The position numbers and the translations under genes were made by a program. This document shows, one piece after another, positions 1 to 64,000 of a DNA stretch of 64,000 nucleotides; positions within the stretch are counted from its first letter, which is position 1, and every line of letters starts with the position of its first letter. The notes beneath the pieces are model-generated. The model saw only the letters and a list, made by a program, of their open reading frames with translations. It searched no databases and was not told the DNA's origin. Source of the stretch: Nocardia sp. CDC159 (GTDB lineage: Bacteria; Actinomycetota; Actinomycetes; Mycobacteriales; Mycobacteriaceae); contig NZ_JAMRXH010000004.1 of assembly GCF_023740735.1 (NCBI RefSeq), positions 186,001 to 250,000 of the forward strand. The letters are read 5' to 3'.

Positions 1-1440
1 GGATGGTCGCGGATCACCGGGCGCGCGGCGGTGCTCGCCACCGCCAGCGGGCCGAATCTGCTCAATGCGCTCATCGGCATCGCCGAGGCGTACACCACGC
101 GCACACCGCTGCTGGTGGTGACCACGGTGGTGCGCGATGCGGTGGTGGGTCGCGGGGGGTTCCAGGAATTTCCGGTGGCCGGACTGTCCGGCGGGTTGTT
201 CACCTGGACCCATCGCATTGCCGATCGGGCCGAATTGTCCTGGGCCGTCGCCCGCGCCCTGCACCTGGCCGAGCACGGCCGGGGCGGGCCCGTACATCTA
301 CTGGTCGATCCCGAGCTGGTCGACGCAGAGGCGGTCGAGATGCCCCGAAACATCGAAGCGGGGCAACCGATTCCACCCGGGCAGACCGCCGAGGCGCTGG
401 GCCCGGTGCTCGCCGCGCTCAGCGCCGCGCGCCGGCCGGTGCTCCTGTTCGGCGGGGGCACGCGGCGGGCGGACGTCGTTGAATTCGGTGTGCCGCTGGC
501 GGATTCGCTGAACGCGCTGTGCCTGGTGACGGCCTCGGGGCGCGGGGTGTTTCCGGAGGATCATCGCCGCTTCGGCGGGGTGGCCGGGCTGTATCTGCCG
601 CCGCAGACCCGGGCGGCACTGCACGACGCCGATGTGGTCGTGGTCCTCGGCAGCCAGCTGGAGGAGACGGCGCTGATGGGCTGGGAGCATCCCGACCGGT
701 CCTGCCTGGTGCACGTCGACACCGATCCGGCCGTATTCAATCGCGCGGTGGCGGCGCGCTTTTCGGTGCTCTGCGAGGCCGGGTTCTTCGTGCGCGTGGC
801 CCACCGCGAGCTGCCCGCGCCGACCGCGCACGCGGCCGCGTGGTGGACACCCTGGCAGCGGGTGACGGGTGAGACGGCCGGTGGCATCGAAACCGTGCGA
901 TTCTGGTCGGCATTGCGAGAGGCATTGCCCGGCAACGGGATCGAGGTGATCGCGCAGGAGAACGGGCTGGCCGATCTGTGGGGTTACTACGCGCCGTGCT
1001 TCACCCTGCCCGCGGGCATCGCGCCGCTGGTGCCGGGCGAGCAGACGCCGCTGGGCTTCGGCCTCGGCGCGGCGCTGGGCGCGGCGCTCGGCGGGCGGCG
1101 CGCGCTCGCGGTGGGCGGCGACGGGGCCTTCCTGACGAACCTGCCGACGCTGGTGGCGGCGGGGCGGGCGCGGGCCGATATCTGCTACATCTGTCTCGAC
1201 AACGGCGGATTCGGCTGGCCCTCGCTCGCTCGCGACGATACCGGTATGGTGGATTTCGATGTGGCCGATGGCATTTCGGCGCTGGCCGGTACGGCCGGAT
1301 TCGGCGTGGAGATGGTGTCGAAGGCGGAGTCGCTCGCCGAGACGCTCGCCGGTGCACTCGCTGCCAGCGGTCCGCGTCTGGTTGTGGTGCGACTGTGCGA
1401 TCGTCCCTCCTTTCCGCCGACGGCCCCCGGTGATCTGTAG
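1..1440 (+). CDS. Thiamine-diphosphate-dependent enzyme, acetolactate synthase-like (5' truncated)
   Basis: The frame is open from the first base, so the N-terminus lies outside the window. The visible 479 residues cover the end of the Pyr domain, the central TPP-enzyme domain and the C-terminal PP domain. The cofactor site shows VGGDGAFLTN followed about 25 residues later by LDNGGFGW, matching the GDG-x(~25)-N motif that binds Mg-ThDP, although the usual NN is NG here. This family (COG0028) includes acetolactate synthase, benzoylformate decarboxylase and sulfoacetaldehyde acetyltransferase. The substrate cannot be told from sequence. It sits 40 bp before an ABC transporter operon on the same strand. 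Family confident, reaction unknown. Confidence 0.8.
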   Translation, partial: GWSRITGRAAVLATASGPNLLNALIGIAEAYTTRTPLLVVTTVVRDAVVGRGGFQEFPVAGLSGGLFTWTHRIADRAELSWAVARALHLAEHGRGGPVHLLVDPELVDAEAVEMPRNIEAGQPIPPGQTAEALGPVLAALSAARRPVLLFGGGTRRADVVEFGVPLADSLNALCLVTASGRGVFPEDHRRFGGVAGLYLPPQTRAALHDADVVVVLGSQLEETALMGWEHPDRSCLVHVDTDPAVFNRAVAARFSVLCEAGFFVRVAHRELPAPTAHAAAWWTPWQRVTGETAGGIETVRFWSALREALPGNGIEVIAQENGLADLWGYYAPCFTLPAGIAPLVPGEQTPLGFGLGAALGAALGGRRALAVGGDGAFLTNLPTLVAAGRARADICYICLDNGGFGWPSLARDDTGMVDFDVADGISALAGTAGFGVEMVSKAESLAETLAGALAASGPRLVVVRLCDRPSFPPTAPGDL

Positions 1441-1480
1441 TAGCGTTCTGACCAGATACTTCTGGATGAAAGGAAGTGTT

Positions 1481-2224
1481 GTGACGGGGAACCCGCAGCT
1501 TCCGGTCCTGCGGACGGATGCCATCAGCGTGACCTTCGGAAAAAGAGATGCCGCGGTGGCCGCGCTGGACGGCGTCGATCTGGCGATCGCGCCCGCGAGC
1601 TTCACCGTGATCATGGGCCCGTCCGGATCGGGTAAGACGACGCTGCTCAGCTGCCTGAGCGGCCTGCTCGCCCCGACCAGCGGCACCGTGCACTACGGCG
1701 ACACCAGCCTGTACGCGCTGTCCGATCCGGAGCTCTCGCGCCTGCGGCTGGAACAGTTCGGCTTCGTCTTCCAGGAGTACGGCCTGCTCGAATCGCTGTC
1801 CGCGCGCGGCAATATCCTGCTGCCCGCGCGCGCCGCGGGCAAGCGGGTGGACCGCACTCGGCTGGCGGCGCTGTGCGACGACCTGGGCATCACGCGATAT
1901 CTGGATATGCGCCCCGACGAACTGTCCGGCGGCACCCAGCAGCGCGTGGCCTGCGCCCGCGCCCTGATCGCCGAGCCGCGGGTGATCTTCGCCGACGAGC
2001 CGACCGGCGCGCTCGATACGCACAACGCGGGACTCATCCGGCAGCTGCTGCGCCGGATCGTGGACGAGCGCGACATCTCCATCGTCGCGGTCACCCACGA
2101 TCCACAGTTCGTCGAGTACGCCGATCGCGTGCTGCTGATTCGCGACGGGCGGATCGAACACGATCTGGTCGACGCCACCGTCGAGCAGGTGGTCGCGCAC
2201 TCCCAGCAGCGGGTGGCCGTGTGA
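1481..2224 (+). CDS. ABC transporter ATP-binding protein (MacB/LolD-like)
   Basis: A 247-residue nucleotide-binding subunit. It shows Walker A GPSGSGKT at about residues 46-53, signature LSGGT (T replaces the usual Q), Walker B VIFADEPTGALD and the H-loop VTHD. The ADEPTGALD form is typical of ATPases that work with FtsX/MacB-type permeases. GTG at 1481 was chosen because AAAGGAAG lies just upstream; an in-frame ATG at 1466 is the alternative. The stop overlaps the GTG of the permease (GTGA), so the two are translationally coupled. Probably drives export or periplasmic mechanotransmission; the cargo is unknown. Confidence 0.88.
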   Translation: MTGNPQLPVLRTDAISVTFGKRDAAVAALDGVDLAIAPASFTVIMGPSGSGKTTLLSCLSGLLAPTSGTVHYGDTSLYALSDPELSRLRLEQFGFVFQEYGLLESLSARGNILLPARAAGKRVDRTRLAALCDDLGITRYLDMRPDELSGGTQQRVACARALIAEPRVIFADEPTGALDTHNAGLIRQLLRRIVDERDISIVAVTHDPQFVEYADRVLLIRDGRIEHDLVDATVEQVVAHSQQRVAV

Positions 2225-4569
2225 ATTCGTCCCATATGCGCATGACCTGGGGCGTCGCGGTGGGCCAGCTGCGCCAGTATCGGCGGCAAACCGTGCTGGT
2301 ACTGGTGGTTTCGATCGCGCTGCTGGTATCGCTGCTGATCCCCGCGGGTCTGTATCTGTCCTATCGCGACAAGGTCGCCCACGCCATCGAGACCACGGTC
2401 CTGCCGGGCGAGCTGATCGTCACCGCCGATGCCGCGCTGCCGGGCGCCGCCGTGGCCGATGCGCTACGCGCCGCGCCGCAGGCGTGTGCGCTGTCGCAGT
2501 TCTCCGGTCAGGTGGTGGTGTACACCGCATCGGCGGCCTCGGCCTCGGTGCCCGGATCGTTCCTCCGATCCGACGGCGGTTGTGCGGGTTCGGAGCCCGC
2601 GATCGCGCCCGGCGAGATCCTGGTGCGGCCCGGTACCGGGGTCGTCGGGGTGATGGGCAGCAGCGGCGCGCGGGCCACCGTCACGGCCGATACGCCGACG
2701 CCGACGAGCGCGGCGGCGGTGCGCTTCGCCGACGAGCCGACCGCGCGCGAAATCCTCGGCGTGCCGGGTGGTTACACGCTGGTGACGCTTGCCGGTCCGG
2801 ACGCGCGCGCGGCGGCCGATCGGCTCGCCGCGGCCGGGGGCACGGTCAGCACGCGGGCAGCCTATCTCGATCGGCTCGCGGGCGAGCAGATCGCGAATGT
2901 GAGCTTCGTCGGGGTCATCGCGATCACCTTCATCGTCGTGCTGATCGGCGGCCTGACCGCCGCCCTGGTCTTCTCGCTGGCCCTGCTGGCGATGCAGCTG
3001 CGACCGCAACTGGACACGCTGCGGCGAATCGGGGTGTCCCGCTCCCGGATTCGGGCCGTGCAGGCCGTTCAGGCGGCGCTGATGCTGGCGGTCGCCGCCG
3101 TGATCGGCACGCTCATCGCGGTGTTCACCGATGCCGCGGTGCCGCCGGGGCGGGTGCTGCTGGGCACCTTCCCGGTCGACGGGGTGCTCCTCGGACCGGC
3201 GCCGGTGGCCGCGGCATGGGTGGCGCTGGCCGTGGTGTTCATCGGCGCGTGGTTCCTGGGTGATGCGATTTCCAGTGGTACTCGGCAGGTTTCGGCGGCG
3301 CACCCGGCGCGGCTCGGTGCGGTGCGGCGCATACTGCCGCCGGTCGTCGCGGTCGGTGCGATCACCGCCGGGCTCTGGTCGACGCTCGAGTCGCGGCTCG
3401 GCTTCGGCGGTCTGGTCGCCGGGTACTGTCTGGTGCTGGTCGGGCTGTTCCTGCTGGCCGCCCCGGCGCTGCGGGTGTTTCGGCCCTTCGGCGAGATCGG
3501 CGCGGCGCGCGGCCGACTGCTGCCGTGGTTCGGGATCGGCAGCGTGGCACGGGTGCGAACACAGGCCGCGGTCGCGGTGTCGTGTATCGGATTCACCGCC
3601 TCGCTGGTCTCGATCATCTCGGTCTTCGCCACCTCCACCGACGCGTCCATCAACCGCCAGATCGATGCGAATGTCGGCGCGCAGGTGGTCATCGAGCCCA
3701 AGACAGGATTCGTGATCGCCGGTTCCGATGTCACCGCGCTGCGTGGGGTACCCGGGCTGGCGGGTGTCGTGGCCGTCGCGCCGCAGGCCGGGGTCGATCT
3801 CGCGAACCGATCGAGCAACGGGGTCGCCATCGACGGTCGGCTCGACAGCGGCGCGTTGCAGATCGCGATGGTCGACGGCGCGGCCGACACCAGCGGCGGG
3901 CAGGTGCTGCTGTCGCGGACCACGGCCGCAGACCTCGGTGCGCGCGTGGGTGATTCGCTGCCGCTGGCCGGTACGCCGGTGCGCATCGGCGGCATCTACG
4001 GCGATGCGCCCACGCTCGGTGATTTCGTGGTGCCCGCCGATCCATCCTTCGTCTCCGGATTCCAATATCTGCTGATCAAACAGAGCGATCCGGCCGCCCG
4101 CGCGGGCATCGACGCCGTCGCGGCCACGCTGCCCAATCTCGCCGTGCGCTCGATCTCGGAATACACCGTGCAGCAGAAGGCCGAATCGCGGGTGATCATC
4201 GCGGCGCTGACCCAGCTGTCCACGGTGGTCGGCGCGGGCCTGCTGCTCGCCCTCGGCGTCGTGCTGGGCGTGCTGACCGGCGGGCGGCTGCGGGAGTGGG
4301 CGACCTTCCGCCGACTCGGGTTCAGCCGCGGACTGGTGTTGCGTACCGTCGGTGTGGAGGGTGCGGTGGTCGCGATCGTGGGCGTGCTGGCCGGATTGGC
4401 GGTCGGATCGGCCTTCGGCTACGCGGTGTGCAAATACCTGCGGTGGGTGGGCCTCACCGATGTGGTGTTCGATCCGGTCACCTCGGCGGGCGCGGGCGTG
4501 GCCCTGGTCGCCATCGGGGTGGTCGTGTACGTGATGGCGTGCTCCAGCACGCTCCGGCAGTTGCGGTAG
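2221..4569 (+). CDS. FtsX-like ABC transporter permease
   Basis: A 782-residue integral membrane protein. A short N-terminal cytoplasmic stretch is followed by a membrane segment, a long extracytoplasmic domain (about residues 60-230), a three-helix block, further hydrophobic segments, a second extracytoplasmic domain (about 470-650) and a final three-helix block. This two-FtsX-domain architecture is usual for actinobacterial MacB/antimicrobial-peptide-type permeases of 750-850 residues. The GTG start overlaps the ATPase stop. Function with the upstream ATPase is near certain; substrate unknown. Confidence 0.87.
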   Translation: MNSSHMRMTWGVAVGQLRQYRRQTVLVLVVSIALLVSLLIPAGLYLSYRDKVAHAIETTVLPGELIVTADAALPGAAVADALRAAPQACALSQFSGQVVVYTASAASASVPGSFLRSDGGCAGSEPAIAPGEILVRPGTGVVGVMGSSGARATVTADTPTPTSAAAVRFADEPTAREILGVPGGYTLVTLAGPDARAAADRLAAAGGTVSTRAAYLDRLAGEQIANVSFVGVIAITFIVVLIGGLTAALVFSLALLAMQLRPQLDTLRRIGVSRSRIRAVQAVQAALMLAVAAVIGTLIAVFTDAAVPPGRVLLGTFPVDGVLLGPAPVAAAWVALAVVFIGAWFLGDAISSGTRQVSAAHPARLGAVRRILPPVVAVGAITAGLWSTLESRLGFGGLVAGYCLVLVGLFLLAAPALRVFRPFGEIGAARGRLLPWFGIGSVARVRTQAAVAVSCIGFTASLVSIISVFATSTDASINRQIDANVGAQVVIEPKTGFVIAGSDVTALRGVPGLAGVVAVAPQAGVDLANRSSNGVAIDGRLDSGALQIAMVDGAADTSGGQVLLSRTTAADLGARVGDSLPLAGTPVRIGGIYGDAPTLGDFVVPADPSFVSGFQYLLIKQSDPAARAGIDAVAATLPNLAVRSISEYTVQQKAESRVIIAALTQLSTVVGAGLLLALGVVLGVLTGGRLREWATFRRLGFSRGLVLRTVGVEGAVVAIVGVLAGLAVGSAFGYAVCKYLRWVGLTDVVFDPVTSAGAGVALVAIGVVVYVMACSSTLRQLR

Positions 4570-4589
4570 GGCCGCAGGGAGGGGTCGGC

Positions 4590-5156
4590 GTGAATCCGAT
4601 TGCGGGACTGGGCGACAACCCGATCGTCGCCGTCATTCTGTTGTGTGAGATCGGCTTCTGGGTCACCGTGGGGCTCGGCCTGCTGCTGCGGTATGTGCTG
4701 CGGCTCGGGACGCTGAGTTCGATCGTGCTGGCGCTGGTGCCGCTCATCGACGTCATCCTGGTCGTAGCCGTGGCGCTGGACGTGCATCGCGGCGCCGAGG
4801 TCACCGGCGTGCACCGGATCGCCGGAATCTATCTGGGCTGGACGGTGGTGTTCGGCAAATCGACCGTCCGGTGGCTGGACTCCTGGTTCGCCTACCGGTT
4901 CGCGGGCGGGCCGCGGCCGCAAAAGCGGCCCAAGGAGGGGCCGGAGGCGTATCGCGCGGAAATGAGGTCGTTCATCAAGTGGCTCGTCGCCGCGGGAATC
5001 GCGCTCGTGGTGTGCTTCGGACTGTCGGTCACGGTGGCCGATCCGGCCCAGGCCACGGCCCTGCGCGGAGTGTTGCAGCCGCTGGGCGTCATCACCATCG
5101 TGTGGTTCCTGACCGGGCCCGCATGGGTGAAGGGCAAGAAGGAGGTCAGCCGGTGA
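4590..5156 (+). CDS. Small polytopic membrane protein of unknown function
   Basis: 188 residues with about five hydrophobic segments (roughly residues 10-30, 35-60, 75-90, 130-150 and 160-180). A basic, Pro/Lys-rich cytoplasmic loop (about 105-120) lies between the third and fourth. AGGGAGG precedes the GTG start. It lies 20 bp after the permease, and its stop overlaps the start of the reductase gene, so it belongs to the same transcript. I do not recognise a named family; an accessory membrane subunit or a stand-alone integral protein are both possible. Confidence 0.7.
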
Positions 5157-5896
5157 ACGCGCAGCGGCCCGTCGCGATCGTCACCGGCGGCGCGCGCGGC
5201 ATCGGCGCGGCCTGCGCGACCAAACTCGCCGCCGACGGATACGACATCGCGTTCTGTCATCGCCGGGTCGGGTCGGCCGCCGACGAGGTGGAGGCCGACT
5301 GTCTCGCGCACGGCGCCAAGGTCTTTCGTCGCACCTGCGATGTCGGCGACGCGGCGGCGGTCGAGGAGTTCGTGAGCGGTGTGCGCGAACAGCTCGGCGA
5401 TCCGGCGGTGGTGGTGGCCTCGGCCGGGATCACCCGCGACGCGCTGCTGATTCGCGCCACCGACGACGACTGGGACGAGGTGCTGCGCACGAATCTGTCC
5501 GGGGTGCGCCACGTCTGCAAGGCGGTCGTCCCGGTGATGATGCGGCGAGGGGCCGGATCGATCGTCGCGCTGTCCTCGGTGGCCGGGCTGGCGGCATCAC
5601 CGGGCCAAACCACCTACGCCGCGACCAAGGCCGGGATCATCGGGTTCGCCAAGACACTGGCGCTCGAGGTGGCGCGGTTCGGCATCCGGGTCAATACGGT
5701 CGCGCCCGGACTCATCGCGACGGATATGACCGAGGCGATGGGCGCGGAGGCACTGGCGGCGGCGCGTAAGACCATTCCCATGCGGCGGTTCGGTGAGCCC
5801 GATGATGTGGCCGCGCTCGTCGCGTTCCTGGCCTCGCCCGCGGCCGGTTACATCACCGGGCACACCTTCTGTGTCGACGGCGGCCTGACCGCCTGA
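5153..5896 (+). CDS. Short-chain dehydrogenase/reductase, FabG-like
   Basis: 247 residues, the normal size for a classical SDR. The NAD(P) Rossmann motif TGGARGIG lies at about 11-18, an NxG-type motif (ASAG) near 90, the catalytic Ser in LSSVAG, and YAATK carries the Tyr-Lys pair. The C-terminal CVDGG is typical of 3-oxoacyl-ACP reductases. A strong AAGGAGGT stands before GTG 5153, which overlaps the previous stop. It could reduce a beta-ketoacyl-ACP or another ketone; its place after an ABC transporter rather than in a fab operon argues for a specialised role. Confidence 0.85.
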
Positions 5897-6045
5897 GCGG
5901 TGAATTCGCTCCGGCACAACGTATCTCGATTTCATTGACGCGACTTTCGCGGCTGGAATAAGGTCGGTGGCGAGCGGTTTCGTCAGCGATGGTTGTTCGC
6001 GCACGCTGTGCATTTCTCGGGAAAGTTGTTCGGGGAGGAGTTCTT

Positions 6046-7164
6046 TTGACTGACGTGCAGATCCGGCCGATCGGTTGGGGCGGTCGGTTGCGGGCAGCGG
6101 TCGCATCCGGTAACCGGGAATATCCGCCGATCATGCTCATTCCATCGGTCGGCGAATATCCGATCTACGACGAGAAGCTGTATTCGGTGATGACCTCGGA
6201 CACGGTGCGGGTCACCGCCTTCGAGCGGGCGGTGCGCAGCTGTGCGCCGGGGCGTACGGTGCTCGATATCGGCACCGGGGCCGATGCGAACTGGGCCATT
6301 ACCGCCGCGGCCGCCGGTGCCACCCGGGTCTGGGCCGTCGAGGCGTTGCCCGAATCGGCCGAGCAGGCCCGCAAGGTCATCGCCGAGCACGGATTCTCCG
6401 ATGTCGTGACCGTGCTCGAGGGCGACTCCTGGAATATCGAGCTGCCCGAACGCGCCGACGTCTGTGTTTCCGAAACCATCGGTACCATCGCGAGTTCCGA
6501 GGGGATCTGCGCGATATTCGACGATGCCCGGCGGCGGCTGGTCCGCGACGGCGGGATCTTCATTCCACATCGCGCCGAAACCGTCGCGATACCCTTCGAT
6601 TTCGATGCGGTGCTGCGTGGGGCCCGCCCGGCCCTCATGGATGAATACGCACCCTATGTGGAGCGGGTCTTCGATTCCGTGGGACGGGCCTTCGAACTTC
6701 GCCTGTGCTGGACCGAAATCCCCGAGATCGGTCGGCTCGCCGATCCGGTCGTGGTGGAGACCCTGCATCTCGGAGCGGCCGACCACGAATATCCCGCCAC
6801 CAGATCACGGGCGCGAATTCGGCGGCCCGGCACCTTCGGCGGAGTCGCCCTGGGGATCCGGCTGTGGGTGAGCCCGCGGGACGAGTTGCGCATCGATTCC
6901 CTGGTGCAGCAGACGTCCTGGCTGCCGGTCTTCGTACCCGCCGACGCCGAGCGGCCGCGGCGCATCGAGGTCGGCGACGAATTCGAGATCGAATTCGACG
7001 CGAATCCGAGTCTCGATGGTATCCACCCGGACTATCGGCTCGGGCTGCGTTTCACCGGCGATGCGGGCGACGCGCTGAGGTGGGATGCGAAGTATCTCGG
7101 CGCCGCCGGTCCGCGGTCCAATCCGTTCTATCGCCGCCTGTTCGCCGACGAGTTGCCCGCGTGA
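6046..7164 (+). CDS. PRMT-like SAM-dependent methyltransferase
   Basis: A 372-residue class I methyltransferase. SAM motif I VLDIGTGADANW lies at about residues 72-83, with the acidic end of beta-2 in AVEALPE. The SETIGTIASSEG segment fits the double-E loop (SExxG...E) of protein arginine methyltransferases, and YDEKLYSVMTSDTVR resembles the PRMT N-terminal YF helix. The C-terminal half is beta-rich, as in the PRMT barrel. TTG 6046 is preferred because GGGGAGGAG lies 5-6 bases before it. The stop overlaps the start of an ABC exporter gene (GTGA). A protein or peptide substrate is an inference; small-molecule substrates are possible. Confidence 0.72.
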   Translation: MTDVQIRPIGWGGRLRAAVASGNREYPPIMLIPSVGEYPIYDEKLYSVMTSDTVRVTAFERAVRSCAPGRTVLDIGTGADANWAITAAAAGATRVWAVEALPESAEQARKVIAEHGFSDVVTVLEGDSWNIELPERADVCVSETIGTIASSEGICAIFDDARRRLVRDGGIFIPHRAETVAIPFDFDAVLRGARPALMDEYAPYVERVFDSVGRAFELRLCWTEIPEIGRLADPVVVETLHLGAADHEYPATRSRARIRRPGTFGGVALGIRLWVSPRDELRIDSLVQQTSWLPVFVPADAERPRRIEVGDEFEIEFDANPSLDGIHPDYRLGLRFTGDAGDALRWDAKYLGAAGPRSNPFYRRLFADELPA

Positions 7165-8900
7165 GGATCTCGGCCATCATCCTGCGGCATCGGGGGCTGC
7201 TGATCGCCGGGACGCTGCTGGGGCTGGCGGGGGTGGCCGCCACGCTGGCCCAGCCGCTGCTCATCGGCGGGCTGATCGGCGTTGTCGCGGCGGGAGGTTC
7301 GGCGATCGGGCCGATCGCGGCGCTGTGCGGCCTGTTCGCGGCCGATGCGCTGCTGGCCGCCGCGCATTTCTACGCCATCGGCCGGGCCGGTGAGCACATC
7401 GTCCTCGATATGCGCACCACCCTCACCGGGCGGCTACTGCACGCCAGGATGGCGGCGTTCGGGCGGCTCGAGCACGGCGAGCTGTTCACCCGGACCATCG
7501 CCGACACCGCCCTCGCGCGGGCGGCGCTGACCTCGTCGGTGGCGCAGATCGTCACGAGCGGTTTCCTGGTGCTCGGCTGCGTCGCGGCGATGGGCTGGAT
7601 CGACTGGAAACTGTTGCTGGTCACCGTCGGATGTCTGGGCGTCGCCTCGGCGGTCAGCGTGGCGCTGGCCCGTGCGGTACGCGCCGCCTCGGCCGAGAAT
7701 CGAGCGGACAACGGCCACTACGGTTCCGGTGTCGCCCGGATCTTCGGCGCGTTGAGCACGGTCAAGGCGTCGCGGGCCGAGGAGCGCGAGGGCGCGCGGC
7801 TCGACGGTCTGGCCCGGACGGCCTGTGCGAGCGGCATCCGGGTGACCCGGCTGTCGGCGCTGTTGATGCCGACCATCAATGTCGGCCTGCAGACGTCGGT
7901 GGCCGTGGTCATCGCGTGGGGTATGGCCCGCACGGCGGCGGGGTCGCTGTCCATCGCGAACCTCACCGCGTTCGTCATGTATCTGTTCTATCTGGTGTCC
8001 CCGCTGGTGACGCTGTTCATGGCACTGGGGGAGTTCCAGCAGGGGCGGGCGGCGGTGGACCGGGTGGTCGATCTGGCGGGCATCGAGCAGGAGCCCGCCG
8101 TCGAAACAACGGTGGGGACGGGGGCGCTCGCGGTTTCGGCCCGTTCGGTGGGTGCCTTATCGGGTGCGGCTCTCGAGTTCGACGGGGTCACGTTCGCCTA
8201 TCCCGATGTCGGCGCGCCTGCGGTCGAGGAGGTGTCGTTCGCATTGCCCGCGACCGGGGTGACGGCGATCGTCGGGCCGTCGGGCTCGGGGAAGACCACG
8301 CTGTTCCAGCTCGTCGAGCGCTTCCACGCGCCGCAGCGGGGCGTGATTCGGTTGGGCGGCAGCGATATTGCCGCGCTGCCGCTCGGTGTCCTGCGGGCGC
8401 GGGTGGGGTTGGTCGAGCAGCATTGTCCGCTGCTGCGCGGCACCGTCCGGGACAACATCGCCTACGCCTGCCCCGACGCCACCGACGACGAAATCGCCTG
8501 GGCCATCACGGCTGCCCACCTCACCGAGGTCATCCAGGGACTGCCGCACGGACTCGACACCGAACTCGGCGAGGGCGGCGCGGGCCTGTCCGGCGGTCAA
8601 CGGCAGCGCGTCGCCCTCGCCCGCGCCGTACTCACCCGCCCCGATGTCCTGTTACTGGACGAGGCGACCGCCAATCTGGACTCCGATTCGGAAACCGCCC
8701 TGCGCGAAACCATCGCCATCCTCGCAACCCGCTGCCAGGTGATCACGATCGCCCACCGGCTCTCCACGGTCGTGGACGCCGACCGGATCCTGCTCATGCA
8801 GGACGGCCGGTTGCACGCCGTGGGTACGCACACCGAACTGATGGACACCCACGACACCTACCGCCGATTCGCGCGCCAGCAATTGGCCGTGCGCTGGTGA
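7161..8900 (+). CDS. ABC exporter, fused membrane and ATPase domains
   Basis: 579 residues. A six-helix exporter membrane domain (about 1-310) is followed by a nucleotide-binding domain carrying GPSGSGKTT, LSGGQRQR, VLLLDEATANLD and the H-loop IAHRLST. This is a half-transporter that would act as a homodimer, of the MsbA/LmrA/lantibiotic-exporter type without a peptidase domain. It is translationally coupled to the upstream methyltransferase gene, which suggests that they process and export the same molecule. A lanthionine synthetase gene lies nearby on the opposite strand, so peptide export is a reasonable but unproven guess. Confidence 0.85.
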   Translation: MRISAIILRHRGLLIAGTLLGLAGVAATLAQPLLIGGLIGVVAAGGSAIGPIAALCGLFAADALLAAAHFYAIGRAGEHIVLDMRTTLTGRLLHARMAAFGRLEHGELFTRTIADTALARAALTSSVAQIVTSGFLVLGCVAAMGWIDWKLLLVTVGCLGVASAVSVALARAVRAASAENRADNGHYGSGVARIFGALSTVKASRAEEREGARLDGLARTACASGIRVTRLSALLMPTINVGLQTSVAVVIAWGMARTAAGSLSIANLTAFVMYLFYLVSPLVTLFMALGEFQQGRAAVDRVVDLAGIEQEPAVETTVGTGALAVSARSVGALSGAALEFDGVTFAYPDVGAPAVEEVSFALPATGVTAIVGPSGSGKTTLFQLVERFHAPQRGVIRLGGSDIAALPLGVLRARVGLVEQHCPLLRGTVRDNIAYACPDATDDEIAWAITAAHLTEVIQGLPHGLDTELGEGGAGLSGGQRQRVALARAVLTRPDVLLLDEATANLDSDSETALRETIAILATRCQVITIAHRLSTVVDADRILLMQDGRLHAVGTHTELMDTHDTYRRFARQQLAVRW

Positions 8901-8924
8901 ACGGCAACGTCTTAGGATCGGCTC

Positions 8925-9359
8925 GTGCCGAACGACATGCCGTCCGAAGGTCCCGCCGTGCCGATCCTGCCCGCGCGCGACCTGGCGGCCACCCTGGCCT
9001 TCTACGCACGGCTGGGGTTCGCCACCGAGAGCTATGACGCGGGTTACGGTTTCGTCCAGCGACACGCGATCGAGCTGCATTTCGCGGCCACACCCGAACA
9101 CGATCCGTGGCGGAGTGCGGGGATGGCCTACGTTCCCATCGACGATGTCGATCGGGTGTACGCGGCGTTCGTCGCCGCAGGAGTATGGCGCACGGATTCC
9201 GGCGATCCCCCCTGCACCGATGCCGAACTGCGCCGCCGATGGAACATCGGCGAGGGACTTGCCCGAATCACCCCGCCCGAAGACAAGCCGTGGGGGATCC
9301 GCGAATTCGCGCTCATGGATCCGAACAACAATCTGCTCCGCTTCGGCCGGAGCAGCTGA
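8925..9359 (+). CDS. VOC / bleomycin-resistance-like protein
   Basis: 144 residues with the beta-alpha-beta-beta-beta repeat pattern of the vicinal oxygen chelate fold. VPILPARDLAATLAFYARLGF opens the N-terminal repeat and the C-terminal segment ends in LMDPNNNLLRF. The length and the DPNNNLLRF ending match small drug-binding members such as the bleomycin-binding protein, which sequester ligands as dimers without a metal. GTG 8925 is the likely start; ATG 8937 is possible. Placed 24 bp after the exporter, it could add resistance by binding a compound. Ligand unknown. Confidence 0.75.
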   Translation: MPNDMPSEGPAVPILPARDLAATLAFYARLGFATESYDAGYGFVQRHAIELHFAATPEHDPWRSAGMAYVPIDDVDRVYAAFVAAGVWRTDSGDPPCTDAELRRRWNIGEGLARITPPEDKPWGIREFALMDPNNNLLRFGRSS

Positions 9360-9443
9360 GCGCGCACCACAAGCACCGAGTGCCGTAGCGGTATCCGCAA
9401 CCCGGTGCCAGGTGACCACGACCGGTGCGGAAGGTGTGCTCTC

Positions 9444-11924
9444 TCAGAAGGGGCCGAGTGTTGCCGGGGCGTCGCCGGTGTGGAGGCGGCGCAGGAAGCC
9501 GAGGATTCCGGAGTGGCCGTAGGCCCAGGAGACCGCGCGGCGCTGGTCGGCGGGGTCGGCGGGGTTGACATGGGTGCCGTCGGTGAGGTCGTGGGCCAGC
9601 AGCTGGGTCGCGGCCGACCAGGCGGCCTCGGTGAAGTGGGCGTCGCGAGTGGCGTCGGACAGGCGCAGCAGGAAATCGCCCACGCCCGCGATGCCGCAGC
9701 AGGCGCTGGGATCGTTCAGTTCGGGAAGCCATGTCGCACAGGTGGTTCCGGCCGCGAGGGCCAGATCCATGGCCTCGGCGTCCCCGCGCAGCGCCGCCAC
9801 CCGCAACAGTGTGGTGCCGATACCGGCCAGGCCGCGGCACCAGGACACGCACAGCCGTGCGGCGGTCCGGTCGGAGGAGCGGTCGATGAGCGCGCGGGTG
9901 TGCCGATAGAGCTCGGCGAGCCGGATGTTTACCGCGGGTTCGTCGGCGGGCAGGGCGCCCAGCCGGACGAGCTGTGTCAGGAAGGCGATGATTCCGGCCT
10001 GTCCGTGTGCCATTCCGATCGAGGCGTCGATGCCCGCGGCGGGCGGGAGATGATCTGGGGGACAAGGCTTCCGATCCTCGGTGCGATCGAGAAATCGGCT
10101 CGCGCAGGCGCGCGCCGCGGCCAGGTGGCGCGGGCGATCCTCCGGTGGCGTCGACACGGCCTCGGCGAGCAGGCAGTGGCCGAATCCGATGCCCGCTCCG
10201 CCCTCGACCAGATCGTCGCCGCCTGGTCGCCGATCCCATTCGGCGAGAACGGGATTCGTCGGCGATGGCGCATCGATGCCCTCGTCGCGCACGCGTCGCA
10301 GCAGGACGTCGATACCGGTCGATCCGACGAACAATCCGGGCGGCGTCCGGGTCCGCCGCGCGGTATCGGCCGCCGCATGCGCCAGCCGCCGGACCGCCTC
10401 GGCGGCCTCCGGTCGATCCAGGTGATGCAGCAGTTCCAGTCCGACCCCAGCCGCACCCTGCAGTGCGCCCGGTTCGGGCCAGCCGCCGGGCTGGTCCAGC
10501 AGCGCGTTGGTCCGTTCGATGATGGCGGCCCGCAGTTGATCGACGAGATCCGCTGGGCCGCGGTATATTCCGGCCACCGGAATGGCGATGGTGCGGAACC
10601 GCTCGGGATGTCCAGAGCCGAGTGCGCTCAGTGCCGCCCGGGGGCGATCGGGATCGGGGTCCAGCAGCCCCGCGATGCAGCGGATCAGCGGGGGCGGCTC
10701 CGGACCGTAGATGCGCCGGATGGCCTGGCGGGCCCGGCGGCGCGGAGTGTCCGGATCGGGCCCGGGGGCGGCGGGATCGGCGCCGGTGGCGGCGAACAGC
10801 AGCGTCATGCCGAGCGCGTACAGATCGTCGGCGATCGTGGTCGGCGCGCCGGACAGTTGGGCGTGGGTGGCGTAGCCGGGTGTACCACCGGCGGGGCGAA
10901 CCTCGCCGTGATTGCACAGCCCGAAGTCGATGATCGTGGGCTCGCCGGTGTGCTGGCGGATGACGATGTTCTTCGGCGACAGATCCGCGACGATGAACCC
11001 GCGGGCGTGGATGTCGCCGAGAATCCGCGCGAGCCGGGTCGCGAGCCGATCCAATGACCGGCGCGTCTGCTCTGCCGGGCGTGCGGCCGCAACCCGATAG
11101 CGTCCGTTGCGCGCGACGTCCTGGGCAAGGGTGAACCGGCCGTCGAAACTGGTGACCAGGTACTCGTCGACACCGTGCCGGAAGTGATCGAGATACCTTG
11201 GCACGCCGCTTATTTCGCTGAGCCGCTCCAGAACGTAGTGCTCGTTGCGCAGCCTGACCCGGGCGTCGTGCCCGTCATCTGACTCGGCGACCCGCGCGCG
11301 CGCCTGTTTGACGACGACGCGCTCACCGGTGCGGACATCCTGCGCGTAATACACGTTGCCACTGAGGATTTCGACGAGACCGTACTTCGGTGCGTCGGCG
11401 GTCTCCAGGAATGGATCCACCGCCCAGGGCGGTTGCTGCTGGACCGATCGGGAATGCCAGGGAACGCCGCGCCGCCCGAAGGAACCATAGCGGTAGTAAA
11501 CCGGTGCGTCCTCGGCGACGCGGTTGTCTCCGGGCACCCGCGGCGCGGCTTCGCCGCGCAGCAACTCGGCCAGCAGCGTGCCCAGTTCGCGAATCTGCGC
11601 CGGGCTCGGATAGATCGTCCACGCCTTACCGCCCGCCTCGCCGCTCACGGCCTGCAGCGCTGCCGCCGAACGGATCATCCTGAAATGGCAACCGGCCGCG
11701 AGCAATTCGGGCACCACGATCTCGGCCAGCCGTTCCAACTGCGACGGACGCGCGGAGATGTGCAGCTTCCATCCGTGATCGCGCAGCGATACCTCGGGAT
11801 TGTGCACATGCAGCCAGGTCGCGGAGAGGTGCGCGCAGCGACCGTACTCGGTCGCCGCGCGCATCGCGTCCTGCTCGAAACCGTAACCACCGCGCATCGC
11901 GCTACCCGTCGTCGGTCGAACCAC
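9444..11924 (-). CDS. lanL: Lanthionine synthetase, class III/IV type (lyase-kinase-cyclase)
   Basis: 826 residues. The N-terminal lyase-like region holds GWKLHISA (residues 50-57). A Ser/Thr kinase domain (about 200-450) shows VVVKQ, DLSPKN and IDFG motifs. The C-terminal LanC-like cyclase (about 480-826) has GMAHG with H640. Zinc-ligand positions read C696 in SWCRG and C742-C743 in ACCG, with the same 46-residue spacing as nisin cyclase C284-C330-H331, but the third ligand is Cys rather than His. Class III enzymes lack these ligands, so class IV (LanL) fits better. It should phosphorylate and dehydrate Ser/Thr in a leader peptide and close thioether rings. GTG 11924 is the longest start; ATG 11897 is possible. 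No precursor peptide gene was found nearby. Confidence 0.85.
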   Translation of the reverse strand: MVRPTTGSAMRGGYGFEQDAMRAATEYGRCAHLSATWLHVHNPEVSLRDHGWKLHISARPSQLERLAEIVVPELLAAGCHFRMIRSAAALQAVSGEAGGKAWTIYPSPAQIRELGTLLAELLRGEAAPRVPGDNRVAEDAPVYYRYGSFGRRGVPWHSRSVQQQPPWAVDPFLETADAPKYGLVEILSGNVYYAQDVRTGERVVVKQARARVAESDDGHDARVRLRNEHYVLERLSEISGVPRYLDHFRHGVDEYLVTSFDGRFTLAQDVARNGRYRVAAARPAEQTRRSLDRLATRLARILGDIHARGFIVADLSPKNIVIRQHTGEPTIIDFGLCNHGEVRPAGGTPGYATHAQLSGAPTTIADDLYALGMTLLFAATGADPAAPGPDPDTPRRRARQAIRRIYGPEPPPLIRCIAGLLDPDPDRPRAALSALGSGHPERFRTIAIPVAGIYRGPADLVDQLRAAIIERTNALLDQPGGWPEPGALQGAAGVGLELLHHLDRPEAAEAVRRLAHAAADTARRTRTPPGLFVGSTGIDVLLRRVRDEGIDAPSPTNPVLAEWDRRPGGDDLVEGGAGIGFGHCLLAEAVSTPPEDRPRHLAAARACASRFLDRTEDRKPCPPDHLPPAAGIDASIGMAHGQAGIIAFLTQLVRLGALPADEPAVNIRLAELYRHTRALIDRSSDRTAARLCVSWCRGLAGIGTTLLRVAALRGDAEAMDLALAAGTTCATWLPELNDPSACCGIAGVGDFLLRLSDATRDAHFTEAAWSAATQLLAHDLTDGTHVNPADPADQRRAVSWAYGHSGILGFLRRLHTGDAPATLGPF

Positions 11925-12035
11925 TCCGCTGCATGTTATGTACGGCCGACAGTCGGTCCCAGACAGAATTTTACGGGGGTTGACCGGATGAGCAGGCGAA
12001 ACCCGTTGGCGCCCAAGGCGTCAGGGGTTCTTGAC

Positions 12036-13619
12036 CTACCTGCTCGGCGCCCCGGCCGCGGTTCGGTTCGCGACCGCCTGGGTCGCCAGCTCCGTCAGGC
12101 GATTGCGGTCGAGCTTGCCCGACAGCGTCAGCGGCAGCGACGTCAGGTACACATACCGATCGGGCAGCATGTATTTCGGCAGCCGCTCCGCCAGCGCCGT
12201 GCGCACCGCCTCGGCCAAGGCGTCCTGCTCGGCCTGGTCCCCGTCGGCGACCAGACAGGCCGTCAGCAAGGGCGAACCTATCCGCCGCGGGACCACACAC
12301 AGCGCCGCGTCGAGCACCCCGGGCTGGGCGCGCAGCACGGCCTCGATCTCACCGAGTTCGATGCGGTAACCGCGCAATTTGATCTGATCGTCGTTGCGGC
12401 CCAGGTACTCCAGCCCGCCGTCGGGCAACCGGCGGGCCAGATCGCCGGTCCGGTAGTACCGCGTCTTCGCGCCGGAGGAGTCGTCCCAGACGAAGCGCTG
12501 TGCGGTGAGTTCGGCTCGGTTCAGATAACCGCAGGTGACGCCCGGGCCGGACACCCACATCTCGCCGATCTCGCCGTCGGCGACGGGCCGATGCGGCGGC
12601 TCGGCGCCACGCAGCTCGATGGTCAGATGCGGCAGCGGAACACCGATGGGCGAGCGCACCACGCCGTCCGGATCCGCCTCGGTGATCTGGCGGAATGTGC
12701 AGTACACCGTCGTTTCGGTGGGACCGTACATATTGATCACCGTCGGCCGGTGGCCCTCGCATTGAGCCCAGAACCGCCGCACCGCACCCAGATCGATACT
12801 CTCCCCGGCGAAGATGATGTACCGCAGCTGTTCCGCCGGGTACCGGGTGAGGCTGGTGAACTGCCGGAACACCGACGGCACCTGAGACAGCACCGTCACC
12901 CGCTCCTCGGTCAGCACGCGCACCAGCGAAGCCGGTACCTGGGTGGCGTCGTGCGGGACGACCACCGCCTTGGCCCCGACGGCCAGCGGGGCCCACAGTT
13001 CCCACACCGAGACGTCGAAGCTGAAGGAGTGGAAGATCGACCAGCAGTCCTCCGGGCCGACCGCGAACAGCGGTAGCGCGTTGTCGAGCAGGCCGAGCAC
13101 ATTGCCGTGGGTCACCACGCAGCCCTTCGGCGCCCCGGTGGAACCCGAGGTGTAGATCACATAGGCCGGATCGCCCGGCCCCACCGCCACCGGCGCATCG
13201 GTCGGATCGCCCGGAGCGATCGGGGTGTCGAGGTTGTAAATCCGTATCGCGGCGGGCAATTCGGTCTTGGCCAGCGCGGCGGTGGAGCCGACCACGAACC
13301 CGGTGCCGGAGTCGGCCACGATGTAGTTCTGCCGGTCCACGGGATAGGTCGGATCGATCGGGACATAGGCCGCGCCGCAGCGCAGGATGGCGATCATTCC
13401 GACGACGACGTCCAGCGTCCGTTCCGCCAGCAGGCCGACCAGATCCCCCTTGCGCACACCCTGATCGGTGAGCCGCTTCGCCACCGCCGCGGTCCGGAAG
13501 CGCAGTTGTTCGTAGGTCAGAGTGTGCTGGGTGTCCGACAGCGCCACCGTGTCCGGTGAGTTCAGCGCAGCCTTGGTGAGGACGTCGTCGAGCGATTCGA
13601 GCTTGGTGGGTGTTGCCAT
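12036..13619 (-). CDS. Stand-alone NRPS adenylation domain
   Basis: 527 residues forming one complete amino-acid-activating A domain with no carrier or condensation domain. Core motifs are in order: YTSGSTGAPKG (A3), FSFDVSVWELW (A4), NMYGPTETT (A5), YRTGD (A7), the DDQIKLRGYRIELGEIE region (A8) and LSGKLDRNRL (A10, with the catalytic Lys). The Asp235 equivalent that pairs with the alpha-amino group is present. Pocket residues read by alignment to GrsA are D-V-W-S-I-A-M-V-Y. I cannot assign a substrate; the DVW start recalls Ser/Thr-type codes. It lies 30 bp after the MFS gene in a minus-strand operon and most likely loads the free carrier protein at 16132. Confidence 0.9.
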   Translation of the reverse strand: MATPTKLESLDDVLTKAALNSPDTVALSDTQHTLTYEQLRFRTAAVAKRLTDQGVRKGDLVGLLAERTLDVVVGMIAILRCGAAYVPIDPTYPVDRQNYIVADSGTGFVVGSTAALAKTELPAAIRIYNLDTPIAPGDPTDAPVAVGPGDPAYVIYTSGSTGAPKGCVVTHGNVLGLLDNALPLFAVGPEDCWSIFHSFSFDVSVWELWAPLAVGAKAVVVPHDATQVPASLVRVLTEERVTVLSQVPSVFRQFTSLTRYPAEQLRYIIFAGESIDLGAVRRFWAQCEGHRPTVINMYGPTETTVYCTFRQITEADPDGVVRSPIGVPLPHLTIELRGAEPPHRPVADGEIGEMWVSGPGVTCGYLNRAELTAQRFVWDDSSGAKTRYYRTGDLARRLPDGGLEYLGRNDDQIKLRGYRIELGEIEAVLRAQPGVLDAALCVVPRRIGSPLLTACLVADGDQAEQDALAEAVRTALAERLPKYMLPDRYVYLTSLPLTLSGKLDRNRLTELATQAVANRTAAGAPSR

Positions 13620-13649
13620 GGGTCGACCTCTGTATTCGATGGGCGCGGT

Positions 13650-14912
13650 CTAGACTTTCGCTTCGACGTCGGCCTCGACCGCACTGGTGAAGACGCGCAG
13701 GAACAGCGGAATCAGGGCCAGGGTCATGATGGCGAAGACCCCGAAGGCCAGCTTCGCGTCGAACCACTGGGCGATCACGCCCGCCAGTGCGGAGCCCAGC
13801 GGAATCGAACCCCAGCCGAACAGGCGGTTGGCCGCGCTGTAGCGGCCCATCATCTCCTGCGACACCAGCCGCTGACCGATGGTGCGGGAGTTGACCGTCC
13901 ACAGCGTGCCGCCCATGCCGCCGAGAAATGCCGCGGCGCCGACAATCCACACATTCGTGGTGAGTGCGGGTGCGGCCGTCATTGCCAGGGTCAAGATGAT
14001 GTTGCTGAACATCACGCGGCGACGGCCGAACAGCCGGTTGCTCACCCCGACGACCATCGTGCCGACGACGCCGCCGACGCCCAGCGCGCTGACCATGGCG
14101 CCGTAATAGCCTGCGCTCAAACCCATTCCACTCGTCGCGACCAGCGGCATGAGGCCGAACCAAGCGCCCCAGCAGGCGCACAGCACCGCGACCACGATGC
14201 TGAACGTGCGCAGCAGTCGGTGCCCCAGCAGGAACTTCAGCCCCTCGGCAATCTGTTCGTGCACAGTCACTTTGGGCTGCTCCTCGGTCCGCGCGACGCG
14301 GAAGGTGCCGACCAGGAACAGCAGGATGATCACCGACAGCGCGTACGCGACCACCGTGGAGCCCAGCGCGATGGCCGTTCCGGCGGCGACCAGCAGGCCG
14401 CCCAGGAACGGTCCGGCGAATTCGTTGCAGACGGTTTCGGCCCCGGTCAGCCACTGGTTGGCCTTCTCCCGCCCGGCCGGGACGATCGCGTCCGGAATGA
14501 GCGCACCCGCGGAGGTCAGTGCGATGACCTCGGCCACGCCCAGTACGAGGCCGCCGACGTAGAGCATCGGCAGGTTGATCGTGTCCGCGAGTACGGCCCC
14601 GAACAGTCCGACCACCACCACGATTCGCATGCCGTTGGCCAGCCACAGCAGCTTGCGGCGGTCGGCGCGATCCACCAGCACGCCCACGTGCATGGCCGCG
14701 AACAGCCACGGCAGGGTCAGGGTGAGCAGCACCAGCGAGACCAGGGCGGGCGATTTGGTGAGCGTCGTGGCGATCAGCGGCAGCGCCACCTTGGTCACGC
14801 CGTCGGCCAGATTCGTCACCGCGGTGAACGAGACCAGTACGGCGGTGTTGCGGCCGATGGTTTCGGTGCCCGGCTCCGTGCGCGCGGCCACCGCCTCTTG
14901 GGGTTCCGTCAT
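13650..14912 (-). CDS. MFS exporter (EntS-like, MFS_3)
   Basis: 420 residues with about twelve membrane segments. DRADRRK, after the second or third helix, is the MFS motif A region. EntS-type proteins export enterobactin, and relatives accompany many peptide and siderophore clusters. ATG 14912 follows AAGGGG at a suitable distance; the reading frame extends upstream but without better signals. It is transcribed with the A-domain gene and divergently from the dioxygenase gene. Most likely it exports the cluster product or gives self-protection. Confidence 0.85.
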   Translation of the reverse strand: MTEPQEAVAARTEPGTETIGRNTAVLVSFTAVTNLADGVTKVALPLIATTLTKSPALVSLVLLTLTLPWLFAAMHVGVLVDRADRRKLLWLANGMRIVVVVGLFGAVLADTINLPMLYVGGLVLGVAEVIALTSAGALIPDAIVPAGREKANQWLTGAETVCNEFAGPFLGGLLVAAGTAIALGSTVVAYALSVIILLFLVGTFRVARTEEQPKVTVHEQIAEGLKFLLGHRLLRTFSIVVAVLCACWGAWFGLMPLVATSGMGLSAGYYGAMVSALGVGGVVGTMVVGVSNRLFGRRRVMFSNIILTLAMTAAPALTTNVWIVGAAAFLGGMGGTLWTVNSRTIGQRLVSQEMMGRYSAANRLFGWGSIPLGSALAGVIAQWFDAKLAFGVFAIMTLALIPLFLRVFTSAVEADVEAKV

Positions 14913-14944
14913 CGTCTTATCCCCTTTGTCGATATTTCTTGCCG

Positions 14945-14997
14945 CCTGCCGATGCGGCAGGTGATTACCCCAAGCATGCCGTGCCACAGGCGATTAC
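14945..14997. promoter_or_regulatory. Inverted repeat and direct repeats upstream of the MFS gene
   Basis: CCTGCCG-ATG-CGGCAGG (14945-14961) is a perfect 7-bp inverted repeat with a 3-base centre. CAGGTGATTAC (14958-14968) recurs as CAGGCGATTAC (14987-14997), 29 bp apart, with one mismatch. They lie 33-85 bp upstream of the MFS start in the divergent promoter region of 295 bp. An operator role is inferred from position only. Confidence 0.4.
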
Positions 14998-15073
14998 GGA
15001 ATACGGTGGGTGGCCGGGGACAGCGGAAAAACATCAGGTCGTGGCGACGTAACAGCTTCGGTGTATCGCTGGT

Positions 15074-15089
15074 ACATCGAGAACACATC
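15074..15089 (+). promoter_or_regulatory. Putative regulator site, copy 1 (ACATCGAGNNCACATC)
   Basis: ACATCGAGAACACATC shares 14 of 16 bases with a second copy at 16084-16099. Read as heptads it gives TCGCTGG (15066), TCGAGAA (15077) and TCCGCGC (15088) at exact 11-bp steps. That is the spacing SARP regulators such as ActII-ORF4 and DnrI recognise (TCGAG-type heptads). It lies about 120 bp upstream of the dioxygenase start. The nearby SARP gene makes this a plausible target. Confidence 0.45.
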
Positions 15090-15207
15090 CGCGCTTGGAA
15101 ACCTGTATCTCGAAGGCGCCTGCCACCGTGACTCGGCGAGGTTCGAGGACAACCGGACCATCCCAAACCGATGCGCCTTCGCTCCCCGATAGAAAAAGAG
15201 ACAGACG

Positions 15208-16008
15208 ATGCTGATCGACGCCAAACAGCAATACGATTCCCAGGGTTTCTGCGTGATGCCGCAGCGACTCAGCGATGCCATGCTCGCACAGGTTCGCGAG
15301 AGCATCTCCGAAATCTCCGGTATGACCCGTCCCGAGGTCGTCTACGAAAAGGACGGAAAGACGGTCCGCGCACTGCACGGCTGCCACCGGTTCGACGATG
15401 TATGCGCCGATCTGGTGCGACTGCCGCTGTTCGTGGAGCTGGCCGAGTCGATTCTCGGCGAGGAGGTGTACGTCTACCAGTTCAAGGTCAACATCAAGAA
15501 CGCGGTCGACGGCGAGAGGTGGCCCTGGCACCAGGATTACGCGTTCTGGAGCATCGAGGACGGCATGCCCGCCGACCGCGCGATGAACATCGCGATCAAC
15601 CTCGACGACGTCTACGACTGGAACGGGCCGCTGCAGGTGCTCGCGGGCACCCATCTGCTCGGGCTCATCCCCTCACCGGACCACGGCGCGACCTCCGGCG
15701 GCGACTGGCGTGACCACGTCTCCGCCGATCTGACCTACACCGTCGGTGACCAGGAGGTCGAGGAGCTCGGCAAACGGCACGAGCTGCATCGGCTCACCGG
15801 ACCGGCCGGGACCATCTCGGCCTTCCACCCGAACATCGTGCACTCCTCGGCGCGCAACACCTCGAGCGATCGCCGCACCATCCTCTACATCACCTACAAC
15901 GCGGTGTCCAACTCGCCGCGGCACGCGCATCGGCCGCATTTCCTCGTCGATCCGATCACCACGGCGGTGCGCAAGCTGGACCAGCCGCTCGCGCTGACCC
16001 CGGCCTAG
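15208..16008 (+). CDS. Fe(II)/2-oxoglutarate dioxygenase, PhyH family, ectoine-hydroxylase-like
   Basis: 266 residues. The iron facial triad is visible as WHQD (His and Asp) and a distal His in NIVHSSARN, whose Arg probably binds 2-oxoglutarate. The segment WHQDYAFWSIEDGMP closely follows the ectoine hydroxylase (EctD) pattern, in which W-x-x-D is followed by an EDGMP loop. Asp in HxD argues for a hydroxylase rather than a SyrB2-type halogenase. It probably hydroxylates an amino or imino acid, free or carrier-bound, for the adjacent NRPS. ATG 15208 follows AAAAAGAGA. The intergenic space to the next gene is 123 bp. Confidence 0.83.
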   Translation: MLIDAKQQYDSQGFCVMPQRLSDAMLAQVRESISEISGMTRPEVVYEKDGKTVRALHGCHRFDDVCADLVRLPLFVELAESILGEEVYVYQFKVNIKNAVDGERWPWHQDYAFWSIEDGMPADRAMNIAINLDDVYDWNGPLQVLAGTHLLGLIPSPDHGATSGGDWRDHVSADLTYTVGDQEVEELGKRHELHRLTGPAGTISAFHPNIVHSSARNTSSDRRTILYITYNAVSNSPRHAHRPHFLVDPITTAVRKLDQPLALTPA

Positions 16009-16042
16009 CCGAGGTCGACGATCGCGAGAAGCCCAGCTCACG

Positions 16043-16099
16043 GCGCTCGATGTGCCGGGCCACAGCGGCGAGAAATTACGAGCACATCGAGCGCACATC
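16043..16099 (+). promoter_or_regulatory. Putative regulator site, copy 2, with a 12-bp inverted arm
   Basis: ACATCGAGCGCACATC (16084-16099) repeats the element found at 15074. In addition GCGCTCGATGTG (16043-16054) is the exact inverse of CACATCGAGCGC (16083-16094), giving 12-bp perfect arms 28 bp apart. TCGAGCG and TCGGCCT are 11 bp apart as in SARP sites. A possible -10 (TATGTG, 16112) lies 7 bp after the second heptad but is very close to the ATG at 16132. Confidence 0.5.
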
Positions 16100-16131
16100 G
16101 GCCTCGAGAAGTATGTGAAAGAAGAAGTTTC

Positions 16132-16407
16132 ATGGACACCATCGATGAAAGCAGAGGGACCGTGGCGGATACAATGGACCTCGATGTCGCCATCGCACGT
16201 CATGCCACGGCGGAATTCGACGATTCGACATCTCTCGCCGATGCCGGGCTGGAATCGTTGTCGCTCATCAGGCTTGCGGTGGAGGCCGCGACCGACGAGG
16301 ACGCAGAAATCGACGCGACCCGACTCGTCGACATTCACACCATCGGCGATCTGAAAGTCTGGCTGCGCGAACTCGCGGCCGCGGCTGCGGAGGCACAGGC
16401 ATCATGA
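16132..16407 (+). CDS. Free-standing peptidyl/acyl carrier protein
   Basis: 91 residues, the size of a single carrier domain. DAGLESLSL carries the serine (S42) that would receive 4'-phosphopantetheine; the surrounding residues fit helix II of a carrier. ATG 16132 was chosen because about 40 residues before the Ppant serine is normal. An in-frame GTG near 16162 has the better Shine-Dalgarno (GAGGG), so the start is uncertain. The stop overlaps the ATG of the C-A-PCP gene. It probably carries the first amino acid, loaded in trans by a free A domain. Confidence 0.85.
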   Translation: MDTIDESRGTVADTMDLDVAIARHATAEFDDSTSLADAGLESLSLIRLAVEAATDEDAEIDATRLVDIHTIGDLKVWLRELAAAAAEAQAS

Positions 16408-19400
16408 CGGCGCTGAATTCCGACGTATTGACGCTTACCGACTCGCAAAAAGGACTGCTGGTCGTCGACGGCTGGGTGCCCACGCCGGAAATCTACAACC
16501 AGCTCATGCGATTCGATATCGATCCCGAACTGCCCGAATCCGCGGTGGCCGAGGCGATTTACACGCTGGTGACCATTCAGCCCGCCCTGCGGCAGGTGTT
16601 CCGGACCAAGCCCGAATTCCATGCCCTGTTCGCGCCGACGCCGCCACCGGAGGAGTTTCCGCTGGAGGTGGTCGAGACCGACCCGGACACCTTCGAGGAC
16701 GGCGTGTGGGATGTGGTGCGGCGCATCGGATCCCGTCCGTTCGATCTGGCCGTCGGGCCCGCCTACCGGTTCGGGCACGTCCGGGCCGACGACGGCAGCG
16801 CGGCGGCGGTGCTGCTGTGCGGCCATCACGTCGTCGGCGACGGCATCTCGATGGGTCCGATCATCCGCGATCTGCAGGACGCCATCACCGGTAAGTACGA
16901 CGCCGAGGCGATCTCCGCCAAGCAGGCCGAGCGGGAGAGGGCATTCGTCAAGGAGCTGGCGGCACAGGATCGGGCGACCAAGGCGGCGGTGGCCACCGAG
17001 CGCGCCAAGATCTGGGCCAAGGAGCTTGCGGATGTGCCGCCGCTGGTGCTCGACCCGCGCCCGGACCGGCCGACCGAGACGAAATTCCGTGGCGCACGGC
17101 TTGATTGGCGGCTCACCGAGGAGCAGTCGAGCGCTGTCAACGCGATGTGCAAGCGGCTGTCGGTGAGTCCGTTCGTCCTTTTCACCGCGCTCTACGGCGC
17201 GACGATGGCCCGGCACGCCGGTGTCGAGCGGCTGCTGGTGGGCAGCCCGTTCGCCGCGCGGCGCACAGTGAAATCCTTCGATCTGGTCGGCTTCTTCGTG
17301 CAGACCCTGCCGGTGACCGTCGAGGTCGACTGGACGCGCACGGTGGACGAGCACATCGGCCGGACGGTTCGCGATGCGGTCGACTACTGCCGGTCGAATC
17401 TGGACATCTCGTTCAACCAGCTCGTGGCCGAGGTGGGGCAGGATCGCACCAGCAATCGCAACCCGCTGTTCGCGTGCATGCTCGCCATGCAGGACACCTA
17501 TGTCAACGCCGACAAGGGGCCGATCCTCGGGGTGAGCGAACCCGGTAACGGCACCGCCAAATTCGATCTGTGGCTCGGCGCCACACCGGTCGACGGCTGC
17601 TGGCTGCTCGAGCTGGAATACGACATCGAGCTGATCCGGCCCGAGGTCGCCGAGGGCATCCTCGACTCGCTGCGGACCGCGCTGCCGCGCGCACTGGCGG
17701 ACGGGTCGGCCCCGCTGGCCGCGCTGTTCGCCGATGCCTCACTGGCACAGAGCCTTCCGGCTCCGGCCTGGCAACTGCCCGGCGCCACCCTGACCGAGCT
17801 GATCGACGCCGCGGCGCTGCGCACCCCGGACGCGGTCGCGGTCGAGGAGCCCGGCAAGCAGTTGACCTACGCCGAGCTGATCACCGCGTCCGAGCAGGTG
17901 GCCGCCGGATTGATCGAACACGGCACGGCCGCCCAGGATGTCGTCGCCATCGCCACCGAGACGCTGGTCAGCACGGTGGTGGCCATGCTGGCCATCCTGC
18001 GCTGCGGCGCGACCTTCCTGCCGGTGGATCTGACCCTGCCCGCCGAGCGGCTGGCCGGAATGCTGAGCCGGTCCGGCTGCAAGATCGTCATCGGTGACGG
18101 GGTGGACGCGCCGGGCGTGCGGACCATTCAGTGCGCCGAATTGTGCGGTCCCGCACGGATCGAGGGGCTGCGCGGTGATCCGGAGGCGGCCGCCTACCTG
18201 ATGTTCACCTCCGGCTCGACGGGCGTGCCCAAGGGCGTGCTGATGGGTCAGCGGCCGCTGCTCAATCTGGCCGCGTGGCAGCTGACCGCGCTCGATCACG
18301 GTCCGGAGACGCGGTTCTTCCAGTACGCGCCACTGGGTTTCGATGTCTCCTACCAGGAGATCATCCCGACCCTGATGACCGGCGGCACGGTCGTGTCCCG
18401 GCAGCCGGTGGACCGGCGCGACTTCCCCGCGCTGGTGCGCCGGGTCGCCGAGACCGCGGTCACCCATCTGTTCCTGCCGGTCGCGGCGCTGCGGCCGTTC
18501 GTGCAGGCGGCGCGGGCCGAGGGGCTGCGGTTCCCGGCGCTCACCCACTTCTGCGTCTCCGGCGAACAGTTGCTGGTGGACGAGGAGATCCGAGCCTTCT
18601 TCGTCGAGCACGAGCGGTGCAAACTCATCAATCTGTACGGCCCGACCGAGACCAATGCCGTCACCGAGCACACGCTGCGCGGGCCCGACGGGCCGTGGCC
18701 GGTGCACGTGCCGATCGGCTCGCCGATGCCCGGCGTGGCCGCTTACATCGTCGACACCTCCGGACACCTTGCGCCCGTGGGGGTTCCGGGTGAGCTGTAC
18801 ATCGGCGGCAGCGTGCCAGCCGACGGCTACCTCGACGATCCCGAGCGCACCGCGGCCGGATTCCTGCCCGATCGCTTCGCCGGAGCCGGACGAATGTACC
18901 GGACCGGCGATCAAGTGGTCCGCGATGTCACGGGCGCGCTGATCTTCCTGGGCCGCAGGGACGCTCAGCTCAAGATCCGCGGCTACCGGGTCGAACTGGG
19001 CGAGATCGAGGCGGTCGCCACCCGCGCCGCCGGGGTGGCGCAGGCGGTCGCGGTGGCACACGGCTCCGGGGCCGAGCGGGAGCTGGTGCTGTTCCTGCGC
19101 TGGGAGGGCGATGCCGCGCCCGACCATGCCGCGGTGCGCACCGTCCTGTCGCGGGCGCTGCCCGCGTACCAGGTGCCCACCAAGATCTACGACATCGATA
19201 CCGTGCCGACCTCGCGCACCGGCAAGACCGACCGCAATGCCCTTGTGGCACTTATCGATACGCTGACCCCGACCACCCCGGCCGACGCGCCGGAGCCGGA
19301 GTTCGCCGACGATCTGGAGCGGGAACTCGCCGAGATCTGGGCGGGCATCCTCGAGGTGGAGCGGCTCGAGCGCGATCGGTCGCTGCTGGAATACGGGGCG

Positions 19401-19535
19401 CATTCGCTCAATGTGTTCACCGCCTTCGCCCAGATCGAGGAGCGCTACGGGACGACGGTCGAGGTGCCGGACTTCTTCCGGGATCCGACCATCGCGGCGC
19501 TGGCCGACCTGGTCCGGGAAAAGGTACCCGCATGA
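16404..19535 (+). CDS. NRPS module, condensation-adenylation-carrier (C-A-PCP)
   Basis: 1043 residues. The C domain (about 1-430) has an intact HHVVGDG active site, so it should form peptide bonds. The A domain (about 450-950) shows FTSGSTGVPKG, GFDVSYQEI, NLYGPTETN, YRTGD and the RDAQLKIRGYRVELGEIE region. The carrier domain ends the protein with YGAHSLN. A-pocket residues read as D-V-Q-F-C-S-L-A-V; the DVQ beginning occurs in proline/imino-acid codes, but the rest is not a known match. It should condense its amino acid with the residue on the free carrier. ATGA overlaps join it to the genes on both sides. Confidence 0.93.
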   Translation: MTALNSDVLTLTDSQKGLLVVDGWVPTPEIYNQLMRFDIDPELPESAVAEAIYTLVTIQPALRQVFRTKPEFHALFAPTPPPEEFPLEVVETDPDTFEDGVWDVVRRIGSRPFDLAVGPAYRFGHVRADDGSAAAVLLCGHHVVGDGISMGPIIRDLQDAITGKYDAEAISAKQAERERAFVKELAAQDRATKAAVATERAKIWAKELADVPPLVLDPRPDRPTETKFRGARLDWRLTEEQSSAVNAMCKRLSVSPFVLFTALYGATMARHAGVERLLVGSPFAARRTVKSFDLVGFFVQTLPVTVEVDWTRTVDEHIGRTVRDAVDYCRSNLDISFNQLVAEVGQDRTSNRNPLFACMLAMQDTYVNADKGPILGVSEPGNGTAKFDLWLGATPVDGCWLLELEYDIELIRPEVAEGILDSLRTALPRALADGSAPLAALFADASLAQSLPAPAWQLPGATLTELIDAAALRTPDAVAVEEPGKQLTYAELITASEQVAAGLIEHGTAAQDVVAIATETLVSTVVAMLAILRCGATFLPVDLTLPAERLAGMLSRSGCKIVIGDGVDAPGVRTIQCAELCGPARIEGLRGDPEAAAYLMFTSGSTGVPKGVLMGQRPLLNLAAWQLTALDHGPETRFFQYAPLGFDVSYQEIIPTLMTGGTVVSRQPVDRRDFPALVRRVAETAVTHLFLPVAALRPFVQAARAEGLRFPALTHFCVSGEQLLVDEEIRAFFVEHERCKLINLYGPTETNAVTEHTLRGPDGPWPVHVPIGSPMPGVAAYIVDTSGHLAPVGVPGELYIGGSVPADGYLDDPERTAAGFLPDRFAGAGRMYRTGDQVVRDVTGALIFLGRRDAQLKIRGYRVELGEIEAVATRAAGVAQAVAVAHGSGAERELVLFLRWEGDAAPDHAAVRTVLSRALPAYQVPTKIYDIDTVPTSRTGKTDRNALVALIDTLTPTTPADAPEPEFADDLERELAEIWAGILEVERLERDRSLLEYGAHSLNVFTAFAQIEERYGTTVEVPDFFRDPTIAALADLVREKVPA

Positions 19536-20242
19536 CCGCGGCGAATCCGGGCAGCCTGGTCACCCTGGTTCGGCGCGGGCGACGTCCGGCCTGTGTGATG
19601 CTGCCCGGCTCCGGCGGCGGGCTCTCGCCGTATCTGCGGCTGGCCCGCCATCTCGGCAAGACCTACAACGTGTACGGGGTCCTGCCGACCGGCATGCTGC
19701 CCGGCGAGCGGCCGGAGGACACCATCGCCGAGATGACCGCGGCCGTCGGGCGCGCGCTGGACAACGGCGGGATCCGGCCGGAGGTCGTCTTCGGCTGGTC
19801 CTTCGGCGGCATCATCGCCTGGGAGCTGAGCTGCGATCTCGCCGCGACCGGCGCCCGGCCGCGGGTGGTCATCGTGGACAGCTCGCCGCTGCCGCGCCGG
19901 GCCACGGCCGCCGAGGATCACGAGATCCAGAGCCGGATCCTGGCGCAGCTGGGTCCGCTGGCCAAGCCGGATCTGATCGATCGGGTGCTGAACATCTTCG
20001 CCGCCCAGATCGTCGCGCTGCGCGAGTACGAGGCCGAGCGGCACTACGACGGTCGCGTGCTGCTGCAGATGTGCACGCCCTGGGATACCGAGGCGACCGC
20101 CGCCGCGGTGCGGCGATGGAAGGAACTGGCCGGTGATCTGACCGTCGGCACGCTCGACGCCGATCACTACGACGTATTCGAACCGCCCTACCTGCCACAG
20201 CTCGTCGCCGCCATCGACGAGTTCCTGGGGAGCGCGGCATGA
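19532..20242 (+). CDS. Type II thioesterase
   Basis: 236 residues with an alpha/beta-hydrolase fold. Nucleophile elbow GWSFGG, catalytic Asp in VIVDSSP and His in DADHYDVF form the usual triad. Stand-alone enzymes of this size next to NRPS genes remove wrongly loaded or stalled groups from carrier proteins. ATG 19532 overlaps the stop of the module gene. A direct role in release is possible, but the terminal TE domain of the next NRPS makes editing the more likely job. Confidence 0.85.
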   Translation: MTAANPGSLVTLVRRGRRPACVMLPGSGGGLSPYLRLARHLGKTYNVYGVLPTGMLPGERPEDTIAEMTAAVGRALDNGGIRPEVVFGWSFGGIIAWELSCDLAATGARPRVVIVDSSPLPRRATAAEDHEIQSRILAQLGPLAKPDLIDRVLNIFAAQIVALREYEAERHYDGRVLLQMCTPWDTEATAAAVRRWKELAGDLTVGTLDADHYDVFEPPYLPQLVAAIDEFLGSAA

Positions 20243-20301
20243 GCTCGGGCGGCCTGCCGCCGCATGTGGTGAGCAACAACAGACAACGAAGGGAAAGACC
20301 C

Positions 20302-21882
20302 ATGCGAACCCTGTACGAATGGTTCTCCGACAGCGCCGACAGATATCCCGACACGATCGCGATCGAGGTCAAGGACGTCGCGATGACCTATCGGCAACTG
20401 CGCGCGGCGGCCGAATGGATGTCGGCGCGGATGGTCGAGGCCGCGGGCGGAAGGCCCCGCACGGTCGGACTGCTGACCTCGCGCGATATCGTCAGCTACG
20501 TCGGCTATCTGGCCGTGCAGCGGCTCGGTGCGATCGGCGTGCCGCTCAACCCGGCCGCGCCCGCGGTGCGCAATGCCGACATCACCCTCGAGGCGGCCAT
20601 CGATCTGACCATGATCGACAACACCTCGGGCGAGGGTCTGCAGGAGTACCGGGAGAAGTCCGGCGTGCGGGTGCTGGACATGACCGGCGACAACTGGCGC
20701 GGCCTGTTGCGTCCGGATCCCGCCGCCGAGGTTCCGGAGCAGGGCAGGCCCGCGCCGACCGATCTGGCCTACATCACCTTCACCAGCGGTACCACGGGTA
20801 AGCCCAAGGGCGTGCCGACGATGCACCTCAGCGTCGACGCCTTCCTGTCCGACATCCTGACTCGCTTCGAGCTGCGCCCCGATTCCCGCGTATCGCAGAC
20901 CTTCGAGATGTTCTTCGACGGCGTCGTGATCGAGAGCTGGGGCGCGTGGGGTGCGGGCGGGACGCTGTGCGTGTGCCAGCATTCCGACATCTTCACGCCG
21001 GTGAAGTTCATCAACGAGAAGCGCCTGACGCACTGGATGTCGGTGCCCTCGGCGATCTCGTTCGCCCGGCGGCTGCGCGCACTGCAGCCCGGCTGTATGC
21101 CGACTCTCAAGCGCGGCATGTTCGGCGGCGACGCGATGAATATCGAGCAGGCCGAGGCCTGGGCCGCGGCCGCGCCGAAGGCGGTGCTCAACAACTGCTA
21201 CGGTCCGACCGAGACCACCATCATCATGACCGGTTACGAGGTGCCGCAGAACCGGGCGGACTGGCCGGAGACCTCCAACCGGTCGGTGCCCATCGGCTAT
21301 CCGTATCCGCATCTGGAATGGGTGCTGCTGGACGACGATCTGCGGGTGTCGGACGACGGCGAGCTGTGTGTGCGTGGGCCGCAACGTTTCCCGGGTTATC
21401 TCGATCCGGCGGAGAACTTCGGACGGTTCGTGTTGGTGGAGTCCGACCGCGGCTCCATCTACGATGGTGACGGGCCGGTGACCGATGAGCACTACTACCG
21501 CACCGGCGATCGTTGTCGTATCGAGCACGGCGAACTGGTGCACCTGGGCCGCATGGACGGCATGGTCAAGGTGCGCGGAAACCGGCTCGAGCTGGGGGAA
21601 ATCGAGTCCGCACTGCGTCGGCATCCGGCCATCGAGGATGCGGTCGTCGTCACGGTGCCCGACGCGGAGGGGGAGATCGATCTGCATGCGGTGTACACCG
21701 GCGGTGAGGTGACGATCGCCGAGTTCAACCAGTTGCTCTCGCGGCTGCCCGGCTATATGCATCCGCGCAAATTCCATCGCCGCGACACGATTCCGCTGAC
21801 CGGTCTCAACAAGGTCGATCGCCGCGGTCTGTCCGCGGAGCTGGCTCGGCAGCTCGGTACGGCGGAAGCGGCCACGTCATGA
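20302..21882 (+). CDS. Second stand-alone, atypical adenylation domain
   Basis: 526 residues of one AMP-forming A domain. It shows FTSGTTGKPKG (A3), FFDGVVIE (A4), NNCYGPTETT (A5), YYRTGD (A7), the GMVKVRGNRLELGEIE region (A8) and a C-terminal NKVDRRGL Lys. Asp235 is kept, but the pocket D-G-I-M-M-G-C-I-I matches no code I know, so the substrate may be unusual. ATG 20302 follows GAAGGGAAAG; an in-frame ATG at 20239 overlaps the thioesterase stop but lacks this signal. With no carrier of its own, it should load the carrier of the next gene, which has no A domain. Confidence 0.88.
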   Translation: MRTLYEWFSDSADRYPDTIAIEVKDVAMTYRQLRAAAEWMSARMVEAAGGRPRTVGLLTSRDIVSYVGYLAVQRLGAIGVPLNPAAPAVRNADITLEAAIDLTMIDNTSGEGLQEYREKSGVRVLDMTGDNWRGLLRPDPAAEVPEQGRPAPTDLAYITFTSGTTGKPKGVPTMHLSVDAFLSDILTRFELRPDSRVSQTFEMFFDGVVIESWGAWGAGGTLCVCQHSDIFTPVKFINEKRLTHWMSVPSAISFARRLRALQPGCMPTLKRGMFGGDAMNIEQAEAWAAAAPKAVLNNCYGPTETTIIMTGYEVPQNRADWPETSNRSVPIGYPYPHLEWVLLDDDLRVSDDGELCVRGPQRFPGYLDPAENFGRFVLVESDRGSIYDGDGPVTDEHYYRTGDRCRIEHGELVHLGRMDGMVKVRGNRLELGEIESALRRHPAIEDAVVVTVPDAEGEIDLHAVYTGGEVTIAEFNQLLSRLPGYMHPRKFHRRDTIPLTGLNKVDRRGLSAELARQLGTAEAATS

Positions 21883-24302
21883 CCGGCGAACCGATTCCGG
21901 TCGAGCCGACCGCGCTGCAGGAGGCGATGTGGTGGCTGTGCCAGCGCGTCCGGGACGAGTCGGTGTACGCCATCACCTGGCGGCTGGCCTGCGATGCGGC
22001 GCCGGATATTTCGGCGCTGCGAGTGGCCTGGCAGGCGGTGGTCGACCGGCACGAGGCGATGCGCCTGTCGTTCGCGCTGCGCGACGGCGCGATCGAGGCG
22101 GCCGTGGCGCCCGCGGCGCCGGTGTCGGTGCGGTCGATCGAGGTGGACGATCCCGGTTCGGCCGGGACGGACGCGCTGCTGCTGGCGATCGCCGAGGAAC
22201 TGCACCGGCAGCCGTTCGATCTCGCCCGCGCGCCCATGGGGCGGCTGACTCTGGTGCGGGTGGGTGAGCGGTACGAGCTGATCCTGACCGTGCACCACAT
22301 CGCGCTCGACGGCTGGGCGATGCAGCTGCTGTTCTCCGATCTGGCCGAGGCCTATGCCGCGGCGCTGCGGGGGGCGGTGCCCGCCTTCGCCGCACCGGCG
22401 CCGTCGTGGGCGGAGTTCGCCCGTGAACAGGCGCGGGCGCGCCGGGCGGGCAAGTGGCAGAAGGGCATCGATCACTGGCGCAAGACCCTGGACGGGGTAG
22501 TCGCCACCACGGTCGCCGGTGATCGGCCGCGCTATGCCGGTGCCGGTGGGGTGGGCGCGATCCTGCGGCACACCTTCAGCGACGCGGCCGTGGAAGGCGT
22601 TGCCGCCCTGTCGAAGTCGGCCTCGACCACCTCCTTCGCCGTCGTGCTCGCCGCCGTGCAGGTGCTGCTCGCCCGATCGGGAGAGAGCTCCGATGTGGTG
22701 GTCGGCGCGCTGGCCGCGAATCGGATGAGCACCCGGGAGCAGCGGCTGGTCGGCTATACGGTCAATCTGTGCGCGCTGCGGGCGACCGTGGCCGAGCAGG
22801 ACACGCTGGCCGAGGTGACCGGCCGGGCCCGCCAGTCGCTGTGGCAGATGCTCGCGCATCAGGGCGTCCCGTATCCGGTGGTGTTCTCCGAGTTGACCGA
22901 GTCGGCCCGGGCCGGGCTGGGCGACATCGTCCCGGTCATGCTGAACTACCTCGGACCGATCGGCGGTGGGCTGAAGCTCGGCGAGATCGGGATGACGCTG
23001 CTGCCCAGCCCGAACATCGCGGCGCGCACCGATATCGCGATCGCCTACTGGGACACCGAGAACGGCGGCATCACCGCCGAGGTGGAGTACAGCACGGCCC
23101 GCTACGACCGGGACACGGTGGTGCGGCTGCTACAGGATCTCGATGCGGTGCTGGCCCTCGGTGTCGAGCCCGACCGGCGGGTCGCGGAGGTGCCGGTGCG
23201 GACGAAATCGGTTCCCGCACAGGTCGATCACCATGTCGGCGTGCGGCCGGAGCAACCGGTGGACGCCGGTGCGGCGGCCGTGGACGAGGCCGAGCAGACC
23301 GTGCGCGACGTCTGGGCCGAGTTGCTCGGCTATCCGCCGGCATCGCGCGACGACAACTTCTTCGAAAGCGGTGGGCATTCGCTCAACGCGGTGGAGTTCG
23401 TCACCGCGCTAGTCGAGGCGACCGGATCACCGCTCGACCTCGCGACCTGGTTGGCCGAGCCGACGCCGCGCGGCATCCTGGCCCAGCTCGAGGGGGCGCG
23501 CCAGGCCACCGGCGCGGAGCGGCAGAGCACCGTGGTGTCGCTGCGTCCCGGTGCCGGGCTGCATCTGCATCTGTTCGCGGGTGCCGGTGGGTCGGTGCAG
23601 GACTATCGCGCGCTGATCGAGGCGCTACCCGCGGACTGGCGGGTCACGGTGTCGCAGGAACGCGAAGCGATGGAAGGGATTCCGGCCATGGCGGCGCGGT
23701 TCCGGGCGGACCTGGAGGCCGAGGGGCTGCGGCCGGATCTGCTCGGCGGCTGGTCGATGGGTGGGCAGTTGGCCTTCGAGGTCGCGATCGGGCTCGAGAA
23801 TGCGGCGCCGGGCATCGTGCTGATCGACACGATTCCGCCGGTCGGCTTCGATGTGGAGGACGAGCCGCTGGCCCAGCGCCTGGCCGATTTCGCCGAGACG
23901 ATGTGCCTGGCTCTCGGTGTGCGGCTGGCGGGTTCGTCGGTGGTGGCCGGTACGGCGGAGGACACCCTGGTGGTGTTGTCCGCGCGGCTGCGGGCCGCCG
24001 GTCACGAGGTGTCGACCGCGGCGCTGGCCGAACGCTGGCACACCCACGATCGGCACTATCGCGCGCTGTCGGCGTATGTGTCCGAGCACGTGCTCGCGGC
24101 ACCGGCCACGATGCTCACCGCGGCCGTCACCGATGCCGACGCGGCGCGCTGGATCGGGCGCTTCGCCGAGGCGCCGCGGATCGAGCGGGTGGACGCCGAT
24201 CACTACTCGGTGCTGCGGACACCGGCCGTCTCGACGGTCGCCAGGGCCATCGAGCGGTTCGCCGAGCTGGCGGTCCCGGTGCGGACCTCCACTTCCGGAT
24301 GA
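21879..24302 (+). CDS. Terminal NRPS, condensation-carrier-thioesterase (C-PCP-TE)
   Basis: 807 residues. The C domain (about 1-440) has HHIALDG. The carrier domain has FFESGGHSLNA near residue 500. The TE domain (about 560-800) has GGWSMGGQ, Asp in VLIDTIPP and His in DADHYSVL. The module has no A domain, so it depends on one supplied in trans, most simply the gene it overlaps (ATGA at 21879). The TE should release the finished peptide by hydrolysis or cyclisation. A strong terminator follows 7 bp downstream. Confidence 0.93.
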   Translation: MTGEPIPVEPTALQEAMWWLCQRVRDESVYAITWRLACDAAPDISALRVAWQAVVDRHEAMRLSFALRDGAIEAAVAPAAPVSVRSIEVDDPGSAGTDALLLAIAEELHRQPFDLARAPMGRLTLVRVGERYELILTVHHIALDGWAMQLLFSDLAEAYAAALRGAVPAFAAPAPSWAEFAREQARARRAGKWQKGIDHWRKTLDGVVATTVAGDRPRYAGAGGVGAILRHTFSDAAVEGVAALSKSASTTSFAVVLAAVQVLLARSGESSDVVVGALAANRMSTREQRLVGYTVNLCALRATVAEQDTLAEVTGRARQSLWQMLAHQGVPYPVVFSELTESARAGLGDIVPVMLNYLGPIGGGLKLGEIGMTLLPSPNIAARTDIAIAYWDTENGGITAEVEYSTARYDRDTVVRLLQDLDAVLALGVEPDRRVAEVPVRTKSVPAQVDHHVGVRPEQPVDAGAAAVDEAEQTVRDVWAELLGYPPASRDDNFFESGGHSLNAVEFVTALVEATGSPLDLATWLAEPTPRGILAQLEGARQATGAERQSTVVSLRPGAGLHLHLFAGAGGSVQDYRALIEALPADWRVTVSQEREAMEGIPAMAARFRADLEAEGLRPDLLGGWSMGGQLAFEVAIGLENAAPGIVLIDTIPPVGFDVEDEPLAQRLADFAETMCLALGVRLAGSSVVAGTAEDTLVVLSARLRAAGHEVSTAALAERWHTHDRHYRALSAYVSEHVLAAPATMLTAAVTDADAARWIGRFAEAPRIERVDADHYSVLRTPAVSTVARAIERFAELAVPVRTSTSG

Positions 24303-24308
24303 GACGAG

Positions 24309-24350
24309 GGGGTGCCTGCTCCACCAAGAGCGGAGGAGGCACCCCTTCTG
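24309..24350 (+). terminator. Rho-independent terminator after the NRPS operon
   Basis: GGGGTGCCT (24309-24317) pairs with AGGCACCCC (24337-24345). An inner CTCC/GGAG helix follows one G-G mismatch, with a 9-base loop, and TTCTGTT comes after the stem. It separates the NRPS genes from the SARP regulator. Confidence 0.8.
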
Positions 24351-24414
24351 TTAGCAGTTACCTCGGTCGCGGGGATATGCCATTGTGACTTCAACTAGGT
24401 ATGAGGGAGGTTCG

Positions 24415-26487
24415 GTGACGACATCGTCGGGGTCGGAACCGTCGCCGATCACATTCAGAATCTTGGGTCCCGTGGAGTACCTGGGACCGGACGGTTGGGT
24501 CTCCATCAGCGCGACCAAGCAGCGCACGCTGCTGGCGATGCTGCTGCTCTACGCCAATCGCAGTGTGCCCGCGCAGCAACTGTATTCGGAGCTGTGGCCG
24601 GATCGGCCGCAGGCGCGGGTGAGCGGACTGCTCGCGGGATGCATGTGGCGGCTGCGTGCCGCGATCGGTGACGAGGGTGGCACCAGGCTGATCACCACCG
24701 CCGGGGGTTATCAATTCGATGTGCCGCCGGGTGCGGTCGATCTGCACGTCTTTCAGACGCTGCTCGCCGAGGGGCGCGCCCGCCGAGCCGCCAACGACCT
24801 TGTGGGGGCGCTGGATTCGTTCACCCGCTCGCTCGAGGTCTGGCGCGGTGATGCGCTGGCCGATGTCGCGGCCACCCCCTCGATCATGGCCGAACAGTCG
24901 CGGTTGGAGGAGTCGAGGCTGTCGGCGGTGGAGGGGCGCTGCGGGGTCGAAATCGATCTCGGCAGGCACGAGGAGGTGCTCCCAGAGCTGAAACGGCTTG
25001 TCGCCCAGCATCCCCTGCGGGAACGGCTGCACGGTCTGCTGATGACCGCGCTGTACCGGTGCGGGCAGCAGGCGGAGGCGCTCGGGGTGTACCGGGATCT
25101 GCGCAACGTGCTCGTCGAAGAGCTCGGGGTCGAGCCGAGCCGTCCGCTGCGCGATCTGCACCAGCGGATCCTGCTGGAGGACCCCGGGCTGCTGACGACC
25201 ATTGTTCCGGCCGCGGCCAAAGCCGCTGCCGCGCAGCGGGTGCCAGCCGGGCCGATCGCCAAACCACAGCTGCTGCCGCCCCCGCCGCGGGTCTTCGTCG
25301 CGCGCGAGGACGAGCGGCGCAAGCTGGCCGAGCAGCTGGTCGAGCCCGACGCCGTGGTATCGGTGCACGGCGCGGCCGGGATGGGCAAGTCCGCGCTGGC
25401 GCTGGTCGCCGCGCACGATGTGGCCGACCATTTCGCCGACGGGCAGGTCGCCGTCGATATGCGCGGGTCCACCTCCGCGCCGCTGCGCCCGATCGATGCC
25501 ATGCATCAGGTGTGCGAGGCGTTCGGCGTGGTCGCGGCCTCGGTGGTGCTCGGTCACGATCAGGCGCTGCCGCGCTGGCCGCAGGAGCTGTCCAATCGCC
25601 GGGTGCTGCTGGTGCTTGACGATGTGATGAATATGCGGCAGGTGGGGCCGCTGCTGTCGGCCGCACCATCGGGGTGGTCCATTCTGCTGACCGGATGTTC
25701 GGCGGTCGGGGCGGTGGACAGCCGCAGCCATCTGCTGCTGAGCAAGCTTTCCGAGCAGGGTGCGATCGAGATGCTGCGCCGGTTGGTCGGCGAATCGCGG
25801 GTCGACGCCGATCGTGCGGCCGCCGCGCGGCTGGCCCGGCTGTGCGAGTACACGCCGCTGGCGCTGCGGATCGCCGGGGGCAAGCTGAGTACTCGACCGG
25901 AGTGGAGTGTGGCGGATTTCGCCGAACGACTCTCCGATACGCACGTGCGGCTGGATCTGCTCACCCACGGCGAGCTGAGCATGCGCGATCGCCTGACGGC
26001 CTGTCGCGCGCGGCTGGCGCGCGGCAACGATGCCGTGGGGTTGCGTGCGCTGGAGTTGCTCGGCGCGCTGGACCTCCCGGTCGTGACGGAGATGGATCTG
26101 GTGAAGCTGCTCGACGCCGCACCGGCGGCCGCGCATCTGGTCGCCGAGCGGCTGGTCGACGTCGGGTTGATCGAATCACTTCAGTTGGGGCGCTATCGAA
26201 TTCCCGCCGCGGTTCGGCTGCTGGCCCGCGAGACGCAATCCGATCTCGCGATGGGGCGGGTGGCAGTCCAGCGGGTGGTGGACTACTACGTGGACGCGAT
26301 CCGCGGCTGTGTCTCCGACAGCCGGCCGGGCGCCCAGCCGCGCGCGTGCATGCCCGGCAGGCAGGATCGGTCCGCGTGGTACCGAGCGCACCGGGCGACC
26401 CTGAGCCAACTGTCGTTGATCGACCGCACCGATGAGCTGCACAAGGCGGTCGACGATTTGAGGAACGCGTTGGGCGCCGGGAAATAG
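24415..26487 (+). CDS. AfsR/SARP-family transcriptional activator with NTPase domain
   Basis: 690 residues. The OmpR-type winged helix (about 10-95) is followed by a bacterial transcriptional activation domain (about 100-260). An NB-ARC/STAND ATPase comes next, with P-loop GAAGMGKSAL near residue 320 and VLLVLDDV as Walker B. A helical tail follows; no clear TPR array is visible. SARPs bind TCGAG-like direct heptads and activate antibiotic clusters. GTG 24415 has GAGGGAGG 5 bases before it; GTG 24385 is the longer option. Position just behind the NRPS genes makes it the likely pathway activator. Confidence 0.9.
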   Translation: MTTSSGSEPSPITFRILGPVEYLGPDGWVSISATKQRTLLAMLLLYANRSVPAQQLYSELWPDRPQARVSGLLAGCMWRLRAAIGDEGGTRLITTAGGYQFDVPPGAVDLHVFQTLLAEGRARRAANDLVGALDSFTRSLEVWRGDALADVAATPSIMAEQSRLEESRLSAVEGRCGVEIDLGRHEEVLPELKRLVAQHPLRERLHGLLMTALYRCGQQAEALGVYRDLRNVLVEELGVEPSRPLRDLHQRILLEDPGLLTTIVPAAAKAAAAQRVPAGPIAKPQLLPPPPRVFVAREDERRKLAEQLVEPDAVVSVHGAAGMGKSALALVAAHDVADHFADGQVAVDMRGSTSAPLRPIDAMHQVCEAFGVVAASVVLGHDQALPRWPQELSNRRVLLVLDDVMNMRQVGPLLSAAPSGWSILLTGCSAVGAVDSRSHLLLSKLSEQGAIEMLRRLVGESRVDADRAAAARLARLCEYTPLALRIAGGKLSTRPEWSVADFAERLSDTHVRLDLLTHGELSMRDRLTACRARLARGNDAVGLRALELLGALDLPVVTEMDLVKLLDAAPAAAHLVAERLVDVGLIESLQLGRYRIPAAVRLLARETQSDLAMGRVAVQRVVDYYVDAIRGCVSDSRPGAQPRACMPGRQDRSAWYRAHRATLSQLSLIDRTDELHKAVDDLRNALGAGK

Positions 26488-26542
26488 AATTCCAGCCAAA
26501 ACTTCCGGGGGCTTGACTCTCGGGGTCGGTGGGTCAATCCTG

Positions 26543-26558
26543 TTCCGCGAGAGCGGAA
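26543..26558. promoter_or_regulatory. Inverted repeat upstream of the LuxR-type gene
   Basis: TTCCGC-GAGA-GCGGAA is a perfect 6-4-6 palindrome, 107 bp before the GTG start, in the 177-bp gap after the SARP gene. It could be an operator for the LuxR-type regulator or a hairpin; nothing else was seen in the gap. Confidence 0.35.
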
Positions 26559-26664
26559 TTCAGCCAATGCCGCGAAGCGATGCGTTTCCGATTTGTCCGG
26601 ATGTACAGTGGGCAACGGCGGCTTGGGGGAGCCGGGCTGAGCAGGGGCAGAAGGAGGTACCCAC

Positions 26665-27357
26665 GTGCCTGGGGTACGGACCGGCGGGCGGCATTCTCGC
26701 GTTCTTCTATACGAAAGCAATGAGCTGGTGCGTGCCGGGATCGTCGCGATTCTCGCGGCCGAGCCGGACATTTCCGTGGTCGCCGATGCGGTCGGCGTCG
26801 GCAGCATCGGCGGCCTGATCCGTCGGCACGCGCCCAATGTGGTGGTCAGTGAGAGCGAGCCCGCGCTGCGGTCGGCGTTCGGCGAGTTGCCGGTGATCGC
26901 GATGTGCGATTCGATCGTCGAGGTAGACCAGGTGGTGCGGGCCGGCGTGCGCGGCATCGTGCTGCGCTCGGACGCGCGTCGCCGACTCGTACGGGCGGTC
27001 CGCGAGGTCGTGTCCGGTAACGCGTATATCGCACCGTCGGCCGCCGGATATGTGCTCGATCAATTGTGCGTTCGAATTCCGACCGTCGACCCACTCGTCA
27101 GCCGCGGCTTCGAATTGCTCACCGCACGGGAGCGCGAGGTATTGCGATTGATCGCCATGGGAATGAGCACCGTGGAAGTGGCCGCGACGCTGCACCGCAC
27201 CCGCGCCACGATCAAATCCCATATTTCCCATATCCTGGCGAAATTGGGGGTGCAGGATCGCGGCCAGGCGATCGCGCTGGCCTACCGGTTCGGCCTGGTC
27301 TCCGTGGGCGACCGGGCACCGGCCGAGCCCGTCTATCTCACCGCGCTGTCCGGTTAG
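26665..27357 (+). CDS. LuxR-family regulator with degenerate receiver domain
   Basis: 230 residues. A CheY-like domain (about 10-125) lacks the phosphorylation chemistry: the acidic pair after VLLY is E-S, and the usual phospho-Asp position reads VVVSES. A LuxR-type helix-turn-helix (about 150-215) begins LTAREREVLRLIAMGMS and contains TIKSHISHILAKLG. Such atypical response regulators work without a histidine kinase, sometimes binding a small molecule. No kinase gene is adjacent. AAGGAGG precedes GTG 26665. It is the last gene on the plus strand of the NRPS region and probably a second pathway regulator. Confidence 0.87.
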   Translation: MPGVRTGGRHSRVLLYESNELVRAGIVAILAAEPDISVVADAVGVGSIGGLIRRHAPNVVVSESEPALRSAFGELPVIAMCDSIVEVDQVVRAGVRGIVLRSDARRRLVRAVREVVSGNAYIAPSAAGYVLDQLCVRIPTVDPLVSRGFELLTAREREVLRLIAMGMSTVEVAATLHRTRATIKSHISHILAKLGVQDRGQAIALAYRFGLVSVGDRAPAEPVYLTALSG

Positions 27358-27366
27358 CGGACGCGC

Positions 27367-27400
27367 GCGGCGTGGCCGACCGCACCGGTGGCCACGCCGC
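27367..27400. terminator. Bidirectional hairpin between convergent genes
   Basis: GCGGCGTGGCC (27367-27377) pairs perfectly with GGCCACGCCGC (27390-27400), an 11-bp stem with a 12-base loop. It lies between the ends of the LuxR-type gene and the GNAT gene. Confidence 0.65.
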
Positions 27401-27411
27401 GACGCACCGGC

Positions 27412-28167
27412 TCAGCGCGAGATGTGCATCATCCAGCCGGTTCGCCGGTAGCCGATGCGGTGGTAAATGCGTTCCTCGGCAGGGGTTTCCGCCATCAGGA
27501 ACGGTGTGGTGATACCGGCCGCCGGACAGGAGCGGGTGAGCATGCCGACCAGCGCGGTGGCGATGCCGCGGCGGCGGTAGGTCGCCCGCACCCCGATCGC
27601 GGCCACCTCGCTGATGCCGCTATGCGGCGTGCCGCACAGACCCGAGCCCACGCCGTGCCCGGTGCGCCGGTCGCGGGCGAGGGCCACCAGGCCGCCGCCG
27701 TCGACGGTGCGCCGCAGCCGGGCCAGGTCGTGCGGGCTCGGCGCGGGCGCCCCGTAGGCGTCGTTCTGGACCGCGGCGGCCATCCACAAGTCGTCATCGG
27801 TCGCGGCGAGCAGCAGCTCGATCGAGTCGTCGGTCGCGTGCGCGACGGCGTCGGCGGGCGGACAGACCGAAATCGGCAGCCGCGCCTCCACGCGGAATCC
27901 GGCCGCCAGCAGCGCAGGCTCGAGGCGCGGGCACGGTTTTTCGAGATACTCCAACCTCGGTGTGCGGCCGCGCTCGGTGAATGCCGCGACCAACTCCTCG
28001 ATCTCGGCCGGTGCCGGGTCCGCTCCGTCGTCGGGAACGGCGTAGTTCCGAAAGGGGCCGGAGTCCTCGGAGTCGAGCAGCAGGACGAATCGACCCACGC
28101 GGTGCGTGTGGTCGGCGGTCTGGGCACGCAGATAGGCGTGCAGATCGGAATCGAACGATTCGAACAC
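27412..28167 (-). CDS. GNAT family N-acetyltransferase
   Basis: 251 residues. The C-terminal half (about 130-250) carries the acetyl-CoA motif A, IGVRATYRRRGIATALV, and the following helix. The N-terminal half has no clear family signal and may be a second, degenerate GNAT domain. GTG 28167 has GAAGGAAG upstream. Substrate unknown. It converges on the NRPS region but has its own promoter side, so membership in the cluster is uncertain. Confidence 0.78.
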   Translation of the reverse strand: MFESFDSDLHAYLRAQTADHTHRVGRFVLLLDSEDSGPFRNYAVPDDGADPAPAEIEELVAAFTERGRTPRLEYLEKPCPRLEPALLAAGFRVEARLPISVCPPADAVAHATDDSIELLLAATDDDLWMAAAVQNDAYGAPAPSPHDLARLRRTVDGGGLVALARDRRTGHGVGSGLCGTPHSGISEVAAIGVRATYRRRGIATALVGMLTRSCPAAGITTPFLMAETPAEERIYHRIGYRRTGWMMHISR

Positions 28168-28381
28168 AGGAAATGGCTTCCTTCGTCTTCGGGAAATGTG
28201 AAACGGACACGGCCGCCGCACGCCCGAAGCCGATTACCGGAACACCATCCGGAGGTCGGCGCGCAGCGGCCCACGCGAGGTCGCTGGCAATGGCCTCACC
28301 CTTCCTGTGGTCGATGAACGATCTGCCCGAACCTATCGATCGATGCGGGGACCGATCAAGTGAATTTCGCCGGTCGGATGC
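28168..28381. other. Intergenic space, 214 bp
   Basis: Lies between the GNAT start and the end of the PepSY lipoprotein gene, both on the minus strand. No gene-like frame, RNA or strong repeat was seen; it should hold the GNAT promoter. Confidence 0.4.
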
Positions 28382-28771
28382 TCAGTTGTCGCTCCGATCG
28401 TGGTCTGTGTGCGGGACGACCGCGGCCGTGGTGGCATCGATGTCGACGTGGTGAACGGCGCCCTGCGGGTCGGCGATCTCGAATTCCCATACCTGGCGGC
28501 CGTGTTCGTCACCCAGTTCGGCGGAGGTCACCCGGCCGCCCGGTACCGTCGCCAGTGCCGCCTGTTCGGCCTGCTGTCGGCTGACCGGCGGTTGGGCCAC
28601 CGTCGTACCGGGTTGGCTCGTCGTCGCCGACAGCGGTGTGGTCGCGGGCGCCGTCGTCGGGTTGGGGGAGCTGTCGTCCCCGCAGCCTGCCGCCGTCAGC
28701 GCCAGTATTGTTCCGGCCGTCAGTAGGGTCGCACGCAAAGCTCGTCCTCGGGAAGGGCTCGCAATCGTCAT
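28382..28771 (-). CDS. PepSY-domain lipoprotein
   Basis: 129 residues. A signal peptide ends in the lipobox LTAAGC, followed by a Ser/Thr/Pro-rich linker (about residues 35-65). A single PepSY-like domain (about 65-125) reads AEQAALATVPGGRV, then VWEFEI and HHVDIDATTAAVV. PepSY domains are thought to inhibit or bind peptidases or act as periplasmic binding modules. ATG 28771 has GAGGTGG nine bases upstream. Membrane-anchored on the outer face. Confidence 0.78.
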   Translation of the reverse strand: MTIASPSRGRALRATLLTAGTILALTAAGCGDDSSPNPTTAPATTPLSATTSQPGTTVAQPPVSRQQAEQAALATVPGGRVTSAELGDEHGRQVWEFEIADPQGAVHHVDIDATTAAVVPHTDHDRSDN

Positions 28772-29099
28772 TACTACCGCCACCTCGATTCTCGTTGCGT
28801 TGCTGTCATTTCGCCGACGAGATACCCGCTTGCTGCCGGGATAACCGGAGGGCGGTGCGAGCGCGGAAAATGAGTGGCCTCGCCCGGTATCCGGGCGGCA
28901 CCATGGTCGGCATGTTCCGGCAGCTGTTCGTCGCTACGCCCGCGGGTGCGGGCGCGATGGCTGCTGCCCTGGTGGTCGCATCCGCATTCGACGGCGCACG
29001 ACGCTGACCTTCCCCGGGGAGTCCCGGGACCTCGGACGGGGGAGGTGGTTCGGCGCTGAGGTCCCAGCGATACACGACTCCCAGGGAGGGATTCCCGTC
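28772..29099. other. Intergenic space, 328 bp, upstream of the EF-Tu paralogue
   Basis: Divergent promoter region. A frame from ATG 28870 or 28903 to TGA 29007 could give a 45- or 34-residue peptide but lacks coding support. A small hairpin, CGCTG/CAGCG (29054-29069), and the ribosome site GGGAGGG (29084-29090) precede the EF-Tu start. Confidence 0.4.
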
Positions 29100-30275
29100 A
29101 TGGCCAAGCAGGCCTTCATTCGCACCAAGCCGCACGTGAACATCGGCACCATGGGGCACGTCGACCACGGTAAGACGACCCTGACCGCCGCCATCACCAA
29201 GGTGCTCGCCGAGCGCGGCGGCGGCGCGTTCGTACCGTTCGAGCGCATCGATCGCGCGCCGGAGGAGCTGGCGCGGGGCATCACCATCAATATCGCGCAC
29301 GTCGAATATGAAACGGCGACACGGCATTACGCTCATGTCGACATGCCCGGCCACGCCGACTTCGTGAAGAACATGATCACCGGCGCCGCCCAGATCGACG
29401 GCGCGATCCTGGTGCTGTCGGCGCAGGACGGCGTGATGCCGCAGACCGTCGAACATGTGCTGCTGGCCCGGCAGGTCGGGGTCGAGCACATCGTCGTCGC
29501 GCTGAACAAGGCCGATATCGGCGACGCGGAACTGCTGGAGTTGATCGAGCTGGAGGTCCGCGAGCTGCTGACCGCGCACGGCTACGACGGCGCGGGCACC
29601 CCGGTGGTGCCCGTCTCCGGACTGCGGGCGCTGCAGGGCGATCCGTACTGGTCGGCGGCGGTGCTGCGGCTGCTGGACGCGGTGGACACGCATATCCCGA
29701 TGCCCGTGCGCCATCTCGACGCGCCGTTCCTGCTGGCGATCGAGAACGTGCTCACCATCACCGGCCGCGGCACCGTCGTCACGGGGGCGGTGGAGCGGGG
29801 CCGGGTGCACCGGGGTGATCCGGTCGCGGTGCTCGGCTACGGCCACGACGTCGAGACCGTCGTGACCGAGGTCGAAACCTTCGGGCGGACAATGGAGTTC
29901 GCTGAGGCCGGGGACAATGTCGCGCTGCTGCTGCGCGGGGTGGGTCGCGGTCAGGTCCGACGCGGGCAGGTGGTCGCCGCACCCGGCAGCGTCGCGGTCC
30001 ACACGCGCTTCACCGCCCAACTGCACCTGCTGTCGGCGGACGAGGGCGGTCGCCGCACCCCCATCGCCACCGGTTATCGACCGCAGTTCTATCTGCGCAC
30101 CGGCGACGTGGTCGGCGACGTCACGCTCCGTTCCGGGACGCTCGCCCTGCCGGGCGAGACCGTCGAAACGGAGGTGCGGCTGGGGCGGCCGGTCCCGCTC
30201 GAGCCGGGCCTCGGGTTCGCCGTTCGAGAGGGCGGGCGGACCGTGGCCGCGGGGACGGTACTCACCGTCGAATAG
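29100..30275 (+). CDS. tuf: Elongation factor Tu paralogue (Tuf3-like)
   Basis: 391 residues, full EF-Tu length. G1 GHVDHGKT (19-26), RGITIN (59-64), DMPGH (81-85) and NKAD (136-139) are intact, as are both beta-barrel domains, so it should bind GTP and aminoacyl-tRNA. It is not in a str operon (no fusA or rpsL beside it) and diverges from housekeeping EF-Tu in the way Streptomyces Tuf3 does. At positions equal to E. coli G257 and G275, where S or A changes give GE2270A resistance, it has E257 and A275. Kirromycin positions (Q124, G316, Q329, A375 equivalents) are unchanged. Stress paralogue or antibiotic-resistant EF-Tu are the options. Confidence 0.9.
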
Positions 30276-30280
30276 ACGGC

Positions 30281-30311
30281 TGGTTGGCCCGCCGCCGAGG
30301 CGGGCCAACCA
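30281..30311 (+). terminator. Terminator-like hairpin after the EF-Tu gene
   Basis: TGGTTGGCCCGCC (30281-30293) pairs perfectly with GGCGGGCCAACCA (30299-30311) over 13 bp with a 5-base loop. No T-run follows. The remaining gap to 30512 holds only the promoter of the next gene. Confidence 0.7.
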
Positions 30312-30511
30312 GGCTCCTCCGGCCGAGCCGCCAAGGATATTGGGCGACAAGGGTTTACGAAGTCTCTTAATGGGACTCATTGTGCTGCAAGGATATAACG
30401 AGTGACTGGATCTGAAAATCTTGGGGTATTTCCCTGTTCGCCTCTTGTAGTGCCCGTCACACCGCACTAGCCTGGCTGACATCTCAAACCTCCCATTCGG
30501 AAGGAAATTCG

Positions 30512-31036
30512 ATGAAGACGCTGAGGTCGACGGTTGCCGGTGCCCTCGCTGTTCTCGCAATGGCGCCGGTGGTGGGCAGCGCCCCGGCCGGTGCGGCGAC
30601 GTCCGAGGAGCAGATGCTTTCCGTGGTGAACGCGGCACGGGCGCGCTACGGGGCGTCGCCGATGGTGTGGGACGCCGACGCCGCCGCGAGCGCGGTGCAA
30701 TACGCCCGAGCCTGCAAGTTCGAGCATTCGGCCTCGAACGGCCGCTACGGCGAGAACCTCTACGCGGGGACCGGTGAGCGCACCTTCCAGCAAGCGGTCG
30801 ACAGCTGGATGGCCGAGGCGAAGGACTACGACTACAACAATCCCGGATTCTCTCCGAAGACCGGGCATTTCACTCAGGTGGTCTGGAAGGGCAGTACCCG
30901 GCTGGCCGTCGGCATCGCATCCTGCCCGGCGGGCACCATCTTCTCCCGGCCCAGCACCTTCGTGGTGGCCCGCTTCGTTCCGCCCGGCAATGTCAGCGGC
31001 CGGTTCGCGGAGAACGTCGGACGGCCACAGAACTGA
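30512..31036 (+). CDS. Secreted CAP-domain (SCP/PR-1-like) protein
   Basis: 174 residues. A signal peptide (about 1-28, ending GAAT after an Ala-rich core) is followed by one CAP domain. Conserved residues are the His in KFEHSAS, the Glu in GENLYA and the His in HFTQVVWKGS. A disulfide between the two remaining Cys residues is likely. Bacterial CAP proteins are extracellular; some bind lipids or sterols, others are suspected proteases. AGGAAAT precedes ATG 30512. Confidence 0.88.
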   Translation: MKTLRSTVAGALAVLAMAPVVGSAPAGAATSEEQMLSVVNAARARYGASPMVWDADAAASAVQYARACKFEHSASNGRYGENLYAGTGERTFQQAVDSWMAEAKDYDYNNPGFSPKTGHFTQVVWKGSTRLAVGIASCPAGTIFSRPSTFVVARFVPPGNVSGRFAENVGRPQN

Positions 31037-31044
31037 CCCTGTCT

Positions 31045-31066
31045 CGGTGCGCCAGTTGGCGCACCG
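31045..31066 (+). terminator. Hairpin after the CAP gene
   Basis: CGGTGCGCC (31045-31053) pairs with GGCGCACCG (31058-31066) over 9 bp with a 4-base loop, 9 bp past the stop. The rest of the gap to 31292 shows no gene. Confidence 0.6.
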
Positions 31067-31292
31067 ACCGGTAGGAAAAGTCCTGTTGGACGGGCTTGTC
31101 CGGTTCTGATGTGCGGTAAGGGGACATTTACCACCGCAATGCGGTCGCAATCTTGCGTTCTTGCATTTGTAAGAGCATGATCCGAGCTAGCCTAGTTGTG
31201 GGCCACCGATCCGAAGAGCGGTACATCTGAACCCGGAGACCAATCATGTTGGTGCGATTAGTGTTGCAGTCGGGTACACGCGGGGAGCGGCG

Positions 31293-31739
31293 ATGACCAC
31301 CATGTCGATAGCCGGTGTACTGCCGACTGCTCCGCAATTGCTCTGTGCTTTTCAAGGCCGTCGATTCCAGGATCGGGCGCTGCTGCGTTCCGCACGCGCG
31401 CTCGCCGAATTGCATACTCGCCGGGCGCAGATGCGCGACCCGATCATGATCGCCGAGATCGATTGCCGACGGGGGGAACTCGTCGACGACATCAACGATT
31501 GGGTGGAGCAGGAGCTGCCCCAGCATCGGAACGGGGCGTCGCTGCATACCGAAAGTCTTGGTGCGGTGGTCGATCGCATGGCCCGGAGCTGGGTCGATGC
31601 CAATCAGGCCATTGATGTCCACGGCGCGCGCAGCGACAACACCCATAAACACTGGTATCACTTGGCCGAACTCGTCGACGGTTACACTGATCTCGTAATC
31701 GACGTGGCCGGTGGCCGCCGCCGGTTACCGGAGCAGTGA
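31293..31739 (+). CDS. DUF4254 family protein
   Basis: 148 residues, mostly helical, without signal peptide or membrane segment. The pattern IDCRRGELVDDINDWV, then LGAVVDRMA and HWYHLAELVDGYTDL, matches the actinobacterial DUF4254 family. That family has no known function and often appears in several copies in Nocardia. It is a single gene with its own promoter and a terminator region downstream. Confidence 0.7.
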   Translation: MTTMSIAGVLPTAPQLLCAFQGRRFQDRALLRSARALAELHTRRAQMRDPIMIAEIDCRRGELVDDINDWVEQELPQHRNGASLHTESLGAVVDRMARSWVDANQAIDVHGARSDNTHKHWYHLAELVDGYTDLVIDVAGGRRRLPEQ

Positions 31740-31836
31740 TTCTGGGCCCCGACGCATTGACCCACTGGTCATTGCTCCATCGGTGACGTCGCCCGAGTAA
31801 GCGCTATACGGCCAGTGGCGCATCGGGCCGGGACGT

Positions 31837-31908
31837 CGCCCGCCGAGACGGCGGGCGCAACGGGGCGCCCCGCCCGGCGTGCCGCGTGGTCGACTGGCGC
31901 GGCACGCC
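31837..31908. terminator. Cluster of hairpins between convergent genes
   Basis: Stem 1: CGCCCGCCG (31837-31845) with CGGCGGGCG (31849-31857). Then the palindrome CGGGGCGCCCCG (31861-31872). Stem 2: GGCGTGCCGCG (31876-31886) with CGCGGCACGCC (31898-31908), followed by CGTTCGTTCT. Likely a two-way terminator for the DUF4254 gene and the phosphonate transport operon. It occupies most of the 222-bp gap. Confidence 0.6.
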
Positions 31909-31961
31909 CGTTCGTTCTCCAGGCGCGAACAATAGGATCGAGCGCGCGCCTGGCTGATTAC

Positions 31962-32759
31962 TCAGCGCTCGACCGCGCGGCCGCGCAGCCTTCCCAGGAT
32001 CAGCAGCGCGATGAGGGTGACCGCGGCCAAGAGGGTGGTTCCGGCTGCCGCGTCGAAGACCTCGCCGCGGTCGGTTGCGGCGAAGATGGTGATCGGCAAG
32101 GTCTTCCAGGTTGCGGGGTAGACGATGACGGTGGCGCCCAGCTCGCCCATCGACAGCGCGATCGCCAGGCCCGCGGCCGCGCCCAGGGCGGGTAGCAGCA
32201 GCGGTAGCGTGATGCGCAGGAGCACTCGCACCGGTCCCGCGCCCAACGATTCGGCGACCTGGCGGTAGGCCGGATCGAGCCGGTCCAGCGCGGCCGAGAC
32301 CGTGCTGCAGGCGTAGGCCAGCACCAGCACCGAATGCGCCACGATCACAATCCATTTCGTGCCGCCCAGGAGCAGCGGGCGCTCGTTGAAGGCGATCAGC
32401 ACACCGAGGCCGATGGCCACCGACGGGACCGCGACGGGCAGGTGGAATACCGCATCGGTGATCCGCCGCCACCAGCCGGGCGCCTCCCGCGCCGCGAGCG
32501 CCGCCCACGTGCCCAGTACCAGTGCGGCGGCCCCGGCCAGTAGCGCGGTCTGCAGGCTCACCGCCAGACTGGCCGCGTCCGCACCGGACAGGACGTGGCC
32601 GAAATTCGCAAATCCGAGGTCCGAGGGCAGCGGTCCGGTCCATCGCCCCGCCAGCGCGGCCGCGACGACGGTCGCGATCGGCGCGGCGAAGACGATCAGC
32701 ACGACGAGCGCGAAGGCGCCCAGCACCAGCGCGCGCCCTGCCCGAGTCCACACCAGCAC
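31962..32759 (-). CDS. Phosphonate-type ABC transporter permease (PhnV-like)
   Basis: 265 residues with about six membrane segments and the binding-protein-dependent permease signature loop (ESLGAGPVRVLLRITLPLLLP) that contacts the ATPase. The family of this permease is associated with 2-aminoethylphosphonate or thiamine import. GTG 32759 lies 4 bases after the upstream permease stop, with AAAGGAGGG inside the end of that gene as its ribosome site. It forms the heterodimeric channel with the next entry. Confidence 0.83.
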   Translation of the reverse strand: MLVWTRAGRALVLGAFALVVLIVFAAPIATVVAAALAGRWTGPLPSDLGFANFGHVLSGADAASLAVSLQTALLAGAAALVLGTWAALAAREAPGWWRRITDAVFHLPVAVPSVAIGLGVLIAFNERPLLLGGTKWIVIVAHSVLVLAYACSTVSAALDRLDPAYRQVAESLGAGPVRVLLRITLPLLLPALGAAAGLAIALSMGELGATVIVYPATWKTLPITIFAATDRGEVFDAAAGTTLLAAVTLIALLILGRLRGRAVER

Positions 32760-32762
32760 GGC

Positions 32763-33659
32763 TCAGCCCTCCTTTCGAATCCTGGTGAACCAGGCGAAGA
32801 TCAGCCGGTACGAGAGGTACAGCGTCAGCGACAGCACCACCTGCACCGAGGCGAGCACCGCCGCGCCCGGCAGATCGAAGGTGACGATGCCGCGGGTATA
32901 GATGAGCGCGGGCAGCGTGATGACGCCCTTGGCCCCGGTGAACAGCACGATGCCGAACTCGTTGAGCGTCAACAGCAATACCAGGCTCCCGCCCGCCGCC
33001 AGTGCGGGCCACGCCTCGGGCAACACCACCTGCCGCAGCACCCGCCACGGCGACGCGCCCAGACTGGCGGCCACGTCCAGCTGCTCGCGCGGCAACTGCG
33101 CGAAGGCCGCCAGCAGCGGCCGCACCACGAACGGGGTGAAGTAGGTGATCTCGGCCAGGATGACGCCGGTCGGGGTGGTGAGGAAATTGACTGTGGGGGA
33201 GTCGGTTCCGGTGATTCGCGCGAGCAATGCCTGCACCGCCCCGGCGGTGCCGTAGAGGAACGTGAAGGCGAGCGTGATCAGAAACGACGGCAGCGTGAGC
33301 ACGGTATCGATGAGCCGCCCCACCACCCCCGAACCGGGAAACGGCACGAACGCCAGCACCACCGCCACGAAGGTGCCCAGCACCAGGCAGCCGAGGGTCG
33401 AAGCCGCGGCAATGGACACCGTGTGCCACAACGCATCCCGGAACGCCTGCGAGGCGAGCACTCGCGACCACACCGCGGTGCCGCGCCCGGAACCGGTGTC
33501 CGAGGACTCGAGCAGTACCCGCATGATCGGATATCCGGCGATGAACGCGACCACCAGCAGCGGCGGCAGCGACCACAAGATCGGACGCCAATTACCCCGT
33601 GTGGCAGGACGTTCCGGTGGCTCGCCGACCTTCGGCTCGTCAATCGTCGCGACGCTCAT
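32763..33659 (-). CDS. Phosphonate-type ABC transporter permease (PhnU-like)
   Basis: 298 residues. A short cytoplasmic N-terminus is followed by about six to seven membrane segments and the coupling loop ASLGASPWRVLRQVVLPEA. ATG 33659 is preferred; an in-frame ATG at 33698 would add 13 residues. It pairs with the downstream permease. The 118 bp between this gene and the ATPase gene contain no separate gene. Confidence 0.83.
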   Translation of the reverse strand: MSVATIDEPKVGEPPERPATRGNWRPILWSLPPLLVVAFIAGYPIMRVLLESSDTGSGRGTAVWSRVLASQAFRDALWHTVSIAAASTLGCLVLGTFVAVVLAFVPFPGSGVVGRLIDTVLTLPSFLITLAFTFLYGTAGAVQALLARITGTDSPTVNFLTTPTGVILAEITYFTPFVVRPLLAAFAQLPREQLDVAASLGASPWRVLRQVVLPEAWPALAAGGSLVLLLTLNEFGIVLFTGAKGVITLPALIYTRGIVTFDLPGAAVLASVQVVLSLTLYLSYRLIFAWFTRIRKEG

Positions 33660-33777
33660 GCCCGACCACCCCCGCTGTCTTTCCGGCGTGCCTTCCACCG
33701 GAATCGGCCGAGATCCCGGCGGAAGGCGCGCCGCCAGGACGGAGTCGTGGCGTGCCAGGATCGGCAGGTGGGGACGC

Positions 33778-34938
33778 TCACGCCCGCACCTCCCCGACGG
33801 CGGCCGGGATCAATACGCCCGCTGGATCCGGGAAACGGACGCCCACCACCGCGCCGACGGCCGGGTCCGCGTGCCCGGGCACATCGGCGGTCAGGCCGGT
33901 GGGCAGGCCGTTCACATCCAGTTCGAGGCGGGTGGTGGACCCGCGCCAGACCGCGGACACGACCGTGGCGGGTATGGCGTCGCGCTCGGTGGTGGCGCCG
34001 ATCCGCAGGGTGTGTGGGCGGATACAGAGCAGGCCCTGGTCGTCGGGCGCCCAATCCAGTTGGCCCACACCGGGTGTCGGCGCCTGCGCGCGCAGCGTGC
34101 GGGCGCCCACCGTCACCAGGGCGGCCGTGCCGGAGACGCGGTTGACCGTGCACGGCAGCAGATTCGCGCCGCCGAGGAAGGCGGCGGTGAACGAGCTCGG
34201 CGGACGCCGCCAGAGATTTTCCGCGGTATCGATATCGACCAGGCGGGCGTCGCGCATGACCGCGATGCGGTCGGCCAGGGCCAGCGCCTCGGCCTGGTCG
34301 TGGGTGACGTACAGCATCGCGGTGTCGGGCAGCGCGTTGCGCAACTGCTGCAGTTCGGTGAGCATGGCCTGGCGCAACTGGGCGTCCAGCGCGGCCAGCG
34401 GCTCGTCCAGCAGCAGGACCCGGGGCCGGATGGCCAGGGCGCGGGCAATGGCCACGCGCTGCTGCTGACCGCCCGACAGCTCGCGAGGGAGTCGTCCGGC
34501 GTAATCGGCCATGCCGACCATCTCCAGCGCCTCGGTGACGCGGTCGCCGATCGCCCTGCGCGGCACCCGATGGGCCCTCAGGCCGAAGGCGACATTGTCG
34601 TGCACCCGCATATGCGGGAACAGCGCATAGGACTGCACCACCACGCCGATGCCGCGCGCGGCCGGGGACAGGTCGGTGACATCGCGACCGGACAGCCGGA
34701 CGGTGCCCGAGGTGGGTCGGACGAATCCGGCCAGTGCCTTCAGAGCGGTCGACTTGCCGGAACCGCTGGGCCCCAGCAGCGCAACGGTCTCACCCGCGGC
34801 CACCCGCAGGGTGAAGTCGATCAGCGCCGCGGTGGCCCGGCGGCCGCGCCCGTATCGGACGCCGACCCGGTCGAATACGATGGCGGGCTCGGCATCGGCG
34901 ATGCCGGTGACCGAGACGGCGGTCTTCGGTGCGGACAT
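33778..34938 (-). CDS. Phosphonate-type ABC transporter ATPase (PhnT-like)
   Basis: 386 residues. Importer ATPase with Walker A GPSGSGKST near residue 60, signature LSGGQQQR, Walker B VLLLDEPLAALD, H-loop VTHD and a C-terminal TOBE-like regulatory domain (about 270-386), as in MalK/PotA-type subunits. It energises the two permeases downstream and is preceded by the receptor gene. The 2-aminoethylphosphonate assignment comes from the linked catabolic genes, not from this protein. Confidence 0.85.
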   Translation of the reverse strand: MSAPKTAVSVTGIADAEPAIVFDRVGVRYGRGRRATAALIDFTLRVAAGETVALLGPSGSGKSTALKALAGFVRPTSGTVRLSGRDVTDLSPAARGIGVVVQSYALFPHMRVHDNVAFGLRAHRVPRRAIGDRVTEALEMVGMADYAGRLPRELSGGQQQRVAIARALAIRPRVLLLDEPLAALDAQLRQAMLTELQQLRNALPDTAMLYVTHDQAEALALADRIAVMRDARLVDIDTAENLWRRPPSSFTAAFLGGANLLPCTVNRVSGTAALVTVGARTLRAQAPTPGVGQLDWAPDDQGLLCIRPHTLRIGATTERDAIPATVVSAVWRGSTTRLELDVNGLPTGLTADVPGHADPAVGAVVGVRFPDPAGVLIPAAVGEVRA

Positions 34939-34962
34939 GGTTGCGCTCCTGGGGATTTCGGG

Positions 34963-36021
34963 TCAGCTACCGGTGGCCTTCTGATAGGCGGCGATATCGC
35001 CGTCCAGCTCGTCGAGCACCCTGTTCCAGTCCGGGTGCACGACGTTCACGCCCGCGAGGTAGGCCGCGGGCGACATGGTGCCCGCCGGGGCGGCGGCATC
35101 CTTCAGATCCGTGCGGACCGGGACCGCCATCGCGTCCGGGCCGAGGGTCTGCTGCACCTCGGCCGAGAGCAGGAATTCCATGAGCCGCTTCGCCGAATCC
35201 CGATGCGGCGCACCCTTTGCCAGCCCCATCACGTACGGGACGGCGACCGTGCTGCGCTTGCCGTCGGCGGTGGCCGGGAAGAACAGTTGGAACTTCGAGC
35301 CCTTGTCCTTGATGCTGGCCAGGTTCATCTGGATATCGCCGTTGGCGACCAGCAGTTCACCGTTGTCCACCTTGGGTTGCAGCTTGCCGGTGGAGGAGGA
35401 CGGGCCGACATTGTTGGCCTGCAGCTTGGTCAGGTAGTCCAGCGCGCCCTGCTTACCGTAGAGCTGCTGCAGCAGGATCAGCACGGCCGTGCCGTCCCCG
35501 GCCTGGCCCGGGGTGGAGTACTGGATCTTGCCCTTCAACTCGGGCTTCAGCAGATCGTCCCAGGTCGATTTGGTGCTGTCGACCGCGGGATTGGCGATGA
35601 AGCAGAGGTGGTTTCCGGCCAGTGTCACGTACTTGCCGCCCGGATCCTTGTCGGTCTCGGCGATCGCGGCGGTGTCCACGCCACTGTCCCGCAGTAGGCC
35701 GGAGCGATCGGCCTTCTGGATGAACGGCGGCAGCGTGACCACGATATCGGCCTGCGGATTGGACTGTTCCTTGTCGACCCGATTGACCACCTCGCCCGAC
35801 CCGGCCTCGACCAGGTTCACCGCGATTCCGGTCCGCGCCTCGAACTTCGCGAACTGGGTCTTGTACCAGGAGCCGAGACCGTCGGCGGAATACACTGTCA
35901 CGGATTTGCCGTCGGAGGTGGCGGTGCCGGTGCCGCCGCAGGCGGCGGCGGTCAGGGCCAGGGCGGCGGCCGAGGCGACGGCAACGGTGGCGCGTGCCAC
36001 GCGGATGGTCGAAATGCGCAC
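34963..36021 (-). CDS. 2-aminoethylphosphonate-type substrate-binding lipoprotein (PhnS-like)
   Basis: 352 residues. The signal peptide ends in the lipobox LTAAAC. The mature protein has the two-lobe iron/sulfate/phosphonate (SBP_bac) pattern beginning SVTVYSADGLGSWY. It should sit on the outer face of the membrane and deliver ligand to the permease pair. It is 24 bp upstream of the ATPase gene and 32 bp after the PhnX-like gene, all on the minus strand. Confidence 0.82.
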   Translation of the reverse strand: MRISTIRVARATVAVASAAALALTAAACGGTGTATSDGKSVTVYSADGLGSWYKTQFAKFEARTGIAVNLVEAGSGEVVNRVDKEQSNPQADIVVTLPPFIQKADRSGLLRDSGVDTAAIAETDKDPGGKYVTLAGNHLCFIANPAVDSTKSTWDDLLKPELKGKIQYSTPGQAGDGTAVLILLQQLYGKQGALDYLTKLQANNVGPSSSTGKLQPKVDNGELLVANGDIQMNLASIKDKGSKFQLFFPATADGKRSTVAVPYVMGLAKGAPHRDSAKRLMEFLLSAEVQQTLGPDAMAVPVRTDLKDAAAPAGTMSPAAYLAGVNVVHPDWNRVLDELDGDIAAYQKATGS

Positions 36022-36053
36022 GGTTACTGCAACTTTCGTCGGGTGCGGTGGGG

Positions 36054-36728
36054 TTACTTCAGCAGGAGGTCGGCGAATTCGCGGACCGATGCCACGATGT
36101 GGGTCGCTCCGGCGGCGCGCAGCCGTTCCTCGGTGTGCGCACCGGTCAGGGTTCCGGCGACGACGCTCGCGCCCGCCGCGCGGCCGCTCGCGATATCGCT
36201 GGTGGTGTCGCCGAGCACGGCCACCCGTTCGACGGCGTCGACGCGCAGGCGCAGCAGTGCGGTCAGGACGAGATCCGGATACGGGCGGCCGCGACCGGCC
36301 TCGGCGGGGGAGAGGGTGAGATCGGCGATATCGTTCCAGCCCAGGGCATTCAGCAGCTTGCCCTGGGTGCCGCGGCTGAACCCGGTGGTGAGCGCGACCT
36401 TGATCCCGGCCGTGCGCAGCGCCGTGATCGCCTCGGCCGCACCCGCGATCGCGGTGGCCTCGGCGGCGAAGTCGTCGTAGGCGGCCTCGAAGGTGCGGTT
36501 GGCCAGCTGCGCGCGGTTCTCGTCGCCGAACAGGGCACGAAAGACCGTGATCTTGGACTGCCCCATGGTGTCCAGCACGTAGGCGCGGGCGCCCTCGCGC
36601 TCGGGGCCCGTCTCCGGCAGCCCGGCGGCCGTCGCGGCGGCGTCGAAGGCCCGCAGCACCAGCCCGCCGTCGGCGACGGTGGTTCCGGCCATGTCCAGCA
36701 CGGCCAGCTCGATCTGGTAGTCGGACAA
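36054..36728 (-). CDS. PhnX-like HAD hydrolase (phosphonatase-like)
   Basis: 224 residues, HAD superfamily. DMAGTT carries the nucleophile Asp and acid/base position as in phosphonoacetaldehyde hydrolase. MGQSKI supplies a lysine at the cap site where PhnX forms a Schiff base. VLGDTTSD is the Mg-binding motif. This matches the phosphonatase-like family found beside AEP transporters, which should split phosphonoacetaldehyde to acetaldehyde and phosphate. TTG 36728 is chosen because GAGAGGAAA stands before it. Confidence 0.82.
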   Translation of the reverse strand: MSDYQIELAVLDMAGTTVADGGLVLRAFDAAATAAGLPETGPEREGARAYVLDTMGQSKITVFRALFGDENRAQLANRTFEAAYDDFAAEATAIAGAAEAITALRTAGIKVALTTGFSRGTQGKLLNALGWNDIADLTLSPAEAGRGRPYPDLVLTALLRLRVDAVERVAVLGDTTSDIASGRAAGASVVAGTLTGAHTEERLRAAGATHIVASVREFADLLLK

Positions 36729-36739
36729 GGGGTTTCCTC

Positions 36740-37855
36740 TCAGAGGTCGAGCAGGTCGGCGGTTTCCTCGCCGAGGGCGGGTCCGAGCGTCATGCCGCGA
36801 CCGCCCGGGCCGGTGATCACCCAGACGTTGTCGGCGGCCCGGGCGCGGGTCACGATCGCGGCGGGGTCGATGCTCTGGCTGTAGACCCCGGCCCAGCGGC
36901 GCACGATCCGGGGGAGCCGGCGGCCCAGCAGTTCCTCGGTGACGGCGGTGAGGTGTTCGTAGGGGGCCTCGTCGACGTCGAAGGCGAACGGTTCGTCGTA
37001 CTCGTGGGTGTCGCCGATGGTCAGCCCGCCGTGCAGGCGCTGCACGCACAGCAGCTGCATCCGGTGCCGGGCGGCGGTGAAGGTCTGGGCCTGTTCGCGA
37101 TTCAGATGTTCGAGCGCCGGGCCGGCGAAGCCCGGATAGTAGCGGAAGCTGTCGCCGTCGGCGATGGCGGTGGTCAGCGCCTCGCCCAGCGGGGCGGTCT
37201 GCATCATCTGCAGGCGCACCCGGCGAACGGGGAGGTCGCCGACCAGCTCCCGGGTCAGCCCCGAATGCGCCGCGCCCGGACAGACCAGCACCCGATCGCC
37301 CTCGAAGCGGCGGCCCCGATCGTCGATCACGGTGGTGCCGGTGATCGTGCGGGCCTCGGCCCCGGCATAGAAGCTGTAGCGGCCGGTGGCCTCCATATAC
37401 GCGCGCAGGGCGGGCATGGCCTGGCGCGACTCCACCGCCGCATCGGTCGAACAGTGCAGGCCCGCAAGGAATTTGCCGCGCAGCGCCGGATTGATCGCCC
37501 GCACCCGATCCGGATCGAGCAGTTCGAAACCGCGCTCGGCGGCGCTCGACCCGGCCGCGGCCGCCTCGGCGACGGCCAGTTCGGCCTCGGTGCGCACCAG
37601 CGTGATCGATCCGGCCGGGCGGAAACCGACGCCCGGCACCCGGCCGCCGATCTCCTCCCAGATCCGGCGCGAGCGCAGTGTGATCGCCAATTCCCCTGCG
37701 CTGCGGCCCGATACCCACACCAGACCGAAATTGCGGACGGTGGCGCCACGCGCCTCGGTCTCGCGCTCCACCTGCACGACCTCGTGGCCGCGGCCGATCG
37801 CCGCGAAGGCGTGCGCGGTGCCGAGGATCCCGCCGCCGATGATGACCAAACGCAT
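36740..37855 (-). CDS. FAD-dependent oxidoreductase of phosphonate loci (TIGR03364-like)
   Basis: 371 residues of the D-amino-acid oxidase/GlpO fold. The dinucleotide motif IIGGGILG is at the N-terminus, and a C-terminal GPGGRGMTLGPALGEE segment closes the FAD site. Relatives occur next to PhnX-like hydrolases and oxidise aminoethylphosphonate derivatives to phosphonoacetaldehyde. This could replace the missing AEP transaminase (PhnW). ATG 37855 starts directly before the Rossmann strand; in-frame ATGs at 37864 and 37873 are possible. Confidence 0.78.
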   Translation of the reverse strand: MRLVIIGGGILGTAHAFAAIGRGHEVVQVERETEARGATVRNFGLVWVSGRSAGELAITLRSRRIWEEIGGRVPGVGFRPAGSITLVRTEAELAVAEAAAAGSSAAERGFELLDPDRVRAINPALRGKFLAGLHCSTDAAVESRQAMPALRAYMEATGRYSFYAGAEARTITGTTVIDDRGRRFEGDRVLVCPGAAHSGLTRELVGDLPVRRVRLQMMQTAPLGEALTTAIADGDSFRYYPGFAGPALEHLNREQAQTFTAARHRMQLLCVQRLHGGLTIGDTHEYDEPFAFDVDEAPYEHLTAVTEELLGRRLPRIVRRWAGVYSQSIDPAAIVTRARAADNVWVITGPGGRGMTLGPALGEETADLLDL

Positions 37856-37873
37856 GGGCAGCAGCATGGGCAA

Positions 37874-37932
37874 TGGTCTAGACCGACGGGTGTGCGGTAT
37901 GCCAACGCTGGGTTAACAATTGGTATAGACCA
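37874..37932. promoter_or_regulatory. Two HutC/PhnF-type operator palindromes
   Basis: TGGTCTAGACC (37874-37884) and TGGTATAGACCA (37921-37932) lie 47 bp apart between the divergent oxidoreductase and GntR genes. They match the TGGT(C/A)TAGACCA sites bound by HutC-type repressors such as PhnF, DasR and NagR. One overlaps the region just upstream of the minus-strand operon; the other lies 21 bp before the regulator's ATG. Autoregulation plus operon repression is the natural reading. Confidence 0.85.
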
Positions 37933-37953
37933 ATCTCGGGTACGCTGTCCGCC

Positions 37954-38658
37954 ATGGAGGTGACGCGGCTGCCGAAGGCGTATCGGGTGCGCACGCAGAT
38001 CGAGCGCATCATCGACGAACTGGCCGAGGGCGATCCGGTGCCCTCCGAGCGCGAACTCGCGGGCCGGTTCGAGGTGGCGCGCGAGACCGTGCGGCAGGCC
38101 CTGCGAGATCTGCTGGTGGAGGGGCGAATTCGCCGCCAGGGTCGGGGCACGGTGGTCTCGCGGCCGAAGATGGTGCAGCCGCTGTCGCTGCGGTCCTATA
38201 CCGAGGCGGCGCTGAGCCTGGGCCGCAAGCCGGGGCGGGTGCTGGTCGGCTGGGCGGATGTGCCCGCCGACGGCGACACCGCCGCCGCGCTGGATGTCGA
38301 GGTCGGCGTGCCGGTCATGCATCTCGAGCGCATCCTGCTCGCCGACGGCGAGAAGATCGGCCTGGAAAGCACGTTCCTGAGCCGGGAACGATTCGGCGGA
38401 TTGCGCGGCGGCTATGATCCGACCACCTCGCTGTACGCGGCCATTCGCGCGGCGGGGGTGGTGTTCGGCTCCGCCCGCGAGCGCATCGAGACCGTACTGG
38501 CCTCCCCGCGCGAGGCGGCGCTGCTGGAATGCAGTACGGCGCTGCCGATGATCCTGTTGCACCGCCGCACCGTCGATTCCGGCGGTCGCCCCATCGAGCG
38601 GGTGCGTTCGCTCTACCGCGGCGACCGCATCGCCTTCGAGGCGCTGTTGCGCGACTAG
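37954..38658 (+). CDS. GntR/HutC-family transcriptional repressor
   Basis: 234 residues. An N-terminal GntR winged helix (about 8-70, with PSERELAGRFEVARETVRQAL) is followed by a UTRA ligand domain (about 85-230). It is divergent from the phosphonate catabolic and transport operon and flanked by two TGGTNTAGACCA palindromes. Probably represses the operon until a phosphonate or its breakdown product binds UTRA. Its 3' end is 2 bp from the convergent membrane-protein operon. Confidence 0.88.
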   Translation: MEVTRLPKAYRVRTQIERIIDELAEGDPVPSERELAGRFEVARETVRQALRDLLVEGRIRRQGRGTVVSRPKMVQPLSLRSYTEAALSLGRKPGRVLVGWADVPADGDTAAALDVEVGVPVMHLERILLADGEKIGLESTFLSRERFGGLRGGYDPTTSLYAAIRAAGVVFGSARERIETVLASPREAALLECSTALPMILLHRRTVDSGGRPIERVRSLYRGDRIAFEALLRD

Positions 38659-38660
38659 CG

Positions 38661-39929
38661 CTACGCCTCGAACAGCAGGTACAGGCCGCTGAAGGTGATC
38701 GCGACCATGGCGAGCATCAGGGCCAGCTGTCCGGTGAGCCGGTGGGCGGGGGAGAGCAGCCGCAGGCTGCGGTCGTGCGCGGCGGCCACGCCGAGGATGT
38801 GACCGGTCAGCACGGCCAGGACCTTGATGCTGCCGAGCAGGGCGGGGTGGGTGGAGAGCACGTAGCGCACCTCGAGCCCCAGCGTCGCCTGCCCCTTCTC
38901 GACCAGGAAGGTCAGATAGTGGGCGATGAGATAGCCCGCGACGATCGGAGTGAGGCTGTGCGCCAGCCGATTCGGCAGCTGGGCGCGTTCGCTCGGTTCG
39001 AGTCCTCCGGCCGCGCGGGCCGCGGTGCGGAAGACGAGATAGACAACCGTGATGAAGGTGAACAGTCCCACGGTGCGGACGAGAGTGGCGAGCGCCGCGC
39101 CCTCGCCGACGCCGTCGGCGAGGGCGCGCCAGGCCGGCGAGGCGGAGAAGCTGTCGAACAGTGTCGATCCGAGCAGCGTGGCCGCCACCGCCGCCGAACC
39201 GGGCAGGGCCGGGGTGCCGGCGAGGTTGTGCAGCGGCGAGCGCAGCACGAAATCGCCGTTGCCGTCCCGCGCGAGCGGGCTCAGTCGGCCCAGCAGGCTG
39301 CTGTACACCTCGAGCGGATCGGCGCGCTCGGCCCAGATCGGGCCGAACAGCAGCAGGCCGCCGGTGCTGACGACGAGATAGCCGAGCACCCAGACGGCCA
39401 CGGCCACAACCGAACTCGGCTCCGGCGAGGCGAGCTCCAGCCAGGCGAACGAGAAGAGTCCGGCCGCCCCCGGCCACAGCCCCCACGAGTCCGGATAGCG
39501 CAGTCGTCCCGCGCCGTGCCCCGACAGGCGGTGCAGCGCCCGCGGCGGAGACAGGAATTTCCACACCGGCCCCAACGCCATCGAGGCCATCATCACCCCG
39601 ACCCACACGTAGATGTAGACGATGCCCGGCACCGGATTTCGCTGCGCGTCACTCGGACCGAGACCCGCCCCGACGAGCAGACCCACCGTCGCGGCCACAC
39701 TGATCGCGGCCACCGCGATCCGCGTGCCCCGCGCATCGATGACACGGCGCAATCCCGCGGGCAGGGGCCGACCGGGAGCGTCCGGACGCAGCCGCGGCGT
39801 GCGCCAGAACAGGAACAGGATCGCGACCGAGAAGGTCAGCGCCCACGAACCGCCGATCAGGGCGTAGGACAGGGGAATCGGCAGATCGGCCGCACCGCCC
39901 AGGCCGTGCGCGCGGACGACCTCGGTCAC
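38661..39929 (-). CDS. Polytopic membrane protein of unknown function
   Basis: 422 residues with about nine to ten hydrophobic helices. It is the last gene of a tightly overlapping four-gene operon. Histidines occur in or near membrane helices (AHYLTFLVEKG, LTGHILGVAAAHD), which could bind heme or copper, but no known motif is clear. GTG 39929 overlaps the stop of the cupredoxin-like gene. The linked lipoprotein suggests copper or redox chemistry; this is inference. Confidence 0.65.
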   Translation of the reverse strand: MTEVVRAHGLGGAADLPIPLSYALIGGSWALTFSVAILFLFWRTPRLRPDAPGRPLPAGLRRVIDARGTRIAVAAISVAATVGLLVGAGLGPSDAQRNPVPGIVYIYVWVGVMMASMALGPVWKFLSPPRALHRLSGHGAGRLRYPDSWGLWPGAAGLFSFAWLELASPEPSSVVAVAVWVLGYLVVSTGGLLLFGPIWAERADPLEVYSSLLGRLSPLARDGNGDFVLRSPLHNLAGTPALPGSAAVAATLLGSTLFDSFSASPAWRALADGVGEGAALATLVRTVGLFTFITVVYLVFRTAARAAGGLEPSERAQLPNRLAHSLTPIVAGYLIAHYLTFLVEKGQATLGLEVRYVLSTHPALLGSIKVLAVLTGHILGVAAAHDRSLRLLSPAHRLTGQLALMLAMVAITFSGLYLLFEA

Positions 39930-40282
39930 GGGCGCACCAGCAGGGTCGTGACGGTGCGCCGGGCGTGATGCAGTTCGACATCGGCCCGGCCCGGGACGGT
40001 CACGGTGAATTCGAACCGCTGGTTCGGGGCGGCCTCGATCCGGAAGGTGTGCTCGGGTGCGGAGTGCACATGCAGTTCCTCGGTGGTATCGCTGTCGACG
40101 AGCAAGACGATCGGGCGCCCGGCCCGCGCTTCGGTGCTGGTGTTGGTCGGCGTCACCGCACCGTTGGCGATGTGGACGCGCACCGTCACCGGCTCGGAAG
40201 TGTCGGTGCCGCCCGATGTTTCGGCTCCGCAGCCAGCGATCGCGGCGATCACCAGCAGTGCGCCCCACGCGCGTGCTCTCAC
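39926..40282 (-). CDS. Cupredoxin-like lipoprotein
   Basis: 118 residues. A short signal peptide ends in AIAGC, followed by a beta-rich domain resembling cupredoxin_1 (EfeO N-terminal) proteins, with VRVHIANGAVTPT and VLLVDSDTTEELHVH. The HVH and the late LHHAR histidines could be metal ligands, but the classic Cys-x-x-His-x-x-Met loop is absent. AAGGAGG stands before GTG 40282. It would be anchored outside the membrane beside the two large membrane proteins of the operon. Confidence 0.7.
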   Translation of the reverse strand: MRARAWGALLVIAAIAGCGAETSGGTDTSEPVTVRVHIANGAVTPTNTSTEARAGRPIVLLVDSDTTEELHVHSAPEHTFRIEAAPNQRFEFTVTVPGRADVELHHARRTVTTLLVRP

Positions 40283-40449
40283 CCGTCCTCCTTCGCGCAA
40301 TACTGTTCGTGCTCCTCGCAATCCCCCGCGCGCCGATCGCGCAGGGCGACCAGCAGCACCACGGCGACCACCACCACGGCCGGTGCGAACGCCGGTACGG
40401 CCAGCAGCAGACTGTGGTCCGCCAGCACCGTCACGCGCTCGGCCGTCAT
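40279..40449 (-). CDS. Small single-pass membrane protein
   Basis: 56 residues. One hydrophobic helix (about 12-40) is followed by a polar tail with two Cys and acidic residues (DCEEHEQYC). It overlaps the upstream gene by ATGA and its stop overlaps the next start. The conserved spacing within the operon makes it real despite its size. It may be a small subunit of the complex formed by its neighbours. No family recognised. Confidence 0.65.
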   Translation of the reverse strand: MTAERVTVLADHSLLLAVPAFAPAVVVVAVVLLVALRDRRAGDCEEHEQYCAKEDG

Positions 40450-42305
40450 CGGCTGATCACCGAATCCGGTGCCGCGCCGCGCACCCGGGGACATCGGTCG
40501 TTGATCCGGCTCGCGCCCCACGACAGGGCACCGATCAGGGCCAGGCTGCACGCGAGCACGACCAGCGATGCCGCGGCGAAGAGCCAACCGGGCGCGTCGA
40601 AGGAGCGTTCGCGCTGCAGGACGGTGATCTCGGGGGTGAACGGGCGGTGGAAGGAGGCCAGAGCCGGTACTTCCTCGGCGCCGATCGCGGGATCGTCGGG
40701 CATGTAGATGGGCAGGGCGGTCAGCGTCCGGCCGTCGTGGATGCGCAGCACGGTCTTCCAATTGCCGTATGCGGGAACCGGTGTGGTGGAGACGAAGTGC
40801 TCGCCGTCGACGCGCCGCAACTGATCCACCATCAGCCCGCGACCCGGGCTGTCGTTGCCGACACCGCCCTGCCAGGCCAGGATCTGCACCCACTCCGGAT
40901 CCGGGCCGACCAGGCCGGTGGGGTCGAGGCGGATATCGGCGGTCACCATGCGCCCGCCGTCCGACTGTCCCGCATCGGAGAGCGCGACGGTGGCGCCCGC
41001 ATTGCGCGGCACCTCGACAACCAGGCCGTTCGTGGTCGCGGCCGCGAGAATCAGTACCGCGGCGACCATCAGCCCGCGCCGAACAGGCCTGCGTGGCAGG
41101 GCCTCACCGCGTACCACCATGCCCAGCAGCCCGCCGACCACCCCGCCCGCGATGCCGACCGGCACCGCCATGGCCAGCAGCTCCGGCCACATCGAGGCGG
41201 GCCAGCGGTTGACGAACATCCGCTGCACCCACAGCGATTCGAGCCACATCCCGGCCGTGGCGATGGCGAAGCCGCACAGCGCGCCCCACCACAGCGGTCG
41301 GCGTAGCAGGGGCAGCAGCGCCAGCAGCTCCACGATCACCGCGGCGCCCAGATACAGCGGAAAGACGTTGGCGGGGGCCTGGATCAGCGGTCCCGCGACG
41401 AGGAAGGCCACGACGGTGCGGACCACGACCGCGAAGGCCACCGCCACCAGGGTGCTGAACGGGCCCAGGGTGGCTCGCGCGGCGACCAGGGCGATCGAGG
41501 CCGCGACGACGAACAGCATGGGCTGCAGAACGAGCCGGAACTGCTGCACGCCGAAGTCGTATTCCACCGGGAACACCGACAGCCCGATCAGCAGCCCGCC
41601 GTAGGCGAAACAGCGCAGCATCCACAGCAGCCGGTTGTCGCGCCGACCCGGATCGGGGCGGTGGTTGCGCCCCTCGAACTCCAGCAGCAGCACCGCGACC
41701 AGCGACAGGCCCGCGCCGCCGATGAGCATGAGATGTGTTGGGCCCCAAAGCGTCACGTCCTGCCCGAACAGCCGATGCCAGAGGTCGTCGAGCGGGAAGC
41801 CGACGAGGGCGTAGAACCCGGCCGCCGCCAGCAGAATGCCGCCGACCGGTGCGTACCAGGTGCGAGTGATCCGTACCGCGGCCGGGCCCGGACGCTCGTC
41901 CAGCGGCAGCACGATCGCCGTCATGCCCGCGGTGAACAGGAAGAACAGGCCGACGAGGATGAAGTAGTGCGCGGGATTGGCCAGCGGTCCGGGATCGCGC
42001 CCCTTGCCGATGTGCAGGCTCACATCCCAGATGAAGCCGAGCAGCGCGGTCAGGATCGTGCCCAGGAACAGCGCGACCGGCAGCGCGACCCAGCCCGGCC
42101 GATTGAACCGCTGTCCCAGCCGATCGGCCGCCGCCCCCAGCCAGTGAATCCGCCTGGTGCGGTGCAGATATCCCACCCACAGCAGCAGGAGTGCGATCAT
42201 CCCGGCCGAGGCGGTCAGGATGACGACCTGGTCCAGGGCCGCGCCCCCGGCCTCGGGGCCGCGGGCGGCCAGGGTGTGCGATACCGCGTACGTCGGGTCG
42301 GCCAC
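40446..42305 (-). CDS. Large polytopic membrane protein, first gene of cupredoxin operon
   Basis: 619 residues. About twelve hydrophobic segments cover residues 25-440. An extracytoplasmic beta-rich domain (about 460-570, with IRLDPTGLVGPDPEWVQ and LPIYMPDD) follows, and a final helix (about 585-610). GTG 42305 follows AGGCGGAGG. The gene leads the four-gene operon and is divergent from the first DUF2236 gene. No named family was recognised; a membrane redox or transport complex is possible. Confidence 0.65.
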   Translation of the reverse strand: MADPTYAVSHTLAARGPEAGGAALDQVVILTASAGMIALLLLWVGYLHRTRRIHWLGAAADRLGQRFNRPGWVALPVALFLGTILTALLGFIWDVSLHIGKGRDPGPLANPAHYFILVGLFFLFTAGMTAIVLPLDERPGPAAVRITRTWYAPVGGILLAAAGFYALVGFPLDDLWHRLFGQDVTLWGPTHLMLIGGAGLSLVAVLLLEFEGRNHRPDPGRRDNRLLWMLRCFAYGGLLIGLSVFPVEYDFGVQQFRLVLQPMLFVVAASIALVAARATLGPFSTLVAVAFAVVVRTVVAFLVAGPLIQAPANVFPLYLGAAVIVELLALLPLLRRPLWWGALCGFAIATAGMWLESLWVQRMFVNRWPASMWPELLAMAVPVGIAGGVVGGLLGMVVRGEALPRRPVRRGLMVAAVLILAAATTNGLVVEVPRNAGATVALSDAGQSDGGRMVTADIRLDPTGLVGPDPEWVQILAWQGGVGNDSPGRGLMVDQLRRVDGEHFVSTTPVPAYGNWKTVLRIHDGRTLTALPIYMPDDPAIGAEEVPALASFHRPFTPEITVLQRERSFDAPGWLFAAASLVVLACSLALIGALSWGASRINDRCPRVRGAAPDSVISR

Positions 42306-42446
42306 GGCGATACCTCCGCCTTCAGAGAACATCCGTTCACTGAATTACCAACGCGGACGCGGAATATGTATCGATCTTGTCCTGCAGCGGATTTCGGCCA
42401 TGTCGATTCACCGCACCTGGGGAATATCGAGAGCTTTTCGTTGGGT

Positions 42447-42510
42447 ATCTATCAAAACGCGGAGACCTGTGTCACACTCGTTGATAGATCAGCCAGTCTT
42501 TATCTATCAA
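42447..42510 (+). promoter_or_regulatory. Promoter/operator region A with ATCTATCAA repeats
   Basis: ATCTATCAA (42447-42455), GTGTCACACTC (42469-42479), TTGATAGAT (42481-42489) and ATCTATCAA (42502-42510). The last two are perfect 9-bp inverted arms. TTGATA resembles a -35 box, so the operator would overlap the core promoter of the DUF2236 genes. The same motif order recurs before the mce operon. Confidence 0.7.
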
Positions 42511-42549
42511 TCCCGGGGTCGGTTCGGCTTCGAAGGAGAGGAGTCGACA

Positions 42550-43404
42550 GTGACCACAACGCAACCCGAGCCCGCACCGACATCCGCGCTGCGGACGGTC
42601 GGTCCCGGCTCGGCGACCTGGCGGTGGGGGGTGGATTGGCGAGTGGCGCTGGCCAGCCGGGCAGTGCTGTTGCTCGAGGTGGCGCATCCCGTGGTCGGTG
42701 CGGGAGTCATCGATCATTCCGAGTTCCTCAGCGATCGGTGGGCACGCATCTCGCGGACGTTCGCCTCGGCGCGGCGGGTGGCCGGATTTCATGGGCCCGA
42801 TGCCGCCGTCGCGGAGGGGCAACGGTTGCGGGAGGTGCATCGCACCATCTCCGGGGTCGACGCGCACGGCCGCCCCTATCACGCGTTGAACGCCGACGCC
42901 TATCTCTGGGTGCATGCGACCGGCTATGCCGGCCCCGCCGTGGTCCGTCGAGCGTTCGGCGACCGCGTCGAAGCCGACCGTGAGGAGGCGCTGTTTCGGG
43001 AGTGGCAGGACCTCGCGGGCATCCTGCGGATTCCCGGCCGGGTCGTGCCGCGGACGCGGGCGGAGTTCTGGACCTATTACGAGCACACGGTCGAGACCGT
43101 GCTGGAGCGCAATGCCGCCACCGATCTGATCCTCGAACTCGACCGCAAGCCGATGCCGGTGCCCCCGAATCTCACTGTGCCGCAGCCTGTATGGAACGGA
43201 CTCGCGACACCGCTCGCGGCTTTGCTGCGGCTGACCACGGCCGGCATGCTGGCGCCGACACTGCGGGCGCGACTCGGCGTGCCCTGGTCGTCGGCGCGCG
43301 AAAAGCGCTTCGGCCGCGTGGTCAGCACGGTGCGGGTGCTGGATCGACTGCTGCCGGAGCGAATTCGTCATCCGGCGGCCGAGCGCACCGACGTGCTGCC
43401 CTGA
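42550..43404 (+). CDS. DUF2236 / MpaB-type oxygenase-like protein, copy 1
   Basis: 284 residues, all-helical. The family includes the rubber oxygenase Lcp and fungal MpaB and often binds heme b. The DUF2236 pattern is seen in LLLEVAHPVVGAGV, the LREVHRTISGVDAHGRPYHALN block and AYLWVHATGY. His in REVHRTI and in LWVHAT are candidate heme ligands. GGAGAGGAG precedes GTG 42550. First of three DUF2236 genes on one strand, leading into the mce operon. Confidence 0.82.
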   Translation: MTTTQPEPAPTSALRTVGPGSATWRWGVDWRVALASRAVLLLEVAHPVVGAGVIDHSEFLSDRWARISRTFASARRVAGFHGPDAAVAEGQRLREVHRTISGVDAHGRPYHALNADAYLWVHATGYAGPAVVRRAFGDRVEADREEALFREWQDLAGILRIPGRVVPRTRAEFWTYYEHTVETVLERNAATDLILELDRKPMPVPPNLTVPQPVWNGLATPLAALLRLTTAGMLAPTLRARLGVPWSSAREKRFGRVVSTVRVLDRLLPERIRHPAAERTDVLP

Positions 43405-43445
43405 AATCCCTGTCCCGTCGACGAAGCCGGAAAAGGAAACGCGAT

Positions 43446-44336
43446 ATGCCCCAGACATCACCGACCGACTCGAATGCCGCGTCGACACCGCTGAATCGAC
43501 GAGCGCGACGGCGGGAAACCGACGCGGTCGATACGCGGTTTCTCACCGACGAGATGACACCGTGGCTGTCACCGGCCTACGGCGCGGCGAATGTCGTCAT
43601 GCAGCTGGCCAACGCCGGGGTCGCCTACGGCGTGATGGAGAGCAGGGTCGACAGCGGCAACCTGCACAAGCACCCGTTCAAACGCGCCCGCACCACCTTT
43701 ACCTACATCGCCGTGGCGGTGGCGGGCAACGCCGAGGATCGCCGCATCTATCGGGACGCGGTCAACGCGGTCCACGCCCAGGTGCGATCGACTCCGCAAA
43801 GCCCCGTGCGCTACAACGCTTTCGACCCGGCGTTGCAGCTGTGGGTGGCCTCCTGCATGGCGGCCGTATTCGAAGACACCCGCAGGCTACGACGCGGCCG
43901 CACCCGCCACGATCCGGACACCATCTACCAGGCCGCGTCGGTCTTCGCGACCACATTGCAGGTGCCGCGGGAGATGTGGCCGCCGAATCGAGAAGCCTTC
44001 GACGACTACTGGAATCAGCAGCTCGACCGGCTGGAATTCGACCAGCGCATGCGCGAGTTCCTGATCGGCATTGCGCGCCTGGACTTCCTTCCGACCCCGA
44101 TACGATGGTTGTTCGGTGGCTGGAATCTGTTCCTGACACTGGGTTATCTGCCACCGCGGCTACGCGACAAGCTCGACGTCACCTGGACCGCGCAGCAGCA
44201 GCGCCGATTCGACCGCTGGCAGAGCGTATTCCGAGTCCTGGACCGCCTCACGCCCCGGGCCGCGGTCCGGATGGCGGTACGGCTGGTCGTCTGGGATATG
44301 CGGTTGCGCAACAAGATCGGGGCCACGGTCGTATGA
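43446..44336 (+). CDS. DUF2236 / MpaB-type oxygenase-like protein, copy 2
   Basis: 296 residues. It is more diverged than copy 1 but keeps the same plan, with VVMQLANAGVAYGVMES, VNAVHAQV, YNAFDPALQLWVASC and MWPPNREAFDDYW. A basic N-terminal stretch precedes the domain. ATG 43446 lies 41 bp after copy 1, and the stop overlaps the next ATG, so the three genes are one transcript. A hydrophobic substrate such as a lipid or isoprenoid fits the family but is not shown. Confidence 0.78.
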   Translation: MPQTSPTDSNAASTPLNRRARRRETDAVDTRFLTDEMTPWLSPAYGAANVVMQLANAGVAYGVMESRVDSGNLHKHPFKRARTTFTYIAVAVAGNAEDRRIYRDAVNAVHAQVRSTPQSPVRYNAFDPALQLWVASCMAAVFEDTRRLRRGRTRHDPDTIYQAASVFATTLQVPREMWPPNREAFDDYWNQQLDRLEFDQRMREFLIGIARLDFLPTPIRWLFGGWNLFLTLGYLPPRLRDKLDVTWTAQQQRRFDRWQSVFRVLDRLTPRAAVRMAVRLVVWDMRLRNKIGATVV

Positions 44337-45295
44337 ACACCCACGCGGAATTCTCCGGCTCCACAACCGCGCTGCTGGTCGATGGTGTGCCGATCGAGCT
44401 GATCTCGCCGGAGTCGCTCACCGCCGAAATGACCGGCCACTGGACTTATCTGCTGCTCGAGGGAGCGGCCTTCGTGATGCAGGGCATGCACCCGATCATC
44501 GCCGACGTGGTCGACCGTTACTCGGTCGCCCGCACCGACCCCCTCGGCCGCGGCATTCGCTCGGTGGACTCGGTACTGCGCTGGGTATACGGCGGACTCG
44601 AGGCCATCGAGGAAGGCAGGCGACTACGGTCGCTGCATCAACCGCTCCAGATGCGCAACACCGAGGGCCGCCGTATCAGTGCGCTGGATCCCGGTGCCTA
44701 CCAATGGGTTGTCGCCACCGCCTACATCACCACCCTCAACGCGGGCCCGCTGCTGATCGGACGCGAGTTCACCACCGCCGAACAAGAAGAACTACTGCGC
44801 GACAACGTACGGCTGGCCCGCATCCTGCAGGTGCCGATGCGGGGCTACCCCACCACCCGCGAGGAATTCGACGCCTACTTCACCACCATGATCGAAACCA
44901 CCCTGCGGGCACACCCCGACGTAGTGGACGGACTGGCCCAGCTGCGCCGCGGTCTACCTCACCCCGAGGCGCTCTCCCGCATCCCCGCACCGATGCGGCC
45001 GATGGTCGTCGTCGCCGCGCGTCCACTGCTGCGAGTGGTGTACCTGGCCATGGTGGCGGCCATGGACGAACGCATCCGTGCCATGCTCGGCGTCGAGCTG
45101 AGCCCTCGCGAAAACACCCGCGTGCGAGCGATTTTCACCGCGGTCCGGATGGCCTACCGGATCCTGCCGGACCGGCTCACCTATTTTCCGATCGCCTACC
45201 ACGCCCGCAAGCACCACCAATGCATCCGGGCGATGAAACGACGGGAACTGAACTCCGCCGCGTATCGGGTGCGGCCGAAGCAGCCGACAGGCTGA
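44333..45295 (+). CDS. DUF2236 / MpaB-type oxygenase-like protein, copy 3
   Basis: 320 residues, translationally coupled to copy 2 (ATGA). Recognisable blocks are LLLEGAAFVMQGMHPIIADV, SLHQPLQMRNTEGRRISALD, AYQWVVATAY and YPTTREEFDAYF. Compared with copies 1 and 2 it has a long lead before the first helix and a basic C-terminus. The three copies may be subunits or act in sequence on one substrate imported by the Mce system downstream. Confidence 0.8.
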   Translation: MNTHAEFSGSTTALLVDGVPIELISPESLTAEMTGHWTYLLLEGAAFVMQGMHPIIADVVDRYSVARTDPLGRGIRSVDSVLRWVYGGLEAIEEGRRLRSLHQPLQMRNTEGRRISALDPGAYQWVVATAYITTLNAGPLLIGREFTTAEQEELLRDNVRLARILQVPMRGYPTTREEFDAYFTTMIETTLRAHPDVVDGLAQLRRGLPHPEALSRIPAPMRPMVVVAARPLLRVVYLAMVAAMDERIRAMLGVELSPRENTRVRAIFTAVRMAYRILPDRLTYFPIAYHARKHHQCIRAMKRRELNSAAYRVRPKQPTG

Positions 45296-45465
45296 ACCCC
45301 GAACCTGTAGTTACTGGCTATTCTCTTGCTCTCCATAGCTCGGAGCCGGTCGACAGGAGAACTTGCTGTGCGCTCTTGCACGGCACTCCGCACATTGCGG
45401 CGATGTAGCTCCCGCCCTTATGTGAGTTTAGATTCCATGAAAACCCATCCGGAAGAACGAGATGC

Positions 45466-45504
45466 GTGTCACACTCTGATAGTTCTCTTATTGCATATCT
45501 ATCA
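45466..45504 (+). promoter_or_regulatory. Promoter/operator region B before the mce operon
   Basis: GTGTCACACTC (45466-45476), TGATAG (45477-45482) and ATCTATCA (45497-45504) repeat the order of motifs in region A (42469-42510), and the leader GGAGAGGAGTC is shared too. TGATAG and CTATCA form inverted arms. The other 200 bp of this 245-bp gap hold nothing recognisable. Confidence 0.7.
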
Positions 45505-45540
45505 CTCGGGACAGCGGAGCTCGAGGGAGAGGAGTCCGCG

Positions 45541-46425
45541 ATGACGGCCGCCCAGCGCGACCGTGCGCCCGAAGTCGGGCCGCACACCGGCTCCGATCCG
45601 ATCTCGCTGCGGCAGCGGGCTTTCGAGCTGGCCTGGTATTTCGTGACGGCCGGGTTCGCCTTCGTCGAGGCGTGCGGACGGACGGTGTCGATGCTGATCG
45701 CGGCCGCCCGCTGGACCGTCGTCGACATCGTCGGGCTGCGCTTCTCCTGGGCCGAATTCGTTACTCAGGCATGGTTCATGGTGCGGGTGTCGGCGCCGCC
45801 GGCGGTATTCATCTCGATCCCGTTCGGAGTCACCACGATCATCCAGGTGTCGGGACTGACGACGCAGATCGGCGCGACCTCGGTCGCGGGCGCGGCCGGC
45901 GGGCTGGGGATCATCGGCCAGGCCGCGCCAATGGTGGCCGCGCTGCTGTTGGGCGGTGCCGCCGGGTCGGCGATCGCCTCGGATCTGGGGGCGCGCACGA
46001 TCCGCGAGGAGATCGACGCCATGCGCGTGATGGGCCTGGACCCGACGCGGCGGTTGGTCGCGCCACGGCTGGCCGCGATGGTCGCGGTGGCACCACTGCT
46101 GTGCATTCTGGTCATGATCGTCGGCATCTCGACGACCTTCGTCATCAATGTCACCGTCATGCACGGGGCACCGGGCAGCTTCCTGTTGTCGCTGTCGGCG
46201 TTCTCCTCCTCGCTCGACGTGGCGATCGCGCTGGGCAAGGCCGTCGTCTTCGGCGTCGCGGTGGTCGCGGTTGCCTGCTACTGCGGGCTGACCGCCCGCG
46301 GCGGGCCGCGCGGGGTCGCCAATGCGGTCAACGCGGCCGTCGTGGTCGGCATGGTGACGGCGTTTCTGCTGAATCTGCTGATGACCCAGCTGTTGAGCAT
46401 GTTCCACCCACCGAGGATCGGCTGA
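45541..46425 (+). CDS. yrbEA: MlaE-family permease YrbE-A of the mce operon
   Basis: 294 residues with about five membrane helices. The MlaE permease domain contains TIREEIDAMRVMGLDP, the coupling-helix region that meets the ATPase MceG. AGGGAGAGGAG precedes ATG 45541. It pairs with YrbE-B to form the inner-membrane core of a lipid importer. The ATPase is not in this window, as usual for mce loci. Confidence 0.92.
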   Translation: MTAAQRDRAPEVGPHTGSDPISLRQRAFELAWYFVTAGFAFVEACGRTVSMLIAAARWTVVDIVGLRFSWAEFVTQAWFMVRVSAPPAVFISIPFGVTTIIQVSGLTTQIGATSVAGAAGGLGIIGQAAPMVAALLLGGAAGSAIASDLGARTIREEIDAMRVMGLDPTRRLVAPRLAAMVAVAPLLCILVMIVGISTTFVINVTVMHGAPGSFLLSLSAFSSSLDVAIALGKAVVFGVAVVAVACYCGLTARGGPRGVANAVNAAVVVGMVTAFLLNLLMTQLLSMFHPPRIG

Positions 46426-47357
46426 TGACCGCCCTACCGACCCATCCCGAGGCCGGGCCGGACCGCTCCGGCCCGCCGACGGCCACCACGAGCACACCGT
46501 CGAGATATCGTCCGCCGCTGTTCGGTCCGCTCGCGATGGCCGGACGGCCGGTCGGCACCGCCTATCGCGCGGTTCAGGCGGTCGGGCATCAGGTGAGCTT
46601 CGCCGTCGGCGCGGTGGCCGCGGTCCCGTTCGCGCTGCTGCACTACCGACGCCAGATCGCTCTGCAGATTCGCCACATCACTTGGGGGGCAGGCGGAATC
46701 GTCGTCGGCGGTGGCACGGCGATCGTGCTGCTGTTGATCGGGGCAGCCGTCGGCGGGGCGATCGGAATCATCGGCGTGATGTTTCTGAACATGGTGGGCA
46801 TGGGTCCGCTGGCCGGATTCGTGTCCGCCTACGGCAACACCCGCGAGATCGGCCCGATGATCGTGGCGCTCGGGTTCGCCGCGCAGGCCGGATGCCGGAT
46901 CACCGCGGAGCTGGGATCTATGCGTATCAGCGAGGAAATCGATGCGCTGGAAGCGATTTCGGTGCGGCCACTGCCGTTCGTGGTCACCACCCGGCTGATC
47001 GCGACGGTCGCCACGATCGTCCCGTTCTACGTGTTCTCCCTGACCATCAGCTACGCCTCGGCGTCGATCTTCGTGCAGTTCCTGCACAGCGAGACCGCCG
47101 GGACCTACCAACATTATTTCCGAAACTATCTGTCGGGCAACGATATCGGACTGTCGCTGGTGAAGGCCGTGATATTCGTCGCGGCGGTTGTGCTCATCCA
47201 CTGCTATCAGGGGTTCTACGCCGTCGGCGGCCCGGTGGCGGTCGGCGAGGCGTGCGGGCGGGCCATCCGCGCCAGCCTGGTGGTGATCGTCGTGCTCGAC
47301 ATGATGCTGACCCTGCTGTTCTGGGGGACCGACACCGGCATCAGGATCTCGGGGTGA
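46425..47357 (+). CDS. yrbEB: MlaE-family permease YrbE-B of the mce operon
   Basis: 310 residues. A Pro/Thr-rich N-terminal tail precedes about five membrane helices and the RISEEIDALEAISV coupling element. Its ATG shares one base with the TGA of YrbE-A (TGATG). Partner permease of the Mce lipid transporter. Confidence 0.92.
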   Translation: MTALPTHPEAGPDRSGPPTATTSTPSRYRPPLFGPLAMAGRPVGTAYRAVQAVGHQVSFAVGAVAAVPFALLHYRRQIALQIRHITWGAGGIVVGGGTAIVLLLIGAAVGGAIGIIGVMFLNMVGMGPLAGFVSAYGNTREIGPMIVALGFAAQAGCRITAELGSMRISEEIDALEAISVRPLPFVVTTRLIATVATIVPFYVFSLTISYASASIFVQFLHSETAGTYQHYFRNYLSGNDIGLSLVKAVIFVAAVVLIHCYQGFYAVGGPVAVGEACGRAIRASLVVIVVLDMMLTLLFWGTDTGIRISG

Positions 47358-47364
47358 ACCGGCG

Positions 47365-48399
47365 ATGACGACATTCCAGGATCTGTCCGGACGCTCCGCC
47401 GGCCCGTTGGCGCTGTTCGTCCGCGGCGCACTGGCCCTGCTGGCGGTGGCGATCGCCGCGACCGCCGTCCGCTACGCGACGACTCACCGATCCGGCGCCG
47501 CCGAGCTGCGGGTCGTCACGGTGACCTCCGCCGACACCAGCGGTGTGAACGTCGGATCCCCGGTTCTGTTGCGCGGCACCCACATCGGTACCGTCACCGC
47601 CATTGCGCAGGGCTCGGCCAGCCAGCGGATCGTGCTGTCGCTGGCGACGTCCGCGGCGAATCTGCTGACCGACGCGGCCACCACCCGGATCGCGGCCACG
47701 AATCTGTTCGGCGCGGCGGGCGTGGAGATCGTTCCCGGCGACCGGCCCGGTCACCGGCTGACACCGGGCACCCTGCTGGCAGGCCAGCAGCAGGTCGACC
47801 GTAGCCTCATCGACGTCCTGCGCCGATTCGGCCGCATGCTCGGCATGGTCGATCTCGGTACCCTGACCGATCTCGGCTACAACAATGCCGACACCGCCAT
47901 CACCGGCGCCGCGGACGGCATCCGGCTGGCGACCGTACTCACGGATCTGATGCTGCCGCCGGGCGCCGACGCCCGCACCTACTTCCCGATCCGCGACGGG
48001 AGCGTGACGCTCGAGGCGGCGGCACCGCTGGCTCCGGCGGTGCTGGCCCTGGCGCGCTCCCTGCTCGACCACAGCGACGCGCTCGTGACCCACCGGGCCG
48101 GGCTGTCTGCCGCACTGAGCGGAGTGAGCGATCTGTTCAGCTCCGTGGGCCGACTGCTCGGCGACGATCCCCACCTCGTCCGCGAGCTGTCGACCGCCTT
48201 CGACACCATATCCGGCCCGGCATGGCCGGTGGTCGTCTCACTCGGCTCGTTGCCGATTGCGTATTCACAAGCGGGACAGATGATTTCACGAATCGATCGG
48301 GCGATTCCGATCCGCGACGGCAAACCGGTGCTGCAGGTCGACATCGCCTCCCAGCTGCCGTTTCTGACCGCAAGTGCCACGGGAGGTGCCTCGCGATGA
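47365..48399 (+). CDS. mceA: MCE-family protein, MceA position
   Basis: 344 residues. An N-terminal membrane anchor (about 15-40) is followed by an MCE domain (about 45-130, with GVNVGSPVLLRGTHIGTV) and a long helical region that would build the shared tunnel of the hexameric Mce shaft. No Cys lipobox. First of six mce genes in the canonical order. Confidence 0.9.
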   Translation: MTTFQDLSGRSAGPLALFVRGALALLAVAIAATAVRYATTHRSGAAELRVVTVTSADTSGVNVGSPVLLRGTHIGTVTAIAQGSASQRIVLSLATSAANLLTDAATTRIAATNLFGAAGVEIVPGDRPGHRLTPGTLLAGQQQVDRSLIDVLRRFGRMLGMVDLGTLTDLGYNNADTAITGAADGIRLATVLTDLMLPPGADARTYFPIRDGSVTLEAAAPLAPAVLALARSLLDHSDALVTHRAGLSAALSGVSDLFSSVGRLLGDDPHLVRELSTAFDTISGPAWPVVVSLGSLPIAYSQAGQMISRIDRAIPIRDGKPVLQVDIASQLPFLTASATGGASR

Positions 48400-49412
48400 G
48401 ATTGCCCCGCAGATCGCTGCTGTGGCTGGCGCTGTTCGCGGCCGCGATGTCGGTGGGCGCGGCCGGATTGATCCGGCTGCTGGACCGCCCGGTTCCCGAC
48501 TCCACCGCCCGGTACTCCGCGGTGTTCACCGACATCTCCGGGCTCTACACCGGAGACGATGTGCGGCTGGCCGGTGTCGCAGTCGGGAAGGTGGCCTCGG
48601 TCGAACTGTCCGGCGGGCAGGCGGTGGTGGGATTCACGCTACGGCCCGATGTGCCGATCCGCACCGGCACCGTGCTGGCCATCCGATTCCAGAACCTCAC
48701 CGGTGAGCGCTACATCGCGATCCAGCACGGCGGCGAAACGCCGGGCGCACCCATCCCGCCTGGCAGCCGCATCGACACCGCCCACACCCGCCCGCCGATC
48801 GACCTCACCGCCGTATTCAACGGTCTGGCACCGATTTTCGACACGATTTCACCGACCGACGTCGACAGGCTCACCCGCGGTCTCGCGGCCTACCTGGAAG
48901 GCGACGGGGCCGGGCTGGGCCCGCTGCTGGCCGATATCGGCTCGATCACCCAGGCGGTGGGCAGCCGGGATCAGTTGATCGGTTCGCTGGTCGCGAACCT
49001 CCAATCCGTCGGTGAGACACTGCAGGGTCGGTCGGCTCAGGTCACGACCCTGCTCACCAGGATCAAGGTCCTCATCGACACCCTGCAGTCGCGTCTGGAT
49101 GCGATCAACCACACCCTCGACGTGAGCCCCGCCGCCGTCGGCCGCATCGGTGCGCTGCTCGCCCACCTGAACGATCAATGGGACACCCTGGCCCCCGAAA
49201 CGCTCGCGGCCCTGGTGCGATTGGTCGGCCAGGGCCGGGTCGACGACGCCGAGAGTCTGTTGAAGACCCTCCCGATCGGGATCGACTCCGTGCGCACGCT
49301 GCTCGAGCAGCTGCGCCGGATCACCCCGACCTCGTGTGACTCGCCCGATGCGGCCACCCTGATTCCGCAGTCCATCACGGTCGGCGATCGGACGGTGCAG
49401 CCATGCCGTTGA
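48396..49412 (+). CDS. mceB: MCE-family protein, MceB position
   Basis: 338 residues. Anchor helix (about 8-28), MCE domain (about 38-110, with GLYTGDDVRLAGVAVGKV) and helical needle region. A C-terminal Cys pair (SCDSPD and QPCR) is typical of mceB/C products. It overlaps the previous gene by ATGA and the next by 10 bp. Confidence 0.9.
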   Translation: MRLPRRSLLWLALFAAAMSVGAAGLIRLLDRPVPDSTARYSAVFTDISGLYTGDDVRLAGVAVGKVASVELSGGQAVVGFTLRPDVPIRTGTVLAIRFQNLTGERYIAIQHGGETPGAPIPPGSRIDTAHTRPPIDLTAVFNGLAPIFDTISPTDVDRLTRGLAAYLEGDGAGLGPLLADIGSITQAVGSRDQLIGSLVANLQSVGETLQGRSAQVTTLLTRIKVLIDTLQSRLDAINHTLDVSPAAVGRIGALLAHLNDQWDTLAPETLAALVRLVGQGRVDDAESLLKTLPIGIDSVRTLLEQLRRITPTSCDSPDAATLIPQSITVGDRTVQPCR

Positions 49413-50389
49413 TCGCGACCGTCCGCGCGGCCGCCCGCGGGCTGCGCCACGACCGCTCCGCCGGGACCGACCGGATGCGCGCCCTGCTCACCGGTGCGGG
49501 GGCCATCGCCGTCACCGTGATCGCGCTGCTGGCCGCCGCGGTCTTCTACTTCGTTCCGCCCACCGAACAGAGCGTCACCGCCCACCTGGCCGCCGCGGCG
49601 GGCGTCCGGCCCACCGATCAGGTCCGCGTCGCGGGCATTCGCGTCGGGCAGGTGCGCTCGGTGCGGCTGGACGGTCATCGGGTCCGGGTGGTGTTCGGGC
49701 TGCGCCGCGACGTGCACATCGGCGAGCGCACCCGCCTCGACGTCAAACTGCTCACCCCGCTGGGCGGGCGCTACCTGCAACTCACCCTGGCCTCCGGGGA
49801 CACCACGCGCACCCGCTCGATACCGGTCGAGCGCACCACCGTTCCCTACGACCTGCCCGCACTCACCCAACGGGTGACCCAGGGCATGCGGGAGGTGGAT
49901 CCGACGGCGCTGCGGCAATCCCTCGCCGCGCTGCGGGCCGCGGCCGAGCACAGCGACAATCTCGTGCCCTCGATCATCACCAATCTGCAGCGCCTGATCA
50001 CCACGATCGGTGTCCACAACGCCGACATCGACCGCGCCCTGTCGGTGCTGAACGAGTACTCCGATGCGATGGTCGCCGACAAGACCACGCTGACCGAACT
50101 CGTCGCCCACGCCAACGATGTGTCCCGGGTTCTGGCCCGGCGTCGCGGCGAGATCACCGAGATCATCGTCGGCATCGCGCAGCTGTTCGCATTCGTCCAT
50201 CGGCCGCTGATGCTGTACTCCGGCAAGATCGAACCCGCTCTGGACGGACTGCGGCAGCTGCTGCTCACCGCGGACAGCGCCCGCGCCGATATCGATCACC
50301 TGCTCACCTCCACCGGCGCATTGCTGCGCACCTGGAATGCACTGGCTGGCAACCCCTGTCCCGCCTCCGAACCGGAGTGCCCGCGATGA
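49403..50389 (+). CDS. mceC: MCE-family protein, MceC position
   Basis: 328 residues. The anchor is preceded by a basic stretch (about 1-28); the MCE domain contains VRPTDQVRVAGIRVGQV, followed by the helical region. The C-terminus ends with Cys residues (NPCPASEPECPR). The start lies inside the end of mceB, so translation is coupled. Confidence 0.9.
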   Translation: MPLIATVRAAARGLRHDRSAGTDRMRALLTGAGAIAVTVIALLAAAVFYFVPPTEQSVTAHLAAAAGVRPTDQVRVAGIRVGQVRSVRLDGHRVRVVFGLRRDVHIGERTRLDVKLLTPLGGRYLQLTLASGDTTRTRSIPVERTTVPYDLPALTQRVTQGMREVDPTALRQSLAALRAAAEHSDNLVPSIITNLQRLITTIGVHNADIDRALSVLNEYSDAMVADKTTLTELVAHANDVSRVLARRRGEITEIIVGIAQLFAFVHRPLMLYSGKIEPALDGLRQLLLTADSARADIDHLLTSTGALLRTWNALAGNPCPASEPECPR

Positions 50390-51297
50390 AACACACCATC
50401 CGCCGTGTCATCGGCAGCGCCGCAACACTTCTCGTCACCACCACCGCGGTGGGCGCGTGGTCCTCGGTACCGAATCCACTCGCCGACACCGCCGCGGTGT
50501 GCGCCGAATTCACCGACGCCGTCGGCCTCTACGCCGGGAACTCCGTCACCGTGCTCGGTGTCCCGGTCGGCAAGGTCACCACGGTCGAACCCGCGGGTGA
50601 CCGGGTGCGGGTGCATATGTGGGTCGACAGCGATATCCGGCTGCCCGCCACGGTGGGCGCGGCCACGCTGTCGGATTCGATGCTGACCGATCGCCATGTC
50701 GAGCTCACCGGCACCGATGCCGCGGGGCCGGCGCTCGATCGGTCCGGCTGCATCCCGCTCGACCGCACCCAGACTCCGAAATCGGTCAGTGATCTCTACG
50801 CGTCGGCGAACAAGCTCACCGCCGCCCTCGGCGACGGCGGCGACACCCTAGGTGCGCTGCTGTCCACCGCCGCCCAGCAGGTCGGCGGCCAAGGCACCGC
50901 GGTCCGCGATCTGCTCGCCCGGGCCTCGGCGCTGATCGGCGACCCGAACGCCCGCGACCGACAACTGAGCCAGCTGTTCGACAAACTGGCCGGACTCACC
51001 ACCACCGCGGCCGCCGATGCCTTGCTGCTGCAGCGGGCCCTCGACGAGACCGGCCCGGCAATGGACACCTTCTCCACCAACTTCCGCGGTGGCGTGCGCG
51101 ACATCGTCGGCACCGGAACCGAATTCTCGCCCGTGCTGGGCCGCATCCACGACCAGTACTACGAGCTGCTGATGGCCGTGCTGGACATCGCCGTGCCGGT
51201 GGCCCACGCGGTCGTGCCGCTCGCTCGTCCCATCGGCACCATTCTCGATCTGCTGCCGCTCGCCCAGAACGCACCGGCCACAGGAGCGCCGCGATGA
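50386..51297 (+). CDS. mceD: MCE-family protein, MceD position
   Basis: 303 residues. Signal-anchor (about 8-25), MCE domain (about 40-110, with AGNSVTVLGVPVGKV) and helices. Short for MceD proteins, which in mycobacteria often carry a long Pro-rich tail; that tail is absent. ATG 50386 overlaps the mceC stop; GTG 50377 is possible. Confidence 0.9.
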   Translation: MKHTIRRVIGSAATLLVTTTAVGAWSSVPNPLADTAAVCAEFTDAVGLYAGNSVTVLGVPVGKVTTVEPAGDRVRVHMWVDSDIRLPATVGAATLSDSMLTDRHVELTGTDAAGPALDRSGCIPLDRTQTPKSVSDLYASANKLTAALGDGGDTLGALLSTAAQQVGGQGTAVRDLLARASALIGDPNARDRQLSQLFDKLAGLTTTAAADALLLQRALDETGPAMDTFSTNFRGGVRDIVGTGTEFSPVLGRIHDQYYELLMAVLDIAVPVAHAVVPLARPIGTILDLLPLAQNAPATGAPR

Positions 51298-52319
51298 GTC
51301 CCCGTACCGTTGTGCTGCTGCGCCGGGCCGTGGCCTCGCTCGCCATCTCGGCCACCGTATTCACCGCTGCCGCATGCACATTCGATCCGGCCGATGTTCC
51401 GCTGCCCGGCTTTCCCGCCGCCGGCGCCGGCTACCGGCTGCATGCCGAATTCACCAGTGCGCTGAATCTGCCGCAGCGGGCGCCGGTCAAATCCCAGGGC
51501 CAGGCCATCGGCTCGGTCGCCGGAGTGCGGCTGGCCGGTGAGATCGCGGTCGTCGACCTCGACATCGACACCGGCATCACCGTCGCGGCCGGCACCCGTG
51601 CCGAACTACGCCAGGACACCCTGCTCGGCGATCTGTACCTCGCCCTCGATCCGCCCGCGAAACCCGCGGGCGCACTAGCGCCCGGAGCCACGATTCCGAT
51701 CGCGGACACCACCGCCAGCAATATCGAAGACCTGCTGAACGGCCTGGCCAGCATGGTCAACGGCGGCACGGCCGGAATCCTGGGCAGGGCCGCCCGACAG
51801 GTCGGTGCGGCATTGCCCGACGATCCGCAGCGCATCCGCGACATCGCCGCACGCCAGGCGCGGATCGTGCACGAACTCGACGCCAACCGTGCGTCGTTCG
51901 ACCGGATGCTCACCGACGCCGAAGCCACCGCGCGCGCCCTCACCGCCGATCGCGAAACCATCACCCGCACACTCACCGAGTGGCCTGCCCGTCAGGACGG
52001 GATCAACGCCCTCGTCCCGACCTTCGCCCGCTACTTCGACTCGATCCCGCAGTTCGCCGTACCGGTGGCGCAGATGGCCACCGACGCTCGCGCGCGGGAG
52101 ATCACGGCCATCATCGACATGCTGGCACCGCTGCTGCGCACCACCGTCACCCTCGATCTGACCCTGCCGAAACTGATCGGCCCGCTCGATGCGCTGATCA
52201 CCACCAAACTCGTCCCCCTGGCCGCCGGACAGGGCGGCATCGACGCCCGCATCGCCGCACCGCCGGTGTCACCCGACGTCCTGAGCGTCCTGCGAGCCAC
52301 CGGAATGGTGACCAAATGA
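51294..52319 (+). CDS. mceE: MCE-family lipoprotein, MceE position (LprN-like)
   Basis: 341 residues. The signal peptide ends in the lipobox FTAAAC, the usual mark of MceE. The MCE domain (about 45-125) includes RAPVKSQGQAIGSVAGV. The lipid anchor would place it at the outer face of the membrane within the hetero-hexamer. Coupled by overlap to mceD. Confidence 0.92.
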   Translation: MSPRTVVLLRRAVASLAISATVFTAAACTFDPADVPLPGFPAAGAGYRLHAEFTSALNLPQRAPVKSQGQAIGSVAGVRLAGEIAVVDLDIDTGITVAAGTRAELRQDTLLGDLYLALDPPAKPAGALAPGATIPIADTTASNIEDLLNGLASMVNGGTAGILGRAARQVGAALPDDPQRIRDIAARQARIVHELDANRASFDRMLTDAEATARALTADRETITRTLTEWPARQDGINALVPTFARYFDSIPQFAVPVAQMATDARAREITAIIDMLAPLLRTTVTLDLTLPKLIGPLDALITTKLVPLAAGQGGIDARIAAPPVSPDVLSVLRATGMVTK

Positions 52320-53257
52320 GAGCATCCGCGCTGTCCGCCGTGGGGCTTGTCGCCGCGACCCTGCTGACGGGCTACTACCTGATATTCCATCAACTCGGCG
52401 CCCGCCCACTGCGGCATACCATCACCGTCACCGCCCAGCTGCCCGCTTCCGGTGGACTGGAGCCGGGCGCGCCGGTCACCGTGCGCGGCATCAAGATCGG
52501 CGCGGTGCGTTCGGTCTCCCCGACCACCGCGGGCGTCACCATCGAGCTCGGACTCGACTCCGACAGCCGCATTCCCGCGACGACGCCGTTCGTCATCGAG
52601 AACGCCAGCGCCATCGGCGAGCAATTCCTCGACTTCCGGCCCACCGGCACCGCGGGGCCCTACGTCGCCGACGGCGCCGTGCTGCCGCCCGGCCGGGGCA
52701 CGATCCCCGTCAGCGTCGGACAGGCGACCGACGCCATGGCGGCCATGGTGAGCAGCATCGACCCCAACGATGTCGCCACCGTCGCGCGCTTCCTCACCGA
52801 CGCCGCCGGCGGCTCGCAAGCCGATGTACGCAACCTGGTCGCGTTCGGACACCTCGTCGATCGGTCGCTGACCGAACGCACGGGCACGGTCGCCGACCTG
52901 TTCGACGCGATCAGACGGCTGGCGGCGCTGGGCGCGGCGAACACCACCCAGCTCGCGGCCCTGGCCGTTTCGATAGAAGACCTGGCGCAGGTGTGGCCCG
53001 TGATCGGGCCGCTGTTGCCTGGTGTCGCCGATCACCTCGCCGACAACGGGCACAAGGCGGCACTTCTCGTCGACGGGGCAGCACCTCGCCTGCGATCACT
53101 GATCGCGGACGGATCGACCTTCGTCGATCAAGCCGTACCCGATCGCTACCGACGCACCGACGCCCTGGCTCCCATCGACGTCGGATCGTTCACCAGCCTG
53201 CTGCTGACCATGTTCCCCGAATCCGGGCGCATGCAGCTGCCACCGCCGACGAAATGA
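52316..53257 (+). CDS. mceF: MCE-family protein, MceF position
   Basis: 313 residues. Anchor helix (about 5-25), MCE domain (about 35-110, with LEPGAPVTVRGIKIGAV) and helical tail. Shorter than mycobacterial MceF, with no Pro-rich extension. It completes the A-F set and overlaps the next gene. Confidence 0.9.
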   Translation: MRASALSAVGLVAATLLTGYYLIFHQLGARPLRHTITVTAQLPASGGLEPGAPVTVRGIKIGAVRSVSPTTAGVTIELGLDSDSRIPATTPFVIENASAIGEQFLDFRPTGTAGPYVADGAVLPPGRGTIPVSVGQATDAMAAMVSSIDPNDVATVARFLTDAAGGSQADVRNLVAFGHLVDRSLTERTGTVADLFDAIRRLAALGAANTTQLAALAVSIEDLAQVWPVIGPLLPGVADHLADNGHKAALLVDGAAPRLRSLIADGSTFVDQAVPDRYRRTDALAPIDVGSFTSLLLTMFPESGRMQLPPPTK

Positions 53258-53916
53258 GCCCTGCCATGATCACCACCGACAACTGCCCCGAGGCCCGCGC
53301 GAAAGACGAGTCCGGACACGATGATTCGCGTACCGAGCCCCCGACCGACGACAAGGTGGCCGAAAGCCGCACCGGCGCAACGGAAGAGCGAGTCGGCGCT
53401 CCGGACGAGCGAGCGCCACGGTGGCGGCGGCACGCCCTGACCGCGGCCGTCGTCCTGCTCACCGGTGCACTCGGCGGCACCGGCTGGGTGGCCGTCGACC
53501 AGCACCGGCGCGTCGGTGATCTGACCCCCGTCAGCGCCCGCTACCACGACGAGCAGGCGGCTCTGGCGGCCGCGACGATGTTCTTCGCCACCGTCACCAC
53601 CTACGACCACCGCAACCTCGACGCCTACACCGGCGCCGTCGCCGACGCCTCGACCGGCACCTTCCACGACCGCTACAGCGCCGCGGGCGGACCCATCAAA
53701 CAGTTGCTCTCCGACGCCCAGGTGATCTCCACCGGAAAGGTGGTCAGCGCTGGCATCGCCGGGTACACCGGCGATCGCATCACCGTCATCGCCTTCATCG
53801 ACCAGACCTACCAGAACAAGGACACCGCGCAGCCGCGCACCGAAACGCTGCGGATGAGCGCCGATCTCGTCCGCGTCGGCGACCGCTGGCTCGTCTCCGA
53901 TATGAGCCCCAAGTGA
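53254..53916 (+). CDS. Mce-associated membrane protein (Mam-like)
   Basis: 220 residues. An acidic, disordered cytoplasmic N-terminus (about 1-60), one membrane helix (about 62-82) and an extracytoplasmic domain with the NTF2/VirB8-like pattern seen in Mam proteins (AAATMFFATVTTYDHRNLD). Such proteins stabilise the Mce complex. ATG 53254 overlaps the mceF stop; ATG 53266 is the alternative. Confidence 0.83.
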   Translation: MSPAMITTDNCPEARAKDESGHDDSRTEPPTDDKVAESRTGATEERVGAPDERAPRWRRHALTAAVVLLTGALGGTGWVAVDQHRRVGDLTPVSARYHDEQAALAAATMFFATVTTYDHRNLDAYTGAVADASTGTFHDRYSAAGGPIKQLLSDAQVISTGKVVSAGIAGYTGDRITVIAFIDQTYQNKDTAQPRTETLRMSADLVRVGDRWLVSDMSPK

Positions 53917-54028
53917 ACCGAGCGCCCGCGACGCCGCGCCGACAACGCGCGCGGTGACTACTGCGGTCGACAGCGAATGCGGTGATAGAAAGGGGAAAGT
54001 CCAAAAACCCCGATCAAACGGAGTCCAA

Positions 54029-54694
54029 GTGGTCGATCCCGCAAGTCTTCTCGGCTTCGTGCCCGACGGGTTGGGCACCCTGGATCCGACCGCCCGCAAG
54101 ATCGTCACCGCCGCGCGTATCTGCTTCACCGACAGCGGGTTCGCCGACACCACAATGCAACGCATCGCCGACGCGGCCGGGGTCGGCGTGGCCACGGTGT
54201 ACCGCCGATTCGGCCACAAACAACAGCTGGTGCGGCTGGCCATCATGGATGAGGCATTGCGCGTGGCCACGCTGCTCGCCGAGGTCGCCGACCACACGAC
54301 CAGCCCCGAGGACACCATCGTCGAGGTGTTCACCACCTTCGTCCACGCGGCATCCGCGCCGAAACTGCTCACCCGCAGCATCCGCGAATCCCCCGCGGCC
54401 GGGGAGCTTTCGGCCTTCCTCACCAACGAAGCGGCCATCGCCGTGGCCCGCATGCTCGTCACGGCCCACCTCGACCGGTGGCAGACCAGCGGAGAGCTGT
54501 CCGCCGATCTCGACACCGCCGTTCTCGGCGAAATGATCGCCCGCCTGATGATGTCCCTGGTCGAAACCCCCGAATCCGTCATCCCGGTCCAGAACGTCGA
54601 CCGGGCTCGCGACTTCGCCCGAAGCTACCTCGTACCACTCGTACAGACCTGGCGCACACAACCATTCACCGCGCGACGTCCTGCTCCTGGATGA
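54029..54694 (+). CDS. TetR-family transcriptional regulator
   Basis: 221 residues. The N-terminal helix-turn-helix (about 20-65) shows TTMQRIADAAGVGVATVYRRFGHK. A helical ligand and dimer domain follows. GTG 54029 is preferred because CGGAG precedes it; GTG 53954 would add 25 residues without a ribosome site. Directly behind the mce operon, it is a candidate to bind the ATCTATCA/TGATAGAT sites at 42447 and 45466. Confidence 0.85.
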   Translation: MVDPASLLGFVPDGLGTLDPTARKIVTAARICFTDSGFADTTMQRIADAAGVGVATVYRRFGHKQQLVRLAIMDEALRVATLLAEVADHTTSPEDTIVEVFTTFVHAASAPKLLTRSIRESPAAGELSAFLTNEAAIAVARMLVTAHLDRWQTSGELSADLDTAVLGEMIARLMMSLVETPESVIPVQNVDRARDFARSYLVPLVQTWRTQPFTARRPAPG

Positions 54695-54715
54695 CCGACA
54701 CCGACTGTCTGTCGG
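54695..54715 (+). terminator. Small hairpin after the TetR gene
   Basis: CCGACA (54695-54700) pairs with TGTCGG (54710-54715), starting at the base after the TGA stop. The stem is only 6 bp and lacks a T-run, so this is a weak call. The rest of the 198-bp gap should hold the map promoter. Confidence 0.35.
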
Positions 54716-54892
54716 ATGGTTCGGGGAGAACTTGGCGCGGAGTGCGGGATCGGTGATCCGCAATCGGCCGCGCCGAACCGGTCGGCCCCGTCCGGACGGA
54801 CTGATCGCCGTCGCGGCCGGGAGAATCGGACCGCGGTCCGGATCAATTGCCCGGTCCGCATGCGCTCCGTCGCTGCGGATACGCTAGTGAGC

Positions 54893-55756
54893 ATGTCTGT
54901 CCGCACCCGCAAACCGCTCGTTCCCGGAACTCTCTCGCCGATCCGCGAGGTGCCGCGCTCGATCGAACGCCCGGAGTACGCGTGGAAGAAGACCGTCAAC
55001 GAGGGCCGCGAGCCGTGGGTGCAGACGCCGGAGACGATCGAGAAGATGCGCCTGGCCGGAAAGCTGGCGGCGCAGGCGCTGCAGGAGGCGGGTAAGGCGG
55101 TCGCGCCGGGGGTGACCACCGACGAGCTGGACCGGATCGCGCACGAGTTCCTGTGCGATCACGGCGCGTATCCGTCGACGCTGGGCTACAAGGGTTTCCC
55201 GAAGTCCTGCTGCACCTCGCTGAACGAGGTCATCTGCCACGGCATCCCCGACTCGACGGTCATCGAGGACGGCGACATCGTCAATATCGACGTCACCGCC
55301 TACATCGACGGGGTGCACGGTGACACCAACGCCACCTTCCTGGCCGGTGATGTCGACGAGGAGGCGCGGTTGCTGGTGGAGCGCACCCGCGAGGCCACCA
55401 TGCGGGCCATCAAGGCCGTGCGGCCGGGTCGCGCGCTCAATGTGATCGGCCGTGTCATCGAGTCCTATGCCAACCGCTTCGGCTACGGCGTGGTCCGCGA
55501 CTTCACCGGCCACGGCGTCGGCCCGACCTTCCACAGCGGCCTGGTGATCCTGCACTACGACCAGCCCGCCATCGAGACCGTCATCGAGCCGGGCATGACC
55601 TTCACCATCGAGCCGATGATCAACCTGGGCGGCATCGACTACGAGATCTGGGACGACGGCTGGACCGTGGTCACCAAGGACCGCGAGTGGACCGCCCAGT
55701 TCGAACATACGCTGGTGGTCACCGAGGACGGCGCGGAAATCCTCACGTTGCCGTGA
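54893..55756 (+). CDS. map: Methionine aminopeptidase type Ic
   Basis: 287 residues. An N-terminal extension of about 40 residues rich in Pro and Arg (type Ic feature, as in mycobacterial MapB) precedes the pita-bread domain. Metal ligands appear as Asp in NIDVTAY, Asp in GDTNATF, His in GHGVG, Glu in TIEPM and Glu in QFEHTL. It removes N-terminal Met from new proteins in the cytoplasm. Its stop overlaps the cobQ start. Confidence 0.95.
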
Positions 55757-57315
55757 GCGGTGCCCTGCTGGTCGCGGGGACGACCTCGGACGCGGGCAAA
55801 AGCGTTGTGGCGGCGGGCATTTGCCGGATGCTCGCGCGGCGGGGCGTGCGGGTCGCGCCGTTCAAGGCGCAGAACATGTCCAACAACTCCGTGGTCACCC
55901 TCGACGGCGGTGAGATCGGGCGGGCGCAGGCGCTGCAGGCGCGGGCGTGCGGGCTGGAGCCGAGCGTGCGGTTCAATCCGGTACTGCTCAAGCCCGGCAG
56001 CGATCGGCGCTCGCAGCTGGTGGTGCGCGGGCGGGCCGTGGACACCGTCGGCGCGGCGGACTACTTCCGGCACCGTCGGCGGCTGCGCGCGGTGGTGGCC
56101 GACGAATTGGCCGCCCTGCGCGCCGAATTCGACGTGGTGATCTGCGAGGGCGCGGGCTCACCCGCCGAGATCAATCTGCGCGCGACCGATCTGGCGAATA
56201 TGGGCCTGGCGCGGGCGGCGAGGCTACCGGTGCTGCTGGTCGGCGATATCGATCGCGGCGGCGTGCTGGCCCATCTGTTCGGCACCGTCGCGATCCTGGA
56301 ACCCGAAGACCAGCAATTGATTTCGGGCTTCATCGTCAACAAGTTCCGGGGCGATGTGGACCTGCTGCGCCCCGGCATCGATCAGCTGACCGCGCTGACC
56401 GGTCGCCCCACCCTGGGCGTGCTGCCCTACGCCGAGGAGCTGTGGATCGACGCCGAGGACTCCCTCGGCACGGTCGCCGACGCCCCCGTCGGCCGCCCGC
56501 GTCCGCCGATCGGCCGCGATTGGCTGAGCGTGGCCGCGATCCGCCTGCCCCGCATCTCCAACTCCACCGATGTGGAGGCGCTGGCCTGCGAGCCCGGCGT
56601 CGCGGTGCGCTGGGTGAGCGAACCGTCCCGCCTCACCGAGGCCGATCTGGTGGTGCTGCCCGGCACCAAGGCCACCGTGAGCGATCTGAACTGGTTGCGC
56701 CGCACCGGAATCGCCGACGCCCTGACCGCCCGCGCCGCCGCGGGCCGCCCCATCCTCGGCATCTGCGGCGGCTACCAGATGCTCGGGCGACGCATCGTCG
56801 ACCGCGTCGAATCCGGCGCGGGTGAGGTCGCGGGCCTGGGCCTGCTCGACCTCGACGTCGAATTCGCCGATCCGAAGATCCTGCGCCGCACCGAGGGGTA
56901 CGGCCCGGACGCAATCCCGGTGCGCGGCTACGAGATCCACCACGGCCGCGTCCGCCGCACCACCGATCCAGCCTGGCTGGACCTCGACGACGGGCCGGAA
57001 GGCAGTGTGCGCGGCCCGATCTGGGGCACCCACCTGCACGGCCTGCTGGAATCCGACGATTTCCGCCGCAGCTGGCTGCGCGAGGTGGCCGCCCACTCCG
57101 GCCGCAGCGCCTTCACCGTCGCACCCGACACCTCGGTCGCGGCCGTCCGCACCGCCCAGCTCGACCTCCTCGCCGACCTGATCGAAGAACATCTCGACCT
57201 CGACCACCTGGAGCGCCTGCTCACCGCGGGCGCACCGATGGGGTTACCCACGCTCGCGGTCGGCCTGGACGCCCCTGACGAGCCCTTGCCCGGAGCAGCC
57301 ATGGTCGGAGAGTGA
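55753..57315 (+). CDS. cobQ: Cobyric acid synthase (adenosylcobyrate amidotransferase)
   Basis: 520 residues. The N-terminal dethiobiotin-synthetase-like ATPase domain shows [13 protein letters not shown] and [11 protein letters not shown]. The C-terminal type-1 glutamine amidotransferase domain has [10 protein letters not shown] (Cys nucleophile) and His in GTHLHG. It amidates side chains b, d, e and g of adenosylcobyrinic a,c-diamide in cobalamin synthesis. GTG 55753 overlaps the map stop. Confidence 0.95.
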
Positions 57316-57420
57316 CGTTCGACAAGTAGGCGGCCGCGGCCGCGGGGGTGCGATCGCTGGGCCGAATGGTGTTCAGTGACACGCGGTCCGAGGGCAGGGC
57401 GCGGTGTAGCGTGGGTCGGC

Positions 57421-57984
57421 ATGGAAGCTCGGCAGGTCACGGTGGGGGATCGGGTGTGGGGTGTGCGCATCGGCGGGCCGCAGTCCCGGCACACGGTGCT
57501 GCTGCTACCCGATGCCGGTGCCGCGCCGGATGTGTACGACGCGGTGAGCGCGCGGTTGCACAACTCGGATCTGCGAACGGTCGCGGTCGAGACGATCGAG
57601 GGGCTGGACGCGGCGGCGGTCTACGCCATTCTCGACGAGCTCGAGGTGCCGTGGGTCAATGTCGTCGGATGCGGGGCCGGGGCGGATCTGGCGTGGCAGC
57701 TGTGCTCGCGCGGATTCGGCCGGTTCATCGGGCTGGTGGCCGCCGGGCGCGGGCATCCGGCCGCGGCGGGCGCCGACGGCGAGATCGTGGATTCGGGCTG
57801 CCCGGCCGTGGAGATTCCGACCACGCTCATCGCCACCAAACGCCTGCCGCGGGCCGTGGCCGAGGGCTCCGGTCGCCACGTCTACGGCGAATTCCGGATC
57901 GCCCAGGTGGACGTCGCCGATCCGGCCACCGAGGCCGACCACGAACTGGCCACCGAGATCGTGCTGCGCAGCGGGATGTGGTGA
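57421..57984 (+). CDS. Alpha/beta-hydrolase-like protein lacking the nucleophile
   Basis: 187 residues with an alpha/beta-hydrolase-type order of strands (TVLLLPDAGAAPDVYD, then VNVVGCGAGADLAW). The nucleophile elbow reads GCGAG, with Gly where Ser/Cys/Asp should stand, and no obvious catalytic His remains. It is short, without cap or C-terminal part. Probably a non-enzymatic or degenerate member. It converges on the next gene with a 4-bp gap. Confidence 0.6.
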   Translation: MEARQVTVGDRVWGVRIGGPQSRHTVLLLPDAGAAPDVYDAVSARLHNSDLRTVAVETIEGLDAAAVYAILDELEVPWVNVVGCGAGADLAWQLCSRGFGRFIGLVAAGRGHPAAAGADGEIVDSGCPAVEIPTTLIATKRLPRAVAEGSGRHVYGEFRIAQVDVADPATEADHELATEIVLRSGMW

Positions 57985-57988
57985 CGCG

Positions 57989-59017
57989 CTAGCTCGCCTT
58001 CGCCCGGAAGGCGGCGAGCCAGTCGAGCCAGGAGTCCAATTCCTCGAATGCCTTGGCGCGCACCGCGGTCGAGGACAGGAAGACGTCGTGGCGGGCGCCC
58101 TCGATCGGCACGATCGAGGTGCGATCGCCCAGGCAGCCCGACCAGCGCTGGATCTGGCGCACGTCGAGCACCACATCGGAGACATCGGCCGCAGGGCCGT
58201 ATTTGCGCATGAACCTGGTCACCTTGGACCGCAGCACCAGGGTCGGGACGCCGACGTCGAGGCCGCGCTGCAGCTGCGCGTGGCCCTGCCGGATCGCGCG
58301 CAGCCAGCCGAGGTGGACCGGGAATCCGGTCAGCGGCTTCCAGTCCAGGTTGTAGTCCCATTCGCCGGACACCGTGTGGTGCAGGCTGTCGCCGTAGGTG
58401 GTCAGCTCGCCGACCGGCAGCTTGGTCATCGCGCGCAGCCTGCCCAGCCGGTTGATGACGGCCGTGCCGACCGTGCGGTAGTAGGACGGGCCCTGCAGGT
58501 CGAACCACGGGCTGTTCAGCACCAGTCCCGAGATCTCGTATGCCGCAACGCCTTCGGAGCGGTTGAGTCGATCCAGCCACAGCGAGCTCACCAGCCCGCC
58601 GGTGGAATGGGCCATCACCAGCACCGGCAGCTTCGTCTCCTTGCGCACGATCTCGAGCGCCCGGTTGAGCTCGGCGTCGTAGAGCGCGAGATCGCTGACG
58701 TAGTGCGCGGTCTGCCCGGGCCGCCGCGAGCGCCCGCATTTGCGCAGATCCAGGGCGTAGAAGCGATGCCCGCGCGCGGCCATGTGCTCGGCCAGATGCT
58801 TCTGGAAGAAGTAGTCGGTGAACCCGTGCAGATACAGCACCGCGCTGGTCGCCGTGTCGTCGCTGTCGGCGACATAACGCACGAGAGTGGCCTCGACCGT
58901 GCCCTCACCGTCCGGATCGGGGCCCAGCGGGATGGTCTGCTGCTGGTAGTCCGCGCCCAGCACATCCGGCTGCCACGTGCCGGTACCCGGCCGCGCGACC
59001 TGCGTTTCGTTCGTCAC
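57989..59017 (-). CDS. Alpha/beta hydrolase, monoacylglycerol-lipase/lysophospholipase-like
   Basis: 342 residues. HGFTDYFFQ supplies the oxyanion loop, AHSTGG the nucleophile Ser, and GARHDVF the His; an Asp before it completes the triad. No signal peptide. GTG 59017 has GGAG nearby. A homologous hydrolase sits near mqo in mycobacteria (as known from the Rv2850c-Rv2854 region). Likely hydrolyses an acylglycerol or similar ester. Confidence 0.83.
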   Translation of the reverse strand: MTNETQVARPGTGTWQPDVLGADYQQQTIPLGPDPDGEGTVEATLVRYVADSDDTATSAVLYLHGFTDYFFQKHLAEHMAARGHRFYALDLRKCGRSRRPGQTAHYVSDLALYDAELNRALEIVRKETKLPVLVMAHSTGGLVSSLWLDRLNRSEGVAAYEISGLVLNSPWFDLQGPSYYRTVGTAVINRLGRLRAMTKLPVGELTTYGDSLHHTVSGEWDYNLDWKPLTGFPVHLGWLRAIRQGHAQLQRGLDVGVPTLVLRSKVTRFMRKYGPAADVSDVVLDVRQIQRWSGCLGDRTSIVPIEGARHDVFLSSTAVRAKAFEELDSWLDWLAAFRAKAS

Positions 59018-59193
59018 AGCTCCACGATATTCGACCCGCTCGGCGTCGGCATCGCCGAGCCGAATCCGTCACATCCGGGGTTGTCGTCTTCGGAAACGGG
59101 CATGGCCAGGGGCAGAATTAGGTGGAAGTGAACGGCGGGTAACCTTCCCGCTGAAGTTGCTGACCCGCGCAGGACAAGGAAGTCGAACGAGCC

Positions 59194-60705
59194 GTGCCGA
59201 ACGCTGCGATGACTGAAAAGACCGATGTAGTCCTCATCGGTGCCGGCATCATGAGTGCCACCCTGGGCGCACTGCTTCGCCAGTTGCAGCCGGACTGGTC
59301 CATCACCATGTTCGAGCGCAAGGACGCGGCCGCGCCGGAGAGCAGCGACCCGTGGAACAACGCCGGGACCGGACACTCCGCGCTGTGTGAGCTCAACTAC
59401 ACCCCGCAGAACGCCGACGGCTCGGTCGACATCTCCAAGGCGATCGATATCAACGAGCGCTTCCAGGTGTCGCGGCAGTTCTGGGCCTACGGCGTGGAGA
59501 ACGGCGTGCTGGGCGACCCGTCGCAGTTCATCAACCCCGTCCCGCACGTGAGCTTCGTGCACGGCGCCGACAACGTGACCTATCTGCGCAAGCGCTATGA
59601 GGCGCTGTCGCGGCATCCGCTGTTCGACACCATGCAGTACATCGACGCCCCCGACGAGTTCGCCCGCCGACTACCCCTGATGGCCAAGGGTCGCGACTTC
59701 TCCGATCCGGTCGCGCTGAACTGGACCGACGGCGGCACCGATATCGACTTCGGCTCGCTGACCAAGCAACTGCTGGCCTATCTGGGTGGCTCCGGCGTGT
59801 CGATCGCCTTCGGCACCGAGGTGCGCGACCTGTCCAAGCAGTCCGACGGCAGCTGGAAGGTCAAGGTCCGCAACACCCGCACCGGCGAAACCCGCACGGT
59901 CGTGGCGAAGTTCGTCTTCGTGGGCGCGGGTGGTTACGCGCTGCCGCTGCTGCAGCGCTCGGGCATCAAGGAGATGGCCGGTATCGGCGGCTTCCCGGTG
60001 AGCGGGCTGTTCCTGCGCTGCACCAACCCCGAACTCATCCAGCAGCACGAGGCCAAGGTGTACGGCAAGGCGGCCGTGGGCGCACCGCCGATGTCGGTGC
60101 CGCATTTGGACACTCGCGTCATCAACGGCGACCGCGGTCTGCTGTTCGGCCCATACGCGGGCTGGACGCCGAAGTTCCTCAAGGACGGCAAGAACTCCGA
60201 CCTGTTCAAGTCGGTCAAGCCGAACAACCTGTTCTCCATGATCGGCGTCGGCCTCACCGAGATGAGCCTGACCAAGTACCTGATCTCGGAGCTGCTGAAG
60301 TCGCAGAGCGGCCGGGTGAACTCGCTCGAGGAGTTCATCCCGCGCGCCGACGGCCACGACTGGGAGCTCATCACCGCCGGTCAGCGCGTGCAGGTCATCC
60401 GGCGCAAGGGTGCGGGCGGTGTGCTGGAATTCGGCACCGCGGTCATCGCCGCCGCCGACGGTTCGATCGCGGGCCTGCTCGGCGCCTCGCCGGGCGCGTC
60501 CACCTGCGTCAGCGCCATGCTCGACGTGCTGCAGCGCTGCTTCCCGGCGCAGTACACCGCGTGGATGCCCAGGCTGAAGGAAATGGTGCCCTCGCTGGGT
60601 GTGAAGCTGTCGGAGAACCAGGCGCTGTACCACGAGGTGTGGAACTGGACGAACAAGGCGCTGCATCTGACCGCGAACAACACGCCCACCCTGGCGCGGA
60701 ACTGA
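59194..60705 (+). CDS. mqo: Malate:quinone oxidoreductase
   Basis: 503 residues, typical length. FAD motif [13 protein letters not shown] at the N-terminus, [18 protein letters not shown] as the family hallmark, and a conserved C-terminal [17 protein letters not shown]. Peripheral membrane flavoenzyme that oxidises malate to oxaloacetate and reduces menaquinone in the TCA cycle. GTG 59194 follows AAGGAAG; ATG 59209 is possible. Confidence 0.95.
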
Positions 60706-60726
60706 TCTATGTGATAGCAAGACGCG

Positions 60727-61176
60727 ATGATGTCAACGGTTGCACTCAAGAGGTCGTGGGCCGCGGATCTGGACACCGCGACCCTTTACAAGCTGTTGAA
60801 ATTGCGCGTCGAGGTGTTCGTCGTCGAGCAGAAGTGCGCGTACTCGGAGTTGGACGGATTGGATCTGCTGCCGGAGACCCGGCACTTCTGGCTCGACGAC
60901 GAGGGTGAGATCATCTCCACCCTGCGCCTGCTCGAGGAGCACAACGAGGGGGTGAAGTCCTTCCGCATCGGCCGCCTGTGCACCGCCCAGGAGGTCCGCG
61001 GCCACGGCTACACCACCCGCCTGCTCCAGGCCGCCCTCGCCGAAACCGGTTCGGCCACGGTGCGTTTGAACGCCCAGACCTATCTCGTCGACATGTACAC
61101 CAAGCACGGCTTCAAGCCCGACGGCGCGGAGTACATCGAGGACGGCATCCCGCACATCCCGATGCGGCGCGGCTGA
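60727..61176 (+). CDS. ElaA-like GNAT acetyltransferase
   Basis: 149 residues. It matches the ElaA family with LYKLLKLRVEVFVVEQKC, DLLPETRHFWL and the acetyl-CoA motif GRLCTAQEVRGHGYTTRLL. Located 21 bp after mqo, the same neighbour it has in mycobacteria. Substrate unknown. A strong terminator follows. Confidence 0.88.
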   Translation: MMSTVALKRSWAADLDTATLYKLLKLRVEVFVVEQKCAYSELDGLDLLPETRHFWLDDEGEIISTLRLLEEHNEGVKSFRIGRLCTAQEVRGHGYTTRLLQAALAETGSATVRLNAQTYLVDMYTKHGFKPDGAEYIEDGIPHIPMRRG

Positions 61177-61185
61177 ACCGATCCC

Positions 61186-61215
61186 GGTCCCGCAACCGAG
61201 AACGGTTGCGGGACC
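61186..61215 (+). terminator. Terminator after the ElaA-like gene
   Basis: GGTCCCGCAACC (61186-61197) pairs perfectly with GGTTGCGGGACC (61204-61215), a 12-bp stem with a 6-base loop, 10 bp past the stop. No T-run. Confidence 0.7.
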
Positions 61216-61267
61216 AGGTGTTTGCGGGGGTCGCAGCGGCTCGGGCCGGTCCGGCTAGGGTGAGCGC

Positions 61268-62104
61268 GTGACCGACACTGCTGAGGTATTCGTGGCGCGG
61301 GTGATCGAATGGGCCCGTTCGCAATCCGATATTCGGGCGGTGCTGCGCACCGGATCGCGGGCCCGTGGGGACGGGAGCGTCGACGCGCTGTCCGATCACG
61401 ATATCGAGCTGTACACCACCACGCCCGAGCGGTATCTGGGCTTCGACGAGTGGCTGTCGGAACTGGGTGAGGTGGCGGTGAACATCGAACTCGACGGGCC
61501 CTACGACAATCCCGCGCATCTGGTGTTCTTCGCCGACGGCAGCAAGGCGGACTTTCAGGTGCTGCCGGTGGATCTGCTCGGACAGCTGACCGCCGACGGT
61601 CTGGACGAACTGCACGAGCGCGGCTATCAGGTGCTGTACGAGCGCGATGGTGTGACGGCGGGGCTGCCCGCGGCGACCGGTGGCGCGCCGGAGGCCGAGC
61701 TGCCCGACGAGACGGAGTTCCGGGAGCACTGCGCCGAATTCTGGTTCGAGATCGCCCATGTGCCGCGGTATCTCGCGCGCGGGGAGCTGTGGGTGGTGCG
61801 GGCGCGCGATTGGGAGACCAAGGAGCTGCTGCTGACGGCGATCGAATGGCATGCGCTCGCGCACTACGGTGCCGGGCACGACGTCTGGCACAACGGCACG
61901 AAGATGCGGGAGTGGGCCGCGCCGGGGGTATTCGCGCGGGTGGAGGCGATGTTCGCGATCGAGGACCCGCTGCGGCAGGCGCGGGCGGCGGCCGATCTGT
62001 TCGCCGAGCTGAGCCGTGCCATCGCCGAGGCGTGCGGATTTCGCTATCCGGAGGACCTGGAGCGGGCGATCCGCCCGGTGCTGGACGAGTTGCCGAGCCG
62101 GTGA
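61268..62104 (+). CDS. ANT(6)-like aminoglycoside adenylyltransferase
   Basis: 278 residues, near the usual 280-290 of streptomycin 6-adenylyltransferases (AadK/AadE family). The nucleotidyltransferase motif GSRARGDGSVDALSDHDIEL gives GS and the metal-binding Asp pair. VNIELDG and DFQVLP follow as in the family. It would adenylate streptomycin-like compounds if active; chromosomal homologues may have other substrates. GTG 61268 chosen. It sits between conserved genes, so it may be an inserted accessory gene. Confidence 0.75.
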   Translation: MTDTAEVFVARVIEWARSQSDIRAVLRTGSRARGDGSVDALSDHDIELYTTTPERYLGFDEWLSELGEVAVNIELDGPYDNPAHLVFFADGSKADFQVLPVDLLGQLTADGLDELHERGYQVLYERDGVTAGLPAATGGAPEAELPDETEFREHCAEFWFEIAHVPRYLARGELWVVRARDWETKELLLTAIEWHALAHYGAGHDVWHNGTKMREWAAPGVFARVEAMFAIEDPLRQARAAADLFAELSRAIAEACGFRYPEDLERAIRPVLDELPSR

Positions 62105-62188
62105 TCGGTGTGCGAGGACTTGTGCGAGTGCGGTGACTCACAGCGGGGCCGTCGCGGGCGGGATCGGGGGCGCGCCTAGAGTTGGGGC

Positions 62189-64000
62189 GTGTCCGATTCC
62201 TCAGCGTCTGTCGTCGTGCGCCCGGATTCGCCCGATTCCGCCCGCGAGAGCGAGGCCGGGTTTCCGTTCTCCGCGATCGTGGGGCAGGAGCGGTTGCAGC
62301 TGGCGTTGATCCTGTGCGCGGTGCATCCCGGAATCGGCGGCGTGCTGGTGCGCGGGGAGAAGGGCACCGCGAAGTCGACCGTGGTGCGGGCGCTGGCGCA
62401 GCTGTTGCCGCCGGTGAGCGACGAGCGGGGTGAGCGGCCCGCGCGGCTGGTGGAGCTGCCGGTCGGCGCGACCGAGGACCGGGTGGTCGGGTCGCTGGAT
62501 CTGCAGCGCGTGCTGCGCGACGGTGAGCAGGCTTTTCGGCCCGGCCTGCTGGCGGCGGCGCATCACGGCGTGCTCTACGTCGACGAGGTGAACCTGCTGC
62601 ACGATCATCTGGTGGATGTGCTGCTCGACGCCGCGGCCATGGGGCGGGTGCACATCGAGCGCGACGGGGTGTCGCATTCGCATCCGGCGCGCTTCGTTCT
62701 GGTCGGGACGATGAATCCGGAGGAGGGCGAGCTGCGTCCGCAGCTGCTGGACCGGTTCGGGTTGACCGTGGACGTGGCGGCGTCGCGGGATGTGGACGTG
62801 CGGATGGCCGTGGTGCGGCGGCGGCTGGACTACGAGGCCGATCCGGCGGGGTTCGCGGCGCGCTACCACGCGGCCGATCGCGAAGTGGCGCAGCGCATTC
62901 GGGTGGCGCGCGCCCTGCTCGGCGAGGTCGTGCTCGACAATGTGGAGCTGCGGCGGATCGCGGCGCTGTGCGCCTCCTTCGATGTCGACGGCATGCGCGC
63001 GGATCTGGTCGTGGCCCGCACGGCGACGGCGCACGCGGCCTGGCGCGGCGGCGATCGGGTCACCGCCGAGGATGTGCGCATCGCGGCGGAACTGGCGCTG
63101 CCGCACCGGCGTCGGCGTGACCCGTTCGACGAGCCCGGTATCAGCGAGGATCAGCTGGACGAGGCGATGCGGGAGGCGGCCGAGCAGGCGGCGCGAGCCG
63201 AAAAGCCCGAGGCGGAGGCGGATTCGCCCCGCGACGACGATTCCGGCGAGCCGGGACCCGACGACTTCGACGGCGGCCCCGACGATCCCGACGACGGTCC
63301 GGACGCGCCGCAGGGCGGGCCGGGTGGCGGCTCGCGGGAGGGGCGGGCCGGGGCGCCCACGAATTCCGTTGCGCGACCGCCGCGTTGGGAGATTCCGGGT
63401 GTCGGCGAGGGTGCGCCGGGTCGCCGGTCGCGGGCGCGTACCCGGCACGGGCGGGTGGTCCGGTCCACCGCCGACACCGCGGGCGGGCTGCATCTGCTCG
63501 GCACCGTGTTCGCGGCCGCGCCGCATCAGCAGGCGCGCGGGCGGACGACCGGGCCGCTGGCGCTCGAGGCGGGCGATCTGCGCGGTGCGTATCGCGAAGG
63601 GCGCGAGGGCAATCTGGTCGTGTTCGTCGTCGATGCCTCGGGGTCGATGGCCGCGCGGGATCGGTTGTCGGCGGTCACCGGGGCGATCGTCGCACTGCTG
63701 CGCGACGCCTATCAGCGCCGGGACAAGGTCGCGGTCGTCACCATGCGCGGCGTCGAGGCCGAGCTGGTGCTGCCGCCCACCTCCTCGATCGATATCGCCG
63801 TCCGCCGCCTGGCCGATCTGCGCACGGGCGGGAAAACGCCACTCGCGCAGGGACTTCTGCGGGCCCGCGACCTCGTGCGGCGCGAGCGGGTGCGCGACCC
63901 GCAGCGGCGGCCGATGCTCGTCCTGCTCACCGATGGTCGCGCCACCGGCGGTGTCGATCCGGTGCCGCGCGCCCGCACCGCCGCGCGGCTGCTCGCCGGG
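62189..64000 (+). CDS. Mg/Co-chelatase ChlI-ChlD fusion (3' truncated)
   Basis: 604 residues visible; the gene continues beyond the window. The AAA+ domain (about 20-330) shows Walker [11 protein letters not shown] and Walker [12 protein letters not shown] Pro/Asp/Gly-rich acidic linker (about 340-430) leads to a VWA domain with the MIDAS motif DASGSM. In mycobacteria the homologue (Rv2850c) lies beside cobO, and cobQ is close by here, so a cobaltochelatase role in corrin metal insertion is likelier than chlorophyll synthesis. GTG 62189 is the first suitable start. Confidence 0.85.

Follow-up and report, generated by a model that had tools for sequence, protein, structure and literature searches.

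A 28-bp dyad, TGATAG-N16-CTATCA, stands before two operons of Nocardia sp. CDC159, one encoding three putative MPAB_Lcp-type oxygenases (D1-D3) and the other a Mce importer, and the TetR-family protein encoded at 54029 most probably binds it and represses both promoters, in which case its release by a ligand would co-induce oxygenases and importer. All coordinates (Table 1) refer to the window, by which we mean the whole 64,000-nucleotide stretch of DNA that was analysed.

D1-D3 pass the Pfam PF09995 cut-off (164-181 bits against 23), the regulator passes that of PF00440 (51 bits against 24) with one TetR_N domain in ~220 residues, and the mce operon has, by gene order and family matches, the standard actinobacterial layout, with six mce genes behind yrbEA and yrbEB. 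In the whole genome there are ten genes of the MPAB_Lcp family and 14 of yrbE type, the latter representing seven mce loci, and among all these loci only the two operons described here bear the exact site. A gene whose 619-aa product has no Pfam match (40446-42305, minus strand) is divergent from site A; in other species (L171, L172, L173, L174) its homologue adjoins a second TetR, of the window regulator's family, with the site absent. Another tetR of the genome, 31% identical, lies on the opposite strand between two D2-like MPAB_Lcp genes (L186, G000:C48:96000-109000, 5443-7959), so the pairing of TetR with MPAB_Lcp occurs more than once in this genome.

Table 1. Genes of the array and predicted promoter and operator elements in the window.
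Feature	Coordinates	Strand	Evidence or remark
O1, second operator of region A (candidate)	42428..42454	+	CGAGAG-N15-CTATCA; right arm is the extra upstream ATCTATCA
GTGTCACACTC of region A, with CACACT (42473-42478) read as -10	42469..42479	+	fixed 16 bp behind the CTATCAAA of O1
O2 of region A (candidate operator)	42482..42509	.	TGATAG-N16-CTATCA; kept in the genus
GGAGAGGAGTC leader with ribosome-binding site, region A	42535..42545	+	GGGAGAG-like leaders in other class I promoters
D1, MPAB_Lcp_cat (PF09995, formerly DUF2236), 284 aa	42550..43404	+	PF09995, E 4e-52
D2, MPAB_Lcp_cat, 296 aa	43446..44336	+	PF09995, E 5e-53
D3, MPAB_Lcp_cat, 320 aa	44333..45295	+	PF09995, E 7e-48
GTGTCACACTC of region B, -10-like	45466..45476	+	homologous to class I promoters
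O2 of region B (candidate operator)	45477..45504	.	TGATAG 45477-45482, CTATCA 45499-45504
GGAGAGGAGTC leader with ribosome-binding site, region B	45526..45536	+	element located in the sequence
yrbEA, yrbEB, six mce genes, mce-associated gene	45541..53916	+	PF02405, PF02470, TIGR00996; gene calls
TetR-family regulator, proposed repressor	54029..54694	+	PF00440, E 1e-13; start GTG 54029 or 54059

The dyad and its promoter context

An earlier note had drawn attention to the same series of elements, in the same order, in region A (before D1) and region B (before yrbEA), and every element was located as described, with the dyad as the common core. Region A indeed has 9-bp perfect inverted arms (TTGATAGAT at 42481-42489 and ATCTATCAA at 42502-42510) and an extra upstream ATCTATCAA (42447-42455), which is half of a second dyad, O1; a reading of region A as an everted half-site pair was given up for this full dyad once its left arm proved conserved. 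A pattern search for TGATAG-N4..34-CTATCA over the whole 7.86-Mb genome, of the kind that the note had proposed, returned the exact dyad only at the two O2 positions, and four further N16 matches appeared when one mismatch was allowed, three of them intragenic and the fourth in a LysR-ahpC intergenic region. In the window, ATCTATCA occurs 4 times against 0.36 expected. This enrichment, the restriction of the dyad to two sites in the genome and a peak at spacer 16 across 150 genomes led us to reject a chance origin. The arms TGATAG and CTATCA are the half-sites of the classical tet operator in reversed order, a resemblance that is probably a coincidence.

The site occurs in two classes of promoter. 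Class I comprises those of the window's two operons and of the MPAB_Lcp operons at six other loci, and is laid out as O1 ([TC]GAGA[GA]-N15-CT[AG]TCAAA), 16 bp, CACACT, 2-3 bp and O2, except that a clear O1 was not found upstream of O2 in region B. The CACACT usually lies within TGTGnCACACT (CATCAT in L073), and O1 is kept, in the same place and at the same distance from CACACT, before MPAB_Lcp operons of G071, G101, G109, G138 (two loci) and G073. Since this distance is fixed while O2 shifts by one base in L066, the comparison suggests that CACACT is the -10 element and that O2 lies over the transcription start. The palindrome GTGTCACAC was also considered as a protein-binding site; in relatives it reads GTGCCACAC, GTGGCACAC and ATGTCACAC, and because the palindromy is thus not kept we read it as a -10 region. 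Class II promoters are found in other species before mce operons and c1-type MPAB_Lcp genes, and their left arm often runs on as TGATAGnnT, similar to an extended -10. Regions A and B could be alike merely through a shared core promoter and leader, the dyad having no regulatory role, given that their homology spans the whole promoter, -10-like element and leader included. However, the dyad is also present in class II promoters, which are unlike A and B outside the arms, and there its spacing and the types of gene behind it are constant, which makes such an explanation extremely unlikely.

The site and the TetR family across Nocardia

With spacers of 15-17 the dyad occurs 72 times in 41 of 150 Nocardia genomes (15 with N15, 54 with N16 and 3 with N17), compared with 23 occurrences of a reversed control pattern for the three spacers together, or ~8 each. 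We fetched 40 site regions and called their genes. They contain 52 N16 sites, the window's two included, and for 46 of these an MPAB_Lcp, tetR or yrbE gene begins at most 400 bp away or, in three cases, the site falls within an MPAB_Lcp call whose 5' end is over-extended. In these regions 16 N16 sites sit between tetR and an MPAB_Lcp gene, often divergent, and in other species there are nine loci where the site stands in front of yrbE and of no other of these genes. The six N16 sites outside the 46 comprise two that are apparently chance intragenic matches, three that precede the gene pair mas/D3 or what is left of it, and one unassigned site (L044). Positions outside the search pattern are symmetrically conserved as well (A -2, T 6, T 8 and A 10, numbered on both strands relative to the initial T of TGATAG). 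In nine other species a D3 orthologue (61-68% identical) closes the site-bearing mce operon, an arrangement that speaks for a joint function without relying on the operator. Outside Nocardia, tetR, the site and MPAB_Lcp genes are found together in Aldersonia (L006/L182) and in G186.

Dyads with a spacer of 15 were also seen in other settings, namely behind the 3' end of c1-type MPAB_Lcp genes (L042:2670, L046:3320, L051:15703, L056:16030, L062:2839, L068:3572), beside a cluster c33 gene in two genomes without this TetR (L077:2855, L078:8881), and just before a gene in genus g30 (L175:6028, L177:6463), that of L175 encoding an AurF-type N-oxygenase (PF11583).

The earlier note had postulated one regulator for both operons, perhaps the TetR protein at 54029, and comparative genomics (conservation, linkage and co-occurrence) strongly supports both suggestions. 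The family of this protein (E <= 1e-30) is present in 35 of the 150 genomes, and the N16 site is found in 32 of these 35 compared with 2 of the 115 others (p = 7.5e-27, a value that treats related species as independent). The three exceptions are G073, whose site has N15; G084, which keeps tetR and mce remnants and whose fetched region lacks the exact site; and G054, a very fragmented genome. The window TetR shares 68-78% identity with its counterparts at the end of operons of this type in five other species, and 46% or more with site-adjacent TetRs elsewhere, compared with 34% for the next paralogue in its own genome. The recognition-helix region VGVATVYRRFG is nearly invariant in the alignment of all site-linked TetRs, and the G186 protein has the same helix; the first TetR tree, in which several outgroup rows were mis-framed, was used only for this alignment. 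Given the co-occurrence and a recognition helix that is retained despite protein identities down to 46%, the TetR at 54029 very likely regulates both promoters. Some members of the family stand elsewhere without the site (L171-L174), and the G084 locus (L170, G084:C20:109000-126000), with tetR and mce fragments and neither the MPAB_Lcp operon nor the exact site, apparently represents decay of the system.

The N16 pattern also recurs in other genera, and the matches examined there sit between a LysR gene and ahpC, for which reason we did not assign them to the same regulon. Such LysR/ahpC-ahpD intergenic dyads, seen in several related genera (L185:4879-4906, L184:4420), have a different inner sequence (TGATAGGcATGgycGATCarAGCTATCA) and are probably OxyR-type sites; the copy in the window's genome (L205:1501, G000:C34:492012-492039) has one mismatch. 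As their arms and spacing are identical to those of A and B, the arms alone do not name the regulator, and the dyad could be bound by another protein, e.g. of the LysR family, with the linkage to tetR being accidental. We find this very unlikely, because the inner sequence common to the LysR-ahpC sites is absent from A and B, one tetR family accompanies the site so consistently and often stands divergently beside it, and a linked LysR gene was seen in none of the fetched regions inspected.

Origin of the mce promoter and operon

That unrelated genes follow one promoter module, as the earlier note had it, is correct, and the likely cause is promoter copying rather than independent evolution of the same element order. 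When promoters were compared with the dyad arms held fixed and similarity expressed as z, region B resembled class I MPAB_Lcp promoters (z ~7 for A, L059 and L064, 4-6 for L066, L071 and L072, not significant for L073) and showed no similarity to mce promoters from other species (z -1.6 to 1.9). The mce promoter is thus probably a diverged copy of a DUF2236-type promoter, in other words a case of promoter capture. The homology of B to DUF2236 promoters beyond the arms and the missing O1 could also mean that TetR mainly controls the DUF2236 operon, site B being a weak relic, or that the protein binds and activates. Both variants are unlikely. The inner spacer has diverged between A and B, yet both arms and the spacing are intact; the nine loci with the site before yrbE alone indicate that control of mce is common; and the position of O2 over the predicted start fits repression.

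The operon itself seems to have a separate history. Site-linked mce operons elsewhere cluster in a single clade, and a different mce operon of the window's genome is closer to this clade than the window's own. Forcing the window operon into this clade was rejected with YrbEA and YrbEB together (p-AU 0.012), and YrbEA alone did not firmly separate it (p-AU 0.055). Elsewhere in the genus, identity to the window's YrbEA does not exceed 61% even for the nearest relatives, and the exact site is absent from the vicinity of yrbE in the eleven examined. D1-D2-D3-tetR form an uninterrupted series in L059 and L071, with the mce operon divergent from D1; in the window the mce operon lies between D3 and tetR. 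These comparisons are most simply read as loss of the native mce operon and arrival of another one with a copy of the oxygenase promoter, although a fast-evolving true orthologue is also conceivable, the window branch being long. We hold only tentatively, at somewhat below even chances, the wider proposal that a previously undescribed regulon, conserved in Nocardia, couples MPAB_Lcp oxygenases to uptake by Mce so tightly that, after loss of the ancestral mce operon, one from another lineage was captured through promoter copying, in which case MPAB_Lcp enzymes would carry out an early step in the processing of Mce cargo. Should it be confirmed that the mce operon was exchanged beneath a retained operator, this would independently support cooperation between oxygenases and importer.

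Proposed mechanism, related systems and the enzymes

Under the preferred reading, TetR would recognise a 28-bp dyad of roughly nTGATAGTyTnA-N6-TnArACTATCAn. It would block the DUF2236 promoter by occupying O1, across the -35 region, together with O2, across the transcription start; at the mce promoter O2 would be its single operator. It would leave the DNA on binding a small ligand, which is probably a lipid, an isoprenoid-like compound or the corresponding CoA ester, upon which the three MPAB_Lcp-type oxygenases and the Mce importer would be made together. No site lies directly before tetR in the window and the gene is the last of the array, which is why we propose that it is probably co-transcribed by read-through from the mce operon, thus limiting its own response; in other arrangements tetR lies behind or beside a site, so self-control would be kept. 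The arms are two helical turns (22 bp) apart and the inner positions are conserved, which suggests two TetR dimers per site, as for QacR, whose operator IR1 is also a 28-bp palindrome and is bound by a tetramer made of two dimers (PMC4482099). For the window this stoichiometry is deduced from the length of the palindrome, and regulator and targets differ from those of QacR.

Searches of the openly licensed literature yielded no description of such a regulon, with DUF2236/MpaB, mce and TetR; they returned rubber-degradation papers, one of which treats Lcp, TetR and Mce together (PMC8538451), as well as mycobacterial work on Mce3R and KstR. Mce3R of Mycobacterium tuberculosis is a TetR-type repressor encoded beside mce3 that also controls lipid and redox enzyme genes; it is a double TetR protein, and its 25-bp non-palindromic sites are 53 bp apart, two of them at the yrbE3A promoter (PMC11667970, PMC2277422). 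Likewise, the window tetR adjoins a mce operon, its proposed targets include lipid/redox enzyme genes, and region A has two candidate sites. Unlike Mce3R, the window protein is single-domain and would act through a 28-bp palindrome on MPAB_Lcp targets; with one TetR_N domain instead of two, and only its helix-turn-helix matching Mce3R (24.8 bits), it was not identified as Mce3R.

The mce4 operon belongs to the KstR regulon, which joins a Mce importer to breakdown genes. KstR is a TetR repressor of oxidative breakdown genes (PMC1995591), and the proposed repressor would similarly pair a Mce importer with oxidative genes, although its targets are not sterol genes and identity with KstR was rejected (22.2 bits against an NCBIfam KstR cut-off of 280). 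The logic resembles that of KstR/mce4 and Mce3R/mce3: a TetR over a Mce system is of a known kind, and the regulon and operator are new and involve a little-studied enzyme family. In rubber degradation, genes of the oxygenase Lcp are under TetR control and Mce has been proposed for oligo-isoprenoid uptake; these systems share with the window PF09995 enzymes, a nearby tetR and a proposed downstream role of Mce, whereas an operator common to Lcp and mce is not described there (PMC8538451).

By their family membership D1-D3 may oxidise a lipid that is the cargo of the importer, and we infer, as the earlier note had suggested, that the system could couple lipid import to lipid oxidation. Most Mce importers have no known cargo and most bacterial MPAB_Lcp proteins no known substrate; a shared operator with a candidate repressor links the two, and the repressor opens a way to the cargo through the compound that releases TetR. 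The enzymes were not identified as Lcp, which is secreted by the Tat path: no signal sequence is visible in D1-D3, searches with D1 or a D-family profile found no useful PDB relatives by sequence, and the best PDB fold match of the D3 model (pLDDT 88), which is Lcp, is weak (E 0.16, TM 0.39). One histidine, a candidate haem ligand, is invariant in D1-D3, their relatives and all D and c1 proteins.
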